Source: Eubacterium sp. ER2
GTDB taxonomy: Bacteria > Bacillota > Clostridia > Lachnospirales > Lachnospiraceae
Assembly: GCF_000765215.1 (NCBI RefSeq)
Contig: NZ_JPJE01000034.1
Coordinates: 1-63,498 of the forward strand
Direction of reading: 5' to 3'
Length of the DNA stretch: 63,498 bases
In this document: piece by piece, positions 1 to 63,498 of the stretch
How positions within the stretch are numbered: the stretch's first letter is position 1
Layout: each line of letters starts with the position of its first letter
Made by a program: the position numbers and the translations under genes
Notes under the pieces: generated by a model
Seen by the model: only the letters and a program-made list of their open reading frames with translations
What the model was told of the DNA's origin: nothing
Databases searched by the model: none

Positions 1-365
1 CCACCCGCTACTACTTCGTCTCCATCCTTGAACTGGATATTCATAGTCACATCTGTAGCGATCTTCTCAATATTGACAACCAGTTTTCCACCTTCTTCCG
101 CATAGAAGTCGCCGCTCGTTGTCATCCGATAGCCTGCCGGCACATACTGTGTAAGCACGGAATAGTTCTGCACGCCTGCCGGCACAGTATAATCACCGCC
201 TGCTACCGCTTCAGCTCCGTCTTTGAACTGGATGTTCATGGTTACACTCTCCTCAGCCTGCACAACCGACGCCCGACCCGGAAGCACAGTTGACATGCTG
301 GTAGCAGCCAAAGTCACGGCCAGCGCAGTCACAAGACATGCTTTTGCCAACTTTTTTCTATACAT
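1..365 (-). CDS. secreted protein with internal repeats (C-terminus beyond window)
   Basis: Reverse-strand reading frame opening with ATG at 365 behind a strong GGAGGAGAG ribosome site and running off the left edge after 121 complete codons. The first ~36 residues are a typical signal peptide (basic start MYRKKLAKA, then an Ala/Leu/Val core, then VVQAEE as a likely cleavage zone). After it, a unit starting VTMNIQFKDG and continuing through VAGG, VPAG and VVNIEK begins to repeat about 62 residues later with the same opening and the same DGxExVAGG continuation. The protein is therefore an exported repeat protein, perhaps wall-anchored, but the C-terminus that would show an anchor is not in the window. 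Family not recognised; function unknown. Confidence 0.7.
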   Translation of the reverse strand, partial: MYRKKLAKACLVTALAVTLAATSMSTVLPGRASVVQAEESVTMNIQFKDGAEAVAGGDYTVPAGVQNYSVLTQYVPAGYRMTTSGDFYAEEGGKLVVNIEKIATDVTMNIQFKDGDEVVAG

Positions 366-411
366 TGTTCTCTCCTCCTACTTTCTTCCCCTACAGGAAT
401 GATACTTCTGT

Positions 412-573
412 CTAAATACTGAAACTGCCAAAAACCACAGCAATCAGAACAGCACCAACGAGAAGCACATACCATTTTTTGTCACAGCTCCCATATTTAA
501 ACAGTATTATTTTACCCCCCCCCCGTTTATTTTTGTCAATACTTTCCAAATACTTATTTCTATATTTTTCCAT
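412..573 (-). CDS. small putative membrane protein containing a G10 tract
   Basis: A 53-codon reverse-strand frame starting MEKYRN and ending in a hydrophobic helix (VLLVGAVLIAVVFG), located just upstream of the secreted repeat protein. It contains ten consecutive G residues on the coding strand (515-524), read as Arg-Gly-Gly-Gly. No convincing ribosome site is seen before the ATG. It could be a small membrane peptide, a decayed gene or only leader sequence. The longer frame that runs back to 768 is an artefact of the tRNA gene and should not be used. Confidence 0.25.
   Translation of the reverse strand: MEKYRNKYLESIDKNKRGGGKIILFKYGSCDKKWYVLLVGAVLIAVVFGSFSI
515..524. repeat. homopolymer of ten C (G on reverse strand)
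   Basis: Uninterrupted C10 on the given strand, G10 in the reverse transcription direction. It lies inside the small ORF at 412-573 and upstream of the secreted repeat protein. Tracts of this length are prone to slippage, so the downstream reading frame or expression could vary. Confidence 0.9.
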
Positions 574-654
574 ATTCAATTTTATTTCAGTGAGAACAAT
601 GTATAGAGTATCCAGTAGGCTCCATATTTTGTGAAACCAAGAAAAAACAGCAAC

Positions 655-684
655 AAAAAGACCAGTGGAAATCCACTGGTCTTT
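655..684 (-). terminator. intrinsic terminator after tRNA-Pro
   Basis: Perfect 8-bp inverted repeat ACCAGTGG/CCACTGGT (661-668 and 673-680) with a 4-nt loop, extended by A/T pairs and followed on the reverse strand by a run of T. It lies directly 3' of the tRNA gene. Confidence 0.8.
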
Positions 685-688
685 CAAG

Positions 689-763
689 TCGGGGTAACAG
701 GATTCGAACCTGCGACCTCGCGGCCCCCAGCCGCGCGCTCTAACCAAACTGAGCCATACCCCG
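689..763 (-). tRNA. tRNA-Pro (GGG)
   Basis: Complete cloverleaf on the reverse strand: acceptor CGGGGTA/TACCCCG, D arm GCTC..GAGC, anticodon stem CGCGG/CCGCG around loop CTGGGGG (anticodon GGG), variable loop AGGTC, T arm GCAGG-TTCGAAT-CCTGT and discriminator A. The CCA end is not encoded. It charges proline and reads CCC/CCU codons. A terminator follows directly. Confidence 0.93.
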
Positions 764-916
764 GTCACAGATAGTATTATACTCGAAGTCTGTCGTATAT
801 TGCAAGTGTTTTTTTAATAAATCGTAAAATTCATATTATTTTTTTATTTTCGCCCTTATTGCGCCAACAAATCTGCCTGTATTCTACAATTATTATTTCC
901 CGTTTTCAGACAAATA

Positions 917-925
917 TGCTAAAAT
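917..925 (+). promoter_or_regulatory. extended -10 promoter candidate for dapB
   Basis: TGCTAAAAT is an extended -10 element (TG-N-TAAAAT) about 35 nt before the dapB start. No good -35 hexamer is visible at the usual spacing, which fits an extended -10 promoter. Confidence 0.4.
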
Positions 926-960
926 ACCTATAAAATCTTATGCGAAAGGAGTCCCTGATT

Positions 961-1761
961 ATGAAATTAATTGTAACAGGCCCCAGGGGAAAAATGGGCC
1001 GGCTCATCACGCAGGTCGCCGCGGAGCGTTCTGACATCCAGCTGATCGCCGGAGTGGGGCCGGCGGGAAGAGATTACATCGGAAAGGATCTGGGCGATGT
1101 GGCCATGACAGGACGCCGGCTCGGGGTGCCCGTAGTGGATGACCTGGAGGCTGTCATAGATGACTGCGATGTGATCATCGATTTTTCCACAAAGGAGACC
1201 GGGCTGGAGGTGCTGGAAAGCGCTGTGAAGCACAAGAAAGCGCTCGTGTGCGGCACTACCGGATTTTCACCGGAGGAGATGGCCAAATTCAGGGAGGCCT
1301 CTTCCTCCATTCCCATGCTCTACGCAGCCAACACCTCCAAGCTGGTAAATATCATGAACAAGCTTCTGGAGATCGTGACCACAGCGGTGGGGGACGAGGC
1401 GGACATAGAGATCCTGGAGATGCATGACCAGTGGAAGAAAGACGCCCCCAGCGGCACATCCAAAGAGATGGGCGAGATCATGGCCCACGCCATGGGTAAG
1501 GAGCTGGACGACATCGCCGTCTACGGCCGCCACGGCGTATCTCCCCGCGAAAAGGGTACCATTGGCTACCATTCGCTCCGGGCCGGCAACATTCCCAGCA
1601 GCCACACCGTGTACTTCGGCTTCATGGGGGAGAGGCTGGAGATCACCCACCACTCCTACAACTGGGAGTGCTTCGCCAGGGGAGCTGTGGACTGCGGACT
1701 GTACCTGACGGACAAGGAGCCCGGCTGGTACACCATCAAGGATGTGCTCCACCTGTCCTGA
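961..1761 (+). CDS. dapB: 4-hydroxy-tetrahydrodipicolinate reductase
   Basis: Reduces 4-hydroxy-tetrahydrodipicolinate with NAD(P)H in the lysine/diaminopimelate pathway (cytoplasm), feeding peptidoglycan and lysine synthesis. The 266-residue protein has the N-terminal nucleotide-binding loop GPRGKMG (residues 7-13), the CGTTGF segment and the active-site block EMHDQWKKDAPSGTS. That block keeps the catalytic His and Lys and the substrate-binding DAPSGT, although the usual HH pair is HD. I chose ATG 961 because AAAGGAG sits 9 nt upstream; an in-frame ATG at 940 would place this ribosome site inside the gene. The gene stands alone (no dapA beside it) and converges on dtd with a shared terminator. 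Confidence 0.93.
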   Translation: MKLIVTGPRGKMGRLITQVAAERSDIQLIAGVGPAGRDYIGKDLGDVAMTGRRLGVPVVDDLEAVIDDCDVIIDFSTKETGLEVLESAVKHKKALVCGTTGFSPEEMAKFREASSSIPMLYAANTSKLVNIMNKLLEIVTTAVGDEADIEILEMHDQWKKDAPSGTSKEMGEIMAHAMGKELDDIAVYGRHGVSPREKGTIGYHSLRAGNIPSSHTVYFGFMGERLEITHHSYNWECFARGAVDCGLYLTDKEPGWYTIKDVLHLS

Positions 1762-1771
1762 CCAGGAAAAG

Positions 1772-1816
1772 GGAGCGGCCGCGTCAATCCTTTTCGGATG
1801 ACTGCGGCCGCTCCTT
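1772..1816. terminator. bidirectional terminator between dapB and dtd
   Basis: Stem GGAGCGGCCGC (1772-1782) pairs with GCGGCCGCTCC (1804-1814), with more inner pairing between GTCAATCC and GGATGAC. A T-rich tail follows on the plus strand. It separates the convergent genes dapB and dtd. Confidence 0.75.
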
Positions 1817-1844
1817 CTTTGTGCTTCTTATCGCTCATTTACCG

Positions 1845-2291
1845 CTACAGTGTGTCAGAGTCCAGGATAATAGTGAAGGGGCCGTCATTTGTGAGGCTCA
1901 CCTTCATATCCGCCCCGAACTGTCCCCGCTCTACTGTGGGCACTGTCTCCTGGCATTTTTCAATAATGTACTCGTACATCTCCTCCGCCATGGACGGATC
2001 GCCCGCCTCGATAAAGCTGGGGCGGTTTCCCTTTTTGCAGTTGGCATACAGGGTAAACTGGGAGATGAGAAGAAGGCTCCCGCCTACCGTGTCCAGTGAC
2101 AGATTGGTCTTTCCGTTCTCATCCTCAAAAATGCGAAGGCCGAGCATTTTCTTTACCATCTTATCCGCGATCTCCTCTGTATCGCTGTCAGACACGCCGA
2201 TCAGCACCATAAAGCCTCTGCCGATTTCTCCGATCGTCTGACCGTCTACCTTTACGTCCGCATTTGTGACCCGCTGTATTACAAAACGCAT
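1845..2291 (-). CDS. dtd: D-aminoacyl-tRNA deacylase
   Basis: Hydrolyses D-amino acids (classically D-Tyr) wrongly attached to tRNA, a proofreading step in the cytoplasm. The 148 residues are the normal family length. The start MRFVIQRV, the signature SQFTLYA (about residues 77-83) and the C-terminal [11 protein letters not shown], which supplies the Gly-cis-Pro-type active-site loop, are all visible. The start is supported by AAAGGAGG just upstream. It appears to be a single-gene unit, with a CarD-like gene upstream on the same strand. Confidence 0.95.
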
Positions 2292-2355
2292 ACTGTTTCC
2301 TCCTTTTCGCTATCTTCTATCATCCACGAAGAGGAGGGAAATGTCAATACTCTCT

Positions 2356-2862
2356 TTATTTGTGTTTCTCTCTCTTCTTTCGTATATAGGACTCAACCTC
2401 GTTTTTTTCAATCCCCAGCGAAACAGCGAGCTCACCGAAAAGGTTTTCCTGGGCCGCGTGCAGGCAGCGTTCATCACCTGCGGTCACTTTTTTCCCCTGG
2501 GCCAGTCTCTTTTCCCTGCGGACATTGATCGTCTTGATCACCCGCACCCACTGCCTCGTGTCGCAGGTTCTCAGCGCCTTTTTTAAGGTTTCTTCTCTCT
2601 GCCGTTCATTATCGATAGGGATCATATCCATCCCGTCAATCTCGCCAATGAGCTGCTCCGCTTCCTGCCTGGAGATCACATACCGCATAATGATCTTCTC
2701 ACTGTCTGCCGGCACGTAGATCACGCCTCCTTTTGAGTACAGAGGTGACAGTGTATAGTAATCCTTTCCGGCGGACGCTTCCTCCAGGCGGATCGGACCT
2801 ATACTCTCCACTCTGCACACGCCGTGCTGCCCGCAGACAATATACGCTCCTGTCTCAAACAT
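2356..2862 (-). CDS. CarD-like transcriptional regulator
   Basis: 168-residue protein with a CarD/TRCF-type N-terminal module: FETGAYIVCGQHGVCRVESIG, then a YYTLSPLYSKGGVIYVPAD strand pattern. A basic helical C-terminal half follows, ending in KKREKHK. CarD-family proteins bind RNA polymerase beta and modulate open-complex stability. The start was placed at ATG 2862 because AGGAG lies 7 nt before it; the ATG 6 nt upstream is too close to that site. It lies between dtd and an EamA permease and has its own upstream terminator boundary, so it is probably monocistronic. Its targets cannot be told from the sequence. Confidence 0.8.
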   Translation of the reverse strand: MFETGAYIVCGQHGVCRVESIGPIRLEEASAGKDYYTLSPLYSKGGVIYVPADSEKIIMRYVISRQEAEQLIGEIDGMDMIPIDNERQREETLKKALRTCDTRQWVRVIKTINVRREKRLAQGKKVTAGDERCLHAAQENLFGELAVSLGIEKNEVESYIRKKREKHK

Positions 2863-2915
2863 TCCCATTCTCCTTTCTTTCATATTAAATAGTATTCCCA
2901 AAAATACCGTTACAT

Positions 2916-2953
2916 AAAAATCCGCCTATCCACAGATGTGGTAGACGGATTTT
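2916..2953 (-). terminator. terminator after the EamA permease gene
   Basis: Long imperfect hairpin AAAATCCG...CGGATTTT with TATCCACA/TGTGGTA inner pairing. On the reverse strand the stem ends in a T run. It separates the permease gene from the CarD-like gene and may work in both directions. Confidence 0.75.
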
Positions 2954-3043
2954 CATCTCTGTCTTTATTCTATTTTATCAGACAAATCATTTTTGCGTAA
3001 GGCTTTTCCAGAAAATATTTTATTTTCAGCATTTTTGCGAGCA

Positions 3044-3943
3044 TTACAGCGTCGATGGTTGTCTATTTTTACCCATTTTTTCCGGAAGCTGCGCCAGTAT
3101 GATCGCCGCAAACATCAGGACACATCCCAGCCCCTCCCTCACGGACAGACGCTCTCCCAGGATCACCCAGCCGGCCAGCACAGAAATGCAGGACTCCAGG
3201 CTCAGGATCAGCGAGGCCACAGTGGGATTCATATTCTTCTGTCCAATGATCTGCAGGGTATAGGCCACACCGCAGGACAGAACACCCGCATACAGGAGCG
3301 GGCCCCAGCTGCGCAGGGCTCCCTCCACTGTAGTGGTCTCAAAGGCAGCCATGGGAAACATGGACAGGATGCCTGCCACAAAGAACTGGATGCAGGACAT
3401 TTTCACTCCATCTGTTCTGGGCGCGAAATAGTCGATAATCAGGATATGAACAGCGAACAGCAGGGAGCCTATGAACACATAGATGTCGCCCCTCCCCACA
3501 CTGAAGGACTCTGTGATACACAGAAAGTAAAGTCCCGCAAGGGCCATTGCCACCGCCAGCCACACCTTCCATCCGGTCTTCTTCCCCAGAAACATGCCGA
3601 GCACCGGCACCAGGACGATGTAGAAGGCGGTCACAAACCCTGCCTTCCCCGCCGTGGTGTACTGGATGCCGATCTGCTGCATACTGCTGGCCGCGAACAG
3701 GGCCAATCCGCAGCAGAGTCCTCCCGCAATCAGGGTCTTTGTGCTCCCCTCTTCCCCGGCTGTCCTTTTGTTGATCTTCCCCAGGATATAGATGCAGGGG
3801 AGAAGCGCCACGCCGCCGATGAGGGATCGGATGCCGTTAAACCCGAAGGGGCCCAGGTAGTCCATTCCCACGCTCTGGGCGACAAAGGCGGTTCCCCAGA
3901 TAAACGCTGTCAGAAACAGCATACACGCGTTTTTTCTCCTCAT
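3044..3943 (-). CDS. EamA-family (DMT) membrane transporter
   Basis: 299-residue protein with about ten hydrophobic segments in two homologous halves, as in drug/metabolite transporters (RhaT/EamA type). Typical pieces are AFIWGTAFVAQ at the start of half one, the AGFVTAFYIVLVPVLG segment, and the second-half block LESCISVLAGWVILGERLS, which is the usual EamA signature. The start at 3943 follows AAGGAG at 6 nt spacing. It probably exports a small metabolite; the substrate cannot be inferred, as no biosynthetic gene is adjacent. Single gene with a terminator downstream. Confidence 0.85.
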   Translation of the reverse strand: MRRKNACMLFLTAFIWGTAFVAQSVGMDYLGPFGFNGIRSLIGGVALLPCIYILGKINKRTAGEEGSTKTLIAGGLCCGLALFAASSMQQIGIQYTTAGKAGFVTAFYIVLVPVLGMFLGKKTGWKVWLAVAMALAGLYFLCITESFSVGRGDIYVFIGSLLFAVHILIIDYFAPRTDGVKMSCIQFFVAGILSMFPMAAFETTTVEGALRSWGPLLYAGVLSCGVAYTLQIIGQKNMNPTVASLILSLESCISVLAGWVILGERLSVREGLGCVLMFAAIILAQLPEKMGKNRQPSTL

Positions 3944-4112
3944 ATATTCTCCTTCATTCCTCTGTCTGAGTTTTCTTCTGTCTGATTTTTCTGTATACAA
4001 CAACTTGTTCAGTATAACATATTCATGATTTTTTTGAAATGGTGTATACTAAAGAAAATGCGGGGCCTAAAACGCAAGATCCCTTGCAGCGGCAGAGAAT
4101 CAGGAGGAGCCT

Positions 4113-4766
4113 ATGTGGAAGTTCAGACGTTTTTTCTTAATATCGGGTATCCTGATGCTGGCGTCGGAGCTGTGGAAGCAGTACACCCTGACCTTCCTGA
4201 TCGGCGGCGTCAGCTACAACTGGTGGTATTTTCCCTTCCAGCTCTGTAGCATCCCCATGTACGTCTGCCTGCTCCTGCCCTGGGTCCGTAGCCGGCGCCT
4301 CCGTCAGATCCTCACCGCCTTTCTCGTGGATTTCGGCATGCTGGGCGGCGTCTTTGCCTTCTTTGACACCAGCGGCATGCACTATGGGTATCTTCCCCTC
4401 ACCATCCACTCCTTTGCCTGGCATATCTTTCTCATCCTGCTGGGCATTGCCGCTGCTCTCTCAGACCGCCTGGCCGTCGGGTGGAAAAATTATGCCGGGA
4501 GCGCCTGCCTCTATCTCGCCTGCTGCCTGGTCGCCACAGGGATCAATCTGCTTTGCGACCAATATGGCACCATCAATATGTTCTACATCAACCCGGACTA
4601 TCCCATGACCCAGAAGGTGTTCTCGGAGATCGCCGCCGTCCTGGGAGACACTGCGGGTATCTTCATCTATATCGGCGCCACTGTCGCAGGCGCAGCTGTC
4701 TTTCATCTGGGCTGGCGAAGCTTTGTTCTAAAATCTATAGAAAATCCCAATCATTCTGTCTTATAG
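4113..4766 (+). CDS. YwaF-like (TIGR02206-type) integral membrane protein
   Basis: 217 residues with six to seven predicted membrane segments. The pattern WWYFPFQLCSIPMYVCLLLP, an HSFAWHIFLILLG helix with conserved His, and the late motif INMFYINP match the YwaF/TMEM164-like integral membrane family, whose role in bacteria is unknown. The start follows AGGAGG at 5 nt. It is read away from the EamA gene and ends about 30 nt before the promoter of the sugar/nucleoside ABC operon. Function is not inferred. Confidence 0.7.
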   Translation: MWKFRRFFLISGILMLASELWKQYTLTFLIGGVSYNWWYFPFQLCSIPMYVCLLLPWVRSRRLRQILTAFLVDFGMLGGVFAFFDTSGMHYGYLPLTIHSFAWHIFLILLGIAAALSDRLAVGWKNYAGSACLYLACCLVATGINLLCDQYGTINMFYINPDYPMTQKVFSEIAAVLGDTAGIFIYIGATVAGAAVFHLGWRSFVLKSIENPNHSVL

Positions 4767-4798
4767 ATATTATAAATATAATTATAGATGTCATCAAT

Positions 4799-4827
4799 TT
4801 GACCACAAAACCACCTAGACGTACAAT
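4799..4827 (+). promoter_or_regulatory. promoter of the ABC/PsuG-like operon
   Basis: TTGACC (4799-4804) and TACAAT (4822-4827) separated by exactly 17 nt, 35 nt before the ATPase start. The A/T palindromic stretch just upstream (about 4765-4790) might hold an operator. Confidence 0.65.
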
Positions 4828-4861
4828 AGATTTAGACCGAAATCAAATCAGGAGACTTGCT

Positions 4862-5617
4862 ATGGAAACTGAAACTCCCCTTTTAATCATAAACAACATC
4901 TATAAATCCTTTGGGCATGTGCAGGCCTTGAGAGGAGCCTCCTTTTCTGCCCCCAGGGGCAAGGTGACTGCTATTGTGGGGGATAATGGCTCTGGCAAGA
5001 GTACCCTTGCCAAAATCATTTCCGGCTGCCTGAAGCCCGACTCCGGGGAGATTACCATCAATGGCAGAACCTATACTTCTCTCACGAACCATCAGGCTAT
5101 ATGTGAAGGAAATATCGCGACTGTCTATCAGGATCTGGCACTGGACAATCTGAAGAATGCCTATGAAAACATTTTTCTCGGAAGAGAGGATATTCATTTT
5201 GGCGTTTTTCTCAACAGAAAAAAAATGAGGGAAAAAGCTGCCGCACTTTTCCAGGCTCTGGCAATTGACATTCCGGACATGGAGCTCCCTGTGGGCAGTA
5301 TGTCCGGTGGACAGCGGCAGGCTATCGCCATCGCAAGAGCCATTGACATGGACAGGCAGATTTTGATTTTTGATGAGCCTACTTCTGCTATGGGTATGAA
5401 GGAGACTCAGCATACCATGGATCTCTTTCAAAGATTAAAGGATGAGGGGAGAACCATTCTTCTCATCAGCCATAATCTGTTTCAGGTATTTGATATTGCG
5501 GACCGCATCGCAGTTCTGGATAAAGGATGTTTTGTAGACACATTTTCCACAGCCGAAAGCAGCCCCCAAAAGCTGCATGATCGGATTGTAAAGGAAGAAA
5601 TGGAGCTTGAGCAATGA
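4862..5617 (+). CDS. CUT2-type sugar/nucleoside ABC transporter ATPase, single domain
   Basis: Cytoplasmic ATPase driving import with the permease and lipoprotein that follow. The 251 residues contain one nucleotide-binding domain: Walker A GDNGSGKST (40-48), Q-loop VYQD near 88-91, signature MSGGQRQ (147-153), Walker B ILIFDEPTS (167-175) and H-loop LISHN near 200. RbsA/MglA relatives usually carry two such domains in ~500 residues; this one resembles the half-length FrcA-like type. ATG 4862 is preceded by AGGAGA at 6 nt. It overlaps the permease by 4 nt (ATGA), so translation is probably coupled. Confidence 0.88.
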   Translation: METETPLLIINNIYKSFGHVQALRGASFSAPRGKVTAIVGDNGSGKSTLAKIISGCLKPDSGEITINGRTYTSLTNHQAICEGNIATVYQDLALDNLKNAYENIFLGREDIHFGVFLNRKKMREKAAALFQALAIDIPDMELPVGSMSGGQRQAIAIARAIDMDRQILIFDEPTSAMGMKETQHTMDLFQRLKDEGRTILLISHNLFQVFDIADRIAVLDKGCFVDTFSTAESSPQKLHDRIVKEEMELEQ

Positions 5618-6579
5618 CAAAATATATTGAGAAAAACAGTCAGCAGCTATTTCTTTTGATCGTAATTGTTGTAATAGGTGGGTTTCTGACCATAAAAAGC
5701 GAATACTTTCTAACTCCTTCAAATCTGATCAATATTGCAGACTCCTGTGGCTACCGTCTCATCATGGCCGTAGGGATGACCTTTATCATGGCGTCCGGCG
5801 TCATGGATCTGTCAGCTGGCTCCACTGTCTCACTTGCAGGTGTCATCACCGCTTGGATGCTCCATGCAGGGGCAGGAATTCCCCTGTCTGTAGCGGCCGG
5901 ACTGCTGACCGGAATAGCTGCAGGCGTTCTAAACGGGCTGCTCATCCACTACACAAAAATCAGTTTCTTTATCATCACACTGGCTATGAGCGGTATGCTT
6001 CGCGGCATTTCACTGATTATTACAGGCGGCCGTCCTATCACACGGTTTGGAGCGGCTTTTATGACAATCGGAACAGGCAGACTGGCAGGAATTCAGATCT
6101 CTGTGTGGATCGCAGTCATCCTGACACTGGCAGCCGCTGTTGTCCTGAACTGCACAAGATGGGGCAGCTATATCAGAACGCTCGGGAGTAATCCGGAGGC
6201 TCTTCAAAAATGCGGTATAGGCATAGCTGGATACCGCATTTCCGTACAGGCTGTCATGGGACTGGCAGCGGCTATTACAGCTGTCATCATCACGGCCAGA
6301 CTTAATTCTGCCGAGCCCAATGCAGGTATGGATATGGAGCTGGACGCCATCACTGCTGTTGCGATGGGCGGCACGCCTATCACAGGAGGGAAATCCCGCA
6401 TCAGCGGCACTATGCTGGCCGTTATCATTCTGGGCATCATTCGAAACGGTCTTACACTTATGAGCATTTCCTCAGATTACCAGCAGTGGATCACCGGATT
6501 TTTATTGCTGGTCTCTGTCCTCGTATCAGGGATCAGGATTAAAAATACAAAACAAAAATACACAAGAAAAGGAGAATGA
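5614..6579 (+). CDS. CUT2-type ABC transporter permease
   Basis: Membrane channel subunit of the same importer. The 321 residues carry eight to ten hydrophobic segments and RbsC/FrcC-like landmarks: MTFIMASGVMDLSAGSTVSLAG near 55-75, ITGGRPI near 140 and AMGGTPITGGKSRISGT near 255, the cytoplasmic loop that contacts the ATPase. It overlaps the ATPase gene by 4 nt and ends 3 nt before the binding-protein gene. The substrate class is ribose-like sugars or nucleosides by family; the exact ligand is unknown. Confidence 0.88.
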   Translation: MTKYIEKNSQQLFLLIVIVVIGGFLTIKSEYFLTPSNLINIADSCGYRLIMAVGMTFIMASGVMDLSAGSTVSLAGVITAWMLHAGAGIPLSVAAGLLTGIAAGVLNGLLIHYTKISFFIITLAMSGMLRGISLIITGGRPITRFGAAFMTIGTGRLAGIQISVWIAVILTLAAAVVLNCTRWGSYIRTLGSNPEALQKCGIGIAGYRISVQAVMGLAAAITAVIITARLNSAEPNAGMDMELDAITAVAMGGTPITGGKSRISGTMLAVIILGIIRNGLTLMSISSDYQQWITGFLLLVSVLVSGIRIKNTKQKYTRKGE

Positions 6580-6582
6580 CTA

Positions 6583-7665
6583 ATGAAAAAACTACTTAGT
6601 ATCTTATTGGCAGCAGTGCTGGCCATGTCTCTGCTTGTCGGATGCTCCGGCACAGACAGCAGCACAGAGGACACAGATAAGGCGCAGACCACCGAGACAG
6701 AAGAAACCTCCTCCAGCGTCGTGGATCAGATACTGGCCGATGTAGAGGCCGAGATGGACAGTCAGCTCGGAGAAGTTCCGGAAAAAAGCGCCGGTGAAAA
6801 AGTTGGTATTCTGATCAGCTCTACTTCCAATGAATTCTGGGCCACTATGAAGACACGCTACGAAGAAGCTGCCGCAGACGCAGATCTTGACATAGAAGTA
6901 TACGAGGCTTCTGCCGAAGATGACGCCGAGGGTCAGCTGGACGCACTAAATACTATGGTGTCCATGGATTTCGACGTGATCATCCTCTCCCCCATCAACG
7001 GCACTAATCTGATCCCCGGCATCGTGGCCGCCAATGAGAAGGGTATCAAAGTCATCAACCTTGGTCCCGGCGTAGATGAGGCGGCTCTGGAGGAGGCCGG
7101 CGGGCATCTGGATGCCAAGATCACTGTCAATTTTGAGGATCAGGGAAAAATGGTAGCGGAAGATATCGTGAAAAGGCTTGACGGCAAAGGCCAGGTAGCC
7201 ATTCTGGAAGGCATGGCAGGCGCTGCACAGAGTGAGGGACGTGTCAAAGGCGCTGAGGATGTATTTGCACAGAACGACGGCATCGAGGTAGTAGCGAGCC
7301 AGGATTGCAACTGGGATACAGATACAGCCTACGAGGCAACCCGCGACATTATGACAGCCAATCCGGATGTAAAGGCAATCTTTGCCTGCAATGACAATCT
7401 TGCTCTGGCAGCTGTACAGGCTCTGACAGAGCTGGGCAACAGCGATGTACTGGTATACGGCGTGGACTACACCTCAGACGCGAAAGCCGCTATCGAGGAT
7501 GGCACTATGATGGGCTCCATGACCTATTCAAGCGCCATCTACACGAAAGCTGCTATCTCCATGGCTATGAACCTGGCACAGGGCGGCAGCTATGACAAGC
7601 CCCTGTATCTTCCTCTGACACTGGTGACACAGGACAATGTGGCAGACATGGACGGATGGAAATAA
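6583..7665 (+). CDS. substrate-binding lipoprotein of the CUT2-type importer
   Basis: Extracellular lipid-anchored binding protein. MKKLLSILLAAVLAMSLLVG followed by Cys21 is a lipobox; residues 22-60 are a Thr/Ser/Glu-rich linker. The rest is a periplasmic-binding-protein fold of the ribose type (VGILISSTSNEFWATMKTRY near 84-103, DVIILSPING near 133, AIFACNDNLALAAV near 265). Ligand contacts are not assignable by eye. It is the third gene of the operon, 3 nt from the permease stop and 3 nt before the PsuG-like gene. That placement argues the transported compound is handed to that enzyme. Confidence 0.87.
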   Translation: MKKLLSILLAAVLAMSLLVGCSGTDSSTEDTDKAQTTETEETSSSVVDQILADVEAEMDSQLGEVPEKSAGEKVGILISSTSNEFWATMKTRYEEAAADADLDIEVYEASAEDDAEGQLDALNTMVSMDFDVIILSPINGTNLIPGIVAANEKGIKVINLGPGVDEAALEEAGGHLDAKITVNFEDQGKMVAEDIVKRLDGKGQVAILEGMAGAAQSEGRVKGAEDVFAQNDGIEVVASQDCNWDTDTAYEATRDIMTANPDVKAIFACNDNLALAAVQALTELGNSDVLVYGVDYTSDAKAAIEDGTMMGSMTYSSAIYTKAAISMAMNLAQGGSYDKPLYLPLTLVTQDNVADMDGWK

Positions 7666-7668
7666 ACC

Positions 7669-8433
7669 ATGAAACATCTGATCGAAACTGCCCTTTTGAC
7701 TCACGGCCTGTCATCACTGTCCAATGAATACATAAAAAAGCAATGGCCGTTTAAGGAGGCAAATCTTGCTTATCTTGAAAATGGCACAGTAAAGACAGGC
7801 ACTATAGAAGATTATCTGAAGCTGCGGGAACATCCTGAGCGGATGGCACGCATTGACTGTACTTCTCTGGAGAGTGCAAAATCACAGGGATTGTCCGGAG
7901 CTTTCACGGCTTCTGCCACCATGGCTGTGTGCCGTGAACTGGATATACCTATGGCAGTCACTGCCGGTATGGGCGGCATTGGCGATGTGGAAGGGGAAGA
8001 ACTCTGTCCGGATCTCCCGGCACTCGAGACGATACCCGTCATCCTGATTTCAACAGGCCCAAAGGACATGCTGGACAGGGCGGCCACTTTTTCCTGGCTC
8101 CGGAAGCATGGCGTTTCCGTAAAAGGAATCAACACAAGCTCCTGTACCGGTTACGTTTTTAAAGGCAGCCCTCTTCCTCTTGAGTCATTTGACCTGAGTC
8201 TTCCCGTTGCAGCCCCGCTTCTTCTCATCAATGAGATCCCTGTATCTGACAGGATCACTGACCGAGAAATACTGACGAAGGCCATCCAGGCAGGACACCA
8301 GGCAGCCGCAGAAGGAAGAGCCTATCACCCTGCTGCCAACAGGCGCATCGATGAACTTACAAATGGGTATTCTTCCATAATTCAGCTGTCTTCTCTGATT
8401 GAAAATGCCCGTGCTGCCAAAAAGCTTCCTTAA
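7669..8433 (+). CDS. divergent PsuG-like (pseudouridine-5'-phosphate glycosidase family) protein
   Basis: 254 residues, shorter than the ~305 of true PsuG. IETALLTHGL near the start aligns with the catalytic-Glu segment (Glu6); GAFTASATM (78-85) matches the TTVAATM block; GMGGIGDVEGEE parallels the GGIGGVHRGAE turn; and STGPKDMLD puts Lys132 at the Schiff-base/nucleophile lysine. The usual His of GVHRG is Val here, Asp115 fits the catalytic Asp of ADL, and the Lys of the TKVSRRDL segment is not evident. PsuG cleaves the C-glycosidic bond of pseudouridine-5'-phosphate. Altered residues plus an importer operon suggest a related ribosyl or C-nucleoside substrate. No psuK-like kinase is nearby. 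Start by position; ribosome site is weak. Confidence 0.65.
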   Translation: MKHLIETALLTHGLSSLSNEYIKKQWPFKEANLAYLENGTVKTGTIEDYLKLREHPERMARIDCTSLESAKSQGLSGAFTASATMAVCRELDIPMAVTAGMGGIGDVEGEELCPDLPALETIPVILISTGPKDMLDRAATFSWLRKHGVSVKGINTSSCTGYVFKGSPLPLESFDLSLPVAAPLLLINEIPVSDRITDREILTKAIQAGHQAAAEGRAYHPAANRRIDELTNGYSSIIQLSSLIENARAAKKLP

Positions 8434-8458
8434 AACGTAAAAAGGCAAAACTGACACA

Positions 8459-8496
8459 GGGCCATACCGCTCTTCAGACCTTACAGCGGTATGGCC
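8459..8496. terminator. bidirectional terminator between PsuG-like and MerR genes
   Basis: Perfect 13-bp stem GGGCCATACCGCT (8459-8471) with AGCGGTATGGCCC (8484-8496), followed by a T-rich tail on the plus strand and close to the MerR stop on the other. Confidence 0.85.
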
Positions 8497-8507
8497 CTCT
8501 TCTGTTA

Positions 8508-9350
8508 TCACACTGTTTTCACCGGCACCTTGATCTTCACTACATAGTCCTCCTCCCCGGCTCCCGCAATGTAGCTGATCATATCGTACACATAACAGTC
8601 CCCCGCGATTTCCAGACTTTCTCTCTCTATGAATTTCATCAGCTCCTCAATACTTTTTCCAAATGAATTGTAGGGTCCTTTATGCATGACGGATGCGAAA
8701 GTCCCTGCAGGCTTTCTCCTCACATCCTCTCTTTTGCACCATTCATCTGCCCATATATTTTCCGGTATCTTTGTAAAGAGAAAGCTTTCTTTCATCTCCT
8801 TCTTCGCCAGCGTTTCCCGCAAAATGATGGATCCCACAAAGGCGTGATTTCGGATGCCGCAAGCCTCGCATTTCCGGATATGCTCGCCCAAAAGTCTGGC
8901 CGGAGCGTTGCTGCTGTCCCACTCCCTGTACCCAAAATCAGTAACCAGCAGATGCTCTTCCCCGTCCCGCTCTGTCCGGGGTACACCGTACCGGGCATCC
9001 AGCGCCTCCTCCGTGATCTGCACCAGCTCCTGCATAAAGCCTGAGAGCTCCTCCAGCTTCTTTTGCTCTTCTTTGATCCTGCGCTGCTTTTCCCTGAACA
9101 TCTCCAGGAAATATCCCGTGTCAAAATTGCGAATACATTTCCGTATATCCTCCAGGGAACTGCCGGTGTATTTCATAGTCTGGATCAGATCAAAGTCATA
9201 GAACTGAACGGCCGTATAGTACCGGTAGCCATTGTTCCCCACACGGTCGGGCTTCAATATACCAATCCTGTCGTAATGGAAAAGCGTCTCTTTTGTAGTG
9301 CCGCACAGAGACGCAAACTGTCCCGTTGTCAGAAGCTGTTCTGTATTCAT
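8508..9350 (-). CDS. MerR-family multidrug-sensing regulator
   Basis: 280-residue DNA-binding activator of the BmrR/BltR type. Residues 7-75 form a MerR winged helix (LLTTGQFASLCGTTKETLFHYD, then YRYYTAVQFYDFDLI), followed by a long coiled dimerisation helix (about 85-120, REKQRRIKEEQKKLEEL). The C-terminal half is a GyrI/BmrR-like ligand-binding domain ending VVKIKVPVK. It is divergent from the MATE gene with an 82-bp gap holding an inverted repeat inside a long-spacer promoter. It probably activates the MATE gene when a hydrophobic cation binds. Confidence 0.87.
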   Translation of the reverse strand: MNTEQLLTTGQFASLCGTTKETLFHYDRIGILKPDRVGNNGYRYYTAVQFYDFDLIQTMKYTGSSLEDIRKCIRNFDTGYFLEMFREKQRRIKEEQKKLEELSGFMQELVQITEEALDARYGVPRTERDGEEHLLVTDFGYREWDSSNAPARLLGEHIRKCEACGIRNHAFVGSIILRETLAKKEMKESFLFTKIPENIWADEWCKREDVRRKPAGTFASVMHKGPYNSFGKSIEELMKFIERESLEIAGDCYVYDMISYIAGAGEEDYVVKIKVPVKTV

Positions 9351-9376
9351 CCTCAGATACTCCTCTCCGTTTTCTC

Positions 9377-9407
9377 TTGACTATTGTGTTACCCTATAGT
9401 TTACCAT
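9377..9407 (+). promoter_or_regulatory. MerR-type operator/promoter of the MATE gene
   Basis: TTGACT (9377-9382) and TACCAT (9402-9407) are separated by 19 nt, the over-long spacing typical of MerR-activated promoters. Within it lies the inverted repeat ACTATTG (9380-9386) / CTATAGT (9394-9400), centred near the middle of the spacer. The match of geometry and neighbour gene supports control by the divergent MerR protein. Confidence 0.6.
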
Positions 9408-9432
9408 TCCTTGTTGAGGAGAACAACCATCT

Positions 9433-10839
9433 ATGAAAACAGATACGCATACTACATTGAAGACAGATACTCATACTGCCGGCGTACAGGACAGCCATAA
9501 CCGGATGTTTGACGGGATGTCTCCCACCAGACTCTTCTTCCGGTGCGCCATCCCCAACATGATCAGTATGGCTGTGGTATCGCTGTACACCATCGCTGAC
9601 GGGATCTTTGTGGGCTACTATATCGGCGCTGAGGCGCTGGCTGCCATCAATCTGGTTATGCCTCTGATCATGATGAGCTTTGCCTTCTCGGACATGGTAG
9701 CCGTTGGTTCTTCTGTCCAGATTGCCATCTGGCTTGGAAAAAAGGACGGAAAAATGGCAGGGCGCATCTTTTCCACTGCCTGCCTTCTGATCCTCATCTC
9801 TGCTCTTATAATGGGGACACTGGCCTGGCTGTTTTCCTACCCGCTTGTGCAGCTGCTGGGGGCCACCGGGGAAGTGGCTGACCTGGCAGTGAAGTACATG
9901 CGTGTCTATGCGGCCTTCTCCGTCCTTATCATGCACTTTTTCGCCGTGGACAATTACCTGCGGATCTGTGGGAGGGTCCACTACAGCATGGCTATGAACG
10001 TAGGCATGTCGCTGGCAAATATTGTGCTGGACTGGCTCTTCATCGGCGTCTTCGGCTGGGGGATCGAAGCTGCCGCCCTGGCCTCCTGCCTCAGCCTGAT
10101 GTGCGGAAACATCATCTGCTTTCTCCCGTTTTTCGCGGGAAAGCTGCCACTTTGCTTCACGCGGGAATGGATCGGGCTCAGGCTGGTGGGAAATATCGTG
10201 GCCAACGGAAGCTCAGAGTTCTTCAACAATATCTCCGGCTCTGTGTGCATGATCATCTTCAACGCCGCCCTCCTGTCTGTCGGGGGATACATGGCAGTGG
10301 CGGCCTTCAGCATTATCATGTACGTGGACAGCGTAGTAAAGGCATTGCTTTTTGGTATGGGCGATGCCCTGCAGCCGGCCATCAGCTACAATTACGGGGC
10401 AGGAAGCCCTGCAAGGATCTGGGCCATAGAGAGGCGGGTCCAGGCTGCCGGGCTGCTGCTGGCACTGTTGGTGCTCACTTTCATGCAGATCGGCGGAGAA
10501 GCGCTGATCGGCCTCTTCGCAAAGGGTGACAGGGAACTGCTCAGCATGAGCGTCAGGGGCATGCGGATCTTCTCCCTGTCCTACCTCTTTACATGGTGCG
10601 CCATTTTGTCCGGCTCCTTTTTCACTGCTCTGAACCGGCCTGTCTTCTCCCTTGTGACTGCCGCGGGACAGACCCTCCTGTTCCCTGTCCTCTTTCTCTG
10701 TGTCCTGCCCAGGCTTCTGGGCCTGGACGGTATCTGGCTGTCCCCGGTGCTGGCCGGGGCCGCCTCCTTTCTGATGTGCATCCTGTTTCTCCTTGACACC
10801 AGCCGGCGCCTGTCCTCCGGGCAAAGACAGCGGGCATAG
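9433..10839 (+). CDS. MATE-family multidrug efflux transporter
   Basis: 468-residue, twelve-helix Na+- or H+-coupled drug exporter of the MepA/DinF type. After a polar tail, FDGMSPTRLFFRCAIPNMISM starts the first half; the second half begins about residue 255 (ANGSSEFFNNISG), and GMGDALQPAISYNYGAG near 310 is a common MATE loop. The N-terminus contains a direct repeat of KTDTHT (residues 2-7 and 10-15), unusual for the family; translation might begin later, for example at the MFDGMS methionine. It is divergently paired with a MerR regulator, which fits inducible drug efflux. Confidence 0.88.
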   Translation: MKTDTHTTLKTDTHTAGVQDSHNRMFDGMSPTRLFFRCAIPNMISMAVVSLYTIADGIFVGYYIGAEALAAINLVMPLIMMSFAFSDMVAVGSSVQIAIWLGKKDGKMAGRIFSTACLLILISALIMGTLAWLFSYPLVQLLGATGEVADLAVKYMRVYAAFSVLIMHFFAVDNYLRICGRVHYSMAMNVGMSLANIVLDWLFIGVFGWGIEAAALASCLSLMCGNIICFLPFFAGKLPLCFTREWIGLRLVGNIVANGSSEFFNNISGSVCMIIFNAALLSVGGYMAVAAFSIIMYVDSVVKALLFGMGDALQPAISYNYGAGSPARIWAIERRVQAAGLLLALLVLTFMQIGGEALIGLFAKGDRELLSMSVRGMRIFSLSYLFTWCAILSGSFFTALNRPVFSLVTAAGQTLLFPVLFLCVLPRLLGLDGIWLSPVLAGAASFLMCILFLLDTSRRLSSGQRQRA

Positions 10840-10867
10840 AGGCTTGCGCACAGAGGCTGCTGCGATT

Positions 10868-10896
10868 TTGACCTTTTCAAAAAAAAGCGTTATAAT
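10868..10896 (+). promoter_or_regulatory. strong sigma-A promoter for the DUF6465-type gene
   Basis: TTGACC (10868-10873), 17-nt spacer, TATAAT (10891-10896). It is about 70 nt before the ORF start, which has AAGGAGGT at good spacing. Confidence 0.7.
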
Positions 10897-10963
10897 ACAT
10901 TTCGTAGCAGAGAGAAATCCACCCTGCTTACATGCGATATGTGATCTAAGGAGGTAATCAGTC

Positions 10964-11296
10964 ATGAAAAAGAATAACAGAACATCACATACAGCTCAGG
11001 CAACCAAATCGATTGTCACAACAAAGGACACCACCAAGGCTATCGAGACAAGGGCCGGCGTCTTAAAGGACGCACCCGAGGCGCCAAAGGCCGAGCTGAA
11101 GACACAGATATTTCTCCAGTATCTCGGAACAGAGTGCAGCACTGACGATATTCTTGCAAAGGTCAAAGATATCTGGACAAAGGACATGGGAAAAAAGGCA
11201 GAGGATATGAAGACTATCAACGTGTATCTGAAGCCGGAGGAAATGGCAGCCTACTATGTGATCAACGACGAAACAACAGGAAAAATTGCTCTGTAA
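10964..11296 (+). CDS. DUF6465-type small protein
   Basis: 110-residue soluble protein with a Thr/Lys/Ala-rich, probably disordered N-terminal third (residues 1-40). The compact C-terminal region runs KTQIFLQYLGTECSTDDILAKVKDIW ... KTINVYLKPEEMAAYYVIND, the pattern of the DUF6465 family of clostridia. It has its own strong promoter and terminator, so it is monocistronic and probably well expressed. Function unknown. Confidence 0.7.
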   Translation: MKKNNRTSHTAQATKSIVTTKDTTKAIETRAGVLKDAPEAPKAELKTQIFLQYLGTECSTDDILAKVKDIWTKDMGKKAEDMKTINVYLKPEEMAAYYVINDETTGKIAL

Positions 11297-11312
11297 ATTC
11301 CTTATGAAAAAG

Positions 11313-11361
11313 AACACTCCCGACAGATGCGCAAAAGGCGGCATCTGCCGGGAGTGTTTTT
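11313..11361 (+). terminator. terminator after the DUF6465-type gene
   Basis: AACACTCCCG..CAGATGC (11313-11330) pairs with GCATCTG..CGGGAGTGTT (11341-11358), with a T5 tail. The arrangement could also stop reverse-strand transcription. Confidence 0.85.
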
Positions 11362-11411
11362 GCAGACCTATTCTTCGCTTCACAGGCCTTCTTCCCCGGA
11401 ATGGAAACGCT

Positions 11412-12155
11412 TTACACCTCCACACCGGAAAGCCGTATCATCCTGTCGTATGTAAAATGATTGAACACAGCGATGATCCTTCCCACTCCGATCATAGCCA
11501 GAATCGTCCCTATTCCAATCCCCACCAGATGTCCCGCAAAGACAAGGCTCACCGTGGTAGTGATGGCAATATTGGTCAGATCAAAGCAATTTTTTGTAAA
11601 GCCCACGCTTTTGCGGATACAGTCCGCTATAGCCTGTACAATGCCATCGCCCGGATTGGGAATAATGCGCATGTTCAGCGACATGGCCGCCCCGATCCCG
11701 GTCAGCACAATGGCGACCACAAGAAACAGGATCCGCAGGACCATCTGTCCCGGTGTGTCCTTCCCCTCTCCATACAGGTTGGGAATCACCGCCGAGAACA
11801 CATTCAGGAACCTGGTAAACACAAGGCTCAGCGGTATCTGCAGCAGATCCATGAGCACCGTCAGCTTTCTGTCCATCCTGTTTGCATGGGCAAGGACAGC
11901 CCCCTCCTCACCGGCCGCTCTCTTGCTGCGGATCAGGTGCAGGCAGATCTGGATGACAACAAAAATGCTGTACAGGGCAAGCGTCATATTTCCAAAATTG
12001 TGTCCGGAGATGACAGAAATACTGTAAGCCACAGATATGATAGGCGATACGCCCAGGCCGGTCTTCGTATTCAGCGTAAGTCCCAGCGCCAGGACAAGAA
12101 GTCCAAGAAGATAGAAAAACACACGGAACAAGGTGCTTCTGTTGATTTTTCTCAA
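11412..12155 (-). CDS. YczE/YitT-like multi-pass membrane protein
   Basis: About 247 residues with six hydrophobic segments. The motifs ALGLTLNTKTGLGVSPIISVAYSIS near the start, GIGAAMSLNMRIIPNPGDGIVQAIA in the middle, and FTKNCFDLTNIAI are typical of the YczE/DUF6198 membrane family. I prefer the TTG at 12155 as start because GGGAGGG sits 8 nt before it; a GTG 15 nt further upstream is an alternative. No transport substrate can be inferred. It is monocistronic and reads toward the DUF6465 gene terminator. Confidence 0.72.
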   Translation of the reverse strand: MRKINRSTLFRVFFYLLGLLVLALGLTLNTKTGLGVSPIISVAYSISVISGHNFGNMTLALYSIFVVIQICLHLIRSKRAAGEEGAVLAHANRMDRKLTVLMDLLQIPLSLVFTRFLNVFSAVIPNLYGEGKDTPGQMVLRILFLVVAIVLTGIGAAMSLNMRIIPNPGDGIVQAIADCIRKSVGFTKNCFDLTNIAITTTVSLVFAGHLVGIGIGTILAMIGVGRIIAVFNHFTYDRMIRLSGVEV

Positions 12156-12272
12156 GTAAATCCCTCCCACTTTCTGCTCCGTTATATTATTCTAAGGATT
12201 TTTGAAAAATCTGTCAAATCCATTTCCCGGAACTTCCCGAAAAACTCTTTTTCCGGAAGAATTTCCACATTT

Positions 12273-12617
12273 TCACACATAGCTTTGGACGCTCACCTCA
12301 TACAGATCCTCAAAGGGGATTTTTGTGTCCACAACCTTCAGCAGCCGGGCTGTGCCGTCTATCCTCGACACCATCCCCGTCACCTTCAGATATTCCCCCT
12401 CGCAAAAGTAGATGACTGTCACCATGTCATTTTTCCTGATCTGCCTGAGCGCGCGGTCCAGTTCCTCTCCCCGCTCCTCAGAGAGCTCTGCCTTGGGCAC
12501 TGTGATCTTTTCCTTTTTTCTGAGCGCCTCCTCATAGCCCTTCAGGGCTGCGAAGGGCATAAACTGCTTTGCTCTGTCCTGGCGGCTCATCCCGCCCCGC
12601 CCGTTTCTGTACGCCAT
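12273..12617 (-). CDS. YolD-like protein
   Basis: 114-residue protein with the YolD-like pattern RQDRAKQFMPFAALKGYEEAL at the N-terminus and a beta-rich remainder (MVTVIYFCEGEYLKVTGMVSRID). YolD proteins are encoded next to Y-family polymerases in Firmicutes and plasmids and are thought to act as UmuD-like partners. The start is ATG 12617 with an AAGGGGG stretch upstream; the gene overlaps the end of the polymerase gene by 86 bp, so the two share an SOS-controlled transcript. The upstream extension of this frame overlaps the polymerase and is not coding. Confidence 0.78.
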   Translation of the reverse strand: MAYRNGRGGMSRQDRAKQFMPFAALKGYEEALRKKEKITVPKAELSEERGEELDRALRQIRKNDMVTVIYFCEGEYLKVTGMVSRIDGTARLLKVVDTKIPFEDLYEVSVQSYV

Positions 12618-13947
12618 TTTCGCTTTCCCCCTTCTGTAATCGGCTCCACGTTTCTCCTCCGCTCCTGTGTCCTCCGATCTGGCGGTTTCTCTCCATAGTC
12701 GTCGCCCCCTCCTGCAGATCCATGCCTCTGACAACTGCATTTTTCCCATATTTTCCCTTGATCTCCAGAAGTGCCCTCTGCATCCGCAGCTCCCGGTCCA
12801 GCTCTTCCGGATCCGTAAACAGGTCGTACTGCCTCCAGGCTTCGTCCACCACATGATTGTACGTGACACTGATCCTTCTCACCGGCGTGCGGCGGTCCAC
12901 GATCCTGTCGTAAAGCCGGGCCGTGCAGGCCATGAGCTGGCGGGAAGAGCTGGTCGTCAAGGTCATGGGCTCTGTGCCGTGAGCAGCCTTTCTTTCTATC
13001 CTTCCGCTGTACCCCACATGAAGGGTCACAGAGTCTGTTACAAGCCCCTTCTCCACCAGCTCCAGGCTGAGAAGATCCGCCATCTCTCTGGCCGCCAGTC
13101 TGCCCTCCTCAAAGCTGTAGTCCCGGGGCAGCACCTGCCCGTTGGAGACAGAGCTGGATCTGGGCCTGTAGGCCTTGATATCCTCCATCGTAGTGGTCTC
13201 CCTGCCCCAGGCGTGATCGATGAGGAGCTCCGCGTCAACGCCGAACAGGCGGTAGAGCAGCCCCTCGTCCGCATGGGCCACCTCCTCCATAGTCGTCAGG
13301 CCGGACTGGGCCAGGCGCCGCTGTATCCCGCTCCCGATTCTCCAGAAGTCCGTCAGCGGCCTGTGTCGCCAGAGCTGTCTTTTGTAGCTCTCCTCGTTCA
13401 GCTCCCCCACATGCCCCTCGGAGTGCTTTGCCGTGATGTCCATGGCGATCTTGGCCAGATAGAGGTTGGTTCCTATCCCCACAGAGGCGGTGATGCCTGT
13501 GGTGTCATACACATCCTCCATAATCCTAACGCCCAGCTCCCGTCCGCTCATCCCATACATGTGCAGATACCGGGTCACATCCATGAACACCTCGTCGATG
13601 CTGTAGACATGGATGTCCTCTTTCGCAATATATTTCAGATAAATGCCGTATATCTCTGCCGAGCGGTCAATATAGAGCTGCATCCGGGGCGGCGCCATGA
13701 TATAGCTGATCCCCTTGGGGATCTCAAACACTCTGCACCTGCCCGGCACTCCCAGCGCTTTCATGGCCGGGGACACAGCCAGACAGATGGTCTTGTCGGT
13801 CCTCTCAGGATCAGCCACCACCAGGTTGGTGGTCATGGGATCCAGTCCCCTCTCCCGGCACTCCACGGAAGCGTAGAAGGACTTCAGATCTATGCACACA
13901 TATGTCTTCTGCTTTCTGCTGGTAACATTTTGAACAGTGTTCTCCAT
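12532..13947 (-). CDS. Y-family DNA polymerase (UmuC/DinB-like)
   Basis: 471-residue error-prone translesion polymerase of the Firmicutes UvrX/YqjW type. The palm motif CIDLKSFYASVEC (18-30) holds the first catalytic Asp, and YSIDEVFMDVT (about 115-125) the Asp-Glu pair; thumb helix-hairpin-helix and little-finger regions follow (GIGTNLYLAKIAMD; TLHVGYSG). The start has AAAGGAGG at 7 nt. A near-perfect LexA box lies just upstream. The C-terminal tail after ~430 is charged and overlaps the YolD-like gene in another frame. It is probably damage-induced. Confidence 0.9.
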   Translation of the reverse strand: MENTVQNVTSRKQKTYVCIDLKSFYASVECRERGLDPMTTNLVVADPERTDKTICLAVSPAMKALGVPGRCRVFEIPKGISYIMAPPRMQLYIDRSAEIYGIYLKYIAKEDIHVYSIDEVFMDVTRYLHMYGMSGRELGVRIMEDVYDTTGITASVGIGTNLYLAKIAMDITAKHSEGHVGELNEESYKRQLWRHRPLTDFWRIGSGIQRRLAQSGLTTMEEVAHADEGLLYRLFGVDAELLIDHAWGRETTTMEDIKAYRPRSSSVSNGQVLPRDYSFEEGRLAAREMADLLSLELVEKGLVTDSVTLHVGYSGRIERKAAHGTEPMTLTTSSSRQLMACTARLYDRIVDRRTPVRRISVTYNHVVDEAWRQYDLFTDPEELDRELRMQRALLEIKGKYGKNAVVRGMDLQEGATTMERNRQIGGHRSGGETWSRLQKGESENGVQKRAGRDEPPGQSKAVYALRSPEGL

Positions 13948-13970
13948 ATGAAATCCTCCTTTTTACTTTT

Positions 13971-13985
13971 TCGAACATATGTTCT
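13971..13985 (-). promoter_or_regulatory. LexA (SOS) box
   Basis: CGAACATATGTTC (13972-13984) matches the Firmicutes LexA site (CGAAC-N4-GTTCG type) and is palindromic. It is 25-38 bp upstream of the polymerase start, the expected operator position. Confidence 0.85.
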
Positions 13986-14100
13986 TTTCTTGATTATAGC
14001 AGGAGCGGGGAGGATTTTCAACTGGGGATTTTTGACAGGAAGATTTGGGTCATGGAAATCTGTACTCGGCTTTCCAATCTCCCCCAAAATTTGTACATGC

Positions 14101-14139
14101 AAAAAAGGACGAGGCCATTTCGTCGAAACGGCCTCGTCC
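14101..14139 (-). terminator. terminator of the FtsX/ABC operon
   Basis: Perfect 10-bp stem GGACGAGGCC (14107-14116) / GGCCTCGTCC (14130-14139) with a self-complementary loop; T6 follows on the reverse strand. Confidence 0.88.
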
Positions 14140-14155
14140 TTCGGCGCAGTGTTTC

Positions 14156-16720
14156 CTATTCCATCCGCAGTCTCTCCACCACGCTCTGCTTCTCCAGGTT
14201 CAGGAAGCACAGGCAGGGGATGAGAACCGCCAGGATGAGGATCAGCGGGGTGCACACGCCCAGGGGAAGCAGCGTAAAGCGGAAGGTGGAAAAGTCGTCC
14301 GCCGCCGTCACAGCCCGCACGCCAATGCCCACTGCCAGGGCGCTGACAATCCAGGAGGTAAGAAGGGTCAGCCCTGCATAGTACAGTCCCTCATACACAA
14401 GCATCCGGCGGAGCTGCCGCTTCGTCATGCCCACGCTCTGGATCACGGCAAACTCCCTCTTCCTGGAGACGATGGCCGTGATCATGGAGTTGGCAAAGTT
14501 CAGCACGCCCACCAGGGCGATGATGACGCTGATGGCGTTTCCCATGACCGCGGAGGATCTGGTCTCCTCCTCGTACTGCTGCGCCATAGTCTGGCGGGAG
14601 GTGACGGGAAGCGTCCTGTCCACAGAGGCAGTGTACCCGTCCAGCAGCTCCTGCATGGCATCCACCTGGCCCTCCTTCACATTGACGTAGAGCCTGCGCA
14701 TCGTGTTATCCGGATACAGCTCCCGGAAGGAGTCGGAAGGGATCACATACTCCAGCTCAAGACCTGTGTTCTCTCCCGCCTCCAGAGCCCCGTCCACGAC
14801 GGAGCTATCCGGCAGCACCACTGCCATCACCTGGTAGGTCCTCCCCTCCAGCTCCACCGTCTGGCCGACAGAGGCAGCGGGCAGAGTCTTCCCTCCTTTT
14901 GCCTCCTCTTTGGAGATGGACGCAGTGGACACGGCCAGGGCATACTCTCCTGTGGCAAAGGCCTCCGGGTCAAAGGATCCTGCCAGGATGTGATCCTCGT
15001 CTGTGATCGCCTCCAGTGGAATCCCATCCAGTCCGAACAGGGTGACTATGGCCTGCTTTTCTTTGATAGAGTTCTCCGCATCCTGGGCCCCCTGGGCATC
15101 GTAGCTGGCCCAGTCAGCCAGAATGTCCTCATTGTAGTAGGCAGCCAGATTGGCGGCTGTCCCATCGTCCATCTGCCAGATAAACTGGTGGGACCAGGCG
15201 TGGCCGGTCTCCTCCACTCCGTCCGCCTGCTCCACCTGGCTTACAAGCTCCTGGTTCAGCGTGGAGCCCTGGGGATCGTAGCCTCCTGTGTAGTCCTCGC
15301 TGGAGGCGTCGGAGAGCTCAAAATCAGCGATAGTCAGGCCGGAGAGATATTTCTCCATATCAAAGGCCGCGTTCTTGGCGTAAAAGCAGCTCAGCAGCAC
15401 AAGTCCCAGGGACAGGGAGCAAACCACCAGGGCCGTCCGCTTCTTGTTCCGCCCCAGGTTGGCCCAGGCCATCTCGCGGAGGGAGGCGCTGCCCCGCTTC
15501 TTTGCCGTCCTCTTCGTCTTATCCGGCGCGTCACAGGCCCGCAGCGCCTCCACAGGAGACACCTTCCCCGCAAGGCGGGCCGGGCGCAGGCAGGAGATCA
15601 GGACTGTGACCCAGGCAAAGAGGGCAGATCCAAGGAAGATCACCGGGCTTACCGAGACCACGCTCTCCCCCTCCAGCATGCCAAGGAGGGTGGGGACAAG
15701 GAGAAAACCGAGTCCCCAGCCCAGGACCAGGCCGATGGGGATGCCGATAAGGCAAAGCCTGTTTGCCTGTCCGTAGATCAGCCTGCGGAGCTGCTTTTTC
15801 GTCATACCCAGGGTCTTCAGCTTGCCGTAGAACTGCACATCCGCGGTGACGCTGATCTGGAAAATGTTGTAGATGATGAGATAGCCCGCCACAAAGACAA
15901 GGATCATCCCCAGGTACATGGGAAGGCTCTCTGAAAAGGCCGCAGCCCCCATCTCCGGCGAGTAGGCCAGGTTTACCCCGTACTCCAGCCCGGTCAGGCC
16001 TGTGTCTGCCAGGATACCATCCAAGGTCTCCTCAATGTTCCTGTCACTGTAAAGGCTCACCTGCGCCATGTGGGTACCGAGAATCTGTCCCTCTGACACC
16101 GGCCCGTCGGCGCCTCCCGTCATCTGATCCGCAAAGGCCCTGGATACCCATGCCATGCTGGCGTAGCTGGAGGCATTTCCCTCCCAGTAGCCGCAGAGGG
16201 TGAAAGTGGAGGCTGTCGTCTCCTGGCTGTTCAGATCTGTCCGCCACTCAAGAGTCACCTGCTGCCCCAGCTCATGGGGAATTCCCAGGTAATCCAGCAC
16301 GGTGGTGTCCACCGCCAGCTCGTCTTCTGCCTCCGGCATCCGGCCGGCAGTGGGCCAGGCAAAGGAGTGGGCGGCGTAAGAATCGTCCCCCCAGCGGATC
16401 TCGGTCTGATATCCCTTAAGCTCTCTGTTTTCCGCCACTCCCAGCACAATGCTCTCTCCCACCTCCCTCACGTCCGGGTGGGCGCCGATCAGGGCCGCCT
16501 CCTCGCCCGTAATGCTCTTAAAGGAGGCCTGGGCATCGTAGCCTGTCTGGCGGAAGGTCATCTCCACCATATTTTTGCTCATGCTCTGGGCCAGCGTGAA
16601 CAGAGTGGTGAACATGAGCGTGGTCATGAGGATGGCCAGCACAGCCACCACATTACGGCCCCTATTTTTTCTGAAAAGACGGCTACTTAGCGTCTTGATG
16701 GGTTGAAATCTTCCTCTCAC
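14156..16720 (-). CDS. FtsX-like ABC transporter permease (module 1)
   Basis: 854-residue membrane protein of the MacB/BceB/FtsX superfamily. There is one N-terminal helix (residues ~22-45), a large extracellular domain, a three-helix FtsX block near 280-400, a second extracellular domain, and a final FtsX block near 730-850 ending LEKQSVVERLRME. Such permeases with a LolD-like ATPase usually move or sense peptides or lipids in the envelope. The start is GTG 16720 with AGGGGG upstream. The partner ATPase gene ends 15 nt before it. It is the last gene of the six-gene operon that starts with a response regulator. Confidence 0.87.
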   Translation of the reverse strand: MRGRFQPIKTLSSRLFRKNRGRNVVAVLAILMTTLMFTTLFTLAQSMSKNMVEMTFRQTGYDAQASFKSITGEEAALIGAHPDVREVGESIVLGVAENRELKGYQTEIRWGDDSYAAHSFAWPTAGRMPEAEDELAVDTTVLDYLGIPHELGQQVTLEWRTDLNSQETTASTFTLCGYWEGNASSYASMAWVSRAFADQMTGGADGPVSEGQILGTHMAQVSLYSDRNIEETLDGILADTGLTGLEYGVNLAYSPEMGAAAFSESLPMYLGMILVFVAGYLIIYNIFQISVTADVQFYGKLKTLGMTKKQLRRLIYGQANRLCLIGIPIGLVLGWGLGFLLVPTLLGMLEGESVVSVSPVIFLGSALFAWVTVLISCLRPARLAGKVSPVEALRACDAPDKTKRTAKKRGSASLREMAWANLGRNKKRTALVVCSLSLGLVLLSCFYAKNAAFDMEKYLSGLTIADFELSDASSEDYTGGYDPQGSTLNQELVSQVEQADGVEETGHAWSHQFIWQMDDGTAANLAAYYNEDILADWASYDAQGAQDAENSIKEKQAIVTLFGLDGIPLEAITDEDHILAGSFDPEAFATGEYALAVSTASISKEEAKGGKTLPAASVGQTVELEGRTYQVMAVVLPDSSVVDGALEAGENTGLELEYVIPSDSFRELYPDNTMRRLYVNVKEGQVDAMQELLDGYTASVDRTLPVTSRQTMAQQYEEETRSSAVMGNAISVIIALVGVLNFANSMITAIVSRKREFAVIQSVGMTKRQLRRMLVYEGLYYAGLTLLTSWIVSALAVGIGVRAVTAADDFSTFRFTLLPLGVCTPLILILAVLIPCLCFLNLEKQSVVERLRME

Positions 16721-16735
16721 AGCAAAGCACCCCCT

Positions 16736-17407
16736 TTACTGTGACACGATGCGGCCGTCTTCAATACGGATGACACGGTCCGCCATGCGGGCAATTTCCG
16801 GGTTGTGGGTGATCATGACGATGGTCTGGTGAAACTCCTGGCTGGTGGTCTTAAGAAGACCGATCACATCGTCGCTTGTCCTCGTGTCCAGGTTGCCTGT
16901 CGGCTCATCTGCCAGGATGATGGAGGGCTTGCTGGCCAGAGCTCTGGCAATGGCTACCCGCTGCTGCTGGCCGCCGGACAGGTTGTTCGGCAGATTGTCC
17001 AGCTTCTTCGCAAGGCCCAGAAGCTTTACGATCTCCATGATAAATTTCTTGTCCGGCCTGCGCCCGTCCAGGGAGATGGGGAGGATGATATTCTCCCACA
17101 CGCTCAGCACGGGAACCAGATTGTAGTTCTGGAAAATGAAGCCGATCTGCTTCCTCCTGAAAATGGTGGCCGCCTCGCTGTCAAGCTCTGCCAACTCCGT
17201 ATCGCCGATGCGGATACTCCCCTCCGTGGGCGTATCCAGACCGCCCAGCATATTTAAAAGGGTGGACTTGCCGGAGCCGGACGTGCCGATGATGGCGGTG
17301 AATTTTCCCCGCTCGATCTCCAGGTCCACGCCGTCCAGTGCTTTGACGAGGGCCTCCCCCTTTCCGTAATATTTCTTCAGCCCTGCTGCCTTTAAGATCG
17401 CATCCAT
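16736..17407 (-). CDS. ABC transporter ATPase (LolD/MacB type, module 1)
   Basis: 223-residue ATPase: Walker [10 protein letters not shown] (about 42-50), Q-loop [10 protein letters not shown], signature LSGGQQQR, Walker [13 protein letters not shown] and H-loop MITHNPEIA. This is the pattern of ATPases that work with FtsX-type permeases by mechanotransmission. The start follows AGGAGGT. The N-terminal [23 protein letters not shown] is nearly the same as in the second ATPase of this cluster, so the two modules probably come from a duplication. Confidence 0.92.
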
Positions 17408-17535
17408 TTTTTCTACCTCCTGCTGTCTTGCTTAAGGAAGCCGCGGCGTGAGAAAGACCGCTCCTCCTTTTGTAAGAACAAGGATAGCAGACGGATGTCA
17501 AAATAAAGGTACTCCAAAGGTACAGTTTTGTAACT

Positions 17536-20097
17536 TTACTCTCTGTACCTCATCCTGGACACCACGCTCTCCCTCTCTGTCATACCGAGGAAGATCTGGG
17601 GCAGCAGGACAAACAGAAGGAGAATGGCCAGGCCGATGCCAAGAAGCGGCAGGGGCGAGTATTCGTAGATGACCGCCCAGTCGTTGTTGCCGATGTAGGC
17701 AAAATTGCTGTCGTAGTAGAGGGCCATCCCGTACCAGAGCACAAGAGCCGCCGCAGGAAGCGTGAAGACAAGACTCACCGCCCCCTCTATGAGTCCTTCG
17801 TACAGCACCATCCGCCGGATCTGCCTCTTCTCCATGCCAAGGCTCTGGTACAGGGCAAATTCCCTCCTCCTGGTCAACACCTTTGTCATGATCACATTCA
17901 CAAATCCCAGGATGCTGATGCCAAAGAGGAGCGCTCCCGCGAACACCCCCACCGACACCGCCGATGCCACGGACTGCCGGAACTCTCCAAGCTCATCGCT
18001 TTTTCGCTCCACAGTCACTCCCTCGTCCCGGCGGATGTCGGCTGTCCTCTCCTCAAACCGGTCTGCTTTGCTGTCATCGATGTTGACCATGATCTGCCGG
18101 ATATGGATCCCCGGGTACAGCTCCTGCAGCGTGTCCGCCGGCATCACATAGTTCAGCGAGAACTCTGCAGCCCTGCTGTTCCTTCCCGCCGGGATGCTGC
18201 CCCAGTCCGCCACGGCAGCCATGACCGTAAAGGTTCTGCCTCCGATCTCCACCTGGGAGCCCGCCGGCGCAGAGGATAAGCCCTCCTGGGAGGTAGCCCC
18301 CACAGAGAGCACATAGTCCCCTGTGGCAAATTTCTCCGGATCAAATTCTCCGTCCAGAATATCGTAGAACAGGACATAGTCCATCACAAGGCCCTCGGCG
18401 CCAATGAGGACGCTCCGGTACTCCCCCGTCTCCTCAAGCGCGTCAAGGCCGGCCACCCAGCCGGGCTGTCCGGACATAGACTCTTTCCTTGTCACATCTC
18501 CGTAATAGCTGTCGATGCCATTGTAAAAATCCACCACCGTCCGGCGCAGCGTCTCGTCGGCAGTCAGGTCCACCTCGTGGGTGAGAAATTCCCCGTACTC
18601 CGTAACCTCCGGGCAGGAGCGCAGCTTCTGCGCCATTTCTTCCGTGATATTGCCGGCCTGCTCGTTGTATCTCTGGTACTCCCCGCCGCAGGAGGCATCG
18701 ATAAAGGAGTAATCGCTCAGATACATCTCATCCGCATAGTAGTCCTCATCGTAGCTGATATAGCGGATGTAGGCGCTCCCCAGCACGAGGGAGGCCATCA
18801 AAAGGGACAGGATCGCTGCCGCAAAGCTCCGCCAGCCTGTCCCCAGCGAGGCCAGCGCCAGCCGCCAGGCGGTGACCCGCCCTCTCCTTCTCTTCTTCTT
18901 TCCACGGTACTCCCGGTTCAGAAAGGCCTGGATCATGGCCGGCGTCCAGCCCTTCATCCGGAAGGTGGAAAAGTAGCAGCCCGCCCAGGCAGTGAAAAAG
19001 GAGAGAAGCACTGCCGCCAGGGCCGGCCACAGATGGAGAAGGCTCAGCTCCAGCCGTATACCCGTGTATCCCTCCACAATCCCCCGGGCCAGCCAGAGAA
19101 ACACGCCAAATCCAAGCACCAGCCCGGCCGGAACGGCAGGGATGCAAAGGAGCAGCGCATAAGCGCTGGTAAACAGTCCCGTCTGCCCCGGCGTCATGCC
19201 CAGGGCCTTCATAGCCGCCAGAAGGGACAGACGCTCATGCAGGGATACAGTCATAATATTGTAGATGAGAAGGAAGCCCCCTGCCACCACAAAAAAGCCC
19301 GTCAGAAGATAGCTGACTGCCCTTGCGTTTGCGGTGTCCATCCTGGCGGAATTGTAGGAGAGATTCGTGGTAAAGGACACATCCCCAAGCCCCAGATCTG
19401 CCAGGATCTCCTCTGCCTGGTCATCCAGATCCTTCGGCTGCCAGAGCATGACGCCCAGGGTGACGCTCTCCTTCGCCCCGGTCTCCTCCCGAAGGCGGGA
19501 CGCCTCCTCTTCAGAGATCCAGGCGCAGGACTCGGAGTGGACATTTTCCCCGGACCAGAAGCCGCAGAGGGTGAACCGGCCTGTGTACTCTGTGCCTTCC
19601 CCGTCCCTCCATTTCAGCTGGATCACCTTTCCCGTCTCGTGGGGCAGCCCTAAGGAGTCCAGGGTCATGGTGTCCAGGGCGATCTCTCCCATCCTCTCCG
19701 GCATACGCCCCTCCTCGGGGACGGCGCTCACCGTCTCGGCATAGTCCTTATCCGCGGCGGCCAGACAGATATTCCTGTATTCCAGAAGCTCGTCCCCCAG
19801 GGTGCCCAGGCTGCGGAGCTCCACGCTGCTCTCCACACTGTCGTGTCCGCTGATCCGCTCCGCCTGGTGCTCTGTCAGCCCGGTAAACACAATGTGGCTT
19901 GTGGATCCGTACTCCAGCTGATCACTGAGAAGATAAGAGCTGTGGACACTGTCCGCCGTGAAAAAGACCAGGGTGTAAAGGAGGGTCACCAGCAGGATGG
20001 ACAGGGACAAAAGAGCGGCCCGCACCCTGTCTGCCCGGATCATGCGCCGGGCCAGGCGCAGGCAGACCTTTCGGTTGTCATTGGCCAGGAGCGCCAT
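17536..20097 (-). CDS. FtsX-like ABC transporter permease (module 2)
   Basis: 853-residue MacB/FtsX-type permease, the same layout as the module-1 permease: N-terminal helix, large extracellular domain, FtsX block near 260-390, second extracellular domain, C-terminal FtsX block ending ERESVVSRMRYRE. I chose ATG 20097 (start MALLANDNRK); the longer frame would run over the ATPase gene and is Arg-rich noncoding. It overlaps the ATPase gene by 20 bp. A gap of ~130 bp separates it from the module-1 ATPase downstream. Confidence 0.87.
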   Translation of the reverse strand: MALLANDNRKVCLRLARRMIRADRVRAALLSLSILLVTLLYTLVFFTADSVHSSYLLSDQLEYGSTSHIVFTGLTEHQAERISGHDSVESSVELRSLGTLGDELLEYRNICLAAADKDYAETVSAVPEEGRMPERMGEIALDTMTLDSLGLPHETGKVIQLKWRDGEGTEYTGRFTLCGFWSGENVHSESCAWISEEEASRLREETGAKESVTLGVMLWQPKDLDDQAEEILADLGLGDVSFTTNLSYNSARMDTANARAVSYLLTGFFVVAGGFLLIYNIMTVSLHERLSLLAAMKALGMTPGQTGLFTSAYALLLCIPAVPAGLVLGFGVFLWLARGIVEGYTGIRLELSLLHLWPALAAVLLSFFTAWAGCYFSTFRMKGWTPAMIQAFLNREYRGKKKRRRGRVTAWRLALASLGTGWRSFAAAILSLLMASLVLGSAYIRYISYDEDYYADEMYLSDYSFIDASCGGEYQRYNEQAGNITEEMAQKLRSCPEVTEYGEFLTHEVDLTADETLRRTVVDFYNGIDSYYGDVTRKESMSGQPGWVAGLDALEETGEYRSVLIGAEGLVMDYVLFYDILDGEFDPEKFATGDYVLSVGATSQEGLSSAPAGSQVEIGGRTFTVMAAVADWGSIPAGRNSRAAEFSLNYVMPADTLQELYPGIHIRQIMVNIDDSKADRFEERTADIRRDEGVTVERKSDELGEFRQSVASAVSVGVFAGALLFGISILGFVNVIMTKVLTRRREFALYQSLGMEKRQIRRMVLYEGLIEGAVSLVFTLPAAALVLWYGMALYYDSNFAYIGNNDWAVIYEYSPLPLLGIGLAILLLFVLLPQIFLGMTERESVVSRMRYRE

Positions 20098-20776
20098 AGC
20101 CACCCCTCCCCTCCGCAAACCTGCCGTCCTCAATGCGGACGATCCGGTCCGCCGTCTGGGCAATGTCCAGGTCATGGGTGATCATGACGATGGTCTGGCG
20201 GTATTTCCGGTTCATCATCTTCAAAAGTCCCAATACGTTCTGGCCGGACTTTGTGTCCAGGTTGCCTGTGGGCTCGTCTGCCAGCACAAGGGCCGGCCTG
20301 GCAATGAGAGCCCTGGCGATGGCTGTCTGCTGCCGCTGTCCTCCGGACAGCTCCCCGGGCAGGGCCGACAGCCGGTCCCCAAGCCCCAGCGTCTCCACCA
20401 GCTCCTCAAAAAAGGCCCGGTCCGGCCTCTCGTTTCCCATCTCCAGGGGAAACAGGATATTTTCCTCCACCGTCAGCATGGGGATCAGGTTAAAATTCTG
20501 GTACACAAATCCCACCTTGTTCCTGCGGTACACAGCAAGCCGCGATTCCTTCAGGGTGTCAATCCTCGTCCCTTCCACCCAGATGCGCCCTTCTGTGGGC
20601 CTGTCCTGCCCTCCCAGCAGATTGAGGAACGTGGTCTTGCCGCTGCCGGAGGTGCCCACGATCATGGTAAATTTCCCCTTCTCGATCTCCAGGTCAATGC
20701 CGTCCAGCGCCTTCACAAGTCCCGCTCCCTGCCCATAATATTTTTTCAGTCCCTCTGTCTTCGCGATTACTTCCAT
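20078..20776 (-). CDS. ABC transporter ATPase (LolD/MacB type, module 2)
   Basis: 232-residue ATPase with Walker A GTSGSGKTT, signature LSGGQRQQ, Walker [13 protein letters not shown] and H-loop MITHDLDIA. The start at ATG 20776 (MEVIAKTEGLKKYYGQG) matches the start of the module-1 ATPase; a GTG 30 nt upstream with AGGAG nearby is an alternative. It energises the permease encoded immediately downstream. Cytoplasmic face of the membrane. Confidence 0.9.
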   Translation of the reverse strand: MEVIAKTEGLKKYYGQGAGLVKALDGIDLEIEKGKFTMIVGTSGSGKTTFLNLLGGQDRPTEGRIWVEGTRIDTLKESRLAVYRRNKVGFVYQNFNLIPMLTVEENILFPLEMGNERPDRAFFEELVETLGLGDRLSALPGELSGGQRQQTAIARALIARPALVLADEPTGNLDTKSGQNVLGLLKMMNRKYRQTIVMITHDLDIAQTADRIVRIEDGRFAEGRGGYGAPGQ

Positions 20777-20839
20777 TTCCTTTATAGTAAAATCCTTTCC
20801 CTTCACTCTCTCCTGTACCTGTCGATGCCGGAGCCTTTG

Positions 20840-21862
20840 TCAGCTTGGCAGGAACACGGAGAAGACGGAGCCCTTCCCCTGCTCTGACTTCACCGTAATG
20901 TAGCCCATCTCCTGCCGGATGATCTCCTGGGCCAGGTAGAGTCCAAGACCCACTCCGTCCTGCCCGGAGGCCTCCTGAGCCCGGTAAAACCGCTTAAAAA
21001 TATCGTGGTAATGGTCCGGGTCAATGCCCATTCCCGTGTCCTCAATGTCGATCCTCGTGTAGATCTGCCAGGGCCGCACCCGCACGGTAATGCTTCCTCC
21101 CCGTGGCGTGTATTTCACCGCATTGTCCAGTATATTTCCAATGGCTTCCGCTGTCCATCTGGGATCGTGTCTGACCGCCACATCGCTGCCGCACTCTGTC
21201 TCCAGCGCGATCTCCTTCTTCTCCGCCCCGGCCCATACAAGGCTGATGGCCCGGGCAATGGTGTCCGCAAGAGAGGCCTCCTCCGGCTTCAGCACAAAGG
21301 TTCCTGTCTCCAGACGGGACATCTTGATCAGGGACTGCATGAGGAAATCCAGCTTCCCGATCTGCCCCTCCATAGTTTCCAGAAACTGCTGCCGCTTCTC
21401 CTCCGGCAGGTCGTGCTCCTTTAAAATACCCGCGAACATCCGGATATTCGCCATAGGCGTTTTGACCTGATGGGAGATATCACTGACCAGCTCCTGAATC
21501 GTCTGCTTATCCCTCTGGCTCTCCCTTCTGGCTTCCCTGGCAATGTCGTAAAACTGCAGGATCTTTCCCTGCACCTTTGCTGTCAGGCTGTCCTCATAGA
21601 TCTGAGGCCATCTGTCCGGCTCCCCGGCGATGAGACTGTCCAGGATGTCGCAGAGAGAGTCGGCAAAATCCGCCACCTGCCGCCGTACCCAGGCACGCCA
21701 CCAGGCGGCCAGGAGAAAGAGGCCGGCGCAGATCCCAAGGAGCCCATACCGCACCTCCCGGCGGGGGACATACTCCCACAAAAGCCATGCCATAGCTCCG
21801 ACCAAAACAATGGCTCCAAGAAATGGCAGCGCCTCCCGAAGCCTTCTCCTCTTCTCTCTCAT
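20840..21862 (-). CDS. sensor histidine kinase
   Basis: 340 residues: two closely spaced N-terminal membrane helices (11-29 and 38-55) with almost no extracellular loop, a linker, the phosphoacceptor box SDISHQVKTPM with His131, and the ATPase boxes NILDNAVKYT, DTGMGI and GVGLGLYL. The intramembrane-sensing layout is that of BceS/VraS-like kinases, which sense through an associated ABC transporter. Its ATG directly follows the regulator's stop codon. The four ABC genes lie downstream on the same strand, so it probably reports transporter state to the regulator. Confidence 0.92.
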   Translation of the reverse strand: MREKRRRLREALPFLGAIVLVGAMAWLLWEYVPRREVRYGLLGICAGLFLLAAWWRAWVRRQVADFADSLCDILDSLIAGEPDRWPQIYEDSLTAKVQGKILQFYDIAREARRESQRDKQTIQELVSDISHQVKTPMANIRMFAGILKEHDLPEEKRQQFLETMEGQIGKLDFLMQSLIKMSRLETGTFVLKPEEASLADTIARAISLVWAGAEKKEIALETECGSDVAVRHDPRWTAEAIGNILDNAVKYTPRGGSITVRVRPWQIYTRIDIEDTGMGIDPDHYHDIFKRFYRAQEASGQDGVGLGLYLAQEIIRQEMGYITVKSEQGKGSVFSVFLPS

Positions 21863-22555
21863 CTATCTCCCCCCTGTCCAGATATAGCCCATGCCCCGGA
21901 CCGTCTTGATGTAAGTGTGCTCCCCGTCCTCGATCTTGGCCCGCAGACGGTTCATGGTGACGGTCAGCGTGTGATCATCAATATAATTTCCCTCGCTGTC
22001 CCACAGCTTGCCCAGAAGGGTCTGCCTGGTGAGCACATTTCCCCCGTTCTCCGTCAGCGTCCGCAGCAGCTTGTACTCGTTGGGGGTGATGGCGATCTGC
22101 TCCTGTCCCCTCCTGGCTGTCAGAGCGGCAAAATCCAGACACAGAAAGCCGTCCTCCCACCGGTCCTTCAGGGCAGTCTCCCGCCCCCCGGCGTGCCGCA
22201 GTGCCGCCTCCACTCTCTTGAGGAGGATTTTCATACTGAAGGGCTTTGTCACATAGTCGTCCGCTCCCAGGTCAAAGCCTGCCACCACGTCCTCCTCCAG
22301 GTCATTGGCCGTGAGGAAGATGACGGGCAGGCCGGGATCCCTCTCCTTCAGCTCCCGGCAAAGGTCAAACCCGCTGCCGTCGGGCAGGTTGACGTCCAGG
22401 ATAACCAGGTCAAAATCGTCCTCCCCGGCAAGCTGCCGGGCTTTCTTTATATTGTAGGCGGCCACGGTGAGATAGCCGTTCATATCCAGTTCAAAGCAAA
22501 GGCCTGCGCTCAGCGTCAGGTCGTCCTCCACTACCATGATCCTTCCCGCGCTCAT
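21863..22555 (-). CDS. OmpR-family response regulator
   Basis: 230 residues: receiver domain (1-120) with Asp10-Asp11-type acidic pocket (VVEDD), phosphorylation site Asp54 in LVILDVNLPDG and Lys in the TKPF motif; then a winged-helix DNA-binding domain (about 130-228, with TPNEYKLLRTL and YIDDHTLTVTMNRLRAKIE). It is the first gene of the cluster and abuts the kinase gene. It probably activates this operon in response to envelope-active compounds. Confidence 0.93.
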   Translation of the reverse strand: MSAGRIMVVEDDLTLSAGLCFELDMNGYLTVAAYNIKKARQLAGEDDFDLVILDVNLPDGSGFDLCRELKERDPGLPVIFLTANDLEEDVVAGFDLGADDYVTKPFSMKILLKRVEAALRHAGGRETALKDRWEDGFLCLDFAALTARRGQEQIAITPNEYKLLRTLTENGGNVLTRQTLLGKLWDSEGNYIDDHTLTVTMNRLRAKIEDGEHTYIKTVRGMGYIWTGGR

Positions 22556-22688
22556 GTCTTACATTCTCCTTGTCCATAAAATCATACATAAAATCGCGCA
22601 GCCGGCCCTTTCGGCGCCGACATCACCATTATATTTCAGCAGGCCCCAAAGGACAAGAGAAAGCTCTCGCTGCCGGGAACTTTTTCAT

Positions 22689-22716
22689 TTGCAATCCCGG
22701 GAATATATTGTACAAT
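22689..22716 (+). promoter_or_regulatory. promoter of the K+ channel gene
   Basis: TTGCAA (22689-22694), 16-nt spacer, TACAAT (22711-22716), about 36 nt before the ATG. The -10 lies in a 14-bp palindrome ATATTGTACAATAT, a possible operator. Confidence 0.5.
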
Positions 22717-22751
22717 ATCTGTGAAAGCTTAATGCGGGGAGGGCCTTCGAT

Positions 22752-23963
22752 ATGCAGGACACATGGGAAAAGAGGAGAAAAAGGATTTTTGAGATCATAG
22801 AGGTGGGGACAGAGTACGACTATGTCAGCCGCATCTATGATTTTTTCAACGCCTTCTGCATCATTCTCAATCTGGTGGCCAGTATGGTCTACACCTTTGA
22901 CGAGTACCGGGCTGCCTACGGCGGCATCCTGATGGTCATAGAGCAGGCCACTGTGGCCATGTTCCTGCTGGACTACCTCCTGCGGATCTGGACGGCAAAA
23001 TATCTGTATCCGGGCAGTACACAGCCCAGGGCTGTCTCCAAATACATGACCTCCTTCACCGGGATCGTGGATCTTTTGTCCTTCCTGCCCCAGTATCTTC
23101 CCTTCTTTTTCCCGGCAGGGGCTATCGCCTTCCGCATGTTCCGGATCATCCGCATTTTCCGTCTGTTCCGCATCAACGCCTACTACGACTCCCTGAACGT
23201 GATCACGGAGGTCATTGTGAGCAAAAAGCAGCAGCTTTTCTCCTCAGTCTTCATCATCCTCATGCTGATGCTGGCCTCCAGCCTGTGCATGTACAGTCTG
23301 GAGCATGAAGCCCAGCCGGAGGTGTTTTCCAACGCCTTCTCCGGCATCTGGTGGGCCGCGTCCACGCTTCTCACCGTGGGCTACGGGGACATTTACCCCA
23401 TTACAGTGCTGGGGAAGATGTTCGGCATCTTTATCGCCTTTCTGGGCGTGGGTATTGTGGCCATCCCCACAGGTATCATCTCCGCCGGATTCGTGGATCA
23501 GTACTCCCGCATCAAGAGGATGAGCGAGTACGGCCAGGCGGCAGCTATCCATTTCATACAGATCCACCTGACAGAGCAGGACAAGTGGGCCGGAAAGACC
23601 ATCTCCCAGCTCCACCTGCCGGCCCGGGTCATCGTAGCCGCCATACAGCGGGATCACCGGATCATCGTCCCCCGGGGCAGCATGATGCTGAAGGCCGGAG
23701 ACGACATGGTTCTCGGCGCCGAGTCCTTCCACAACAACCAGGGTGAGCGCATCCAGCTCAAGGAAATGGTACTCCAGAAAAACCATCCCTGGATCGGCCA
23801 GCGCATCCAGGAGCTGGACATCTCGAGGAAATCTATCATCGTCCTCGTCAAGAGAAAGGGCCGCACCCTGATTCCCAACGGGAACATGATCCTCCGGGAG
23901 CAGGACATGGTCATCTTCTACTCCCAGATACACATGGCCAGCGCTACGCAGATAGAGGTGTAG
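22752..23963 (+). CDS. voltage-gated potassium channel with TrkA-C domains
   Basis: 403-residue six-helix channel. S1-S3 occupy about 25-115; S4 is FRMFRIIRIFRLFR (127-140) with arginines every third residue, a true voltage sensor. The pore helix and the selectivity filter TVGYGD (208-213) specify K+. S6 is GIFIAFLGVGIVAIPTGIISAG. The cytosolic tail carries two TrkA-C-like repeats (about 275-322, WAGKTISQLHLP...; and about 335-390, WIGQRIQELDIS...), but no Rossmann RCK-N domain. It probably sets K+ conductance in response to voltage and a ligand such as c-di-AMP, the known TrkA-C ligand in Firmicutes (inference). Monocistronic. Confidence 0.9.
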   Translation: MQDTWEKRRKRIFEIIEVGTEYDYVSRIYDFFNAFCIILNLVASMVYTFDEYRAAYGGILMVIEQATVAMFLLDYLLRIWTAKYLYPGSTQPRAVSKYMTSFTGIVDLLSFLPQYLPFFFPAGAIAFRMFRIIRIFRLFRINAYYDSLNVITEVIVSKKQQLFSSVFIILMLMLASSLCMYSLEHEAQPEVFSNAFSGIWWAASTLLTVGYGDIYPITVLGKMFGIFIAFLGVGIVAIPTGIISAGFVDQYSRIKRMSEYGQAAAIHFIQIHLTEQDKWAGKTISQLHLPARVIVAAIQRDHRIIVPRGSMMLKAGDDMVLGAESFHNNQGERIQLKEMVLQKNHPWIGQRIQELDISRKSIIVLVKRKGRTLIPNGNMILREQDMVIFYSQIHMASATQIEV

Positions 23964-24019
23964 CTCTCCCGCAGGGAAACAGCAGGCAAAAGATATTGAT
24001 AGATTTTTTTAATTTATAA

Positions 24020-24049
24020 TTGACAAAACGTGTGCAAATATGATATAAA
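24020..24049 (+). promoter_or_regulatory. promoter of tRNA-Trp
   Basis: Consensus TTGACA (24020-24025), 18-nt spacer, TATAAA (24044-24049), 35 nt upstream of the tRNA. Confidence 0.65.
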
Positions 24050-24083
24050 TATCTAGTGACCGATTTAAGTCGGAAGCAGGTAC

Positions 24084-24154
24084 AGGGGATTGGTCAAATG
24101 GTATGACAGGAGTCTCCAAAACTCTTAGCGGGAGTTCGATTCTCTCATCCCCTG
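24084..24154 (+). tRNA. tRNA-Trp (CCA)
   Basis: Cloverleaf of 71 nt: acceptor AGGGGAT/ATCCCCT, short D arm GTC-AAATGGTAT-GAC, anticodon stem GGAGT/ACTCT around loop CTCCAAA (anticodon CCA), T arm GGGAG-TTCGATT-CTCTC, discriminator G. CCA is not encoded. Own promoter and terminator. Several G-U pairs and a 3-bp D stem make it less canonical than the usual bacterial tRNA-Trp, but all arms pair. Confidence 0.85.
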
Positions 24155-24160
24155 CTTTTG

Positions 24161-24207
24161 AAAAGCCTTGGGAACGGCGTAAAAGCGTTGTTTCTCAGGG
24201 CTTTTAT
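24161..24207 (+). terminator. terminator after tRNA-Trp
   Basis: AAAAGCCTTGGGAAC (24161-24175) pairs with GTTTCTCAGGGCTTTT (24190-24205) through Watson-Crick and G-U pairs. The tail is T-rich. Confidence 0.65.
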
Positions 24208-24287
24208 CTTTACCAAAAATTCACGATACAACTATTAATTCTTAGTCTTTATCAACATGTACAGAAATCCTGATGGAGAAAACAAAA

Positions 24288-25175
24288 ATGCCCATATTAC
24301 TTGATCATCAATTGCAGGAACAGATACCGCATGATATCTCAGCTTTTCCCATTGCATTTTATTGCGATGAGCTTGCCGCCCTGCCAGACCGTGCGGGACC
24401 TATTCACTGGCATCCCTACTTTGAGATTGCCACAGCGCAAAGTGGTGTCCTTGACTATCAAGTGGGACAAACCCATACGATTCTGGAGCCGGGGGACAGC
24501 ATCTTCGTCAACCAAAATGTGCTCCACGGAATCCGACAGCTGTCCGGCGCAGAGCCGGATCACCTTCCGATCATTGTTTTTTCCGCCACAGTGGTTGCCC
24601 CGGAGAACAGCTCTGTCTACCAGAAATATATCCAGCCGATTCTTGCGTGTAACTCTCTGCCCTTTGTTGTGTTCCGACACGACAGCAGTCTGTGGAAAGA
24701 GGTCCACAGGTGGATCCGCGCTACGTATCACGCCATACGGGAACATTCCGATTGTTACGAGCTGGAGGTTCAGCGCAATATCTCATGCATATTGGAGGCA
24801 GTCTTTCGCAATTTTGACTCTCTGCCAAAATCCGAAGCGTCACGGATACAGATGAACGCCCAGATACGGCTGCAGAAAATGCTGTCATATATTTACAAAA
24901 ATTACGACCAAACGGTCACTCTGACAGACATTGCCGACGCCGCCAATATCAGCCGCAGCGAAGCGGGACGTTGTTTCCAGTCCTTTCTGGGGTGTTCTCC
25001 GGTGGAGGCGCTCATTCAGTACCGCCTTCAAACAGCGCAGCGTTTGCTGCGGGAAACCACACTGACTCTGCAGGAGATCAGTTTTGCCTGCGGATTTCAT
25101 TCTGTCAATTACTTCAGTCGTCAATTCCGCAAAAGATACGGATATTCACCCGGTAAAAAACGCCAGCGGAAATGA
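24288..25175 (+). CDS. AraC-family transcriptional regulator
   Basis: 295-residue regulator with an N-terminal cupin sensing domain (HWHPYFEIATAQSG then LEPGDSIFVNQNVLHG, about 38-85 of the frame) and a C-terminal double helix-turn-helix (YDQTVTLTDIADAANISRSEAGRCFQ and LTLQEISFACGFHSVNYFSRQFRKRYGYSPG). The start at 24288 has GGAG about 9 nt upstream; the ATG at 24273 lacks a ribosome site. It lies before a DUF1349 fragment and an MFS transporter on the same strand, which it probably controls in response to a sugar. Confidence 0.88.
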   Translation: MPILLDHQLQEQIPHDISAFPIAFYCDELAALPDRAGPIHWHPYFEIATAQSGVLDYQVGQTHTILEPGDSIFVNQNVLHGIRQLSGAEPDHLPIIVFSATVVAPENSSVYQKYIQPILACNSLPFVVFRHDSSLWKEVHRWIRATYHAIREHSDCYELEVQRNISCILEAVFRNFDSLPKSEASRIQMNAQIRLQKMLSYIYKNYDQTVTLTDIADAANISRSEAGRCFQSFLGCSPVEALIQYRLQTAQRLLRETTLTLQEISFACGFHSVNYFSRQFRKRYGYSPGKKRQRK

Positions 25176-25277
25176 AGCTTGGGTAAATAATGCTTCTATT
25201 TGACGCTATAGTGCCTTTGACTTTGAAGATTTTGATTATATAATACGCTTAAATTCGAGTGTGAAAGGAGATCCACT

Positions 25278-25664
25278 ATGAAATTTAAGTGGTTAAACAA
25301 AAGCCGGATCGAACAGAGGAAGGGCCGGAACTGTTGGGCAAAATGTTGTTTTGAACTTACCGATTTTAGTACGCATGCTGTGGCAAGTGTAGTGACAAAG
25401 GGGAATTCCGATGATGCCAACGGATGCAATCTGGAAGGCAACACTGCCTGGCTGCGAGTTTGTCGGGTGGGCAACAATTTCGCGTTTCACTACTCTGTAG
25501 ATGGTGTCAATTTTTATATGATACGATATTTTCATCTCCCTGCGGATCCCGCCATCAAAGTGGGACTCCTGGCACAGGCTCCGATAGGCGACGGCGGCGT
25601 CCGGGTGTATGAAAATCTCAGCATTGAGAAAAAAACAGTAAAAAACATTCGGGCAGGTAAGTAA
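25278..25664 (+). CDS. DUF1349-family protein with an internal deletion
   Basis: 128 residues. It starts MKFKWLN, like full DUF1349 proteins (a concanavalin-like fold found in sugar clusters), then jumps to the second half NCWAKCCFELTDF... VVTKGNSDDANGCNLEGN... WLRVCRVGNNFAFHYSVDGVNFYMIRYFHLP ... VKVGLLAQAP. Full members are about 190-200 residues, so roughly 60 residues of the first sheet seem to be missing between residues ~15 and 20, without breaking the frame. A good ribosome site (AAAGGAG) precedes it. It may be non-functional. It sits 1 nt before the MFS gene. Confidence 0.7.
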   Translation: MKFKWLNKSRIEQRKGRNCWAKCCFELTDFSTHAVASVVTKGNSDDANGCNLEGNTAWLRVCRVGNNFAFHYSVDGVNFYMIRYFHLPADPAIKVGLLAQAPIGDGGVRVYENLSIEKKTVKNIRAGK

Positions 25665-25665
25665 T

Positions 25666-26856
25666 ATGGCTGAAACCAGAAAGTATCAAAAAACACTGAC
25701 AGCCTGCTATCTGGGATTTGTCACCCAGGCCATAGCCGCCAATTTCGCCCCCCTTCTGTTTCTTACTTTCCAAAATACCTATGGGATCTCGTTGAAAAAG
25801 ATTTCCCTGATCCCCGTTGTATTTTATCTCACCCAGCTGCTGGTTGACCTTGGAGCGAGCAGGTTTGCGGACAAAATTGGTTATCGCATCTGTGTGGTGA
25901 CATCCCAGGCAGTTTCAGCAGCGGGGCTTGTGCTGCTGGCGGTTCTCCCTGAAGTACTCCCTGTGCCATTTCCGGGGATCCTCATCGCAGTGATGTTTTA
26001 CGCCATCGGCAGCGGTCTTGTGGAGGTACTGGTAAGCCCTATCGTAGAGGCCTGCCCCTTCGAAAACAAGGACGGCAGGATGAGTTTACTGCACTCTTTT
26101 TACTGTTGGGGTGCGGTGGCCGTAATCCTGGGTTCCACTCTCTTTTTTGCAGTGTTTGGCACTGAGAACTGGAGGATACTCACGCTGATCTGGGCACTTG
26201 TACCGCTGGTAAATGTCTTTCAGTTCCTCGCATGTCCCATGGAGCGTCTGGTCGAAGAAGGCGAGAGTTTGCCTCTTCGCAGGCTGCTCCGACTGCCGCT
26301 ATTGTGGATGATGATTTTACTGATGATCTGTTCCGGCGCATCCGAGGCGGCCATGGCGCAGTGGGCATCCGCCTTTACAGAGGCAGGGCTCGGCGTCTCT
26401 AAAACAGTTGGGGATTTGGCTGGCCCCTGTCTATTTGCTGTTTTCATGGGTATCTCCCGTATGCTGTATGGAAAAATGAGCGGGAACCTGAACCTGACAA
26501 AAACCATGCTGCTGAGCGGCTTGCTGTGCGTGTCTTGCTATCTGCTGGCCTCTCTTTCCCCCGTGCCGCTTCTTGGCCTGACAGGGTGCGCTCTTTGCGG
26601 TTTCAGCGTAGGCATTATGTGGCCAGGCACGATCAGCCTTTCTTCCCAAAAGTGTCCGCAAGGCGGCACCGCTATGTTCGCTTTTTTGGCATTAGCAGGA
26701 GATTTTGGCGGAACAATAAGCCCGGCAATGGTAGGGAGTCTCTCGGAACTGGCTGACGGCAATCTGAAAGCGGGACTGCTGGCCGCTACAATCTTTCCGA
26801 TTCTTCTAGTGATTGGCTTGCTTACCGTGAACCGAAGGATGAAGGGTTCCATTTGA
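25666..26856 (+). CDS. MFS transporter (sugar-type)
   Basis: 396-residue twelve-helix permease. First half: AANFAPLLFLTFQNTYGISLKKISLIP and the loop RFADKIGYR (motif A-like, between helices 2 and 3); second half: GISRMLYGKMSG and CGFSVGIMWPGTISL. The pattern suits the FucP/GlpT-distant MFS group common in Firmicutes sugar clusters. It directly follows the DUF1349 gene, and both follow an AraC regulator, so uptake of a sugar or sugar derivative is likely. Substrate unknown. Confidence 0.85.
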   Translation: MAETRKYQKTLTACYLGFVTQAIAANFAPLLFLTFQNTYGISLKKISLIPVVFYLTQLLVDLGASRFADKIGYRICVVTSQAVSAAGLVLLAVLPEVLPVPFPGILIAVMFYAIGSGLVEVLVSPIVEACPFENKDGRMSLLHSFYCWGAVAVILGSTLFFAVFGTENWRILTLIWALVPLVNVFQFLACPMERLVEEGESLPLRRLLRLPLLWMMILLMICSGASEAAMAQWASAFTEAGLGVSKTVGDLAGPCLFAVFMGISRMLYGKMSGNLNLTKTMLLSGLLCVSCYLLASLSPVPLLGLTGCALCGFSVGIMWPGTISLSSQKCPQGGTAMFAFLALAGDFGGTISPAMVGSLSELADGNLKAGLLAATIFPILLVIGLLTVNRRMKGSI

Positions 26857-26880
26857 AGGCAACCGGATGGTACAGAGAAA

Positions 26881-26917
26881 GCCGGAAGCGCTCATTCACA
26901 GCGCTTCCGGCCTTTTT
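26881..26917 (+). terminator. terminator after the MFS gene
   Basis: Perfect 12-bp stem GCCGGAAGCGCT / AGCGCTTCCGGC (26881-26892, 26900-26911), 7-nt loop, then C-T5. Confidence 0.9.
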
Positions 26918-27008
26918 CCCGCTGAAAGATATAAAATCTCCTCCGTCATACGCAGCCCGCCTCTCTCATATAATGAAGAGACAACTGTAAGAGCAAGGAT
27001 ACGTCCCT

Positions 27009-27839
27009 ATGTACCGCAAAATAAAACCACTCCCCTGCCTCCGGGTCACACTTCTCCTGGCCGCCGCCTTTCTCCTCGGCCGCACCGCCGCCCAGGTGAC
27101 CTCCTTTGTCTCCTCCTCCCACTCTGACCGGATCCAGTCCTCCGCGGAGGGGAACTGGGGCCTTGGCTTCCAGGAGGAGGGCCAGCCCCCTGTGGGAAAC
27201 GCCACCTCCCAGGAGCTGGCGCAGTACGACGCCTACTATCTGGGCGACACAGATAAAAAGCGGATCTACCTGACCTTTGACGCAGGCTATGAGAACGGCA
27301 ACACGGAGCCCATCCTGGATGCACTGAAAAAGCACGAGGCCCCCGCCGCCTTTTTTGTGGTGGGCAATTTTATCTCTGAGAACCCGGACCTGATCCGCCG
27401 GATGGAGGAGGAAGGACACATTGTAGGCAACCACACCTCCACCCACCCCGATATGTCCCGGATCTCCACTCTGGAGACCTTCCGGGAAGAGCTGGAGGGT
27501 GTGGAAGCTTCCTATAAAGAGATCACAGGAAAGGAGATGACAAAGCTTTACCGCCCGCCCCAGGGGAAGTACAATGTGGAAAATCTGAAGATGGCCAAAG
27601 AGCTGGGCTACCACACCTTCTTCTGGAGCCTCGCCTACGTAGACTGGTACCAGGACGACCAGCCCTCAAAGGAGGCGGCCTTTGACAAGCTGCTTGGCCG
27701 CATCCACCCGGGCGCCATCGTCCTCCTCCACAGCACCTCCTCCACCAACGGGGAGATCATGGATGAGCTTCTGGGGAAATGGGAGGACATGGGCTACTCC
27801 TTCGGCTCCCTGGAAGAGCTGGTCCAGTCAGACAGATAG
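27009..27839 (+). CDS. pdaA: PdaA-like polysaccharide deacetylase (peptidoglycan)
   Basis: 276-residue exported enzyme: N-terminal membrane anchor (12-28), then a NodB deacetylase domain with the metal/catalytic motif TFDAGYEN (Asp91), HTSTHPDM (His142 and His146 bind the metal) and RPPQGKYN. The wording of these motifs is that of PdaA-type N-acetylmuramic acid deacetylases, which prepare muramic delta-lactam in spore cortex. That would fit a spore former, but a vegetative role is possible. Ribosome site AAGGA. Converges on thiC with a shared terminator. Confidence 0.82.
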   Translation: MYRKIKPLPCLRVTLLLAAAFLLGRTAAQVTSFVSSSHSDRIQSSAEGNWGLGFQEEGQPPVGNATSQELAQYDAYYLGDTDKKRIYLTFDAGYENGNTEPILDALKKHEAPAAFFVVGNFISENPDLIRRMEEEGHIVGNHTSTHPDMSRISTLETFREELEGVEASYKEITGKEMTKLYRPPQGKYNVENLKMAKELGYHTFFWSLAYVDWYQDDQPSKEAAFDKLLGRIHPGAIVLLHSTSSTNGEIMDELLGKWEDMGYSFGSLEELVQSDR

Positions 27840-27842
27840 CGT

Positions 27843-27864
27843 AAAAAGAGGCGGCCCCTCTTTT
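27843..27864. terminator. bidirectional terminator between pdaA and thiC
   Basis: AAAAAGAGG / CCTCTTTT stem (27843-27851 and 27857-27864) with flanking A and T runs, between convergent stops. Confidence 0.7.
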
Positions 27865-29175
27865 CTAGAGGATATCAATGTACTCCCCTGCCAGAGCTTT
27901 GTTCATGCTGCGCACCGCACAGAATTTACCGCACATGCTGCATGTATCGCTGTGGTCGTCCTCCGGGCTCCTGCTGTCCCGGATCGCTTTTGCTGTCTCC
28001 GGATCAAGGGCACATGCAAACTGGGCATCCCAGTCCAGCTTCTGTCTCGCCTCGGCCATACGGTCGTCTATATCTCTCGCACCCGGGATACCCTTGGCGA
28101 TGTCCGCCGCGTGAGCCGCGATCTTGGAGGCGATGATGCCCTGCTTCACGTCATCCACATTGGGAAGGGCCAGATGCTCTGCCGGCGTCACATAGCACAG
28201 GAAGGCAGCGCCGCTCATGGCTGCCACCGCGCCGCCGATGGCTGCTGTGATGTGATCGTAGCCCGGCGCGATATCTGTGACGAGAGGTCCAAGTACATAG
28301 AAGGGGGCGCCCATGCAGATGCTCTTCTGCACTTCCATGTTGGCAGCCACCTGGTCAAGGGGCACATGTCCCGGTCCCTCTACCATGACCTGCACATTGT
28401 GGTCCCAGGCCCGCTTGGTCAGCTCGCCTAAGCGGACCAGCTCCTCGATCTGGCACACGTCTGTGGCGTCGGCCAGACAGCCGGGACGGCAGGCGTCTCC
28501 CAGGGAGATGGTCACATCATACTCCTCGCAGATGTCCAGGATCTCGTCAAAATACTCGTAAAAGGGGTTCTCCTCCCCGGTCATGCTCATCCAGGCAAAC
28601 ACCAGGCTTCCTCCCCGGCTCACAATGTTCATTTTTCTCTTGTGCTTCCGGATCTGCTCAATGGTCTTGCGGGTAATGCCACAGTGGAGCGTCACAAAAT
28701 CCACTCCGTCCTCCGCGTGGAGACGGATCACATCAATAAAATCCTTAGCCGTCAGAGTGGCCAGATCCCTCTGATAATGGATCACACTGTCATATACCGG
28801 CACCGTCCCGATCATAACCGGGCACTCGCTTGTCAGCTTCTGCCGGAAGGGCTGGGTGTTTCCGTGGCTGGAGAGATCCATGATGGCCTCCGCCCCCAGA
28901 TTGACAGCGCTCATCACCTTCTGCATCTCGATGTCATAGTCCTTGCAGTCCCTGGACACCCCCAGGTTTACATTAATCTTTGTGCGGAGCATGCTGCCCA
29001 CGCCCTCCGGATCCAGGCAGGTGTGGCGCTTGTTGGCGCAGATCGCAACCTTCCCTTCCGCCACCAGCTGCATGAGCTTTTCTACCGGCATCTTCTCCTT
29101 CTCTGCCACCCTTTTGATCTGGGGTGTCACAATGCCCTTGCGGGCCGCATCCATCTGTGTTGTGTAAGCTTCCAT
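27865..29175 (-). CDS. thiC: phosphomethylpyrimidine synthase
   Basis: 436-residue radical SAM enzyme turning 5-aminoimidazole ribotide into HMP-phosphate, the pyrimidine half of thiamine. Visible marks are [22 protein letters not shown], the central SRGGSLVF, and the C-terminal cluster motif CSMCGKFC (CxxCxxxxC) that binds the 4Fe-4S cluster. ATG 29175 follows GGAGGTAGGACAA. It lies downstream of thiW in a TPP-riboswitch operon; a 43-codon ORF ends within its ribosome site. It is shorter than the E. coli form because the N-terminal extension is absent, as usual in clostridia. Confidence 0.95.
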
Positions 29176-29180
29176 TTGTC

Positions 29181-29312
29181 CTACCTCCATTTGTATTTGT
29201 CCTGTTTTCTCCGACGCCGGCCATGGAAAACGCAGGACAAAGGAACGCAAAATTCCCTTCTCCCCGTCCGGATGCCGACGCCTTCACCTCTGTATAACGC
29301 GGTGATCATCAT
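29181..29312 (-). CDS. 43-codon ORF upstream of thiC, possible leader peptide
   Basis: Reverse-strand ORF starting [11 protein letters not shown] with an excellent ribosome site (AAAGGAGGAAATACAGCC-ATG), rich in Arg at its end, and stopping at TAG inside the thiC ribosome site. An inverted repeat (GTCCTGCGTTTTCC / GGAGAAAACAGGAC) lies in its 3' half. It does not resemble a known protein. It may be a regulatory leader or a relic of a lost gene between thiW and thiC. Confidence 0.35.
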
Positions 29313-29418
29313 GGCTGTATTTCCTCCTTTGCAGTACAACCAGATTTTTCTATAGCGGCAGAAGGTGGTGTCCCCAATCTGCCGCTTTTTCAGAGGGCAC
29401 GCCCTCCGATAAACACAT

Positions 29419-29931
29419 TTACCCTGCTGCCCGCAGCTGGCTCATGACTCCGCCTCTCTCCAGCACTGTGATCAGGATAAAGGCCAGTATGCTCCCCGCC
29501 ACTGTAGACACGAGGAACGGTACAACGTACACGAAAAGTCCCGCAGGCTCCATCCCCATCAGAAGTTTGGCTGCCGGGTAGGCGCAAAGTCCGCCCAGGA
29601 TGCCTGTCCCAAGGGCCTCTGCCACGCAGGTCGGGGCCAGCTTCTTACAGGCCGCATAGACCAGTCCGCAGCAGAGGGCTCCCACCATGCTGCCGGGAAA
29701 TGCCAGAAGGCTTCCGATCCCCAGGATATTGCGCAGAAGGCTTGCCGTAAACGCAATCCCCACGCCCCAGCCGGGTCCCAGCGTAACCGCGGCCAGAATG
29801 TTGACCATGTGCTGTACCGGAGCGCATTTGCTGCCCGCTATGGGAAAACTGATCAGACTCCCCACCACGGCCAGGGCTGTGAGAACTCCCGCCAGCACCA
29901 GCTTTTTCGTTGCTGTATTTTGTTTCATCAA
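29419..29931 (-). CDS. thiW: ThiW, thiamine-precursor ECF transporter S component
   Basis: 170-residue membrane protein with five to six helices. The N-terminus LVLAGVLTALAVVGSLISFPIAGSKCAPVQHMVNILAAVTLGPGWGV is the ThiW signature, and it lies in a TPP-riboswitch operon with thiC. ThiW is predicted to bring in the thiazole precursor (HET) using the shared ECF energising module, which is not in this window. The start is TTG 29931 or ATG 29928, behind GGAG. Import of HET would complement the HMP made by ThiC. Confidence 0.9.
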   Translation of the reverse strand: MMKQNTATKKLVLAGVLTALAVVGSLISFPIAGSKCAPVQHMVNILAAVTLGPGWGVGIAFTASLLRNILGIGSLLAFPGSMVGALCCGLVYAACKKLAPTCVAEALGTGILGGLCAYPAAKLLMGMEPAGLFVYVVPFLVSTVAGSILAFILITVLERGGVMSQLRAAG

Positions 29932-29990
29932 TACACAGCTCCTTTCTCTATGTCCTCAGATCCAGTGGAAAGCTTTGCTGTGAAATAAGA

Positions 29991-30111
29991 GTTCCGCTTG
30001 CGGAACTTTCGCGCCGAGCGCAGTCGCTTTAGCGACTATTTTCTGCTTTGCGCGAGTGCGCATCCCACGGAGTGTTTTGTTTGACAGAAACAAGGTTTTC
30101 TATCAAACAAA
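29991..30111. repeat. cluster of short perfect hairpins between the TPP riboswitch and thiW
   Basis: Three self-complementary units in a row: GTTCCGCTTGCGGAAC (29991-30006), AGTCGCTTTAGCGACT (30022-30037), and TTTGTTTGACAGAAA (30076-30090) with its pair at 30096-30111. The last one overlaps the T run of the riboswitch terminator. GC-rich alternating segments lie between. This may be a dispersed intergenic repeat or part of the leader's regulation. Confidence 0.6.
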
Positions 30112-30239
30112 AAGAGATGCACGAGGGCATCTCCATTTCACACACGAATACACATCCCTACGTTGGCATTATCCAAATCAGGTTGCGGGTCGAGACGATA
30201 ACAGCCTCCTCTCAGCCGGCTAACGGCCAGCTCCCCGTG
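30109..30239 (-). promoter_or_regulatory. TPP riboswitch with terminator (thiW-thiC operon)
   Basis: On the reverse strand the aptamer (30239 to 30151) contains CTGAGA, ACCTGAT, GGATAATGCC and CGTAGGGA, the conserved thiamine-pyrophosphate (THI) elements. About 20 nt later comes a terminator: GAGATGC / GCATCTC (30127-30133, 30114-30120) with a T5 tail. TPP binding should favour this terminator and switch off thiW and thiC. Confidence 0.95.
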
Positions 30240-30315
30240 ACACGCTTATTCAACTGTATCTGATCACTTGTCATTATAGACCTGCCGGAGGTCATTTGCA
30301 AGGATTTTCGGTTCT

Positions 30316-30981
30316 CTATTTTGTTACCTGCTCCTCCATCCTGACCCTGGGAAGGTTCCACCGGTAGTGGGAGGCCAGACACCGGATCCCCAGGACAAGC
30401 AGCACTCCGGCGAACATGGCCGTCGTGATCCCGGTCGTCCTGTAGAGAAGCGTGCAGGCCACGGCTCCGGCTATGGAAGCGCAGGCATAGATGTGGCGGA
30501 CAAATATGTAGGGCGGGACCCCTGCCATGATGTCCCGGAGAAGTCCCCCTCCCACGCCGGTCACTGTGCCGGTGAAGATCAGAAGGAATGTATTGTCCCC
30601 GTGCCCCTGCTGGATGCCTGCGTTGACACCCACCACAGTAAAAATTCCCAGCCCCACCGCGTCCATCAGGAGCATGGCTCCGTCGTACAGCTTTCCCAGC
30701 CTGCCGCTGGAGCGAAAGCTGCGAAAATACGCCACCCCGAATACAAGGCAGGACACAAGGACCGCCACCGTCGCGTAGACCGGATCCCGAAACACATTGG
30801 GAGGAATGATCCCTACCACCACGTCCCGAATAGCTCCTCCGCCCACGGCGGTGACCACTCCCAGCACGCACACGCCAAATATATCCATAGATTTGCGGAT
30901 GCCCACCAGCGCGCCGGAGACCGCAAAGGCCACCGTGCCGATGATCTCCAGTATAAAGACAATGTTATCCTGCACACTCAT
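30316..30981 (-). CDS. TRIC-family cation channel protein (UPF0126)
   Basis: 221-residue membrane protein made of two homologous three-helix halves, as in bacterial trimeric intracellular cation channels (YadS/YicG). The repeated motif GAIRDVVVGIIPPNVF in half one and GLLRDIMAGVPPYIF in half two, each preceded by a glycine-rich helix break, is diagnostic. The start is ATG 30981 with AGAGGAAAAG upstream; the earlier in-frame start adds a segment without family similarity. Probably conducts K+ or another cation. Single gene. Confidence 0.9.
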   Translation of the reverse strand: MSVQDNIVFILEIIGTVAFAVSGALVGIRKSMDIFGVCVLGVVTAVGGGAIRDVVVGIIPPNVFRDPVYATVAVLVSCLVFGVAYFRSFRSSGRLGKLYDGAMLLMDAVGLGIFTVVGVNAGIQQGHGDNTFLLIFTGTVTGVGGGLLRDIMAGVPPYIFVRHIYACASIAGAVACTLLYRTTGITTAMFAGVLLVLGIRCLASHYRWNLPRVRMEEQVTK

Positions 30982-31142
30982 TTTTCTTTTCCTCTCATAC
31001 TCATCATTCTCATACAGGGCATAACAGCCCAGGTCATTATAGCACAATTCCATACCATGACAAGTCTAAAAAGAAAACTCCGATAAGCAGACCTATAAGC
31101 AGCTGTCCTTGCGCCGGCCGCTCTCTCCCCAGTGTCCCGGCG

Positions 31143-32876
31143 TCACAGCTTCCAGCCCGCCGCCGTCTCCCTGGCGTTCACAAACCTCCGATAAATGCCC
31201 TCCTCCTGCATCAGCTCCTCATGACGCCCTCTCTGGACAATTTTCCCTTTATCCACCACAAGGATCTGGTCTGCATGGCGGACTGTCTTCAGCCGGTGGG
31301 CGATCATGAGGATGGTCTTCTCCTTTGTCAGAGCGTCGATGGCCTCCACCAGCTCCTTCTCATTCTCCGGGTCCACATTTGCCGTGGCCTCATCCAGGAT
31401 GATGACCGGGGCGTCCTTCATCATGGCCCGGGCGACGGACAGACGCTGCTTCTCTCCCCCGGACAGGGAAGCCCCGCCCTCGCCGATAACCGTGTCATAG
31501 CCCTCAGGCAAAGCCATGATAAATTCGTGACAGCAGGCCTTTTTGGCGGCCTCCACCACCTTCTCCATGGGCGCCTCCTCCTGACCGAAGCGGATGTTGT
31601 TGGCGACCGTGTCCTGGAACAGGTACACGTTCTGGAACACAAAGCTGAAATTTTTCATCAGGCTGTCCATGCTGTAATCCCGCACATCCACGCCTCCCAG
31701 CCGCACGCAGCCCTGATCCACATCCCAGAACCGGGAGATGAGATGGCACAGGGTGGTCTTTCCTCCTCCGCTGGGCCCCACAATAGCTGTGGTGGTCCGC
31801 TCCGGGATGTGAACCGTGATCCCGTCGATGATGGGCCTCTTATCGTAGGAGAACGCAATGTCCTCCACATCGATGTCGTGACTTTTGGGCGTCAGGTCCC
31901 TGCCCTCTGTGTCCATGGGCTGCAGATCCAGGATTTCCTGTGCCTTATCCACGCTCACGTCCACAGTCCGCAGCAGAGCTGAGTAGTTTCCCGCCGAGTC
32001 CAGGCTGGAATAGACGATAAAGGAGCAGATCATCATGGAGATGCACACGATCAGATCCATTGTACCCGCCAGATAAAACCAGATGGACAGGAGGGTCATG
32101 GCCACGCCGGTCATCTTGGTGACAAAATTCTGGACGCACATGTAGGGAATAAATGTCTTCTCCAGCGTAAAGTTGCAGTCCTCATTTTCGCTGATAGCCG
32201 CATCCAGCTTCCGGCTCTGGGCACTCGTCATATTGTAGGCCCGCACCTCCATGATGCCCTGGATGTACTCCAGCAGCTTTTCCACAAGGCCGGAGTCGGC
32301 AGCGATCTTTCTCGGGGAGACCTTCTCGGATTTCCTCTGCATCCGGCTGTTGACAAGGAAGAAAAGGAGAAGGCCCGCCAGCACCACCAGGCCGATCCGC
32401 CAGTCGTAAAAGAGCAGCATGGCTGCGATGATGAGGGTGGTGAGCACGCCTTGGGTGGTGAGCATGACCACTCTGGTGGCCACGTCCCCCAGGTTCTCCA
32501 TGGTGTTGGTGGTGACGGAGGTAATGTATCCCATGCTGTTGCTGTTAAAATAGCCCATGGGCAGATACCGCAGGTGCTCTGCGATCTCGATCCGCTTCCC
32601 CGCCGCGGTGCCGTAGCCCGCCTCACACTGGATGATGGTGTTGTAATACTTCACGATGAAGCCGCCGATGATGCTGACAAGACAGATGCCCAGGCACTGC
32701 CAGATCACCGCTGTAGTCACATTTCCCCCGATGACCGCGTCCAGCATGAGCACGATAGCCGGGATTTTCAGGGCCTCAAAGAGGGCCATCAGCACGCCGA
32801 AGAAGATGGACAGGTAAAATTTGCGCCGGTTCTCTCCCCCGCAGAAATCAAAAAATTTTCTCAGAATTTTAAGCAT
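31143..32876 (-). CDS. ABC exporter-type half-transporter (second subunit)
   Basis: 577 residues: six membrane helices (about 15-300), then an ATPase with Walker A GPSGGGKTT, signature LSGGEKQR, Walker B VIILDEATANVD and H-loop IAHRLKT. Its ATG overlaps the end of the preceding ABC gene by 8 nt, so the two almost certainly form a heterodimer. Both ATPase sites look intact. The type resembles IrtAB/YbtPQ-like exporters-by-fold, some of which import siderophores; drug export is also possible. Operon: TetR, ABC, ABC. Confidence 0.9.
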   Translation of the reverse strand: MLKILRKFFDFCGGENRRKFYLSIFFGVLMALFEALKIPAIVLMLDAVIGGNVTTAVIWQCLGICLVSIIGGFIVKYYNTIIQCEAGYGTAAGKRIEIAEHLRYLPMGYFNSNSMGYITSVTTNTMENLGDVATRVVMLTTQGVLTTLIIAAMLLFYDWRIGLVVLAGLLLFFLVNSRMQRKSEKVSPRKIAADSGLVEKLLEYIQGIMEVRAYNMTSAQSRKLDAAISENEDCNFTLEKTFIPYMCVQNFVTKMTGVAMTLLSIWFYLAGTMDLIVCISMMICSFIVYSSLDSAGNYSALLRTVDVSVDKAQEILDLQPMDTEGRDLTPKSHDIDVEDIAFSYDKRPIIDGITVHIPERTTTAIVGPSGGGKTTLCHLISRFWDVDQGCVRLGGVDVRDYSMDSLMKNFSFVFQNVYLFQDTVANNIRFGQEEAPMEKVVEAAKKACCHEFIMALPEGYDTVIGEGGASLSGGEKQRLSVARAMMKDAPVIILDEATANVDPENEKELVEAIDALTKEKTILMIAHRLKTVRHADQILVVDKGKIVQRGRHEELMQEEGIYRRFVNARETAAGWKL

Positions 32877-34653
32877 GAAGCTCCCCTCCTTCCTCTTTTT
32901 TGGCAGCCTGGTCCTTCACGGACATGTGGGCCGCCCACATCTGGCTGTAGAGACCGCCCTGGGCCAGCAGCTCCCCGTGGGTTCCCGCGGCGTCCACCCT
33001 GCCATCCCGGATCACAAAGATCCGATCCGCATCGCTGACGGTGGACAGGCGGTGGGCGATGACGATAAGCGTCTTTCCCTGCACCAGCCTGGCCACGGAG
33101 GCCTGGATCACCGCCTCGTTCTCCGGGTCCATGTAGGCAGAGGCCTCATCCAGTATCACGATGGGCGCGTCCTTCAGCATAGCCCGGGCAATGGCGATGC
33201 GCTGCCGCTCGCCGCCGGACAGATGGCCGCCGCTGCCCCCTGCCACTGTGTCGTAGCCTTTTTCCAGGCCCATGATGAAGTCGTGGCAGCCGCTCCTTCT
33301 GGCCACCTCCTCCACCTCCCCGTCCGTGGCGCCGGGGCGCCCCATACGGATATTTTCCCGGATGGTGTCGTCAAAGAGGTAATTGTCCTGGGAGACGTAG
33401 GCGATCCTCCGGTTATACTCCTCCAGGGACAGATCCCGGATGTCCACGCCGCCGATCCGGATGCTCCCCTCCTTCACATCCCAGAGGGAGGCGATCAGCT
33501 TGGCGATGGTGGACTTGCCGGAACCGGAGGGCCCCACAAGGGCGGCGACGCTGCCCGAGGAGATCTCCATGCTGACGCCGTGGAGCACCTCCCTGTCGTG
33601 GTAGGCAAAATGAACGTTTTCCAGCGTGACAGAGTGGTCCGAAGGTCTGGCCCTGTCCTTCTTTGGCCGGTCCAGCTCCTCCTGTGTAAGGATCTCTGTC
33701 ACCTCCCCGATGATGGTCCCCATCTTTCCCAGGTCGTCTGTGTAGGACATGCAGGTGATAAGGGGCTGGATGAGGCCCACGGACAGCAGGATGATCATGA
33801 TGAAATCCACCGGAGCCAGGCTGCCGTTCCTGACAAAGAGTCCCCCAAAGGGCAGCACCGTCAGGGCCGTGCAGGGGATCACCACCATGCCCAGGGAGAA
33901 GGGGATATTGCACTTTCGCATCCACTCCACATAGCAGGCCGCCCCCTCCTTTGCCGCTGTGACAAACCGGTCGTAGGAGGTCTTCGCCTTCCCGAAGGCC
34001 TTGATGACCTCGATGCCGTTGATGTACTCCACCGCTGTGTCATTTAAGGTCTTTGTCTTTGCCAGTACATTTTTGTAGTTCTCCTCGTACCCGATCATCA
34101 TCATGGAGTAGAACAAAAGTCCCAGGGGCAGGGTGATAAGAGAGATGAGCGCCATCCTCCAGTCGATGGTCAGCATGTAGAGGAACACCAGCACCGGGGC
34201 CAGTATATTTCCCGTAAACTCCGGCAGCACGTGGGCCAGCGTGGTCTCAATGCTGTCCGTCCTCTCCATCATGATGTTCTTCAGCGTCCCTGACGGTCTG
34301 TCCTTCACGTACCCTAACGGAACCCGGGACAGCTTGTCGCACATCATCCTGCGCAGCTGGGCCAGCACATGAAAGGTGGCCTTGTGGGAGCAGGTTGTGG
34401 AAATGCTGTGAAGGATGACCCTGGCCGTCCAGAACGCGGCCATGACAAGGCCGGACGCCAGATAGGCCTGCCAGTTCCTGTCCCCCTCCACCAGTCTGTG
34501 GATCATATCCCCCATGATCAAATAGGGGATGACTCCGCACACCACGCCCACGGCTGCCACCGCCACGCTGACTGCGTAGAGCCCCCTGTGGGTTCCCGCA
34601 AATGTCATGACCCACCCCAGGGTAGACCTTTCCTTCTTTCTTTTTGCTTCCAA
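32869..34653 (-). CDS. ABC exporter-type half-transporter (first subunit)
   Basis: 594 residues with six helices and a C-terminal ATPase: Walker A GPSGSGKST, signature LSGGERQR, Walker B IVILDEASAYMD, H-loop IAHRLST. I place the start at TTG 34653 because AAAGGAGGG lies 7 nt before it; the ATG at 34689 would put that site inside the gene. It is related to the ABC protein at 41971-43701 (shared GTLKxM, EYINGxEVxKxF and SLxxLN/EYNxxIxYVSQ patterns). A 16-bp palindrome precedes it. Pairs with the next gene. Confidence 0.88.
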   Translation of the reverse strand: MEAKRKKERSTLGWVMTFAGTHRGLYAVSVAVAAVGVVCGVIPYLIMGDMIHRLVEGDRNWQAYLASGLVMAAFWTARVILHSISTTCSHKATFHVLAQLRRMMCDKLSRVPLGYVKDRPSGTLKNIMMERTDSIETTLAHVLPEFTGNILAPVLVFLYMLTIDWRMALISLITLPLGLLFYSMMMIGYEENYKNVLAKTKTLNDTAVEYINGIEVIKAFGKAKTSYDRFVTAAKEGAACYVEWMRKCNIPFSLGMVVIPCTALTVLPFGGLFVRNGSLAPVDFIMIILLSVGLIQPLITCMSYTDDLGKMGTIIGEVTEILTQEELDRPKKDRARPSDHSVTLENVHFAYHDREVLHGVSMEISSGSVAALVGPSGSGKSTIAKLIASLWDVKEGSIRIGGVDIRDLSLEEYNRRIAYVSQDNYLFDDTIRENIRMGRPGATDGEVEEVARRSGCHDFIMGLEKGYDTVAGGSGGHLSGGERQRIAIARAMLKDAPIVILDEASAYMDPENEAVIQASVARLVQGKTLIVIAHRLSTVSDADRIFVIRDGRVDAAGTHGELLAQGGLYSQMWAAHMSVKDQAAKKEEGGELHA

Positions 34654-34695
34654 ATGAAATCCCTCCTTTATTCTTACCTTCCGTCTCATCCGTGC

Positions 34696-34711
34696 GTTAG
34701 TTATTTCTAAC
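34696..34711 (-). promoter_or_regulatory. palindrome GTTAG-N6-CTAAC before the ABC pair
   Basis: GTTAGTTATTTCTAAC on the plus strand, 43-58 nt upstream of the TTG start. The reverse-strand version GGTTAGAAATAACTAAC matches 15 of 17 bases of the element before the ABC gene at 41971. It is a likely binding site of a common regulator; the GGTTAG half-site recalls DtxR-family boxes (inference). Confidence 0.6.
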
Positions 34712-34751
34712 CGTCTGGCAAAAGAAAAAGGGAATGCTCCCTGTTTTCTCC

Positions 34752-35435
34752 TCAGCGGCTTTCGCCGCCGCTCTGTGTATCCGCATCTTCACCGGCCTCC
34801 CTGGCTTCGCCCCCGTCAAAATCAACGCCCATGATCCGCATCCACCCGCCGGTGTGGAACTCCCTCAGCTGCCGTATCCGCCTGGACGCCGCCTCCTTTT
34901 CCATATCGTGGGCCACCATCTCAAACATGCCAGTAAACAGGCCGCTGGAGATCATGTGACACAGCTCCCTGTCTATCTCGGGCATGGGATGTCCTGTGGA
35001 CTCCACGGCCTCGATGTAGCGGTAGGTGGCCTCCACCTCCTTCTCTGTCATCTCATGGATAAACTGTTCATAGGACGTGCCCCCGGCGGAGCAGATGAGG
35101 AGCTTGCACTCTGTGTAATGGTCATACACATAGTCCAGGATCTGCCCTATACAGTCGCCTGTCACCCGGGACATGGCGCCGGTCTGCTCACTGGCGGGCA
35201 TCTCCCGGATGGCGGCAAGTCCCTGGTCAAAAAAACCCATCACTGCCCTGGCGTGGGGCCCTGCCAGAGCGTCAAAGAGGGCCTCCTTTGTGGGGTAATA
35301 CCGGTAAAATGCCCCGGTGGTGACGCCCGCCTCCTTCACGATCCTGCGAAGGGAAGCCCGCTCAAAGCCCTTTTCCAGGAATTCCTCCCGGGCCGCCTCA
35401 AGGATCCTCTCCTGTGTTCCCTTCTCTTCTTCCAT
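34752..35435 (-). CDS. TetR-family repressor
   Basis: 227-residue regulator with an N-terminal helix-turn-helix (ERILEAAREEFLEKGFERASLRRIVKEAGVTTGAFYRYYPTKEALF, about 7-50) and an all-helical ligand domain; the C-terminal tail is acidic and Gly-rich. ATG 35435 follows GGGGAGG; the longer frame lacks family similarity. The two ABC genes follow 98 nt downstream on the same strand. A perfect inverted repeat at 35523-35550 is the likely self-operator. Confidence 0.9.
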   Translation of the reverse strand: MEEEKGTQERILEAAREEFLEKGFERASLRRIVKEAGVTTGAFYRYYPTKEALFDALAGPHARAVMGFFDQGLAAIREMPASEQTGAMSRVTGDCIGQILDYVYDHYTECKLLICSAGGTSYEQFIHEMTEKEVEATYRYIEAVESTGHPMPEIDRELCHMISSGLFTGMFEMVAHDMEKEAASRRIRQLREFHTGGWMRIMGVDFDGGEAREAGEDADTQSGGESR

Positions 35436-35522
35436 GGCCTTCCTCCCCTTTGTATCCTGCCTCTCCCCGCCGGAAACAGCCTCCGCTGCTGCGGCCCCTT
35501 TCACATCGGACCTTCCGGCAGA

Positions 35523-35550
35523 GATAACAGTGTGTGCTAACACTGTTATC
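35523..35550. promoter_or_regulatory. 28-bp inverted repeat, probable TetR operator
   Basis: GATAACAGTGT (35523-35533) and ACACTGTTATC (35540-35550) are perfect 11-bp inverted repeats around a 6-bp centre, 88 bp upstream of the TetR start. Length and symmetry suit a TetR dimer pair. Confidence 0.75.
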
Positions 35551-35696
35551 AGTGTAGCAGAAAATGTGTCCGGGCACAAGAGGAAGGGCTGTATATGAGA
35601 TTTTTTCTCAACTGGGATAAAGGTATAAGAAAAGGCAGGCTCCTGTCCTCTGGAGCCTGCCGGCTGTTGACTGATCATTTTCACGCGATTTTGCGG

Positions 35697-36263
35697 TTAT
35701 TTCTCTGTCTGTGTTCCCCGCAGGGTCCTGATGTGATGGATGCCGTAGAGGGCAAAGGACAAAAGCAGCATGGCCGCACAGATTCCGATCAGGAGCCGGG
35801 ATACCCCCTCAGGGATATTGTACCAGAACAGGTGCAGGACCATCATGGCGTAAATCAGCCAGGTGGTGACCTTTCCGTGCCAGTCAGCCCCGAACACGCT
35901 GCCCGTCTTCCGTATCACCAGAAGTCCGGTGATGGCCATGAAGATTTCTTTTACCACCATGATGGCAAGCGGGACTGCCATGAGGGGAAATCTGGTCAGG
36001 AGACAGGCCAGCATGGCTGCCTGGGTCAGCTTGTCCGCCACCGGGTCCAGCACCTTCCCCAGGTCGCTGGTCATATGAAAATGCCTGGCTATGAGCCCGT
36101 CCGCCGTGTCCGTCAGGCCTGATATCACCAGCACGATGCCGGTCCATATATACTCCTTCTGCACGCAGTACAGCCAGGCAAAGACCGGTATCAGGCAGAG
36201 CCGGAAAAAGGACAGGAGATTGGGAATGGTCAGTATCCTGCGGGTTGTCTCTTCATGCTTCAT
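35697..36263 (-). CDS. pgsA: CDP-alcohol phosphatidyltransferase (PgsA-like)
   Basis: 188-residue integral membrane enzyme. The family motif D-x2-D-G-x2-A-R-x8-G-x3-D-x3-D is complete: Asp52, Asp55, Gly56, Arg60, Gly69, Asp73, Asp77. It probably makes phosphatidylglycerol-phosphate from CDP-diacylglycerol and glycerol-3-phosphate; another acceptor alcohol cannot be ruled out. Four to six helices. The N-terminal part TIPNLLSFFRLCLIPVF is PgsA-like. Own promoter; AAGGAG precedes the start. Confidence 0.85.
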   Translation of the reverse strand: MKHEETTRRILTIPNLLSFFRLCLIPVFAWLYCVQKEYIWTGIVLVISGLTDTADGLIARHFHMTSDLGKVLDPVADKLTQAAMLACLLTRFPLMAVPLAIMVVKEIFMAITGLLVIRKTGSVFGADWHGKVTTWLIYAMMVLHLFWYNIPEGVSRLLIGICAAMLLLSFALYGIHHIRTLRGTQTEK

Positions 36264-36352
36264 GGCGGGATGCTCCTTTTTATCTTGGCCTCATTGTCCA
36301 TCTGCCGGACACCGCCGCCCGACAGAAAAGCCCTGAGGTCTGTCTGTGTAAA

Positions 36353-36381
36353 AGTATATACCAAAGTCAGCCCTCAGGCAA
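36353..36381 (-). promoter_or_regulatory. promoter of the PgsA-like gene
   Basis: On the reverse strand TTGCCT (36381-36376), 17-nt spacer, TATACT (36358-36353), about 90 nt before the ATG. Confidence 0.5.
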
Positions 36382-36428
36382 GGCATCCCGGAAAAATCAG
36401 GTCAGCTCCTTAATAAAGCTCCCGCACT

Positions 36429-37913
<1,485 letters not shown>

Positions 37914-39815
37914 TCAGCGTACTACCAGTATCTCATCAAGCTCCTTCACCGGCCCGGAGGCGGTGGCAGACACATCCGCAAATGCATCCGTGTTGGATAC
38001 GATGACCGGAGTCGTGATGTCATATCCCGCCTTCACGATCTCATCCTTGTCAAACTCCAGGATAACTTCTCCCTTCTTGACTGTATCTCCGGAAGCCTTT
38101 TTCGGATAGAAATATTTTCCCTCCAGATTTACCGTGTCCATGCCTACATGTATCAGCAATTCCACACCGTCACTGCTGGTCATCCCGACCGCATGTCCGG
38201 TCTCAAACATCATATCTATCTTCCCGTCAAAGGGGGATGCCACTTCGCCCTTCTCCGGGATGACAGCGGCTCCTTTTCCCAGGATTCCCTGTGAAAATGT
38301 AGCGTCCTTCACCTGCTCCAGCGGAATGCACTCTCCCTGGATAGGGCTCAGGATACGGATTTCTTTTCCCTCTGGAAGGGGAGCGGCTGCAGGCTGGGCC
38401 TCTTCTGCCAGGATAGCCTCATCCTCGTCATCCTCGTCCACAATATCTTCAAAGCCGATCAGCATAGTGGCGATAAATGCCACAATGACTGTTATGACAA
38501 TGGTAAGGGCCGCTATCAGAAGGCTGGCTGCTCTGTCCTCCTCCACATACTGGACGATCGTCACGATTGCCGGTGTCGCGATGCCAAAGCACTTCATCTG
38601 GAAAAAACCGCCGAAGAGTCCGCCTGCGACAGCTCCGATGCAGGCCCCCAGCATTGGCCTTTTCAGTCTCAGTGTCACACCGTAGAGAGCGGGCTCTGTA
38701 ATACCTGCCACAAGTGCGGAAAACGCGGAGGAGCCGGCAACCTGTTTGAAGTCTTTGTTTTTGCTCTTTACAGATACGGCGAGAGAAGCAGCACCCTGCG
38801 CCATGTTGGAGCATAGCTCACCGATACAGATAAAGTTCTCATATCCGGTTGTTGCGATCATACCGAGCTTTATCGGGGTAAATGCGTGGTGCATGCCGGC
38901 CATGACAACAAACGGATAAATACCGGCCACCAATCCGATGGCGATAAAGCCGAGCTGGTCATGGATAAAGTATACGATATCTGACAGGACATTGCCCAGG
39001 ATTGCCCCCAGAGGTCCCAGTACGATCAGGGCGATCGGTGCCTCGATCAGCACCACCAGCATGGGGCGCAGGAAGTTCTTGGTCACCACGGGCGTAATCT
39101 TATCTGCCAGCTTCTCCACATACTTTAGGGACCATACTGCCAGGATGATCGGGATGACCGAGTAGGAATAGGAAGCATAGGTAACCGGAATAAAGCCGAG
39201 GAATTTTACCACCTCCCCTGCCTCATTTGCATTGCTCATCAGAGAAATAAAATTGGGATGGAGCATGATAAGCGCAATGCTGGCCGCATAGTACATATTT
39301 GTCCCGAATTTCTTTGATGCAGAAATGGCAATCAAAACAGGCATAAAGAAAAAAGCTCCGTCTCCCATAACGCTTAACAGGTTATAGGTATTCCCTTCTG
39401 TATCAAGCACACCTATCATGGGCAGTAGCGTCAAAAGCACCTTGATCATGGCTGCGCCGATGATTGCTGGAATGACCGGCGCCATAATGCCGGAAATCGT
39501 ATCCATCAGCATAGAGACGATTCCCTTCTTTTCCTGCTTCTGTGGTGCTTTCTTCGGAGCCTCGTTTGAGAAGTTGCCAAGCTTATTCAGCTCTGCAAAG
39601 ACATTGGCCACGTCATTTCCTATGATGATCTGGTACTGTCCTGCCTTCTTCATCACTCCCATAACACCTTTTGTCTTTTTCACTGCCTCGTCGTCCACAA
39701 TGGACTCGTCTTTCAGCGTGAATCTTAGCCTGGTCATACAATGTACAAGGCTGATCACATTTTCTTTTCCTCCTACACGCTGCAGGATTTTCTTTGCAAC
39801 ATTTGCGTAATCCAT
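37914..39815 (-). CDS. bglF: PTS beta-glucoside EIIBCA component
   Basis: 633-residue fused permease that imports and phosphorylates beta-glucosides. Domain order is B-C-A: EIIB with Cys26 in SLVHCMTRLRF; EIIC membrane region (about 100-460, with GMHHAFTPIKLGM and SAFSALVAGITEPALYGV); EIIA (about 490-630) with the active His in LLIHVGMDTVNL. An acidic linker (DEDDEDEAILAEE) joins C and A. Controlled by LicT-type antitermination at the site upstream. Confidence 0.93.
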   Translation of the reverse strand: MDYANVAKKILQRVGGKENVISLVHCMTRLRFTLKDESIVDDEAVKKTKGVMGVMKKAGQYQIIIGNDVANVFAELNKLGNFSNEAPKKAPQKQEKKGIVSMLMDTISGIMAPVIPAIIGAAMIKVLLTLLPMIGVLDTEGNTYNLLSVMGDGAFFFMPVLIAISASKKFGTNMYYAASIALIMLHPNFISLMSNANEAGEVVKFLGFIPVTYASYSYSVIPIILAVWSLKYVEKLADKITPVVTKNFLRPMLVVLIEAPIALIVLGPLGAILGNVLSDIVYFIHDQLGFIAIGLVAGIYPFVVMAGMHHAFTPIKLGMIATTGYENFICIGELCSNMAQGAASLAVSVKSKNKDFKQVAGSSAFSALVAGITEPALYGVTLRLKRPMLGACIGAVAGGLFGGFFQMKCFGIATPAIVTIVQYVEEDRAASLLIAALTIVITVIVAFIATMLIGFEDIVDEDDEDEAILAEEAQPAAAPLPEGKEIRILSPIQGECIPLEQVKDATFSQGILGKGAAVIPEKGEVASPFDGKIDMMFETGHAVGMTSSDGVELLIHVGMDTVNLEGKYFYPKKASGDTVKKGEVILEFDKDEIVKAGYDITTPVIVSNTDAFADVSATASGPVKELDEILVVR

Positions 39816-39860
39816 ATCTTCACCTCATTAGAATTAATATATGTATCCCGGAAGTATCCG

Positions 39861-39950
39861 GAAAAAGAAAGACCTAGCCTTAAAGAGCACATTTTCCCGG
39901 GAAATGTACCCTTCAGGGCCAGGTCTTGCTTAACTGAATAATAACAAACC
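39861..39950 (-). promoter_or_regulatory. RAT antiterminator/terminator before the PTS gene
   Basis: On the reverse strand an RNA antiterminator-like element (39950-39921, GGTTTGTTATT ... GCAAGACCT) overlaps the 5' arm of a long terminator (AGGTCTT 39921-39927 with AAGACCT 39869-39875, then T5). It is the SacY/LicT arrangement: binding of the antiterminator should stop the terminator forming. Confidence 0.85.
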
Positions 39951-39956
39951 TGCGAA

Positions 39957-40796
39957 CTAGCGATGCTGTTCGTCCAGTATTCTCTTTATATGAATCAGCA
40001 GATACAGCTCCTCATCTATGCTGATCCGGTATCCGTACTGCTTTTCAATGAACCGGGCCACCTTTTCCACCCCCGTATAGGCATGCCCGTTTTGTGCCAC
40101 CATTGCCTGGTATATCTCCCCCATGCTGTCTTGATAGACCTCACCGTCCAGGACTCTGGCTGAGAAAAATTTTAAATGCGTCAGAAACCTCTGATAGGAC
40201 ACAGAATCCTCGTCAAATTCAATCCTGAAATGTATTTTTACAATCTTGATAATGGCATTAATTAGCTCTGTCATCTTCTGCACATCTGAAACCTCGCTGC
40301 TCTCAAGCTCTGAGGATATAATGTGCATGGCGATAAATCCCGCCTCGTCTTCTCCCAGATCAATATCTGTCATCTTCCGTATCCACTCAATGGCCTCCTT
40401 GGCCACCCTGTATTCCTGTGGATAAAATTTTCGAATTTCGTGTCGCATCAGATTCTTAAGGCTGATTCCGCTCTGGTATCTCTCCACAGCGGAATTGATG
40501 TGATCAGTCAATGTCACATAGAGGGTATCTCTCACCTTCAGTCCTGCTTCTCTAGAAGCATTGACTACCTTGCCGGCAATCTCCAGATATTTCTCCGAGA
40601 TTTCTCTCACCACCTGCTGGAGCCTGTAATTATCCTCCGCACTCTTCAGACAATAAATCTTCTCCACGCGGGACTTGTCCAGCTCTTCACCCTTTTTCTT
40701 TTTAAACCCGATGCCGGCGCCGGTAATGATGATTTCCCGGCCGCACAGGTCCAGCGATACAACTGCATTTGTATTCAGAACTCTGACGATCTTCAC
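39957..40796 (-). CDS. licT: BglG/LicT-family transcription antiterminator
   Basis: 279-residue RNA-binding antiterminator. N-terminal co-antiterminator domain (KIVRVLNTNAVVSLD ... GAGIGFKKKKGEEL, residues 1-60), then two PRDs with the regulatory histidines (LTDHINSAVER in PRD1; AMHIISSELE after GEDEAGFIAMH; HLKFFSAR; LLIHIKRI in PRD2). GTG 40796 is the likely start, as it begins VKIVRVLN like relatives of ~277 residues. It acts on both RAT sites in this operon and is itself regulated by PTS phosphorylation. Confidence 0.93.
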   Translation of the reverse strand: MKIVRVLNTNAVVSLDLCGREIIITGAGIGFKKKKGEELDKSRVEKIYCLKSAEDNYRLQQVVREISEKYLEIAGKVVNASREAGLKVRDTLYVTLTDHINSAVERYQSGISLKNLMRHEIRKFYPQEYRVAKEAIEWIRKMTDIDLGEDEAGFIAMHIISSELESSEVSDVQKMTELINAIIKIVKIHFRIEFDEDSVSYQRFLTHLKFFSARVLDGEVYQDSMGEIYQAMVAQNGHAYTGVEKVARFIEKQYGYRISIDEELYLLIHIKRILDEQHR

Positions 40797-40840
40797 CTGT
40801 TCCTGCCCCCTCCGGCAAGCATCCAAAACGGCTCTGCCAT

Positions 40841-40918
40841 AAAAAAAACTGCCTATAATACTATTTATCCCAGTCAGTATTATAAACAGTCTTGCTTACC
40901 ATTACGTAATAACAAACT
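40841..40918 (-). promoter_or_regulatory. RAT antiterminator/terminator before licT
   Basis: Reverse strand: RAT-like element (40918-40887, GTTTGTTATTACG ... GCAAGACTG) overlapping a terminator stem (AGTATTATAAACAGT 40876-40890 with ACTGCCTATAATACT 40848-40862), followed by T8. It should make licT self-activating. Confidence 0.85.
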
Positions 40919-40986
40919 TAATTTACCTGTATATATTAACAGCTCTCGGTCCATTTGTCTATAGCTATTTTTCTTTTCATCATATA

Positions 40987-41130
40987 TCACAACTTCCCGC
41001 TCTTCTTTTTATGCAATATTTCCAAAATCATTCCCTCTGCCTCGGAGCCGGAAACGGCCTCCTTCTGAAACCCTGACCGCCATTCCCTTTTCGGACTTCG
41101 CATTTCTATCTCAAACATATTGTACGTCAC
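40987..41130 (-). CDS. 47-codon ORF divergent from TetR gene (uncertain)
   Basis: Reverse-strand frame that could start at GTG 41130 (AAGGAG 3 nt before), reading MTYNMFEIEMRSPKREW and ending HKKKSGKL. Basic, no family recognised. It lies between the licT leader and the TetR operator palindromes. It may be a relic or simply noncoding. Confidence 0.2.
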   Translation of the reverse strand: MTYNMFEIEMRSPKREWRSGFQKEAVSGSEAEGMILEILHKKKSGKL

Positions 41131-41166
41131 ATTCTCCTTGACATTTGCCTCTCTCTCTGTTATATT

Positions 41167-41196
41167 GATAATCAGATTATCGGTAATCAAATTATC
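41167..41196 (+). promoter_or_regulatory. two adjacent 15-bp palindromes, probable TetR operator
   Basis: GATAATCAGATTATC (41167-41181) followed without gap by GGTAATCAAATTATC (41182-41196), 34 bp before the TetR start. The first is a perfect inverted repeat; the second is near-perfect. Confidence 0.6.
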
Positions 41197-41230
41197 AGTT
41201 GCTTTCCATGCAAAGTAAGGAGGCACGACC

Positions 41231-41881
41231 ATGGCAGTACCCGACCATTCCATTGACCCGCGCATTATCGAGAGCGCCCGGAAAGAATTCCTGGAGAAGG
41301 GTTTTGAGAAGGCGTCCCTGAAATCCATCTGCGAGGGCGCAGGTGTCACCACCGGTGCCCTCTACAAGCGCTACAAGGGCAAGGAGGACCTGTTCAGCGC
41401 CACTGTACGGCAGACCGTGGAGGAGCTGTACTCTGTGGCGTCTCAGCGGGGGGACAGAGAGCTTTCCCTCATGTCCGACGAAGAGCTGATCAAAGCGTGG
41501 GACATGGACCACTCCGACATGATGTGGTGGTTCCGATACCTCTACGACAGGCACGATGATTTCTACCTGCTCCTTGCCTGCTCGGAGGGGACCAGGTACT
41601 CCCGCTTTGCCCACGACTGGGTGGCCCTCCTCACAAAAGCCACCAGCGCCTTCCTGGAGGAGGCGAAAAGGAGGGGGCTCTGCAGGAAGGATGTGAATCC
41701 GGATGAGCTCCACATCCTCCTGTCCGCATTCTGGACTACCATCTATGAGCCCTTTATCCACCATTTTACATGGGAGCAGATCGAGGCGCACTGTCACATC
41801 GTGTGCAGGCTGTTCAACTGGCACCAGGCCCTTGGCTTCCGGACGACAGAGCCGGGACAGGAAAGCAGCCTCTCCCCCTAG
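41231..41881 (+). CDS. TetR-family regulator
   Basis: 216-residue repressor with helix-turn-helix PRIIESARKEFLEKGFEKASLKSICEGAGVTTGALYKRYKGKEDLF (about 9-53), very similar in wording to the TetR at 34752-35435. The ligand domain contains an aromatic-rich helix (DMMWWFRYLYDRHDDFYLL). Followed by its own terminator and then an ABC transporter gene on the same strand, repeating the TetR-ABC order of the other cluster. Confidence 0.9.
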   Translation: MAVPDHSIDPRIIESARKEFLEKGFEKASLKSICEGAGVTTGALYKRYKGKEDLFSATVRQTVEELYSVASQRGDRELSLMSDEELIKAWDMDHSDMMWWFRYLYDRHDDFYLLLACSEGTRYSRFAHDWVALLTKATSAFLEEAKRRGLCRKDVNPDELHILLSAFWTTIYEPFIHHFTWEQIEAHCHIVCRLFNWHQALGFRTTEPGQESSLSP

Positions 41882-41894
41882 ACACGCCCCTCAC

Positions 41895-41924
41895 AGCCCC
41901 TCTCTTCGGGGAGGGCTTTCTTTT
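41895..41924 (+). terminator. terminator after TetR gene
   Basis: AGCCCCTCTC-TTCG-GGGAGGGCT hairpin with a T-rich tail (TTCTTTTCTC). Confidence 0.6.
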
Positions 41925-41933
41925 CTCTCGTAA

Positions 41934-41949
41934 GTTAGTTTTTCCTAAC
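41934..41949 (+). promoter_or_regulatory. palindrome GTTAG-N6-CTAAC before the lone ABC gene
   Basis: GTTAGTTTTTCCTAAC, 22 nt upstream of the ATG and just before the ribosome site. Read on the other strand it is GGTTAGGAAAAACTAAC, matching the element at 34696-34711 in 15 of 17 bases. Confidence 0.6.
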
Positions 41950-41970
41950 CAAAAAAAGGAGGTTTAAGAC

Positions 41971-43701
41971 ATGTTTAAAAAGGTTCTGGAATATGCCGGG
42001 GAATACCGCCGGACCACCTATGCGTCCATAGCAGTCATGCTGCTGGGCGTGCTCATGAGCGTACTCCCCTATTTCTCCATCTACCGGCTCATCGCCCCGC
42101 CTCTCACCGGGGAGCTGGCAAATCCCGGTCAGTCCCTTCTGTGGGCGGCGGCCATCGCCCTGTGCGGGGTGCTCTACGCTCTGCTCTACGTGAAGGGCCT
42201 GTCCCTCTCCCACCGGGCTGCCTACAGCACGCTGCGCAATCTCCGGGTCTCCCTGCAGGGCCGCCTGGAAAAGCAGCCCCTGGGAGTCATAAAGGAGAAG
42301 GGCACAGGCACGCTGAAAAAAATGTTCACTGACGACATTGACTCCATCGAGCTCCTGCTGGCCCACGCCCTGCCCGAGGGGCTGGCCAATGTGGCTGTGC
42401 CGTTCTTTGTGTTCATCGCCATGTTCTTCGTAGACTGGAAGCTGGCCCTGCTGTCCCTTTGCTCCCTCCCCCTGGGGCTGGCCGCCATGGGCGCCATGTA
42501 CCAGGCGGGCACCAGCAAGGTGGGGGACTACTACGCCTCAGCCCGGAAGATGAACAACACCATTGTGGAGTACATCAACGGCATGGAGGTGGTGAAGGTC
42601 TTCAACCGGGACGGGGACTCCTACCGGCGCTTTGAGCAGGATGTCCGGGGCTACCGGGATTTCACCCTGGCCTGGTACAAGGTGTGCTGGCCCTGGATGG
42701 CGCTGTACAACAGCATCCTTCCCTGCGTGGCCCTCTTCACCCTTCCTGTGGGTGCCTTCCTTGTCCTGAAAGACTACTCCACCCTGCCGGACCTGGCCCT
42801 GGTGCTCTGCATGTCCTTCGGCACAGGCGCCCCTCTTCTCAGGGCCCTCTCCTTCCTGGCCGCCATGCCCCAGGTGAGCTACAAGATCCATGCCCTGGAG
42901 CAGCTCATGAGCGCCCTGCCCCTCGCCCAGACAGAGGCTCCCTTCTCCGGCAGGGACCACACAGTCACCTTTGACAGGGTACATTTCGCCTACAGAGAGG
43001 AGGTGCTCCACGGCATCTCCCTGACTGTGCCGGAGGGAAGCCTGACCGCCCTGGTTGGGGAGTCCGGCTCCGGGAAATCCACCCTGGCAAAGCTCCTGGT
43101 CCACTACTACGACGTGACCGGCGGGGCAATCCGTTTGGGCGGCCAGGACCTGCGGGACATGAGCCTTCAGGCTCTGAACGACCAGATTTCCTACGTATCC
43201 CAGGAGCAGTTCCTCTTTAACACCAGCCTTCTGGAAAACATTCGCGCAGGCCGCCTGACCGCCACCGACGAGGAGGTCATGGAGGCCGCCAGGAAGGCCC
43301 AGTGCATGGAATTCCTGGACCGGCTGCCGGAGGGCATCCACACCATGGCTGGGGACGGCGGAAAGCAGCTCTCCGGCGGGGAGCGTCAGCGGATCTGCCT
43401 GGCCCGGGCCATCTTAAAGGACGCCCCTGTCATCGTCCTGGACGAGGCCACAGCCAGCGTGGACGCGGACAATGAACAGTACATCCAGGAGGCCATCAGT
43501 GAACTGTGCCGGGGCAAGACCCTGCTGGTCATCGCCCACCGGCTCCACACCATCCGGGACGCAGACCAGATACTGGTCATCCGGGATGGCCGCATCGCCC
43601 AGCGGGGCACCCACGACCTGCTCATGGAGGAAGGCGGTCCCTACCGGGACCTTGTAAGCGCCAGGGAGCAGAGCCAGGGCTGGAACCGCAGGCCGGCTTA
43701 G
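41971..43701 (+). CDS. ABC exporter-type half-transporter without adjacent partner
   Basis: 576 residues: six helices (15-290) and an ATPase with Walker A GESGSGKST, signature LSGGERQR, Walker B VIVLDEATASVD and H-loop IAHRLHT. It resembles the first subunit of the pair at 32869-34653 (GTLKKMFTDDIDSIE, EYINGMEVVKVF). No second ABC gene follows: the next gene is on the other strand. It may act as a homodimer or have lost its partner. Start behind AAAGGAGG. Linked to a TetR regulator. Confidence 0.88.
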   Translation: MFKKVLEYAGEYRRTTYASIAVMLLGVLMSVLPYFSIYRLIAPPLTGELANPGQSLLWAAAIALCGVLYALLYVKGLSLSHRAAYSTLRNLRVSLQGRLEKQPLGVIKEKGTGTLKKMFTDDIDSIELLLAHALPEGLANVAVPFFVFIAMFFVDWKLALLSLCSLPLGLAAMGAMYQAGTSKVGDYYASARKMNNTIVEYINGMEVVKVFNRDGDSYRRFEQDVRGYRDFTLAWYKVCWPWMALYNSILPCVALFTLPVGAFLVLKDYSTLPDLALVLCMSFGTGAPLLRALSFLAAMPQVSYKIHALEQLMSALPLAQTEAPFSGRDHTVTFDRVHFAYREEVLHGISLTVPEGSLTALVGESGSGKSTLAKLLVHYYDVTGGAIRLGGQDLRDMSLQALNDQISYVSQEQFLFNTSLLENIRAGRLTATDEEVMEAARKAQCMEFLDRLPEGIHTMAGDGGKQLSGGERQRICLARAILKDAPVIVLDEATASVDADNEQYIQEAISELCRGKTLLVIAHRLHTIRDADQILVIRDGRIAQRGTHDLLMEEGGPYRDLVSAREQSQGWNRRPA

Positions 43702-43910
43702 AAACAAGCGGCCCAGGATCTCACCCCAGGGCCGCAGCAAGACAGGACAGGGCGCCTGGAACTTTGTTCCCGTCGCCCTGCATCCGTCCACTGCCCCCGC
43801 CGGCTTCTCGTCTGTAAACAGGATAGCAACCGGATAAAGTCAGAATTTTAATTTCTCACACAACACACTCTTCATACAGACCTCCGTCAGATTTTTCTTT
43901 CTGCTTAAGA

Positions 43911-44543
43911 TTACATATCTAAGATCTCAGCCTTATCCCCTTCCACAAGTATGGCCTGCTCATCCGTAATGACCTTCAAATCCAGCTTGTCTCCATATGT
44001 CTCAATGATCTTCCGTGCCCCCTCCCCCATCTCTTCGTTGTCCAGGTGGGGAACCACATAGAAATCCACCAGTCCGAGGGCGGAATAGGTTTCAAGCTCC
44101 GGGGCCTTCTCCGGGGCGTCCATAAGATCACAGTATCCGATGTCCGGGCAGGCCACGACAGCACCCGCCGACTCGCCTATGTACAGCTTGCCCTGCTCCA
44201 CCTCCCGGATCAGCAGTCTGTCCGCTCCGCTCCTTTTCAGCTCCTGCAGCAGGAAAAAGGTATTGCCCCCACCCACAAAGATCAGGTCATTCTCTGTCAG
44301 ACTGTGGAAAATCTTTTCCCGGGAGGCAGCGGAGACATCCAGCACGTCCACCTTAAGTCCCAGGCTTTCCAGCATTTCCGTCTCTTCCTTTATCATTCCG
44401 TTTACGATGGCCGCATCGCCGTCCGCTTCCCCTATAATCGCCGTGGGGATGTACGACACCGTTTTTCCCCCAAGGTCAGGCTCCTCTCTCTTTAAAGTCT
44501 CCAAGACCCGATGCATCATGGAGACCAGTAAAATCTTCTTCAT
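43911..44543 (-). CDS. peptidase E-like (S51) peptidase
   Basis: 210-residue cytoplasmic peptidase. The class-I glutamine-amidotransferase-like fold shows LIFVGGGNTFFLLQEL (86-101) and the nucleophile elbow YIGESAGAVV with Ser125; His in VVPHLDN is a likely partner. Peptidase E cleaves Asp-X dipeptides, while S51 relatives include cyanophycinase. ATG 44543 (MKKILLVSM) was chosen by family start, with GGGAG upstream. The next gene on the strand is a metallo-beta-lactamase-fold protein 26 nt upstream, so both may be co-transcribed. Confidence 0.85.
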   Translation of the reverse strand: MKKILLVSMMHRVLETLKREEPDLGGKTVSYIPTAIIGEADGDAAIVNGMIKEETEMLESLGLKVDVLDVSAASREKIFHSLTENDLIFVGGGNTFFLLQELKRSGADRLLIREVEQGKLYIGESAGAVVACPDIGYCDLMDAPEKAPELETYSALGLVDFYVVPHLDNEEMGEGARKIIETYGDKLDLKVITDEQAILVEGDKAEILDM

Positions 44544-44569
44544 ATTCTCCCTGTGCTCCTTACATTCTT

Positions 44570-45241
44570 CTATTTGTCGTAATAAAACTCCGTCCATTTT
44601 CCCCGATATGACAGGCAGGGAAGGGAGGGATGCTTCGTCCCCTTCAGTGTGCCCTTTTTCAGCTCCACGGCGTCCTCCAGGTTTCTCCTGATATATTCGG
44701 GTTCAACCGGATACGGGTGATGGCAGGGGATAATCGTCTCCACCTGGTCTGCCAGGGCGCACAGCTTTTTCTGGCTCTCTATGTACAGGTCCAGACTGCG
44801 ATGATCCCCAAACATGAAAATCGGCCCGCCCTTCTGTACAGAGTCGCCGGGCAGAAGCAGCTTTCTCTCCCGGTCCAGAAGCGCCACGCTCCCGTATGTA
44901 TGGCCCGGTATCTCGACCACCTCCAGGCAGTAGCCGCCGCACAGAAAGACATCCCCCTCCTCCAGAGGCTTCAGGGACACCCTGTCTTTTACCAGATGCC
45001 AGTCCGCCCTGTGGAGAAATCCTTCTCCAAAATCCTTCAGCCCTCCTGCATGGTCCACATCCCCGTGAGTCAGGACGACTCTCACCGGCAGGCTTGTAAG
45101 CCTTCTGACTGCCTGGTGCACCTGGCCGTCCGCAAATCCTGTGTCGATCAGAAGTGCCTCCTCCCCTGTGATCAGGAACTGCCGCACCCGTCCGTCATCC
45201 AGTATATAAAAATTTTCCATAAACAGCTTTACATTTGTCAT
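44570..45241 (-). CDS. metallo-beta-lactamase-fold hydrolase
   Basis: 223-residue hydrolase of the glyoxalase II/MBL superfamily. LLIDTGFADG (30-39), the metal motif THGDVDHAGG (His59, Asp61, Asp63, His64), GHTYGSVALLD near 115, LLLPGDSVQKGG near 130 and a late IIPCHHP. In the HxHxDH motif the second His is Asp here (HxDxDH), a variant known in some family branches, so metal binding may differ. ATG 45241 has GGAGGG at 6 nt. Substrate unknown. Confidence 0.82.
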   Translation of the reverse strand: MTNVKLFMENFYILDDGRVRQFLITGEEALLIDTGFADGQVHQAVRRLTSLPVRVVLTHGDVDHAGGLKDFGEGFLHRADWHLVKDRVSLKPLEEGDVFLCGGYCLEVVEIPGHTYGSVALLDRERKLLLPGDSVQKGGPIFMFGDHRSLDLYIESQKKLCALADQVETIIPCHHPYPVEPEYIRRNLEDAVELKKGTLKGTKHPSLPCLSYRGKWTEFYYDK

Positions 45242-45356
45242 GGGCAACCCTCCTTTTACTGCTCTTTCTATACCTAATCCTGCTTATATTGTAACATTCC
45301 GCTCAAACAGCTGTCCACAAATTCACCAATGTGCCCGCTTTATTTTCCAGCGGCCT

Positions 45357-45692
45357 GCCCTGGAGTGCGAGACCGTGATGCTGAACATTAACTACGGGCA
45401 CAACAGGGCCCTGATGGAGAAGTGCCGCCGTCTGAAGGAGTACGCTGTCTTCGTGAACACAGTCCGGGAGAACCTGAAGCGGCCGCTCCCCCTCAGGGAG
45501 GCAGTTTCAGCGGCAGTGGATACATGCATTGAAAACAATGTGCTGAGGGATATTCTGCTGGAGCAAAAAGCGGAGGTGATCCAGAAGAAGCTGGCAAAGG
45601 GCAAATCTGTAGAGACTATTGCCGGGGAACTGGAGGTGGACACGGATACGGTGAGAAGCCTGCGGATACTCCATAAAAATCCCGATTTCTAA
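45357..45692 (+). pseudogene. C-terminal remnant of an Rpn/PD-(D/E)XK transposase-like gene
   Basis: The frame from about 45357 reads ECETVMLNINYGHN, then the helical tail RENLKRPLPLREAVSAAVDTCIENNVL and QKAEVIQKKLAKGKSVETIAGELEV, the conserved C-terminus of the Rpn/YhgA-like nuclease family frequent in Lachnospiraceae. The N-terminal nuclease domain (about 200 residues) is missing; the sequence before it is the MBL gene's promoter region. Hence a 5'-truncated relic. The ATG at 45240 in this frame is fortuitous. Confidence 0.65.
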
Positions 45693-45704
45693 AAAAGGTT
45701 CTAA

Positions 45705-45749
45705 AAAACACAGGGCACCTGGAATGTACTTCCAAATACCCTGTGTTTT
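45705..45749. terminator. bidirectional terminator at polC 3' end
   Basis: AAAACACAGGG (45705-45715) and CCCTGTGTTTT (45739-45749) perfect stem with A and T runs outside. It serves polC on the reverse strand. Confidence 0.85.
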
Positions 45750-45783
45750 ATTTACTGTGTTGTTATTTATATTTTTATTTATT

Positions 45784-48700
45784 CTACCATGTATCAAACA
45801 GAGAGAGCTGATTGCTCTCCGGCAGATCCCCGAAAAGTCCCAGGTCATTCATCAGGTCAATGACTGTCTTGCTGACCTTGGTCCTCTGGCGGAAATCGTC
45901 TCTGCTCAGGTATGGGCCCTGCTCAGAGGCAGCCTCCACGGCCTCGGCAGCCTTGTCACCCATTCCTTCGATACTGGAAAGGGGCGGCATCAGCTTGCCG
46001 TCCACGATCTGGAAACGGGAGGCCTTTGCCTTGTAAATGTCAATGGGGACAAACTCAAAGCCCCTGGCGTACATCTCCTGTACAATGCGCATGTCCTTCA
46101 GGGTATCCTGCTCCTTCTTGCTCAAAGAGTCCTTCCGTCTCTCGTAATCCTTGATATAGAAATTCAGCTGCTCCTTTCCCTGGCACATGAGCTCATAGGA
46201 GAAGGCGTCCGCACGGATCCCAAAGTAGGCCGCATAGTAGGCCAGCGGATAGTTGATCTTGCAGTAGGCGATCCGGTAGGCCATCATGACATAGGCAGCT
46301 GCGTGAGCCTTGGGGAACATGTATTTGATCTTCTCGCAGGAGCCGATGTACCAGTCCGGCACACCGTGCTCTGTCATATCCTTCTTAAAGTCCGGCCACT
46401 CCTTGCATTTCCCCTTTGCCACGGTTCCCTTTCTGACGCGCTCCATGATGGTAAATGACTCCTCGCTGTCCATCCCCTTGTTGATGAGGTAGGTCATGAT
46501 GTCGTCTCGGGTACAGATAGCTGTGGAAATGGTGGCCTGACCGCTCAGGATCAGATCCTGGGCATTGTTCAGCCACACGTCCGTCCCGTGGGACAGACCG
46601 GAGATACGGATCAGGTCTGAGAGGGTCTGGGGTTTGGTGTCCACCACCATCTGGATAACAAAGTCCGTTCCGAACTCCGGGATACCCAGACAGCCCACCG
46701 GGCAGCCCCCGATGTCAGAGGGCTTGATACCCAGAGCCTCGGTACTCTGGAACAGGCTCATCACACCGGGGTCGTCCAGAGGAATTTTTGTGGCATCAAA
46801 CCGATTGTCCGTCTCATTGTACTCATTATCCATAGCAGGAGAGCTGATGTACTCCTCCAGCGTCTTGATCATGGTGGGATCATCGTGTCCCAGAATATCC
46901 AGCTTCAGCAGGTTGTGGTCAATGGAGTGGTAGTCGAAGTGAGTGGTCACGATGTCCGTGCTCATATCATTGGCCGGGTGCTGCACCGGGGTAAAGGAAT
47001 TGATATCCTCCCCCAGGGGCAGGACAATGATACCTCCCGGGTGCTGGCCGGTGCTCCTGCGAATGCCGGTACAGCCCTGGACGATCCTGTCGATCTCGCA
47101 GGTCCGCTTTCTCTGTCCCCGCTCCTCAAAATAATTTTTCACAAATCCGAAGGCCGTCTTGTCCGCCAGGGTTCCGATGGTGCCGGCCCGGTAGGTCTGA
47201 CCGTCTCCGAAGATGACCTCCGTGTATTTGTGGGCATTGCTCTGATAGTCTCCGGAGAAGTTCAGGTCGATATCCGGCTCCTTGTTTCCCTTAAATCCGA
47301 GGAAAGTCTCAAAGGGAATGTCAAATCCGTCTTTTATGAGCATCTCCCCGCACACCGGACACTTCTTGTCCGGCATGTCCATCCCGCAGCCCCCGGCGTA
47401 CCTGCGCACCTCATCGGAGGTGAAATCGCTATAGTGACACTTGGGGCAGTAATAGTGAGGACTCAGGGGATTGACCTCCGTAATTCCCGCCATGGTGGCC
47501 ACAAAGGAGGAGCCAACCGATCCACGGGAGCCTACCAGGTAGCCGTCCTCGTTGGACTTCCACACCAGCTTCTGGGCGATAATGTACATCACGGCAAAGC
47601 CGTTGGAGATGATGGAGTTCAGCTCTCTCTCCAGACGCTCCGTCACCACCTCCGGCAGATCCTCCCCGTACATCTCGTGGGCCTTGTTATAGCAGATGTC
47701 CCTCAGCATCTGATCCGAGTTGGGGATCACCGGCGGACACTTGTCCGGACGGACAGGAGCAATCTTCTCCACCCAGTCCGCGATCATGTTTGGGTTGTCG
47801 ATGACCACCTCTTTTGCCTTGGCAGATCCCAGGTATTCAAACTCAGCCAGCATCTCGTCTGTCGACCGCAGATAGAGAGGAGCCTGGTTGTCAGCATCTG
47901 AAAAGCCCTTCCCGGCCATGATGATCCGGCGGTAGACCTCATCCTCCGGATCCAGGAAATGGACGTCACAGGTTGCCACCACGGGCTTGTTGAACTTCTC
48001 CCCAAGCCGGATGATCTGCCTGTTGATCTCCTTTAAATCCTCCTCCGAGTGAACCTTGGACACTCTGTCGCTGTCGATCATAAAGGCGTTGTTCCCCAGA
48101 GGCTGGATCTCCAGGTAATCATAGTAGTCTACAATGCGGGCGATCCGCTCCTCGGACTTGTCGTCCAGAATGGCCTGGTAGAGCTCTCCGGCCTCGCAGG
48201 CGCTTCCCAGGATCAGTCCCTCCCTGTACCTGGAAAATTCGCTCTTTGGAATCCTTGGATGCCGGGCAAAATAATCCAGGTGGGACTTGGAGATCAGGGT
48301 GTAGAGGTTGGTCCTTCCAATGTCATTCCTGGCCAGGATGATGGCGTGGTAGGAGGGCATCTTCCGGACTGCGTCCGCATTGTTCTTCACGCCGAACCGG
48401 TTCAGCTCCTTCAAGGTATAAATGTCCCTCTCGGCCAGCATCTCCACAAATTTTTCAAAGATTTCCGCCGTAGCTCCCGCATCGTCCACCGCCCGGTGAT
48501 GATTTTCCAGTGAAATGTTCAGGGCCTTTGCCACAATATTCAGCTTGAATCTGGACAGGGTAGGCAGGAGCACTCTGGCCATGGCCACTGTGTCCACAGA
48601 GGTAAAATCCGGCTGGATGTCCTCATAGCGGCAGTTCTGCTCGATAAAGCTGACATCAAAGGAGGCGTTGTGGGCCACCAGCACGCCGTCCCCCACAAAT

Positions 48701-50424
48701 TCCAGGAATCTGGGCAGCACCTCCTCAATGGGAGGGGCGTCTAAAACCATGGCGTCCGTGATGCTGGTGAGCTGGGTGATCTTAAAGGGAATGGGGATCT
48801 GGGGATTTACAAAGGTGCTGAACCTCTCCGTTATTTTCCCCTTCTCCACCTTCACGGCCCCGATCTCAATAATCTTGTCCTTGATGGGGCTGAAGCCCGT
48901 CGTCTCCAGGTCAAAGACGATAAAGGTCCCCTGCAGATCCTGTCCCTTCTCGTTGACCGCCACGTCGGACAGGTCGTCCACCAGATAGGCCTCCACTCCG
49001 TAGATGACCTTGAAGGGGTCGTCCTTATCCAGCGTCTCTATGTAGTGGTTGGCGTCTGTAAACGCCTGCACCCCCCCGTGATCCGTGATGGCGATGGCCT
49101 TGTGTCCCCAGTCGTGGGCCCTCTTCACAATATCCTTTACCTCGGAGACCCCGTCCATGTCGCTCATCTTTGTGTGGCAGTGGAGCTCCACCCGCTTCTC
49201 CGGGGCTGTGTCCTTCCTTGTGACCGTAAAGTCCGGGATTTTCCGGATGCCTGTGACAGAGCCGATGGTCAGCTCACCGTCAAATTTATCGATGGTGGTG
49301 ACTCCCTTGATCTTCAGGAACGCCCCCATCTTGATGTCCTGGAGTATGTCCGCCAGCTGGTCATTGCGGACAAACATCTTCACCATGATGGTGTCCGTGA
49401 AATCCGTCACCGCGTACATGATGATGGTCTTCTCATTGCGGATCTCTCTCGTGTCAAAGCTGATGACCTTGCCCCGGATGGTGATCTCTCCCATCTCGCT
49501 GACCACTTCCTTCAGCTCAATAGCCGCATCGTCAAAATCCCGGCCGTAAATGACATTGGGATCGTCGGATTTGCGGTAGGAAGAAAATTCCCGTTTCCGG
49601 AAGCCGCCGTTTCCCTTGGAGAAACCGCCCCGGGAGCCACCTCCCGTGAAGCCGCCCTTTGCATCTCTCTTAAGACCGCCGTTTGAGCCGCCTTTTGCGC
49701 TGCCCTTTGAGCCGGCTTTGGAGGCAACCCTCTCTCCGGATCCCTCTCCTGTCTTTTTCAGGGAGTCAGGAGCGCCCGCCGTCTCCTCTCCAAAGGCGGC
49801 GTCCTCCTCCGCGGATTTTTCCCGCAGAAGCCGCTCCTTCCTGAGGGCCTGGTTTCTCTCCACAATGGCGTCCACTTCCTGCCGCAGCTTCAGGTCATTG
49901 TACTTCAGGCTGCTCTCTTTGGGCTTCTCGTAGACCACCCGCACCTCCACAGGCACGTGGAACCGGTCGTTGAACACAGAGGTCAGAAGCTCCACTACAG
50001 AGTCTTTTTTCCCCTGCGCTACCACCGTATCCTGGAGAGTCAGGCACATAATGTTGCCGTCCTCAAATGAATAGCGGGATGTCTGAAGCATGTTCCGCTC
50101 CACCACGCTTTTTTGCTCCGCCTCCAGGAGAAGGCTGTCGTAGTACTCCCGCATCAGATTTTCCGGCGTGTACTGGGCGGAGAGCTGATAGTCCTCCCAC
50201 ACCTCGATGCGGACGGGCACTCTGCCGAAAAGCTGCTCCTTGATCATCCTCTCCAGCTCGTAGATCCGCCTCTTCTTGATCAGATGCCGGCTGAAAATGT
50301 GCACGCGTATAAAATCCCTTGCGGAGTTGGAGGCCACCTTTGTCACCTCCACCTCCCCAAGGAGCATTTTCATTTCTTCATTTACCTTTAAAGTCGGAAA
50401 CACTTCAAAAAACAGTTTACTCAT
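45784..50424 (-). CDS. polC: DNA polymerase III PolC
   Basis: Main replicative polymerase of low-GC Gram-positives, 1546 residues. Order: N-terminal domains (1-200), a Gly/Ser/Lys-rich linker (about 205-285), OB fold (GEITIRGKVISFDTREI), PHP domain (HCHTKMSDMDG), the inserted DEDDh exonuclease (FDLETTGF ... HNASFDVSFI ... HHRAVDDA), second PHP half, then palm (PDIDLNFSGD), fingers and HhH regions. ATG 50424 (MSKLFFEVF) overlaps the end of ispG by 8 nt, suggesting coupling. The linker is unusually glycine-rich (RGGF/GGF repeats). Confidence 0.97.
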   Translation of the reverse strand: MSKLFFEVFPTLKVNEEMKMLLGEVEVTKVASNSARDFIRVHIFSRHLIKKRRIYELERMIKEQLFGRVPVRIEVWEDYQLSAQYTPENLMREYYDSLLLEAEQKSVVERNMLQTSRYSFEDGNIMCLTLQDTVVAQGKKDSVVELLTSVFNDRFHVPVEVRVVYEKPKESSLKYNDLKLRQEVDAIVERNQALRKERLLREKSAEEDAAFGEETAGAPDSLKKTGEGSGERVASKAGSKGSAKGGSNGGLKRDAKGGFTGGGSRGGFSKGNGGFRKREFSSYRKSDDPNVIYGRDFDDAAIELKEVVSEMGEITIRGKVISFDTREIRNEKTIIMYAVTDFTDTIMVKMFVRNDQLADILQDIKMGAFLKIKGVTTIDKFDGELTIGSVTGIRKIPDFTVTRKDTAPEKRVELHCHTKMSDMDGVSEVKDIVKRAHDWGHKAIAITDHGGVQAFTDANHYIETLDKDDPFKVIYGVEAYLVDDLSDVAVNEKGQDLQGTFIVFDLETTGFSPIKDKIIEIGAVKVEKGKITERFSTFVNPQIPIPFKITQLTSITDAMVLDAPPIEEVLPRFLEFVGDGVLVAHNASFDVSFIEQNCRYEDIQPDFTSVDTVAMARVLLPTLSRFKLNIVAKALNISLENHHRAVDDAGATAEIFEKFVEMLAERDIYTLKELNRFGVKNNADAVRKMPSYHAIILARNDIGRTNLYTLISKSHLDYFARHPRIPKSEFSRYREGLILGSACEAGELYQAILDDKSEERIARIVDYYDYLEIQPLGNNAFMIDSDRVSKVHSEEDLKEINRQIIRLGEKFNKPVVATCDVHFLDPEDEVYRRIIMAGKGFSDADNQAPLYLRSTDEMLAEFEYLGSAKAKEVVIDNPNMIADWVEKIAPVRPDKCPPVIPNSDQMLRDICYNKAHEMYGEDLPEVVTERLERELNSIISNGFAVMYIIAQKLVWKSNEDGYLVGSRGSVGSSFVATMAGITEVNPLSPHYYCPKCHYSDFTSDEVRRYAGGCGMDMPDKKCPVCGEMLIKDGFDIPFETFLGFKGNKEPDIDLNFSGDYQSNAHKYTEVIFGDGQTYRAGTIGTLADKTAFGFVKNYFEERGQRKRTCEIDRIVQGCTGIRRSTGQHPGGIIVLPLGEDINSFTPVQHPANDMSTDIVTTHFDYHSIDHNLLKLDILGHDDPTMIKTLEEYISSPAMDNEYNETDNRFDATKIPLDDPGVMSLFQSTEALGIKPSDIGGCPVGCLGIPEFGTDFVIQMVVDTKPQTLSDLIRISGLSHGTDVWLNNAQDLILSGQATISTAICTRDDIMTYLINKGMDSEESFTIMERVRKGTVAKGKCKEWPDFKKDMTEHGVPDWYIGSCEKIKYMFPKAHAAAYVMMAYRIAYCKINYPLAYYAAYFGIRADAFSYELMCQGKEQLNFYIKDYERRKDSLSKKEQDTLKDMRIVQEMYARGFEFVPIDIYKAKASRFQIVDGKLMPPLSSIEGMGDKAAEAVEAASEQGPYLSRDDFRQRTKVSKTVIDLMNDLGLFGDLPESNQLSLFDTW

Positions 50425-51472
50425 TCCAGTGTTCAAGCTCCCATCTCAGTGTGTCCAGCAGTTCTTCTTCCTTTACCTTTTTGACAATCTCACCCTTTTT
50501 GATGAGCAGGCCTTCTCCGATGCCGCCGGCAATGCCGATATCGGCCTCCTTCGCCTCGCCTGGGCCGTTGACCACGCAGCCCATGACCGCCACCTTGATG
50601 TCGAGGGGAATGTCAGCCACCATCTGCTCCACCTTATTGGCAAGGCCGATGAGGTCGATCTTCGTCCTTCCGCAGGTGGGGCAGGAGACAACCTCAATGC
50701 CTCCCTTTCTGAGGCCAAGCGTCCGGAGGATGAGCCTGGCGCTCTTAATCTCCTCCACAGGATCCCCTGTCAGGGAGACCCGGATAGTGTCCCCGATACC
50801 CTGACTCAGGATGAGCGCAAGGCCGATGGAGGACTTGATGTTTCCGGACATAAGAGTGCCCGACTCCGTAATGCCCACGTGGAGCGGATAAGGACACTCC
50901 CTGGCGATCAGCTCATGGGCCTTCACGCACATCAGCACATCCGAGGACTTGATGCTGACCACCAGGTTGTCGTAGCCCATCCCCTCGATCATATGTACCT
51001 TGTCCAGGGCGCTCTCCACAATGCCCTCAGCCGTGACGCCGCCGTATTTTTCCACCAGCTCCTTCTCCAGGGAGCCGCTGTTGACACCCACCCGGATGGG
51101 GATCTCTCTCTCCTTCGCCTTCTCCACCACCATCCGGACCCGATCCTCTGAGCCGATATTGCCGGGGTTGATGCGGATCTTATCTGCCCCATTTTCAATG
51201 GCTGCGATGGCCAGCCTGTAGTCAAAGTGAATGTCCGCCACAAGGGGAATGTGAATATGCTTCTTGATCTCCCCAAGCGCCAGGGCCGCCTCCTGAGTGG
51301 GCACGGCGCAGCGGATGATCTCGCACCCCGCCTTCTCCAGGCGGAGGATCTGGGCCACTGTAGCCTCCACATCCTCTGTCTTCGTGTTGGTCATGGACTG
51401 GATGGCAATGGGGTGGCCGCCGCCGATCCACACATCGCCTATTCTGATCTGTTTTGTCTCATTTCGTGTCAT
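50417..51472 (-). CDS. ispG: (E)-4-hydroxy-3-methylbut-2-enyl-diphosphate synthase
   Basis: 351-residue 4Fe-4S enzyme of the MEP isoprenoid pathway (GcpE), converting MEcPP to HMBPP. TIM-barrel part starts IRIGDVWIGGGHPIAIQSMTNT; C-terminal cluster ligands are CPTCGR (two Cys) and Cys in VMGCVVNGPGE. Located immediately before polC with an 8-nt overlap, a conserved order in clostridia. Confidence 0.96.
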   Translation of the reverse strand: MTRNETKQIRIGDVWIGGGHPIAIQSMTNTKTEDVEATVAQILRLEKAGCEIIRCAVPTQEAALALGEIKKHIHIPLVADIHFDYRLAIAAIENGADKIRINPGNIGSEDRVRMVVEKAKEREIPIRVGVNSGSLEKELVEKYGGVTAEGIVESALDKVHMIEGMGYDNLVVSIKSSDVLMCVKAHELIARECPYPLHVGITESGTLMSGNIKSSIGLALILSQGIGDTIRVSLTGDPVEEIKSARLILRTLGLRKGGIEVVSCPTCGRTKIDLIGLANKVEQMVADIPLDIKVAVMGCVVNGPGEAKEADIGIAGGIGEGLLIKKGEIVKKVKEEELLDTLRWELEHWNE

Positions 51473-51646
51473 AACCGTTCTCCTTCTTTACAAATACTGC
51501 TTTTCAAATGTAGCTCTTCTCATCAGAACAGGGCGGGGCTTCCCGCCTCCGCTTACCCGCAGAATAAAAAGGGGCCCTCTCCTTCGCCCCCGGCTCAGCC
51601 CCGGACCGTCAAAGAGGAACCCTGTGTCTGTCTGCGCCTGTGCTGC

Positions 51647-52108
51647 CTACTGCCGCACAAATACCATCTGCTCTCCGTACTCTCTCTCCGTGAGGGTCAG
51701 CTGACCCTGATCCACGCTGTAGGAAAAGGTGGTGGTGAGATTCGTGAGGGCCGTGCGCAGGTTCTCTTCCGTGTACTGCCCCCCGGAGCTCTCAGCCTGG
51801 CTGGCCAGTGCGCCCGGGATTTCTTTAAAGGTGATGGTCTTTTCGTCCCTGTCAAGGCTGTACTGGAGCTCCACCTCAACTGTCTGTTCTTCCACCACAT
51901 CCGGCAGCGTGACCGTCATCCTCTCATTGTTCTCTATATCCAGCGCAAGCTCACTGCCCTCGCTCACCCAGTTGCCCTCCAGGGGATTGGACGTGAACAT
52001 GCGGACAAGGAAGAATACCGCGATGACCACGATCAGAATGGAACTGACCGTGATCACGATCCTCCAGAGTTTACTTCTTTCAGCTTCATTATTTTTTGCG
52101 ATCAGCAT
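51647..52108 (-). CDS. membrane-anchored lipocalin-like (DUF5640-type) protein
   Basis: 153 residues: short cytoplasmic basic start, one membrane helix (about 17-39, IVITVSSILIVVIAVFFLV), then an extracellular beta-rich domain beginning NPLEGNWVSEGSELALDIENN and ending FSYSVDQGQLTLTEREYGEQMVFVRQ. This pattern (GNW at the start, LTLT near the end) is like the lipocalin-like DUF5640/DUF4923 modules. Role unknown. Single gene upstream of ispG. Confidence 0.6.
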   Translation of the reverse strand: MLIAKNNEAERSKLWRIVITVSSILIVVIAVFFLVRMFTSNPLEGNWVSEGSELALDIENNERMTVTLPDVVEEQTVEVELQYSLDRDEKTITFKEIPGALASQAESSGGQYTEENLRTALTNLTTTFSYSVDQGQLTLTEREYGEQMVFVRQ

Positions 52109-52313
52109 AGATATCGTCCTCTCATATGTCTCCCAGAGGGAGACTTTTTCCTTCTTAATAAATTATAGGTGGTTTTGGGGACAGTGTCAACGACATATCC
52201 CCCGCGTCACACCGCGTCATTTTTCGCAACATTTTGTTGAGTATCGGCACTTCACGACCGTCAGCGCCGGCAAACTGGTAAAATATGGTATCAATACAAA
52301 GGAGGAGAGAGTC

Positions 52314-52670
52314 ATGTCATTTGCACAGAGACTGAAAACACTGCGTGCAGAGCACAATATGACCCAGAAGGAGCTTGGCCGGCGCATGAACCTTGCCCGC
52401 ACCACCATCGCAGGCTATGAGACCAAAAGCCGTCAGCCCTCCCATGAGAAGCTGGCTGACATAGCCGACATCTTCGGCGTCTCTGTGGACTATCTCATCG
52501 ACGGGGACGAGACACTGACTCCTGTCTCCCTGTCCCAGCATGAGCGCATCATAGACGAGAAGTTTTTCCGCCTCTACTCCCAGCTCACTGTAAAATCAAA
52601 AGAAAGCGCTCTTGACTACCTCGAGCTTCTAAAGCTCAGAGATGAAAAGCAGGCGCAGGAACGCCCATAG
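52314..52670 (+). CDS. XRE-family transcriptional regulator
   Basis: 118 residues: lambda-repressor-like helix-turn-helix in residues 1-65 (LKTLRAEHNMTQKELGRRMNLARTTIAGYETKSRQPSHEKLADIADIFGVSVDYLIDG), then a helical C-terminus probably for dimerisation. ATG 52314 has GGAGGAGAG upstream; the long frame upstream is noncoding. It is convergent with gatD. Target unknown. Confidence 0.85.
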   Translation: MSFAQRLKTLRAEHNMTQKELGRRMNLARTTIAGYETKSRQPSHEKLADIADIFGVSVDYLIDGDETLTPVSLSQHERIIDEKFFRLYSQLTVKSKESALDYLELLKLRDEKQAQERP

Positions 52671-52690
52671 GGGAAAGTTCCTGACGCCTG
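52650..52690 (+). terminator. terminator overlapping the XRE gene end
   Basis: CAGGCGCAGGAAC (52650-52662) pairs with GTTCCTGACGCCTG (52677-52690), then TATTTATTTC. The first arm lies within the last codons. Confidence 0.6.
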
Positions 52691-52693
52691 TAT

Positions 52694-53437
52694 TTATTTC
52701 ACAAAACGCTCATAAATATACCTGTTTGCCTCCAGCTCCTGGCTGTCGTCCAGGGGCACAAGCTCTCCGGAACCGTATTTTCTCTCCAGGGCCCTGGCGA
52801 TGAGCCAGTCGCAGACCTGGGGATTTTTCGGAAGAAGAGGGCCGTGCAGATAGGTGCCGATGACGTTTTTGTAGACCACGCCCTCGCATCCGCTGTTCTC
52901 CTCATTTCCATATCCGTGGAGCACCTTCCCGAAGGGGGTGTTCTCTCCGATAAACGTCCGGCCGCCGTGATTTTCAAATCCCACCACCGGTGTCTCAAAG
53001 AGGTCGCTTTTGAGGACGATATTGCCGATAAGCCGCCCCTCTCCCTGTTCCGTGTACAGGTCCACCAGATCCAGTCCCTCGATCATGCCCTCCTCGGTGC
53101 GGTAGTATTTTCCAAGAAGCTGGTAGCCGCCGCACACGGCGATGACCACTCCGTTGTCCTCCACATAGCTCTTGAAATCCTGCTGGATGTCCTTCAGCTT
53201 CCGGCAGACGATCATCTGCTCCCTGTCGGAGCCTCCGCCAAGGAGCACGATATCCAGCTTTGAGAAATCAATCTCATCGTTCAGTTCGAACTCGATCGTC
53301 TCCGCCTCGATCCCTCTCCAGATACAGCGCTGCATCAGGCAGGCAATGTTTCCCCTGTCTCCGTACAGATTGAGAAGATCCGGGTAGAGGTGGCCGATGG
53401 TTATCTTTCTTGTCTCTTTTGTCTCCCTGTTCTCCAT
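52694..53437 (-). CDS. gatD: lipid II isoglutaminyl synthase, glutaminase subunit GatD
   Basis: 247-residue CobB/CobQ-like glutamine amidotransferase. Catalytic Cys102 in VIAVCGGYQLLGKYY, and a late His in GTYLHGPLL. With MurT it turns the alpha-carboxylate of D-Glu in the lipid II stem into D-iso-glutamine, using ammonia from Gln. Follows murT by 15 nt on the same strand. Start behind AAGGAGGG. Confidence 0.93.
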   Translation of the reverse strand: MENRETKETRKITIGHLYPDLLNLYGDRGNIACLMQRCIWRGIEAETIEFELNDEIDFSKLDIVLLGGGSDREQMIVCRKLKDIQQDFKSYVEDNGVVIAVCGGYQLLGKYYRTEEGMIEGLDLVDLYTEQGEGRLIGNIVLKSDLFETPVVGFENHGGRTFIGENTPFGKVLHGYGNEENSGCEGVVYKNVIGTYLHGPLLPKNPQVCDWLIARALERKYGSGELVPLDDSQELEANRYIYERFVK

Positions 53438-53452
53438 ACTGCCCGTCCCTCC

Positions 53453-54793
53453 TTACTTCTGTTCCTCAAGCCTTTTCAGCACATTTCTGGTGCTGAAAAG
53501 AGCGGTGTAGTTCACAAGCACATACAGGTTGCCGCAGCCCTTCTCGACACGCTCGCAGATGGCCTTCTCCACGTCCGCCTCCAGCATGGAGGGGATGTCC
53601 ACATACTTGAGCCGCAGCCGCATATCCTGACACCGGATGCCGCTGACTGTGATGGAGTTCACATTCGCCTCCTTAAACCTGTCGAAATCCACATCCCACA
53701 GCCAGGACACATCGATGCCGTCCTGGGCGTTGTCGTTGATGACAATAATGACATCCTTTAGGGTCTCATCCTGCATGACCGCGGAAATATTCTGGTTAAA
53801 GCCCGCCGGGTTCTTTGCCAGGTTCAGAGTAATGTCCGTCCCCTTCACCCGGAACCGCTCCATCCTGCCGTTCTCCGGATTAAAGGCCGCCAGCATGTCA
53901 TTGAAATGGGGAAGCTCCAGTCCCGACGCCCGGGCCGCCGTGTAGGCTGCCAGAATGTTGTAGACATTGTAGAATCCCCGGTAATTGGCCGTGATCCTTC
54001 TTCCCTCCACAGTGAAGGCGAGGTGATCTCCCACCTCAATATCAGAAGCGTTGTACTGGATATCCGGCCGCCTGAAATCACACTGTGTACACTGGTAGAC
54101 CCCAAGCTGGCTGTAGTGATAAAACTCATAATGGAGAGGAGCGCCGCACTTCTTGCAGAAGCGTCCCTCCCTGATCTCGTGGGTACCGCTGTCATCCGTC
54201 ACCTTCTCGTTGATCCCGTAAGTGATATATGGATTTCCCGCGTCCATGGCGAGGAAGGCGCTCAGAGCGTCATCCCCGTTCACGATGACCTTCATCTCCG
54301 GGGCGCTCTGCATCACTTCCTTTAGAATGTTCATGGTGATGTCGATCTCCCCGTACCGGTCCAGCTGGTCCCGGAACAGATTGGTCAGAACCATGTAGTC
54401 AGGCTTAAAGTAAGGAAAGACTCTCCTTGTGGACGCCTCGTCTATCTCAATGCAGGCGCAGTCCGCATCCAGCCTGCCGGACCATCCGGCCGCCAGCACG
54501 AAAGCCGCTGCCACGCCGTTCAGCATGTTTGAGCCGGTGTGATTGCAGACCACCTTCTTTCCCTCTGCCTCCAGAGCCGCGCAGAGCATGTTGTTGGTAG
54601 TCGTCTTCCCATTGGTGCCGCAGACGATAAAGATATCCCCTCTCACCTGGGAGGCCAGCTCTCTCAGTATATCCGGGCAGACGCGAAGGGCGATCTTTCC
54701 GGCCCAGGTCACGCCCTGCCTGTGGAAAATGTGTACGCTCGCCGCCTGCGCCGCCTTTGCCGCCCAGACTGCTGCCATTCTTCGTAGCTTCAT
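53453..54793 (-). CDS. murT: lipid II isoglutaminyl synthase, ligase subunit MurT
   Basis: 446-residue Mur-ligase-like ATPase. P-loop GTNGKTT (59-65), the acidic LFRDQLDRYGE, an inserted zinc ribbon with Cys213, Cys216, Cys235 and Cys238, and a C-terminal DUF1727 domain (NPAGFNQNI ... VIVINDNAQDGIDVSWLWDVDF) that joins GatD. Makes the amidated stem peptide needed for efficient cross-linking. Start ATG 54793 behind AAAGGA. Confidence 0.94.
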   Translation of the reverse strand: MKLRRMAAVWAAKAAQAASVHIFHRQGVTWAGKIALRVCPDILRELASQVRGDIFIVCGTNGKTTTNNMLCAALEAEGKKVVCNHTGSNMLNGVAAAFVLAAGWSGRLDADCACIEIDEASTRRVFPYFKPDYMVLTNLFRDQLDRYGEIDITMNILKEVMQSAPEMKVIVNGDDALSAFLAMDAGNPYITYGINEKVTDDSGTHEIREGRFCKKCGAPLHYEFYHYSQLGVYQCTQCDFRRPDIQYNASDIEVGDHLAFTVEGRRITANYRGFYNVYNILAAYTAARASGLELPHFNDMLAAFNPENGRMERFRVKGTDITLNLAKNPAGFNQNISAVMQDETLKDVIIVINDNAQDGIDVSWLWDVDFDRFKEANVNSITVSGIRCQDMRLRLKYVDIPSMLEADVEKAICERVEKGCGNLYVLVNYTALFSTRNVLKRLEEQK

Positions 54794-55080
54794 ATGTTTA
54801 TCCTTTTTTCTGATTTATTCTTTGTATGATATTGAGGCAAAAACCTCAACTACGATGCCTACGGATTGTTCCATGCTGTGCACTCTCACAATCCTACCCA
54901 CTATGAGCAAGCTCATGTGGGCTTAGACCTTTTGCCCCTGGCATCTTTGTACTATTTTACCTTCTGGCCTGCCACAAGTCAACCGCCATGTCGGATCCTG
55001 CCATGTCCAGCCCACATTTATTTGTTATGTTTTTCACAAATTTCTTCTGTTTTTTCCCAAAACTTTGTGTCTAATTTATA

Positions 55081-55109
55081 TTTACTATTCTGCCCTCCCG
55101 TGTTATGAT
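55081..55109 (+). promoter_or_regulatory. orphan forward promoter in the murT-xdh intergenic region
   Basis: TTTACT (55081-55086), exactly 17 nt, TATGAT (55104-55109). No forward gene follows before the convergent hydroxylase operon, so it would drive an untranslated RNA. Confidence 0.5.
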
Positions 55110-55115
55110 ACAGAC

Positions 55116-55280
55116 ATAAACAGATAGATATTTTTTTAACGATAGGCGTCCCAGGTACGCACGCTTTCTGGTTGAACTGCCAGGAACAACCGGAGAGCAA
55201 ATAAACCTTTTTTTCATACAATAGAATCCTTTAAAACGGAAAAACAGCTCCGGGCTTCCAAGCGCCAGGGGCTGTTTTTC
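55116..55280 (+). ncRNA. candidate structured small RNA
   Basis: Downstream of the orphan promoter the forward strand can fold into GCGT-(7)-ACGC (55146-55160), then a 12-bp stem GCTTTCTGGTTG/CAACCGGAGAGC (55163-55174, 55187-55198) with a CCAGG-containing loop, then T7, and finally a terminator AAAAACAGC/GCTGTTTTT (55240-55248, 55271-55279). No known riboswitch class was recognised. The rest of the 530-bp gap (54794-55080) holds only a hairpin (CCCAC-ATGAGC/GCTCAT-GTGGG, near 54897-54922). Confidence 0.35.
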
Positions 55281-55327
55281 TGTGCTCTATATATGCTCTG
55301 TCTATTTTCTATGGTTTTCCTATGATC

Positions 55328-57643
55328 TCATGATCTGTCCTTTTCCATCATTCCCATGAGGATCTTCTCCGGCGTGATGGGCAGCTCCCTGTGCCATACG
55401 CCTGTGGCGTTGAAGATAGCGTGGGCGATAGCCGGGGAGGGAGTGTTGATGACGACCTCTCCGATGGACTTGGCGCCAAATGGGCCGGTCTCCTCATAGC
55501 TGCTCTCAAATTCCACCCGCAGCCTTCCGATATCCAGACGGCTGGGAATTTTGTACTGCATAAAGGAATTCTCCAGGATCCTTCCCTTTTTGCTGTAGGT
55601 GATGTCCTCGTAGAGGGCCATGCCGATCCCCTGGGCCAGGCCGCCCTCGGTCTGGATCCTTGTCAGATTGGGATTCATGGGCGTGCCGCAGTCCACCACG
55701 GCCACGTAATCCAGAAGCTCCACAGCCCCTGTCTCCTTGTCCACCTCCAGCTCTGCCATGCCCACCATGAGAGGCGGCGGAGATGTGGGTGAGGAGTGGG
55801 TCACTGTGACCTGGACGGGCTCCCGGTTTCCGCACATGGATTTGGTGGCGATATCTTTAAGGAGCACCTCCTTTGTCCCGTCGGCTCTGCGCACCCGGTC
55901 AGCGGCAAACTCCACCTCGTCCTTCCCGCACTCCAGCATGCCGGCGGCAATGGCGCAGATGTGGTCCTTCAGCTCCACGGCCGCCTTCTCCACCGCCTTT
56001 CCTGTCACGTACATGGTGCTGGATGCGTAGGAGCCGGAGTCGTAGGGCGAGGAGTCCGTGTCCGCCCCGTAGACGATGATATTGTCCAGGTCGCACTCCA
56101 GACACTCTGCCGCCACCTGGGCCAGGGTGGTGTCGCACCCAGTTCCCATGTCCGCTGCTCCAATGGAAAGGATGTAGAAGCCCTCGTCATTCAGCTTCAG
56201 TGTGGCCGATCCCACGTCCACACCGGAAATGCCGGAGCCCTGCATGGCCATGGCCACTCCCTTGGCCCGGATCTTTCCATTGCCCATGTCCTTTGCCAGA
56301 GGCTTCTCGTCCCAGCGGAACATCTCCTTTGCCCTCGCCATACAGCGGTCCAGAGCGCAGGCGTTCATCTTTTCATTGTAGTAAGCCATGGCTGTCTGTC
56401 CCTGGCGTACCATATTTTTCTCCCGGATCGCCACCGGATCCATGTGGAGCCTGTCCGCCAGCTCGCTGACAATGCTCTCCACCGCAAAAATACCCTGTGT
56501 GGCCCCGTAGCCCCTGTAGGCTCCGGCTGCCTGCACATTGGTATACACCACGTCATAGTTGAACCGGTAGGCTTCCATATTGCCGTTATAGAGGGGAATG
56601 GACTTGTGTCCGCTCAGTCCCACTGTTGTAGGGCCGTGCTCCCCGTAGGCCCCTGTGTTAGACAGGGTGTACACATCCAGGGCCCGGATGGTGCCGTCCT
56701 TCATGGCTCCCACCTTCACCCTGACCTCCATCTCATGGCGGGGCGAACCGGCAGTCTGGCTCTCCTGCCTGGTGTAGATCAGCTTGGCCGCCTTTCCTGT
56801 CTTCCATGTGACAAAGGCCGGAAAGACTTCTGTCACGCAGGTCTGCTTCGCCCCAAATCCGCCGCCGATACGGGGCTTTGTCACCCGCACCTTTGACTTG
56901 GGGATATCCAGGGCATTGGCCACGATCCTGCGGACGTGGAAGATGATCTGGGTGGAGCTGATAATGTGCAGCCTCCCGTAAGGATCCATGCAGGTGTAGG
57001 TCCGGAATGTCTCCATCATAGCCTGGCTGTCCGGCTTTGTGTGGTAGGTGTGCTCCAGCACAATGTCGCAGTCCTCCATGACCGCGTCCACATCTCCCTT
57101 GCTGTCCTTTGCGGAGGCGCACAGGTTCCTCTTGTTGTCCGCTCCCACAGGGCAGAGAGCCCTCCAGTTTTCCTCCGGATGAACAAGGATCTTGTTGTCC
57201 TTGGCCGTGTGGATATCCAGCACCGGCTCCAGCACTTCGTACTTGACCTTGATGAGCTTCAATGCCTTGTCCACGGCCTTCTCATTTTCCCCAGCCACGA
57301 TAGCCACAGCGTCCCCCACAAAGCGGAGTCTCTGGTCCAGGATCAGCCTGTCGTAGGGGCTGGCCTCGGGGTAGGTCTGGCCAGCCATGGTAAAGCGCTT
57401 GTCAGGCACATCCCTGTAGGTGTAAATGGCCTCAATGCCGGGCACCTTCATGGCAATATCCGTGTTGATCTCCTGCACGAGGGCGTGGGCGTGAGGGCTG
57501 TGGAGCACCTTCACCACAAGACAGTCTGAGGGCGTAATGTCATCCATGTACACCGGCTTCCCTGTCACAAGGGCCATGGCGTCCTTCTTTCTCACGGAAC
57601 GATTCACATATCTGTAGCTGCTTCCTGGTATCTGATCCGGCAT
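55328..57643 (-). CDS. molybdenum hydroxylase large subunit (XdhA/CoxL type)
   Basis: 771-residue Mo-cofactor catalytic subunit of the xanthine dehydrogenase family. Domain 1 (20-140) is the (a/b)-hammerhead; then GGGFGAKQ (about 262-269), GAYRGYGATQ near 375, and the C-terminal GAKSIGE whose Glu is the catalytic base. Probable substrates are purines or N-heterocycles; the residues that fix xanthine cannot be read safely. Overlaps the Fe-S subunit by 1 nt (TAATG). Last gene of the three-gene operon; a terminator lies at 55240-55279. Confidence 0.9.
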   Translation of the reverse strand: MPDQIPGSSYRYVNRSVRKKDAMALVTGKPVYMDDITPSDCLVVKVLHSPHAHALVQEINTDIAMKVPGIEAIYTYRDVPDKRFTMAGQTYPEASPYDRLILDQRLRFVGDAVAIVAGENEKAVDKALKLIKVKYEVLEPVLDIHTAKDNKILVHPEENWRALCPVGADNKRNLCASAKDSKGDVDAVMEDCDIVLEHTYHTKPDSQAMMETFRTYTCMDPYGRLHIISSTQIIFHVRRIVANALDIPKSKVRVTKPRIGGGFGAKQTCVTEVFPAFVTWKTGKAAKLIYTRQESQTAGSPRHEMEVRVKVGAMKDGTIRALDVYTLSNTGAYGEHGPTTVGLSGHKSIPLYNGNMEAYRFNYDVVYTNVQAAGAYRGYGATQGIFAVESIVSELADRLHMDPVAIREKNMVRQGQTAMAYYNEKMNACALDRCMARAKEMFRWDEKPLAKDMGNGKIRAKGVAMAMQGSGISGVDVGSATLKLNDEGFYILSIGAADMGTGCDTTLAQVAAECLECDLDNIIVYGADTDSSPYDSGSYASSTMYVTGKAVEKAAVELKDHICAIAAGMLECGKDEVEFAADRVRRADGTKEVLLKDIATKSMCGNREPVQVTVTHSSPTSPPPLMVGMAELEVDKETGAVELLDYVAVVDCGTPMNPNLTRIQTEGGLAQGIGMALYEDITYSKKGRILENSFMQYKIPSRLDIGRLRVEFESSYEETGPFGAKSIGEVVINTPSPAIAHAIFNATGVWHRELPITPEKILMGMMEKDRS

Positions 57644-58119
57644 TAGGCTTCCCCTCCCTTCGACTGGCTTTTTTTATAGTTGATGTAGGCCCGTATCCCC
57701 CGCAGCTGTCCCTCATATCCGGAACAGCGGCACAGATTTCCGGCCAGGTATTCCTTGATCTCCTCGTCCGTCGGGTCCTGGTTTTCACGGAACATGGCAA
57801 TGCCGTTCATCATCAGCCCCGGGTTGCAGAAGCCGCACTGCTCCGCCCCCTCATCCGCGATAAAGGCGCCAAAGCCCTCCGCCTCCTCCTGAAGCCCTTC
57901 CAGGGTGGTCACCTTATGTCCGTCCGCCCTGGCAGCCAGAAGGCTGCAGGACAGCACCGGCCTGTCATCCACAAACACCGTGCACAGACCGCAGTTGGAG
58001 GTCTCGCAGCCCCGCTTCACACTGTAGCACCCCTGGCTGCGCAGGAAGTCGATGAGGAGCATGTCCGGGGCAATGTCCGCGGTTACTTTCTTTTCATTTA
58101 AAAGGATCTGTATCTGCAT
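57643..58119 (-). CDS. molybdenum hydroxylase 2Fe-2S subunit
   Basis: 158-residue electron-transfer subunit with two 2Fe-2S clusters: plant-ferredoxin type in GCETSNCGLCTVFV and a later Cys in VLSC; and the C-terminal cluster CGFCNPG ... NLCRCSGY. Standard length for CoxS/XdhC-type small subunits. Overlaps both neighbours by 1 nt. Confidence 0.95.
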   Translation of the reverse strand: MQIQILLNEKKVTADIAPDMLLIDFLRSQGCYSVKRGCETSNCGLCTVFVDDRPVLSCSLLAARADGHKVTTLEGLQEEAEGFGAFIADEGAEQCGFCNPGLMMNGIAMFRENQDPTDEEIKEYLAGNLCRCSGYEGQLRGIRAYINYKKSQSKGGEA

Positions 58120-58934
58120 CAGTTTCTCCCCTCCTGTTCACTTTCATCCATCTGCGCAATCTGAAGAAGAGCCCGCTTTGCCAGTACCCCTGCAATAATC
58201 TTCCGGTACTGGGCGCTCCCCCGCAGATTGCTTCCCGTCTCCACAGTCTCTGACACGTAGGCTCCAAAGGCCTCCGCGCTCTCCCCCGTGATGCCGTCTG
58301 CCAGGAGCCCTCTCTCGTCCCGGAGACAGACTGCCTTCATGGGCCTTGCGCCGATGACGCAGCGGACCTCCTCCTCTGTCTGCACCACGCAGCAGGCCAG
58401 GGCCGGGAAATCTGTCTTTGTGTTCCTCTGGGAGAGATAGGCTGCCCGCATGGGCTTTTTGGGAACGATCACATAAGTCAGGATGTCATTGTCATAGGGA
58501 AGGTACGCAAACTCTTCCACAGACAGCCGGCCTCTCTTATAGAGCTCCACTTCTGCCCCCGCTGCCATCAGAAAGGTCAGCACGTCGGAAAACCCGTATC
58601 TTCCGAACACGCTGCCTCCCACAGTGGCCATGTTCCGGAACTGGACGCCCACAATGTGGCGCACGCTCTCCCGGGCCGCCCCCTGGGTCAGGGCGTTCAG
58701 GCCCTGGTGGAGCTCCACCTGGCGCAGCGTCACCATAGCGCCGATCCGGAACTCTCCCTCCGTCTCCTCGATGGTGTCCAGCCCCAGACCGGACAGGTCG
58801 ATGGCTGTCCCCACATTTCTCTTCTGCATCTTCAGCCAGAGCATGCCTCCCAGGACCACATTGTTCCTCTTCTGGTTCAGCTCATAGGCCTCCTCCAGGC
58901 TGGACGCCTTTACATACTGATTGATCGTAAGCAC
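58119..58934 (-). CDS. molybdenum hydroxylase FAD subunit
   Basis: 271-residue FAD-binding subunit of the XdhB/CoxM type. NNVVLGGMLWLKMQKRN corresponds to the first FAD loop, and ATVGGSVFGRYGFSDVLTFLMAAGAEVEL to the second (normally ATIGGN...). The C-terminal helical domain is typical. I chose GTG 58934 because AAGGAGAG lies before it. First gene of the operon. Passes electrons from the Fe-S subunit to an acceptor. Confidence 0.92.
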   Translation of the reverse strand: MLTINQYVKASSLEEAYELNQKRNNVVLGGMLWLKMQKRNVGTAIDLSGLGLDTIEETEGEFRIGAMVTLRQVELHQGLNALTQGAARESVRHIVGVQFRNMATVGGSVFGRYGFSDVLTFLMAAGAEVELYKRGRLSVEEFAYLPYDNDILTYVIVPKKPMRAAYLSQRNTKTDFPALACCVVQTEEEVRCVIGARPMKAVCLRDERGLLADGITGESAEAFGAYVSETVETGSNLRGSAQYRKIIAGVLAKRALLQIAQMDESEQEGRN

Positions 58935-59199
58935 GTCTTCTCTCCTTTTCTCTGTAAAATCCTCAATATTTTCCAAATAAATCCCGTCACATATCTATAA
59001 AGCCGATATATTATAGCATATTTCTCTTTTGTGCGGAAGGGTTCGGGACGCTTTTCCGTTTTTTTCAATAACAGTTTTATCAGGGTTTTGTCAGACCATC
59101 TCGTTTTGACAGATTTCTTCATTTCCCTCTCCATCATGCGGCAATTTGTGATAGAATGGTCGGAGTAGCAATCTTAGCGATTCAGGAGGACTTTAAAAT

Positions 59200-59250
59200 A
59201 TGATAAAAATACTATTCATTTGCCACGGCAGGATTTACTGTTCAGAATAA
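59200..59250 (+). pseudogene. 5' remnant of a low-molecular-weight protein tyrosine phosphatase gene
   Basis: After a good ribosome site (AGGAGG) the frame reads MIKILFICHGRIYCSE and stops. LMW phosphatases begin MIKILFICHGNICRSP; the first ten residues match and the P-loop C-x5-R-S is broken in its second half. The sequence then becomes AT-rich and mobile-element-like, so the gene was probably interrupted at the codons of the catalytic loop. Confidence 0.65.
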
Positions 59251-59384
59251 AAAGTCTCAAATCGTCTTAAATACTTCTATAAATAGTAGTTCTTATGTTT
59301 CATTCTCAATTTTACCAATGATTTACCAATATTTCTGGAGAGTCAGACTTGCAAAAAATAAGCCAGAATGAGGAGATTAAAAAT

Positions 59385-59762
59385 ATGAGCGAATTGAAAC
59401 CAAGAATAACAGAAAACGGAATTGATTATATCCTTGTCGGAGATTACTATATCCCAGATTTGAAGCTGCCGGAGGAACACCGTCCTATCGGAAAGTACGG
59501 ACGGATGCACCGGGAATATTTAAGAGAAGTCCCCCCAGCCAGATTGAACACACTGATACTGACCGGAGAATTGTGGACATATCTTGCAGACCTGAACGAA
59601 CAGGCACAGGAACGGTTAGACACTATCATGGAGCAGATGAAAGCTACCGAGGGCGTGACAGAGGAATTAAAGCGTACTTCTCAAATGGAATGGGTGCAGC
59701 GTTGCAATAACATCCGTAACCGGGCAGAAGAAATTGTTCTGCATGAGATGATCTATTCATAA
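59385..59762 (+). CDS. tnpV: TnpV-like transposon protein
   Basis: 125 residues, start MSELKPRITENGIDYILVGDYYIPDL, then PEEHRPIGKYGRMHREYLREV and a helical tail ending VLHEMIYS, the TnpV pattern found in Tn4451-like and related clostridial elements. Its function is not known. ATG 59385 follows AGGAG. Marks the left side of a mobile segment. Confidence 0.85.
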   Translation: MSELKPRITENGIDYILVGDYYIPDLKLPEEHRPIGKYGRMHREYLREVPPARLNTLILTGELWTYLADLNEQAQERLDTIMEQMKATEGVTEELKRTSQMEWVQRCNNIRNRAEEIVLHEMIYS

Positions 59763-59775
59763 GGGTATGATATAG

Positions 59776-59815
59776 GGAAACGATATCTGAAACATGGTAT
59801 CGTTTCCTGTTTTTA
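59776..59815 (+). terminator. terminator after tnpV
   Basis: GGAAACGATA (59776-59785) pairs with TATCGTTTCC (59798-59807); then TGT5. Confidence 0.8.
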
Positions 59816-59842
59816 TAAATATTTGTGTAACAGAAAATGGGT

Positions 59843-59898
59843 GTAAGGTTGACATTACAAGAAAAAAACATATATAATTATTGTAATGTTAACCTTAC
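59843..59898 (+). promoter_or_regulatory. promoter flanked by 18-bp inverted repeats (XRE operator)
   Basis: GTAAGGTTGACATTACAA (59843-59860) and TTGTAATGTTAACCTTAC (59881-59898) are near-perfect inverted repeats. TTGACA (59849-59854) lies in the first; TATAAT (59873-59878), 18 nt on, lies between them. Autorepression by the XRE protein encoded just downstream is likely. Confidence 0.75.
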
Positions 59899-59911
59899 TT
59901 TTGGAGGAACT

Positions 59912-60175
59912 ATGAAAAACAGAATAAAAGAATTGCGAGAACAGCGAGGGCTGACGCAAGAGCAATTAGGAGAACTGGTTGGAGCTTCAAGGCAGGCGAT
60001 AAATGCCATAGAAACAGAAAAATTTGAACCATCTATCTGGCTTGCATATGATATTTCTAAAGTATTTGAGTGTGCCATTGAGGAGGTATTTTTATTTGAT
60101 GTAAGTTTGAGAAAATCAAGAGCTGACAGCAGCAGACAGGAGGTAAAAAGTGGCAACAAGATTTCTTCGTTATGA
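59912..60175 (+). CDS. XRE-family repressor
   Basis: 87 residues: a helix-turn-helix (IKELREQRGLTQEQLGELVGASRQAINAIETEKFEPSIWLAYDISKVFECAIEEVFLFD) of the short Cro/YgzD type. ATG 59912 follows TTGGAGGAAC. It overlaps the peptide deformylase gene by 26 bp, so both are co-transcribed from the inverted-repeat promoter. Confidence 0.9.
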   Translation: MKNRIKELREQRGLTQEQLGELVGASRQAINAIETEKFEPSIWLAYDISKVFECAIEEVFLFDVSLRKSRADSSRQEVKSGNKISSL

Positions 60176-60608
60176 CAGCGACCCTATATTAAGAAAAAAA
60201 TGTAAAGCTGTCCTAAAAGTTGATGATAAAATCAGGCAGCTCTTAGATGATATGCTTGATACATTACATGAAACAGAAAATGGAGCTGCACTGGCAGCAA
60301 ATCAGGTTGGCGTTTTGAAACGGTTGGTTGTCATTGATTTTAACGATACACGATTAAAACTTGTAAATCCGAAAATGATAAGCCAAAGCGGTGTGCAGGA
60401 ATGTGTTGAGGGATGCCTTAGTTTCCCGAACCGTTTTGTAAAAACAATTCGTCCACAAAAGGTCACGATTCAGGCACTCAATGAATATGGAGAGGAAATT
60501 ATAGTTGACGGAGAAGATGAAATGGCAAAATGCTTCTGCCATGAGCTGGAACATCTGGACGGTATGATTTTTTTAGATAAAGCGATTGAAGAACTTTCTG
60601 TTGTGTAG
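60150..60608 (+). CDS. def: peptide deformylase on mobile segment
   Basis: 152-residue metallo-hydrolase removing the formyl group from new proteins. Motif 1 is GAALAANQVG (normally GxGLAAxQVG, one Gly replaced by Ala), motif 2 ECVEGCLSFP, motif 3 CHELEHLDG (HExxH). All metal ligands (Cys, two His) and the catalytic Glu are present. Starts at GTG 60150 behind AGGAGG. An accessory copy could confer tolerance to deformylase inhibitors (inference). Confidence 0.9.
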   Translation: MATRFLRYDSDPILRKKCKAVLKVDDKIRQLLDDMLDTLHETENGAALAANQVGVLKRLVVIDFNDTRLKLVNPKMISQSGVQECVEGCLSFPNRFVKTIRPQKVTIQALNEYGEEIIVDGEDEMAKCFCHELEHLDGMIFLDKAIEELSVV

Positions 60609-60651
60609 TGCAAATTGATAGATGCCGTTTCGGAAAAAGAAAAGGAGTTTT

Positions 60652-61836
60652 ATGAGCAAAGTTATTATGATGTGCGGCGTATGTGGTTCTGGAAAGACTA
60701 CTTACGCCAAGAAAAAAGAACAGGAAGGATATATCAGACTTTCCATTGATGAAGAAATGTGGAAACTTTATGGGAGAAAGGGAATTGATTATCCGGAAGA
60801 ACAATATGAAAAATTGTCAGAGCAGGTGGAGGCTGCGCTTCAAAAAAAGCTGCTGTCCCTGATTCAGCAGGGAAAAGACGTTGTGATTGATTTTAGTTTC
60901 TGGAGTAAGGAAAATCGGAATTTTTATAAAGAGCTGATCCAAAAAGCAGGCGCTGAAACGGAACTTGTCTATATGAAAGCCAGTAAGGAGCTTTTGCAAA
61001 AAAGACTATATAAAAGAAATCAGGTCTTAAATGCCAATTCGCCGTTTGTGATAACAGATGAAATATTGGAACATCATTATCACGCATTTCAGGAGCCATG
61101 CGGCGAAGGAGAAAAAGTAATTTTGCAGAAAGAGGATATTATACAGTATTCAAAAGATGAAAGTAAAGCAATCTGGAATCAGAACGCTAAATTTTGGGAT
61201 TGTTCAATGGGGGATGAATCAAATGATTTTCACAGAGAAGTTGTCCGTCCAAAAGTAACAGAGCTTCTAAATCCTGATCCAACAGATTATATTTTAGATA
61301 TTGCCTGTGGGAATGGAAATTATTCTGCATATCTTGCAGAAAAAGCTGTCTCTGTTTTGGCTTTTGATTATAGTGAAAAAATGGTGGAACTGGCAAAAAA
61401 GCGCCAAAAACGGTATGCTGATCACATTGAGTTTTGTGTAGCAGACGCTACGAATGAAACAAGTCTGATGGCATTAAAAAGAAATAAGCCATTTACAAAA
61501 GCAGTCTCAAACATGGCGGTCATGGATATTACAGACATTAAGCCGCTTTTTACCTCTGTTTATAAATTGCTTGAGGATAACGGAGTATTTGTATTTGCGA
61601 CACAGCACCCCTGTTTTGTAACGCTTACAGAAAAATATATGACGCCGCACAGCTATTACGATATTGCGATTGAAGGACAGCCACAAAAACAATGTTATTA
61701 TCATCGTTCTTTACAGGATATTTTTAATCTGTGTTTTGATACTGGTTTTGTCATAGACGGATTTTACGAAGAATGCTATTTTAATAAAGAAATCCCGGAT
61801 ATTATCATTGTCAGAGCCATAAAAATTGAGAGGTAG
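60652..61836 (+). CDS. fusion of P-loop kinase and SAM-dependent methyltransferase
   Basis: 394 residues. Residues 1-165 are an AAA_33/zeta-toxin-like kinase fold: Walker A GVCGSGKTT (9-17), DVVIDFSFWSKENR as Walker B region, a lid with RLYKRN. Residues ~170-394 form a class I methyltransferase: AIWNQNAKFWD, then motif I DIACGNGNY (216-224), FDYSEKMVE (motif II), VADATNE, NMAVMDI and late FVFATQHP. The two parts are usually separate proteins. Start ATG 60652 behind AAGGAG. Similar cassettes modify small molecules or antibiotics; target unknown. Confidence 0.8.
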   Translation: MSKVIMMCGVCGSGKTTYAKKKEQEGYIRLSIDEEMWKLYGRKGIDYPEEQYEKLSEQVEAALQKKLLSLIQQGKDVVIDFSFWSKENRNFYKELIQKAGAETELVYMKASKELLQKRLYKRNQVLNANSPFVITDEILEHHYHAFQEPCGEGEKVILQKEDIIQYSKDESKAIWNQNAKFWDCSMGDESNDFHREVVRPKVTELLNPDPTDYILDIACGNGNYSAYLAEKAVSVLAFDYSEKMVELAKKRQKRYADHIEFCVADATNETSLMALKRNKPFTKAVSNMAVMDITDIKPLFTSVYKLLEDNGVFVFATQHPCFVTLTEKYMTPHSYYDIAIEGQPQKQCYYHRSLQDIFNLCFDTGFVIDGFYEECYFNKEIPDIIIVRAIKIER

Positions 61837-61896
61837 ATAGTAGATTTGCTATTTCCTGTAATTGTAAAAAAACTTAAAACTATGGAGGTATCTATT

Positions 61897-62406
61897 TTGA
61901 TTATAAGACAAGAAAGACCAGAAGATTATGATACGGTATATCATGTTGTAAAAGAAGCATTTGAAAATGCTGAATATACAGATGGAAATGAACAGAACTT
62001 AGTTGCTGCGTTAAGAAAAAGCAAATCGTTTATTCCGGAACTTTCTCTTGTTGCTGTCGAGGACGAAAAAATTGTAGGACATATTCTTTTTACAAAAGCA
62101 GTTGTTCAAGGGGTTGAGGTTCTTGTGCTTGCCCCTCTTTCTGTATTACCCGATTATCAGAACAGGGGAATCGGATTATCTTTGATGAAAGAAGGACACA
62201 GTATAGCACATAAATTGGGATATGAATATTCAGTTGTTTTGGGACATTCCAAATACTATCCAAAGGCAGGATATATTCCGGCAAGTGAGTGTGGAATAAA
62301 AGCGCCATTTGAAGTTGACGATGAAAGTTTTATGGCACTTAATCTTAACGGAAGTCAAAACAAATTAAATGGAGTTATTGAGTACGACAAGGCTTTTGGG
62401 ATATGA
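61897..62406 (+). CDS. GNAT-family acetyltransferase
   Basis: 169-residue YhbS-like N-acetyltransferase. IIRQERPEDYDTVYHVVKEAF at the start, acetyl-CoA loop LSVLPDYQNRGIGLSLMKEG (motif A, about 95-115) and LGHSKYYPKAGYIPAS near the end. I place the start at TTG 61897, which has GGAGG 8 nt before; the ATG 15 nt upstream overlaps that site. Probable role in modifying a small molecule. Follows the fusion gene with no terminator. Confidence 0.85.
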   Translation: MIIRQERPEDYDTVYHVVKEAFENAEYTDGNEQNLVAALRKSKSFIPELSLVAVEDEKIVGHILFTKAVVQGVEVLVLAPLSVLPDYQNRGIGLSLMKEGHSIAHKLGYEYSVVLGHSKYYPKAGYIPASECGIKAPFEVDDESFMALNLNGSQNKLNGVIEYDKAFGI

Positions 62407-62441
62407 TGTAAAAAATTAGAAGTTGGGAAGGTAAAACATAG

Positions 62442-62987
62442 ATGAATCAAGGTAGAATTATTGTAATCACAGGTTCGCCGGGAACAGGGAAAACTACAAC
62501 GGCATCTGCTGTTGCAAAAGAATCAGATTTAGAAAAGTCTGTGCATATGCACACAGATGACTTTTACCATTATTTGAGTAAAGGGGCAATACCACCACAT
62601 TTGCCAGAATCAAATGAGCAAAATTTGGTTGTCATTGAAGCATTTTTAGAAGCTGCGAAGCGATATGTTCGTGGTGGATATGATGTAATTGTAGATGGCA
62701 TTGTAGGACCGTGGTTTTTAGAGCCGTGGCTCAACATTGTTCAAGAACATTATGAAGTACACTATATCGTTTTAAGGGCAAGTAAAGAAGAAACTATGAA
62801 GCGAGCTATCGAACGCTCAAAGTTAGATAGAGAAACAAATGTTGAATTAGTTGAAACAATGTGGAAACAATTTTCTAATTTAGGAATCTATGAATTAAAT
62901 GTTATAGATACAACTGCGCACTCAATCAAAGATACTGTTTCAGCAGTAAAAGAAAAAATCGTAAGCGGTACGGCTTTACTATTTTAG
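62442..62987 (+). CDS. P-loop kinase (AAA_33/zeta-toxin-like)
   Basis: 181 residues: Walker A GSPGTGKTT (11-19), MHTDDFYHYL near 35-45, VIVDGIVGPWFLEPW (Walker B-like) and a lid region RAIERSKLDRETN. Resembles small kinases such as chloramphenicol phosphotransferase or UDP-sugar kinases; zeta-toxin-like chemistry is possible but no antitoxin gene is beside it. Last intact gene of the window. Confidence 0.8.
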   Translation: MNQGRIIVITGSPGTGKTTTASAVAKESDLEKSVHMHTDDFYHYLSKGAIPPHLPESNEQNLVVIEAFLEAAKRYVRGGYDVIVDGIVGPWFLEPWLNIVQEHYEVHYIVLRASKEETMKRAIERSKLDRETNVELVETMWKQFSNLGIYELNVIDTTAHSIKDTVSAVKEKIVSGTALLF

Positions 62988-62988
62988 A

Positions 62989-63408
62989 CAAAGCTGCAAA
63001 GACCGCCCGACCCGCTGCTATGAACATATCTTCCTGCTTACGAAAGAAAAGAAATACTACTATGACGCTGCGGCCATAGCCGAACCCATTTCCCCGAAAA
63101 CGGCGGCGCGGTACCGCATGGGGCGCAGCGCGAACGGCAAATACGCCGCAGAAGTCCCCGGACAAGGCAAGGTACAAGGGCTGAACAAGGCAAGGAGCGG
63201 CGGCTACTACGACGACGCGCTCATGCCGACCACAAGGAACCGCCGGGACGTTTGGACTATCAACACCGTCCCCTATAAGGGCGGGCATTTTGCCGCGTTT
63301 CCCCCGAAGTTAGCGGAAACGTGCATACTGGCGGGCTGTCCGAAAGGCGGCGTTGTGCTTGACCCCTTTTTCGGGAGCGGCACGACCGGGCTTGCAGCGA
63401 AAAGCCTT
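62989..63408 (+). pseudogene. internal fragment of a DNA methyltransferase (adenine/cytosine-N4 type)
   Basis: A frame without a start reads KDRPTRCYEHIFLLTKEKKYYYDAAAIAEP, then RDVWTINTVPYKGGHFAAFPPKLAETCILAGCPKGGVVLDPFFGSGTTGLAAKSL. These are the C-terminal target-recognition and SAM-binding (DPFFGSGTTGLAA) blocks of N4/N6 methyltransferases of mobile elements. The N-terminal DPPY region is absent (replaced by the kinase gene) and the last strand after AAKSL changes to unrelated sequence. GC-rich, unlike the AT-rich genes before it. A relic at a recombination junction. Confidence 0.7.
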
Positions 63409-63498
63409 AGATGCTGCAAATGGGGGATCATCGTTGTTGTGTCTGTAGGATTAGGGTGGATAGTAAAACCTACGATATACCGGTTTTCTGTCCCAATC
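63409..63498. other. right edge of the window, nothing assignable
   Basis: The sequence after the methyltransferase fragment has no recognised motif. It may be the start of another mobile insertion. Confidence 0.3.

Follow-up and report, generated by a model that had tools for sequence, protein, structure and literature searches.

PsuG-fold enzymes are known lysine-imine C-glycosidases. Described members include E. coli PsuG (YeiN; 4gij/4gik/4gil/4gim), in which Lys93, the SRRD motif, His137 and Asp145 are presumably substrate or metal ligands, together with the alnumycin C-glycosynthase AlnA (4ex8) and TM1464 (1vkm). The roles of the Schiff-base Lys166 and of Glu31 in PsuG are taken from the accessible part of PMC7722734. 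Among importers, the described systems to be compared are the CUT2 transporters RbsABC and AlsABC and, at the level of gene partners, Type 1 mlp clusters, whose gene set is tied to methyl-selenide or methyl-sulfur metabolism in the accessible text of Kountz and Balskus (PMC10418091). The same text takes a His-Cys-Cys zinc site to indicate S/Se substrates, and in that portion pseudouridine, PfkB and glycosidase are absent from what is said of mlp clusters. Here we describe a real, conserved and unnamed variant in which a PsuG-fold enzyme is combined with an ABC importer, found in a window (the whole stretch of DNA analysed, 63,498 nt) from Eubacterium sp. ER2.

A four-gene operon joins an importer to a PsuG-fold enzyme

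The operon and its flanking signals comprise the following features:

4799..4827, + strand: promoter-like TTGACC-17-TACAAT (10/12 consensus matches; 34 nt upstream of the ATPase start)
4862..5617, + strand: single-domain ABC ATPase, CUT2-like (251 aa; PF00005 ABC_tran, 6e-32)
5614..6579, + strand: CUT2-type permease (321 aa; PF02653 BPD_transp_2, 2e-34)
6583..7665, + strand: substrate-binding lipoprotein of the ribose/allose-binding-protein type (360 aa; PF13407 Peripla_BP_4, 1.3e-53)
7669..8433, + strand: PsuG-fold enzyme of a separate subfamily (254 aa; Indigoidine_A, 1.7e-20)
7684..7686, + strand: codon of Glu6, equivalent to PsuG Glu31 (alignments)
8062..8064, + strand: codon of Lys132, equivalent to the PsuG Schiff-base Lys166 (alignments)
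8458..8498, no strand: 14-bp perfect inverted repeat with a 13-nt loop (read by eye)

The four genes and their spacings of -4, 3 and 3 nt, as given in the first-pass annotation, were confirmed by open reading frame coordinates and by Pfam matches that all lie above the curated cut-offs. The arrangement is more than chance, with the same order recurring in other genera and families. A ribosome-binding-like AGGAGA lies upstream of the ATPase gene, and the promoter-like site is weak, because the region holds six such sites against a mean of 4.5 in shuffles. Downstream, the inverted repeat separates the operon from a convergent MerR-type gene and is a possible two-way terminator; a terminator scan of the region found none, the repeat with its 13-nt loop falling outside the scan rule.

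CUT2 importers usually have a fused two-domain ATPase, and one-domain forms are also known. The permease (BPD_transp_2) and binding lipoprotein (Peripla_BP_4) are those of a CUT2 ABC importer, and permease, binding-protein type and sugar-core pocket all resemble RbsABC and AlsABC; we label the system only 'CUT2-type', however, because its ATPase is a 251-aa protein with one nucleotide-binding domain instead of a fused two-domain protein of ~500 aa. The best NCBIfam matches of this ATPase are the first halves of ~500-aa CUT2 ATPases (YtfR and AraG), all far under their cut-offs, and the closest model to the permease is the ribose permease, at 210 bits below a cut-off of 398. The lipoprotein has an LLVGC lipobox (read by eye), and its nearest solved chains are allose- and other monosaccharide-binding proteins. 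At what we take to be the contact positions of RbsB, the sugar core of the pocket is retained in the binding proteins throughout the compared systems, while positions 64, 90 and 235 are altered in the window lipoprotein. The equivalent of RbsB position 235 is Tyr in 11/11 systems lacking a kinase and Met in 12/12 systems bearing one (one locus, G900b, was scored as kinase-less although a weaker PfkB adjoins it), a split in the binding-protein alignment that points to two classes of ligand, or just to two lineages.

A sister clade of PsuG with an altered active site

The last gene encodes a protein of the PsuG fold, as indicated by Pfam (Indigoidine_A), alignment and Foldseek structural matches re-examined with VIA-align 2, and it is the single Indigoidine_A match in the window genome; no NCBIfam model matched the protein at E 0.01. 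It is shorter than E. coli PsuG and shares only ~20% identity with it. Across the 33 family members, the equivalent of Lys166 is always Lys, and that of Glu31 is Glu in 28 and Asp in three, the remaining two rows being truncated there in the alignment; PsuG Asp149 is retained as well. By contrast, the other active-site positions depart from PsuG: in the window protein, Lys93 is replaced by Arg (Arg61), SRRD by D-C-T-S, His137 by Gly and Asp145 by Glu. Each of these features is common to at least 20 of 23 canonical PsuG rows. In the PsuG-like family the motif K-x-S-R-R-D is lost, Lys93 and His137 are missing (present in 22/23 canonical rows) and Asp145 is found in 2/33 members versus 22/23 canonical rows. 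The tree separates 31 PsuG-like members from 21 canonical rows with split support of 100/100, placing E. coli PsuG outside the members' clade; it omits two fragmentary members (G167 and G1139) and two canonical sequences (PsuG_L018 and PsuG_L022). AlnA and TM1464 both lie outside the rows of this tree, and their biosynthetic setting is unmatched here. We know of no selenium-specific residue in the PsuG-like enzyme, and a Cys at position 147 occurs in only 23/33 members. Among seven plasmid matches, which are other members of the family, four to five are annotated as pseudouridine-5'-phosphate glycosidase.

Linkage to an importer across the family

Relatives were gathered by a contig scan, which gave three loci, and from genome draws. 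In the family draw, 27/397 genomes matched at 1e-5, eight of them falling in the window subfamily by score and identity; the class draw gave 4/391 genomes (own genome included), the near-relative draw 6/98 (including 5/11 of the window's genus), and the phylum draw 24/398 at 1e-25, of which 15 (own included) reached at least 130 bits and the remainder look canonical. With one further relative from a separate search, and with L002 and L003, whose contigs equal those of G815 and G306 in length and are presumed identical to them, counted once, 33 loci were assembled in all.

An importer is linked to the PsuG-like gene at 26 of these 33 loci, being CUT2-type within 10 kb at 22 (20 with all three genes) and BMP-type, presumably a nucleoside-type importer, at four. 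Neither type was found at the other seven, although absence of neighbours is weak evidence at G900a, G1012a, G167 and others, because these loci end near a contig edge. Canonical psuG loci, with flanks of a length unequal to those of the members, showed the CUT2 set in 0/18, a BMP-type ATPase in 2/18 and psuK in 12/18. The first-pass annotation had staked its view of importer and enzyme as one unit on whether the last gene is linked to the transporter in related genomes; the linkage holds in the majority of loci and supports that unit.

There are three recurrent layouts: the four genes as found in the window, a form with CUT2 genes and a PfkB kinase, often accompanied by one or two ADP-ribosylglycohydrolase-type genes, and a BMP form. 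PfkB lies within 10 kb in 12/33 loci and ADP-ribosylglycohydrolase-type genes in eight (BMP loci included). No PsuK-type gene above 120 bits was found at the 33 loci, and no psuK-like kinase was noticed by eye among open reading frames of at least 80 aa in positions 1-16000 of the window. Against the kinase of related operons, the window genome gave best matches of 27 and 26% identity; similarly, genomes with the four-gene form gave no close homologue of the PfkB kinase (25-29% at best) and no ADP-ribosylglycohydrolase-type homologue at 1e-5. The earlier remark that no psuK-like kinase is present thus stands for the operon type of the window, but not for those relatives that have a PfkB-type kinase nearby. 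If these residues have the roles presumed above, the loss of Lys93, SRRD and His137 would fit a substrate that carries no 5'-phosphate, which agrees with the missing kinase, and yet 12 relatives have a kinase nearby.

Association with selenium metabolism

Several of the fuller loci include MtaA/CmuA-type methyltransferases, corrinoid proteins and double-cubane reductases, and in the methyltransferase-like sequences counted at family loci the His-Cys-Cys zinc site is present in 12/12 (two 28-bit sequences without the His ligand were left out). In these genes, and in the nitrogenase-like genes of one relative, the operons of the relatives resemble Type 1 mlp clusters as far as the accessible text describes them, whereas such genes are absent from the operon of the window. 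A Type 1 mlp cluster combines Mlp methyltransferases, a corrinoid protein and a reductive activase, and the window operon is not counted among such clusters. This likeness led to a prediction that member genomes carry SelD, which was tested. SelD scored above its cut-off in 30/30 member genomes tested (the genome of L004 not being among them), so that PsuG-like relatives were found only in selenium-equipped genomes. SelD is frequent overall, occurring in 62/130 non-members: 27/50 first controls (family 6/22, same genus 5/6, phylum 16/22) and 35/80 further controls (canonical-PsuG genomes 9/28, other family genomes 13/35, phylum 13/17). By genus, it was found in 8/8 with the gene versus 22/76 without in family f1 (p 1.3e-4) and in 18/18 versus 35/48 outside f1 (p 0.009), p values that are guides only, because members are not independent draws. 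Inside the window's genus SelD is uninformative, because 5/6 genomes without the PsuG-like gene carry it. Among SelD-positive genomes, the double-cubane family was above cut-off in 29/30 members versus 23/50 others (at genus level, p 0.002 within f1 and 0.0006 beyond it). The PsuG-like family is statistically tied to selenium genes.

Gene neighbourhoods point in the same direction. Selenium or methyltransferase markers lie within 10 kb at 13/33 family loci, a count that omits G811, where the corrinoid match is a MetH-like protein, versus 0/18 canonical loci; none was found within 10 kb at the other 20 family loci, or in the 63-kb window, Mlp and corrinoid queries included. In G963, the gene order is binding protein (truncated at its 5' end next to a reverse-transcriptase-like stretch, as read by eye), PsuG-like enzyme, YedE, double-cubane, activase, double-cubane, SclA-like, SelD and YedF. 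In G1206, the same four-gene operon faces a LysR gene whose score exceeds the cut-off set for the selenium-metabolism model; the LysR next to the operon of L003 does not belong to the selenium type. The accessible part of PMC5322559 gives both YedE and LysR_Se as candidate genes for selenium. ARAGORN found no tRNA-Sec in the 33 family loci and their neighbours. Elsewhere, the window genome is that of a full selenocysteine user, which is weakly consistent with a selenium reading. Overall, a selenium tie of the operon family is likely.

Could the selenium tie merely reflect lifestyle? Under such an explanation, which we consider unlikely, the operon takes up an ordinary sugar or aldose, the enzyme is an aldolase- or isomerase-like Schiff-base enzyme, and selenium genes are shared through an anaerobic amino-acid- or purine-fermenting way of life. 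The whole sugar core kept in the binding protein agrees with it, as do the commonness of selenium users among phylum non-members outside f1 and the SelD of same-genus non-members. However, SelD is more frequent in members than in matched genomes, as is the double-cubane reductase among SelD carriers, and YedE/SelD/YedF and LysR_Se are direct neighbours. An arsenosugar or arseno-nucleoside ligand is highly improbable. Arsenosugars are 5'-blocked ribosides, and the window genome has a double-cubane cluster after which come ArsS (443 versus a cut-off of 300) and arsenosugar-type glycosyltransferases, but neither ArsS nor such a transferase was found at any of the 33 family loci.

Pseudouridine and 5'-blocked nucleosides

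The first-pass annotation raised pseudouridine or another modified or C-nucleoside as a possible substrate, which may need no phosphorylation or may be phosphorylated elsewhere; the version weighed here is import and cleavage without phosphorylation. The PsuG fold, the retained equivalents of Lys166, Glu31 and Asp149, the kinase-free operon of the window and the BMP importers near a few canonical psuG loci would all accommodate such a substrate. This reading is nevertheless quite improbable, given that the enzymes form a separate clade, have lost K-x-S-R-R-D, His137 and mostly Asp145, and have a PsuK-type neighbour at 0/33 loci; the partner genes elsewhere point to selenium or sulfur, and canonical PsuG genomes, unlike those of members, have SelD in under a third of cases. 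Salvage of sulfur or selenium glycosides is a better lead than pseudouridine. Some other nucleoside, a C-nucleoside included, may nonetheless be the ligand.

Alternatively, and with only a rather low probability, the operon may salvage 5'-methylthio- or 5'-methylseleno-adenosine or -ribose, or 5'-deoxyadenosine, the enzyme opening a 5'-blocked nucleoside or pentose. Such a substrate, unable to carry a 5'-phosphate, would account for the missing PsuG motif at Lys93 and His137. The BMP-type importers at 4/33 loci are in line with it, and so are several neighbours: an adenine deaminase adjoins the importer operon in L086 and lies close to an orphan copy in L087; in L089, MtnA is 5 kb away from such a copy; and in G533, PNP, MtnA and an aldolase precede the CUT2-PfkB-DraG operon. 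The adenine deaminases and the MtnA of L089 hint at adenine nucleosides and count against a selenium reading. The nitrogenase-like genes, found in L034, are linked to methionine salvage in the accessible text of PMC10418091. Conversely, these supporting neighbours occur in a handful of loci and were not clearly enriched over 18 control loci, one of which also has a PNP, and salvage of methylthioadenosine would not by itself account for the selenium tie.

A proposed uptake-and-opening unit

We propose, tentatively and at somewhat short of even probability, that the four genes form a unit in which a sugar or glycoside is imported and opened at C1, and that the released group contains sulfur or, more likely because of the gene partners in other genomes, selenium. 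The lipoprotein would bind a small sugar, or a glycoside by its sugar part, in a ribose- or allose-like manner, and import would fall to the permease together with the one-domain ATPase acting as a homodimer. The enzyme activity, the cleavage at C1 and the identity of the ligand are what we infer: the PsuG-fold enzyme would open the sugar at C1 through an imine with Lys132, Glu6 assisting, and the C1 substituent would leave upon imine formation. With a carbon- or nitrogen-linked base at C1, the reaction would be nucleosidase-like; a bond to selenium or sulfur would break far more easily, possibly releasing methylselenol from a methyl-selenosugar or the base of a seleno- or thio-nucleoside. In the fuller systems, the adjacent corrinoid methyltransferase could demethylate the released group, and selenide may end at SelD.

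A more specific version, rather doubtful as a whole, is a dedicated selenium-glycoside system, in which the importer takes selenosugars or seleno-nucleosides, the PsuG-fold enzyme uses the lysine imine to split the C1-Se (or C1-base) bond, and the selenol passes to corrinoid demethylases and SelD. One selenosugar excreted by mammals is methylseleno-N-acetylgalactosamine. Selenosugars are an excretion form in mammals according to the accessible part of PMC12936836. In the literature covered by our search, which had most subscription journals outside it, neither a PsuG-like/ABC unit nor selenosugar-degrading genes were found.

If this proves true, these genes, probably annotated as pseudouridine-5'-phosphate glycosidase, would need renaming, and a large sister clade, fixed to an importer and found only in SelD-positive genomes, would widen lysine-imine chemistry to new leaving groups. 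It would be the first enzyme family that scavenges selenium from sugars, would give selenium metabolism a named transport route, and would offer a test of how anaerobes get selenium from organic forms.

Gene neighbourhoods of the PsuG-like modules

Glycyl radical enzyme genes of the PFL2 type adjoin the module of importer and PsuG-like genes in two genera (loci L036 and L054), and at a third locus, L034, nitrogenase-like genes lie between a BMP importer on one side and PfkB and PsuG-like genes on the other:

L036:1273-3543, PFL2-type glycyl radical enzyme
L054:7229-9520, PFL2-type glycyl radical enzyme
L034:5662-8761, nitrogenase-like component 1 genes and NifH-like gene

Downstream of this stretch, L034 also carries a double-cubane gene. 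Paired ADP-ribosylglycohydrolase-type genes adjoin the PfkB kinase and importer at L035, L036, L037, L048, L054, L098, L099 and L103. Genomes G900 and G1012 each encode two PsuG-like copies, one adjoining an importer and the other standing alone.

The window's genome also holds the following, the ArsS at L125 scoring 443 against a cut-off of 300:

L125 (G000:C21) 7016-17801, two double-cubane genes with activase, then a rhodanese-like gene, ArsS and arsenosugar-type glycosyltransferases
30138-30247 of the window, a TPP riboswitch on the - strand, scoring 58.7 bits

Divergent and canonical PsuG homologues

The Indigoidine_A protein of L018/L109 (G336:C11), which bears a long C-terminal extension, aligns with Arg at the Schiff-base position Lys166 and Asn at His137, and is possibly not an imine enzyme. 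PsuG homologues with 45-46% identity to the Escherichia coli enzyme follow TrpD-type and TrpC/TrpF-type genes at two loci:

L108:7326-10657, neighbours identified by model
L117:7352-10797, neighbours identified by eye

Canonical psuKG at L106 and L116 is adjoined by BMP-type ABC importers, which may import pseudouridine.
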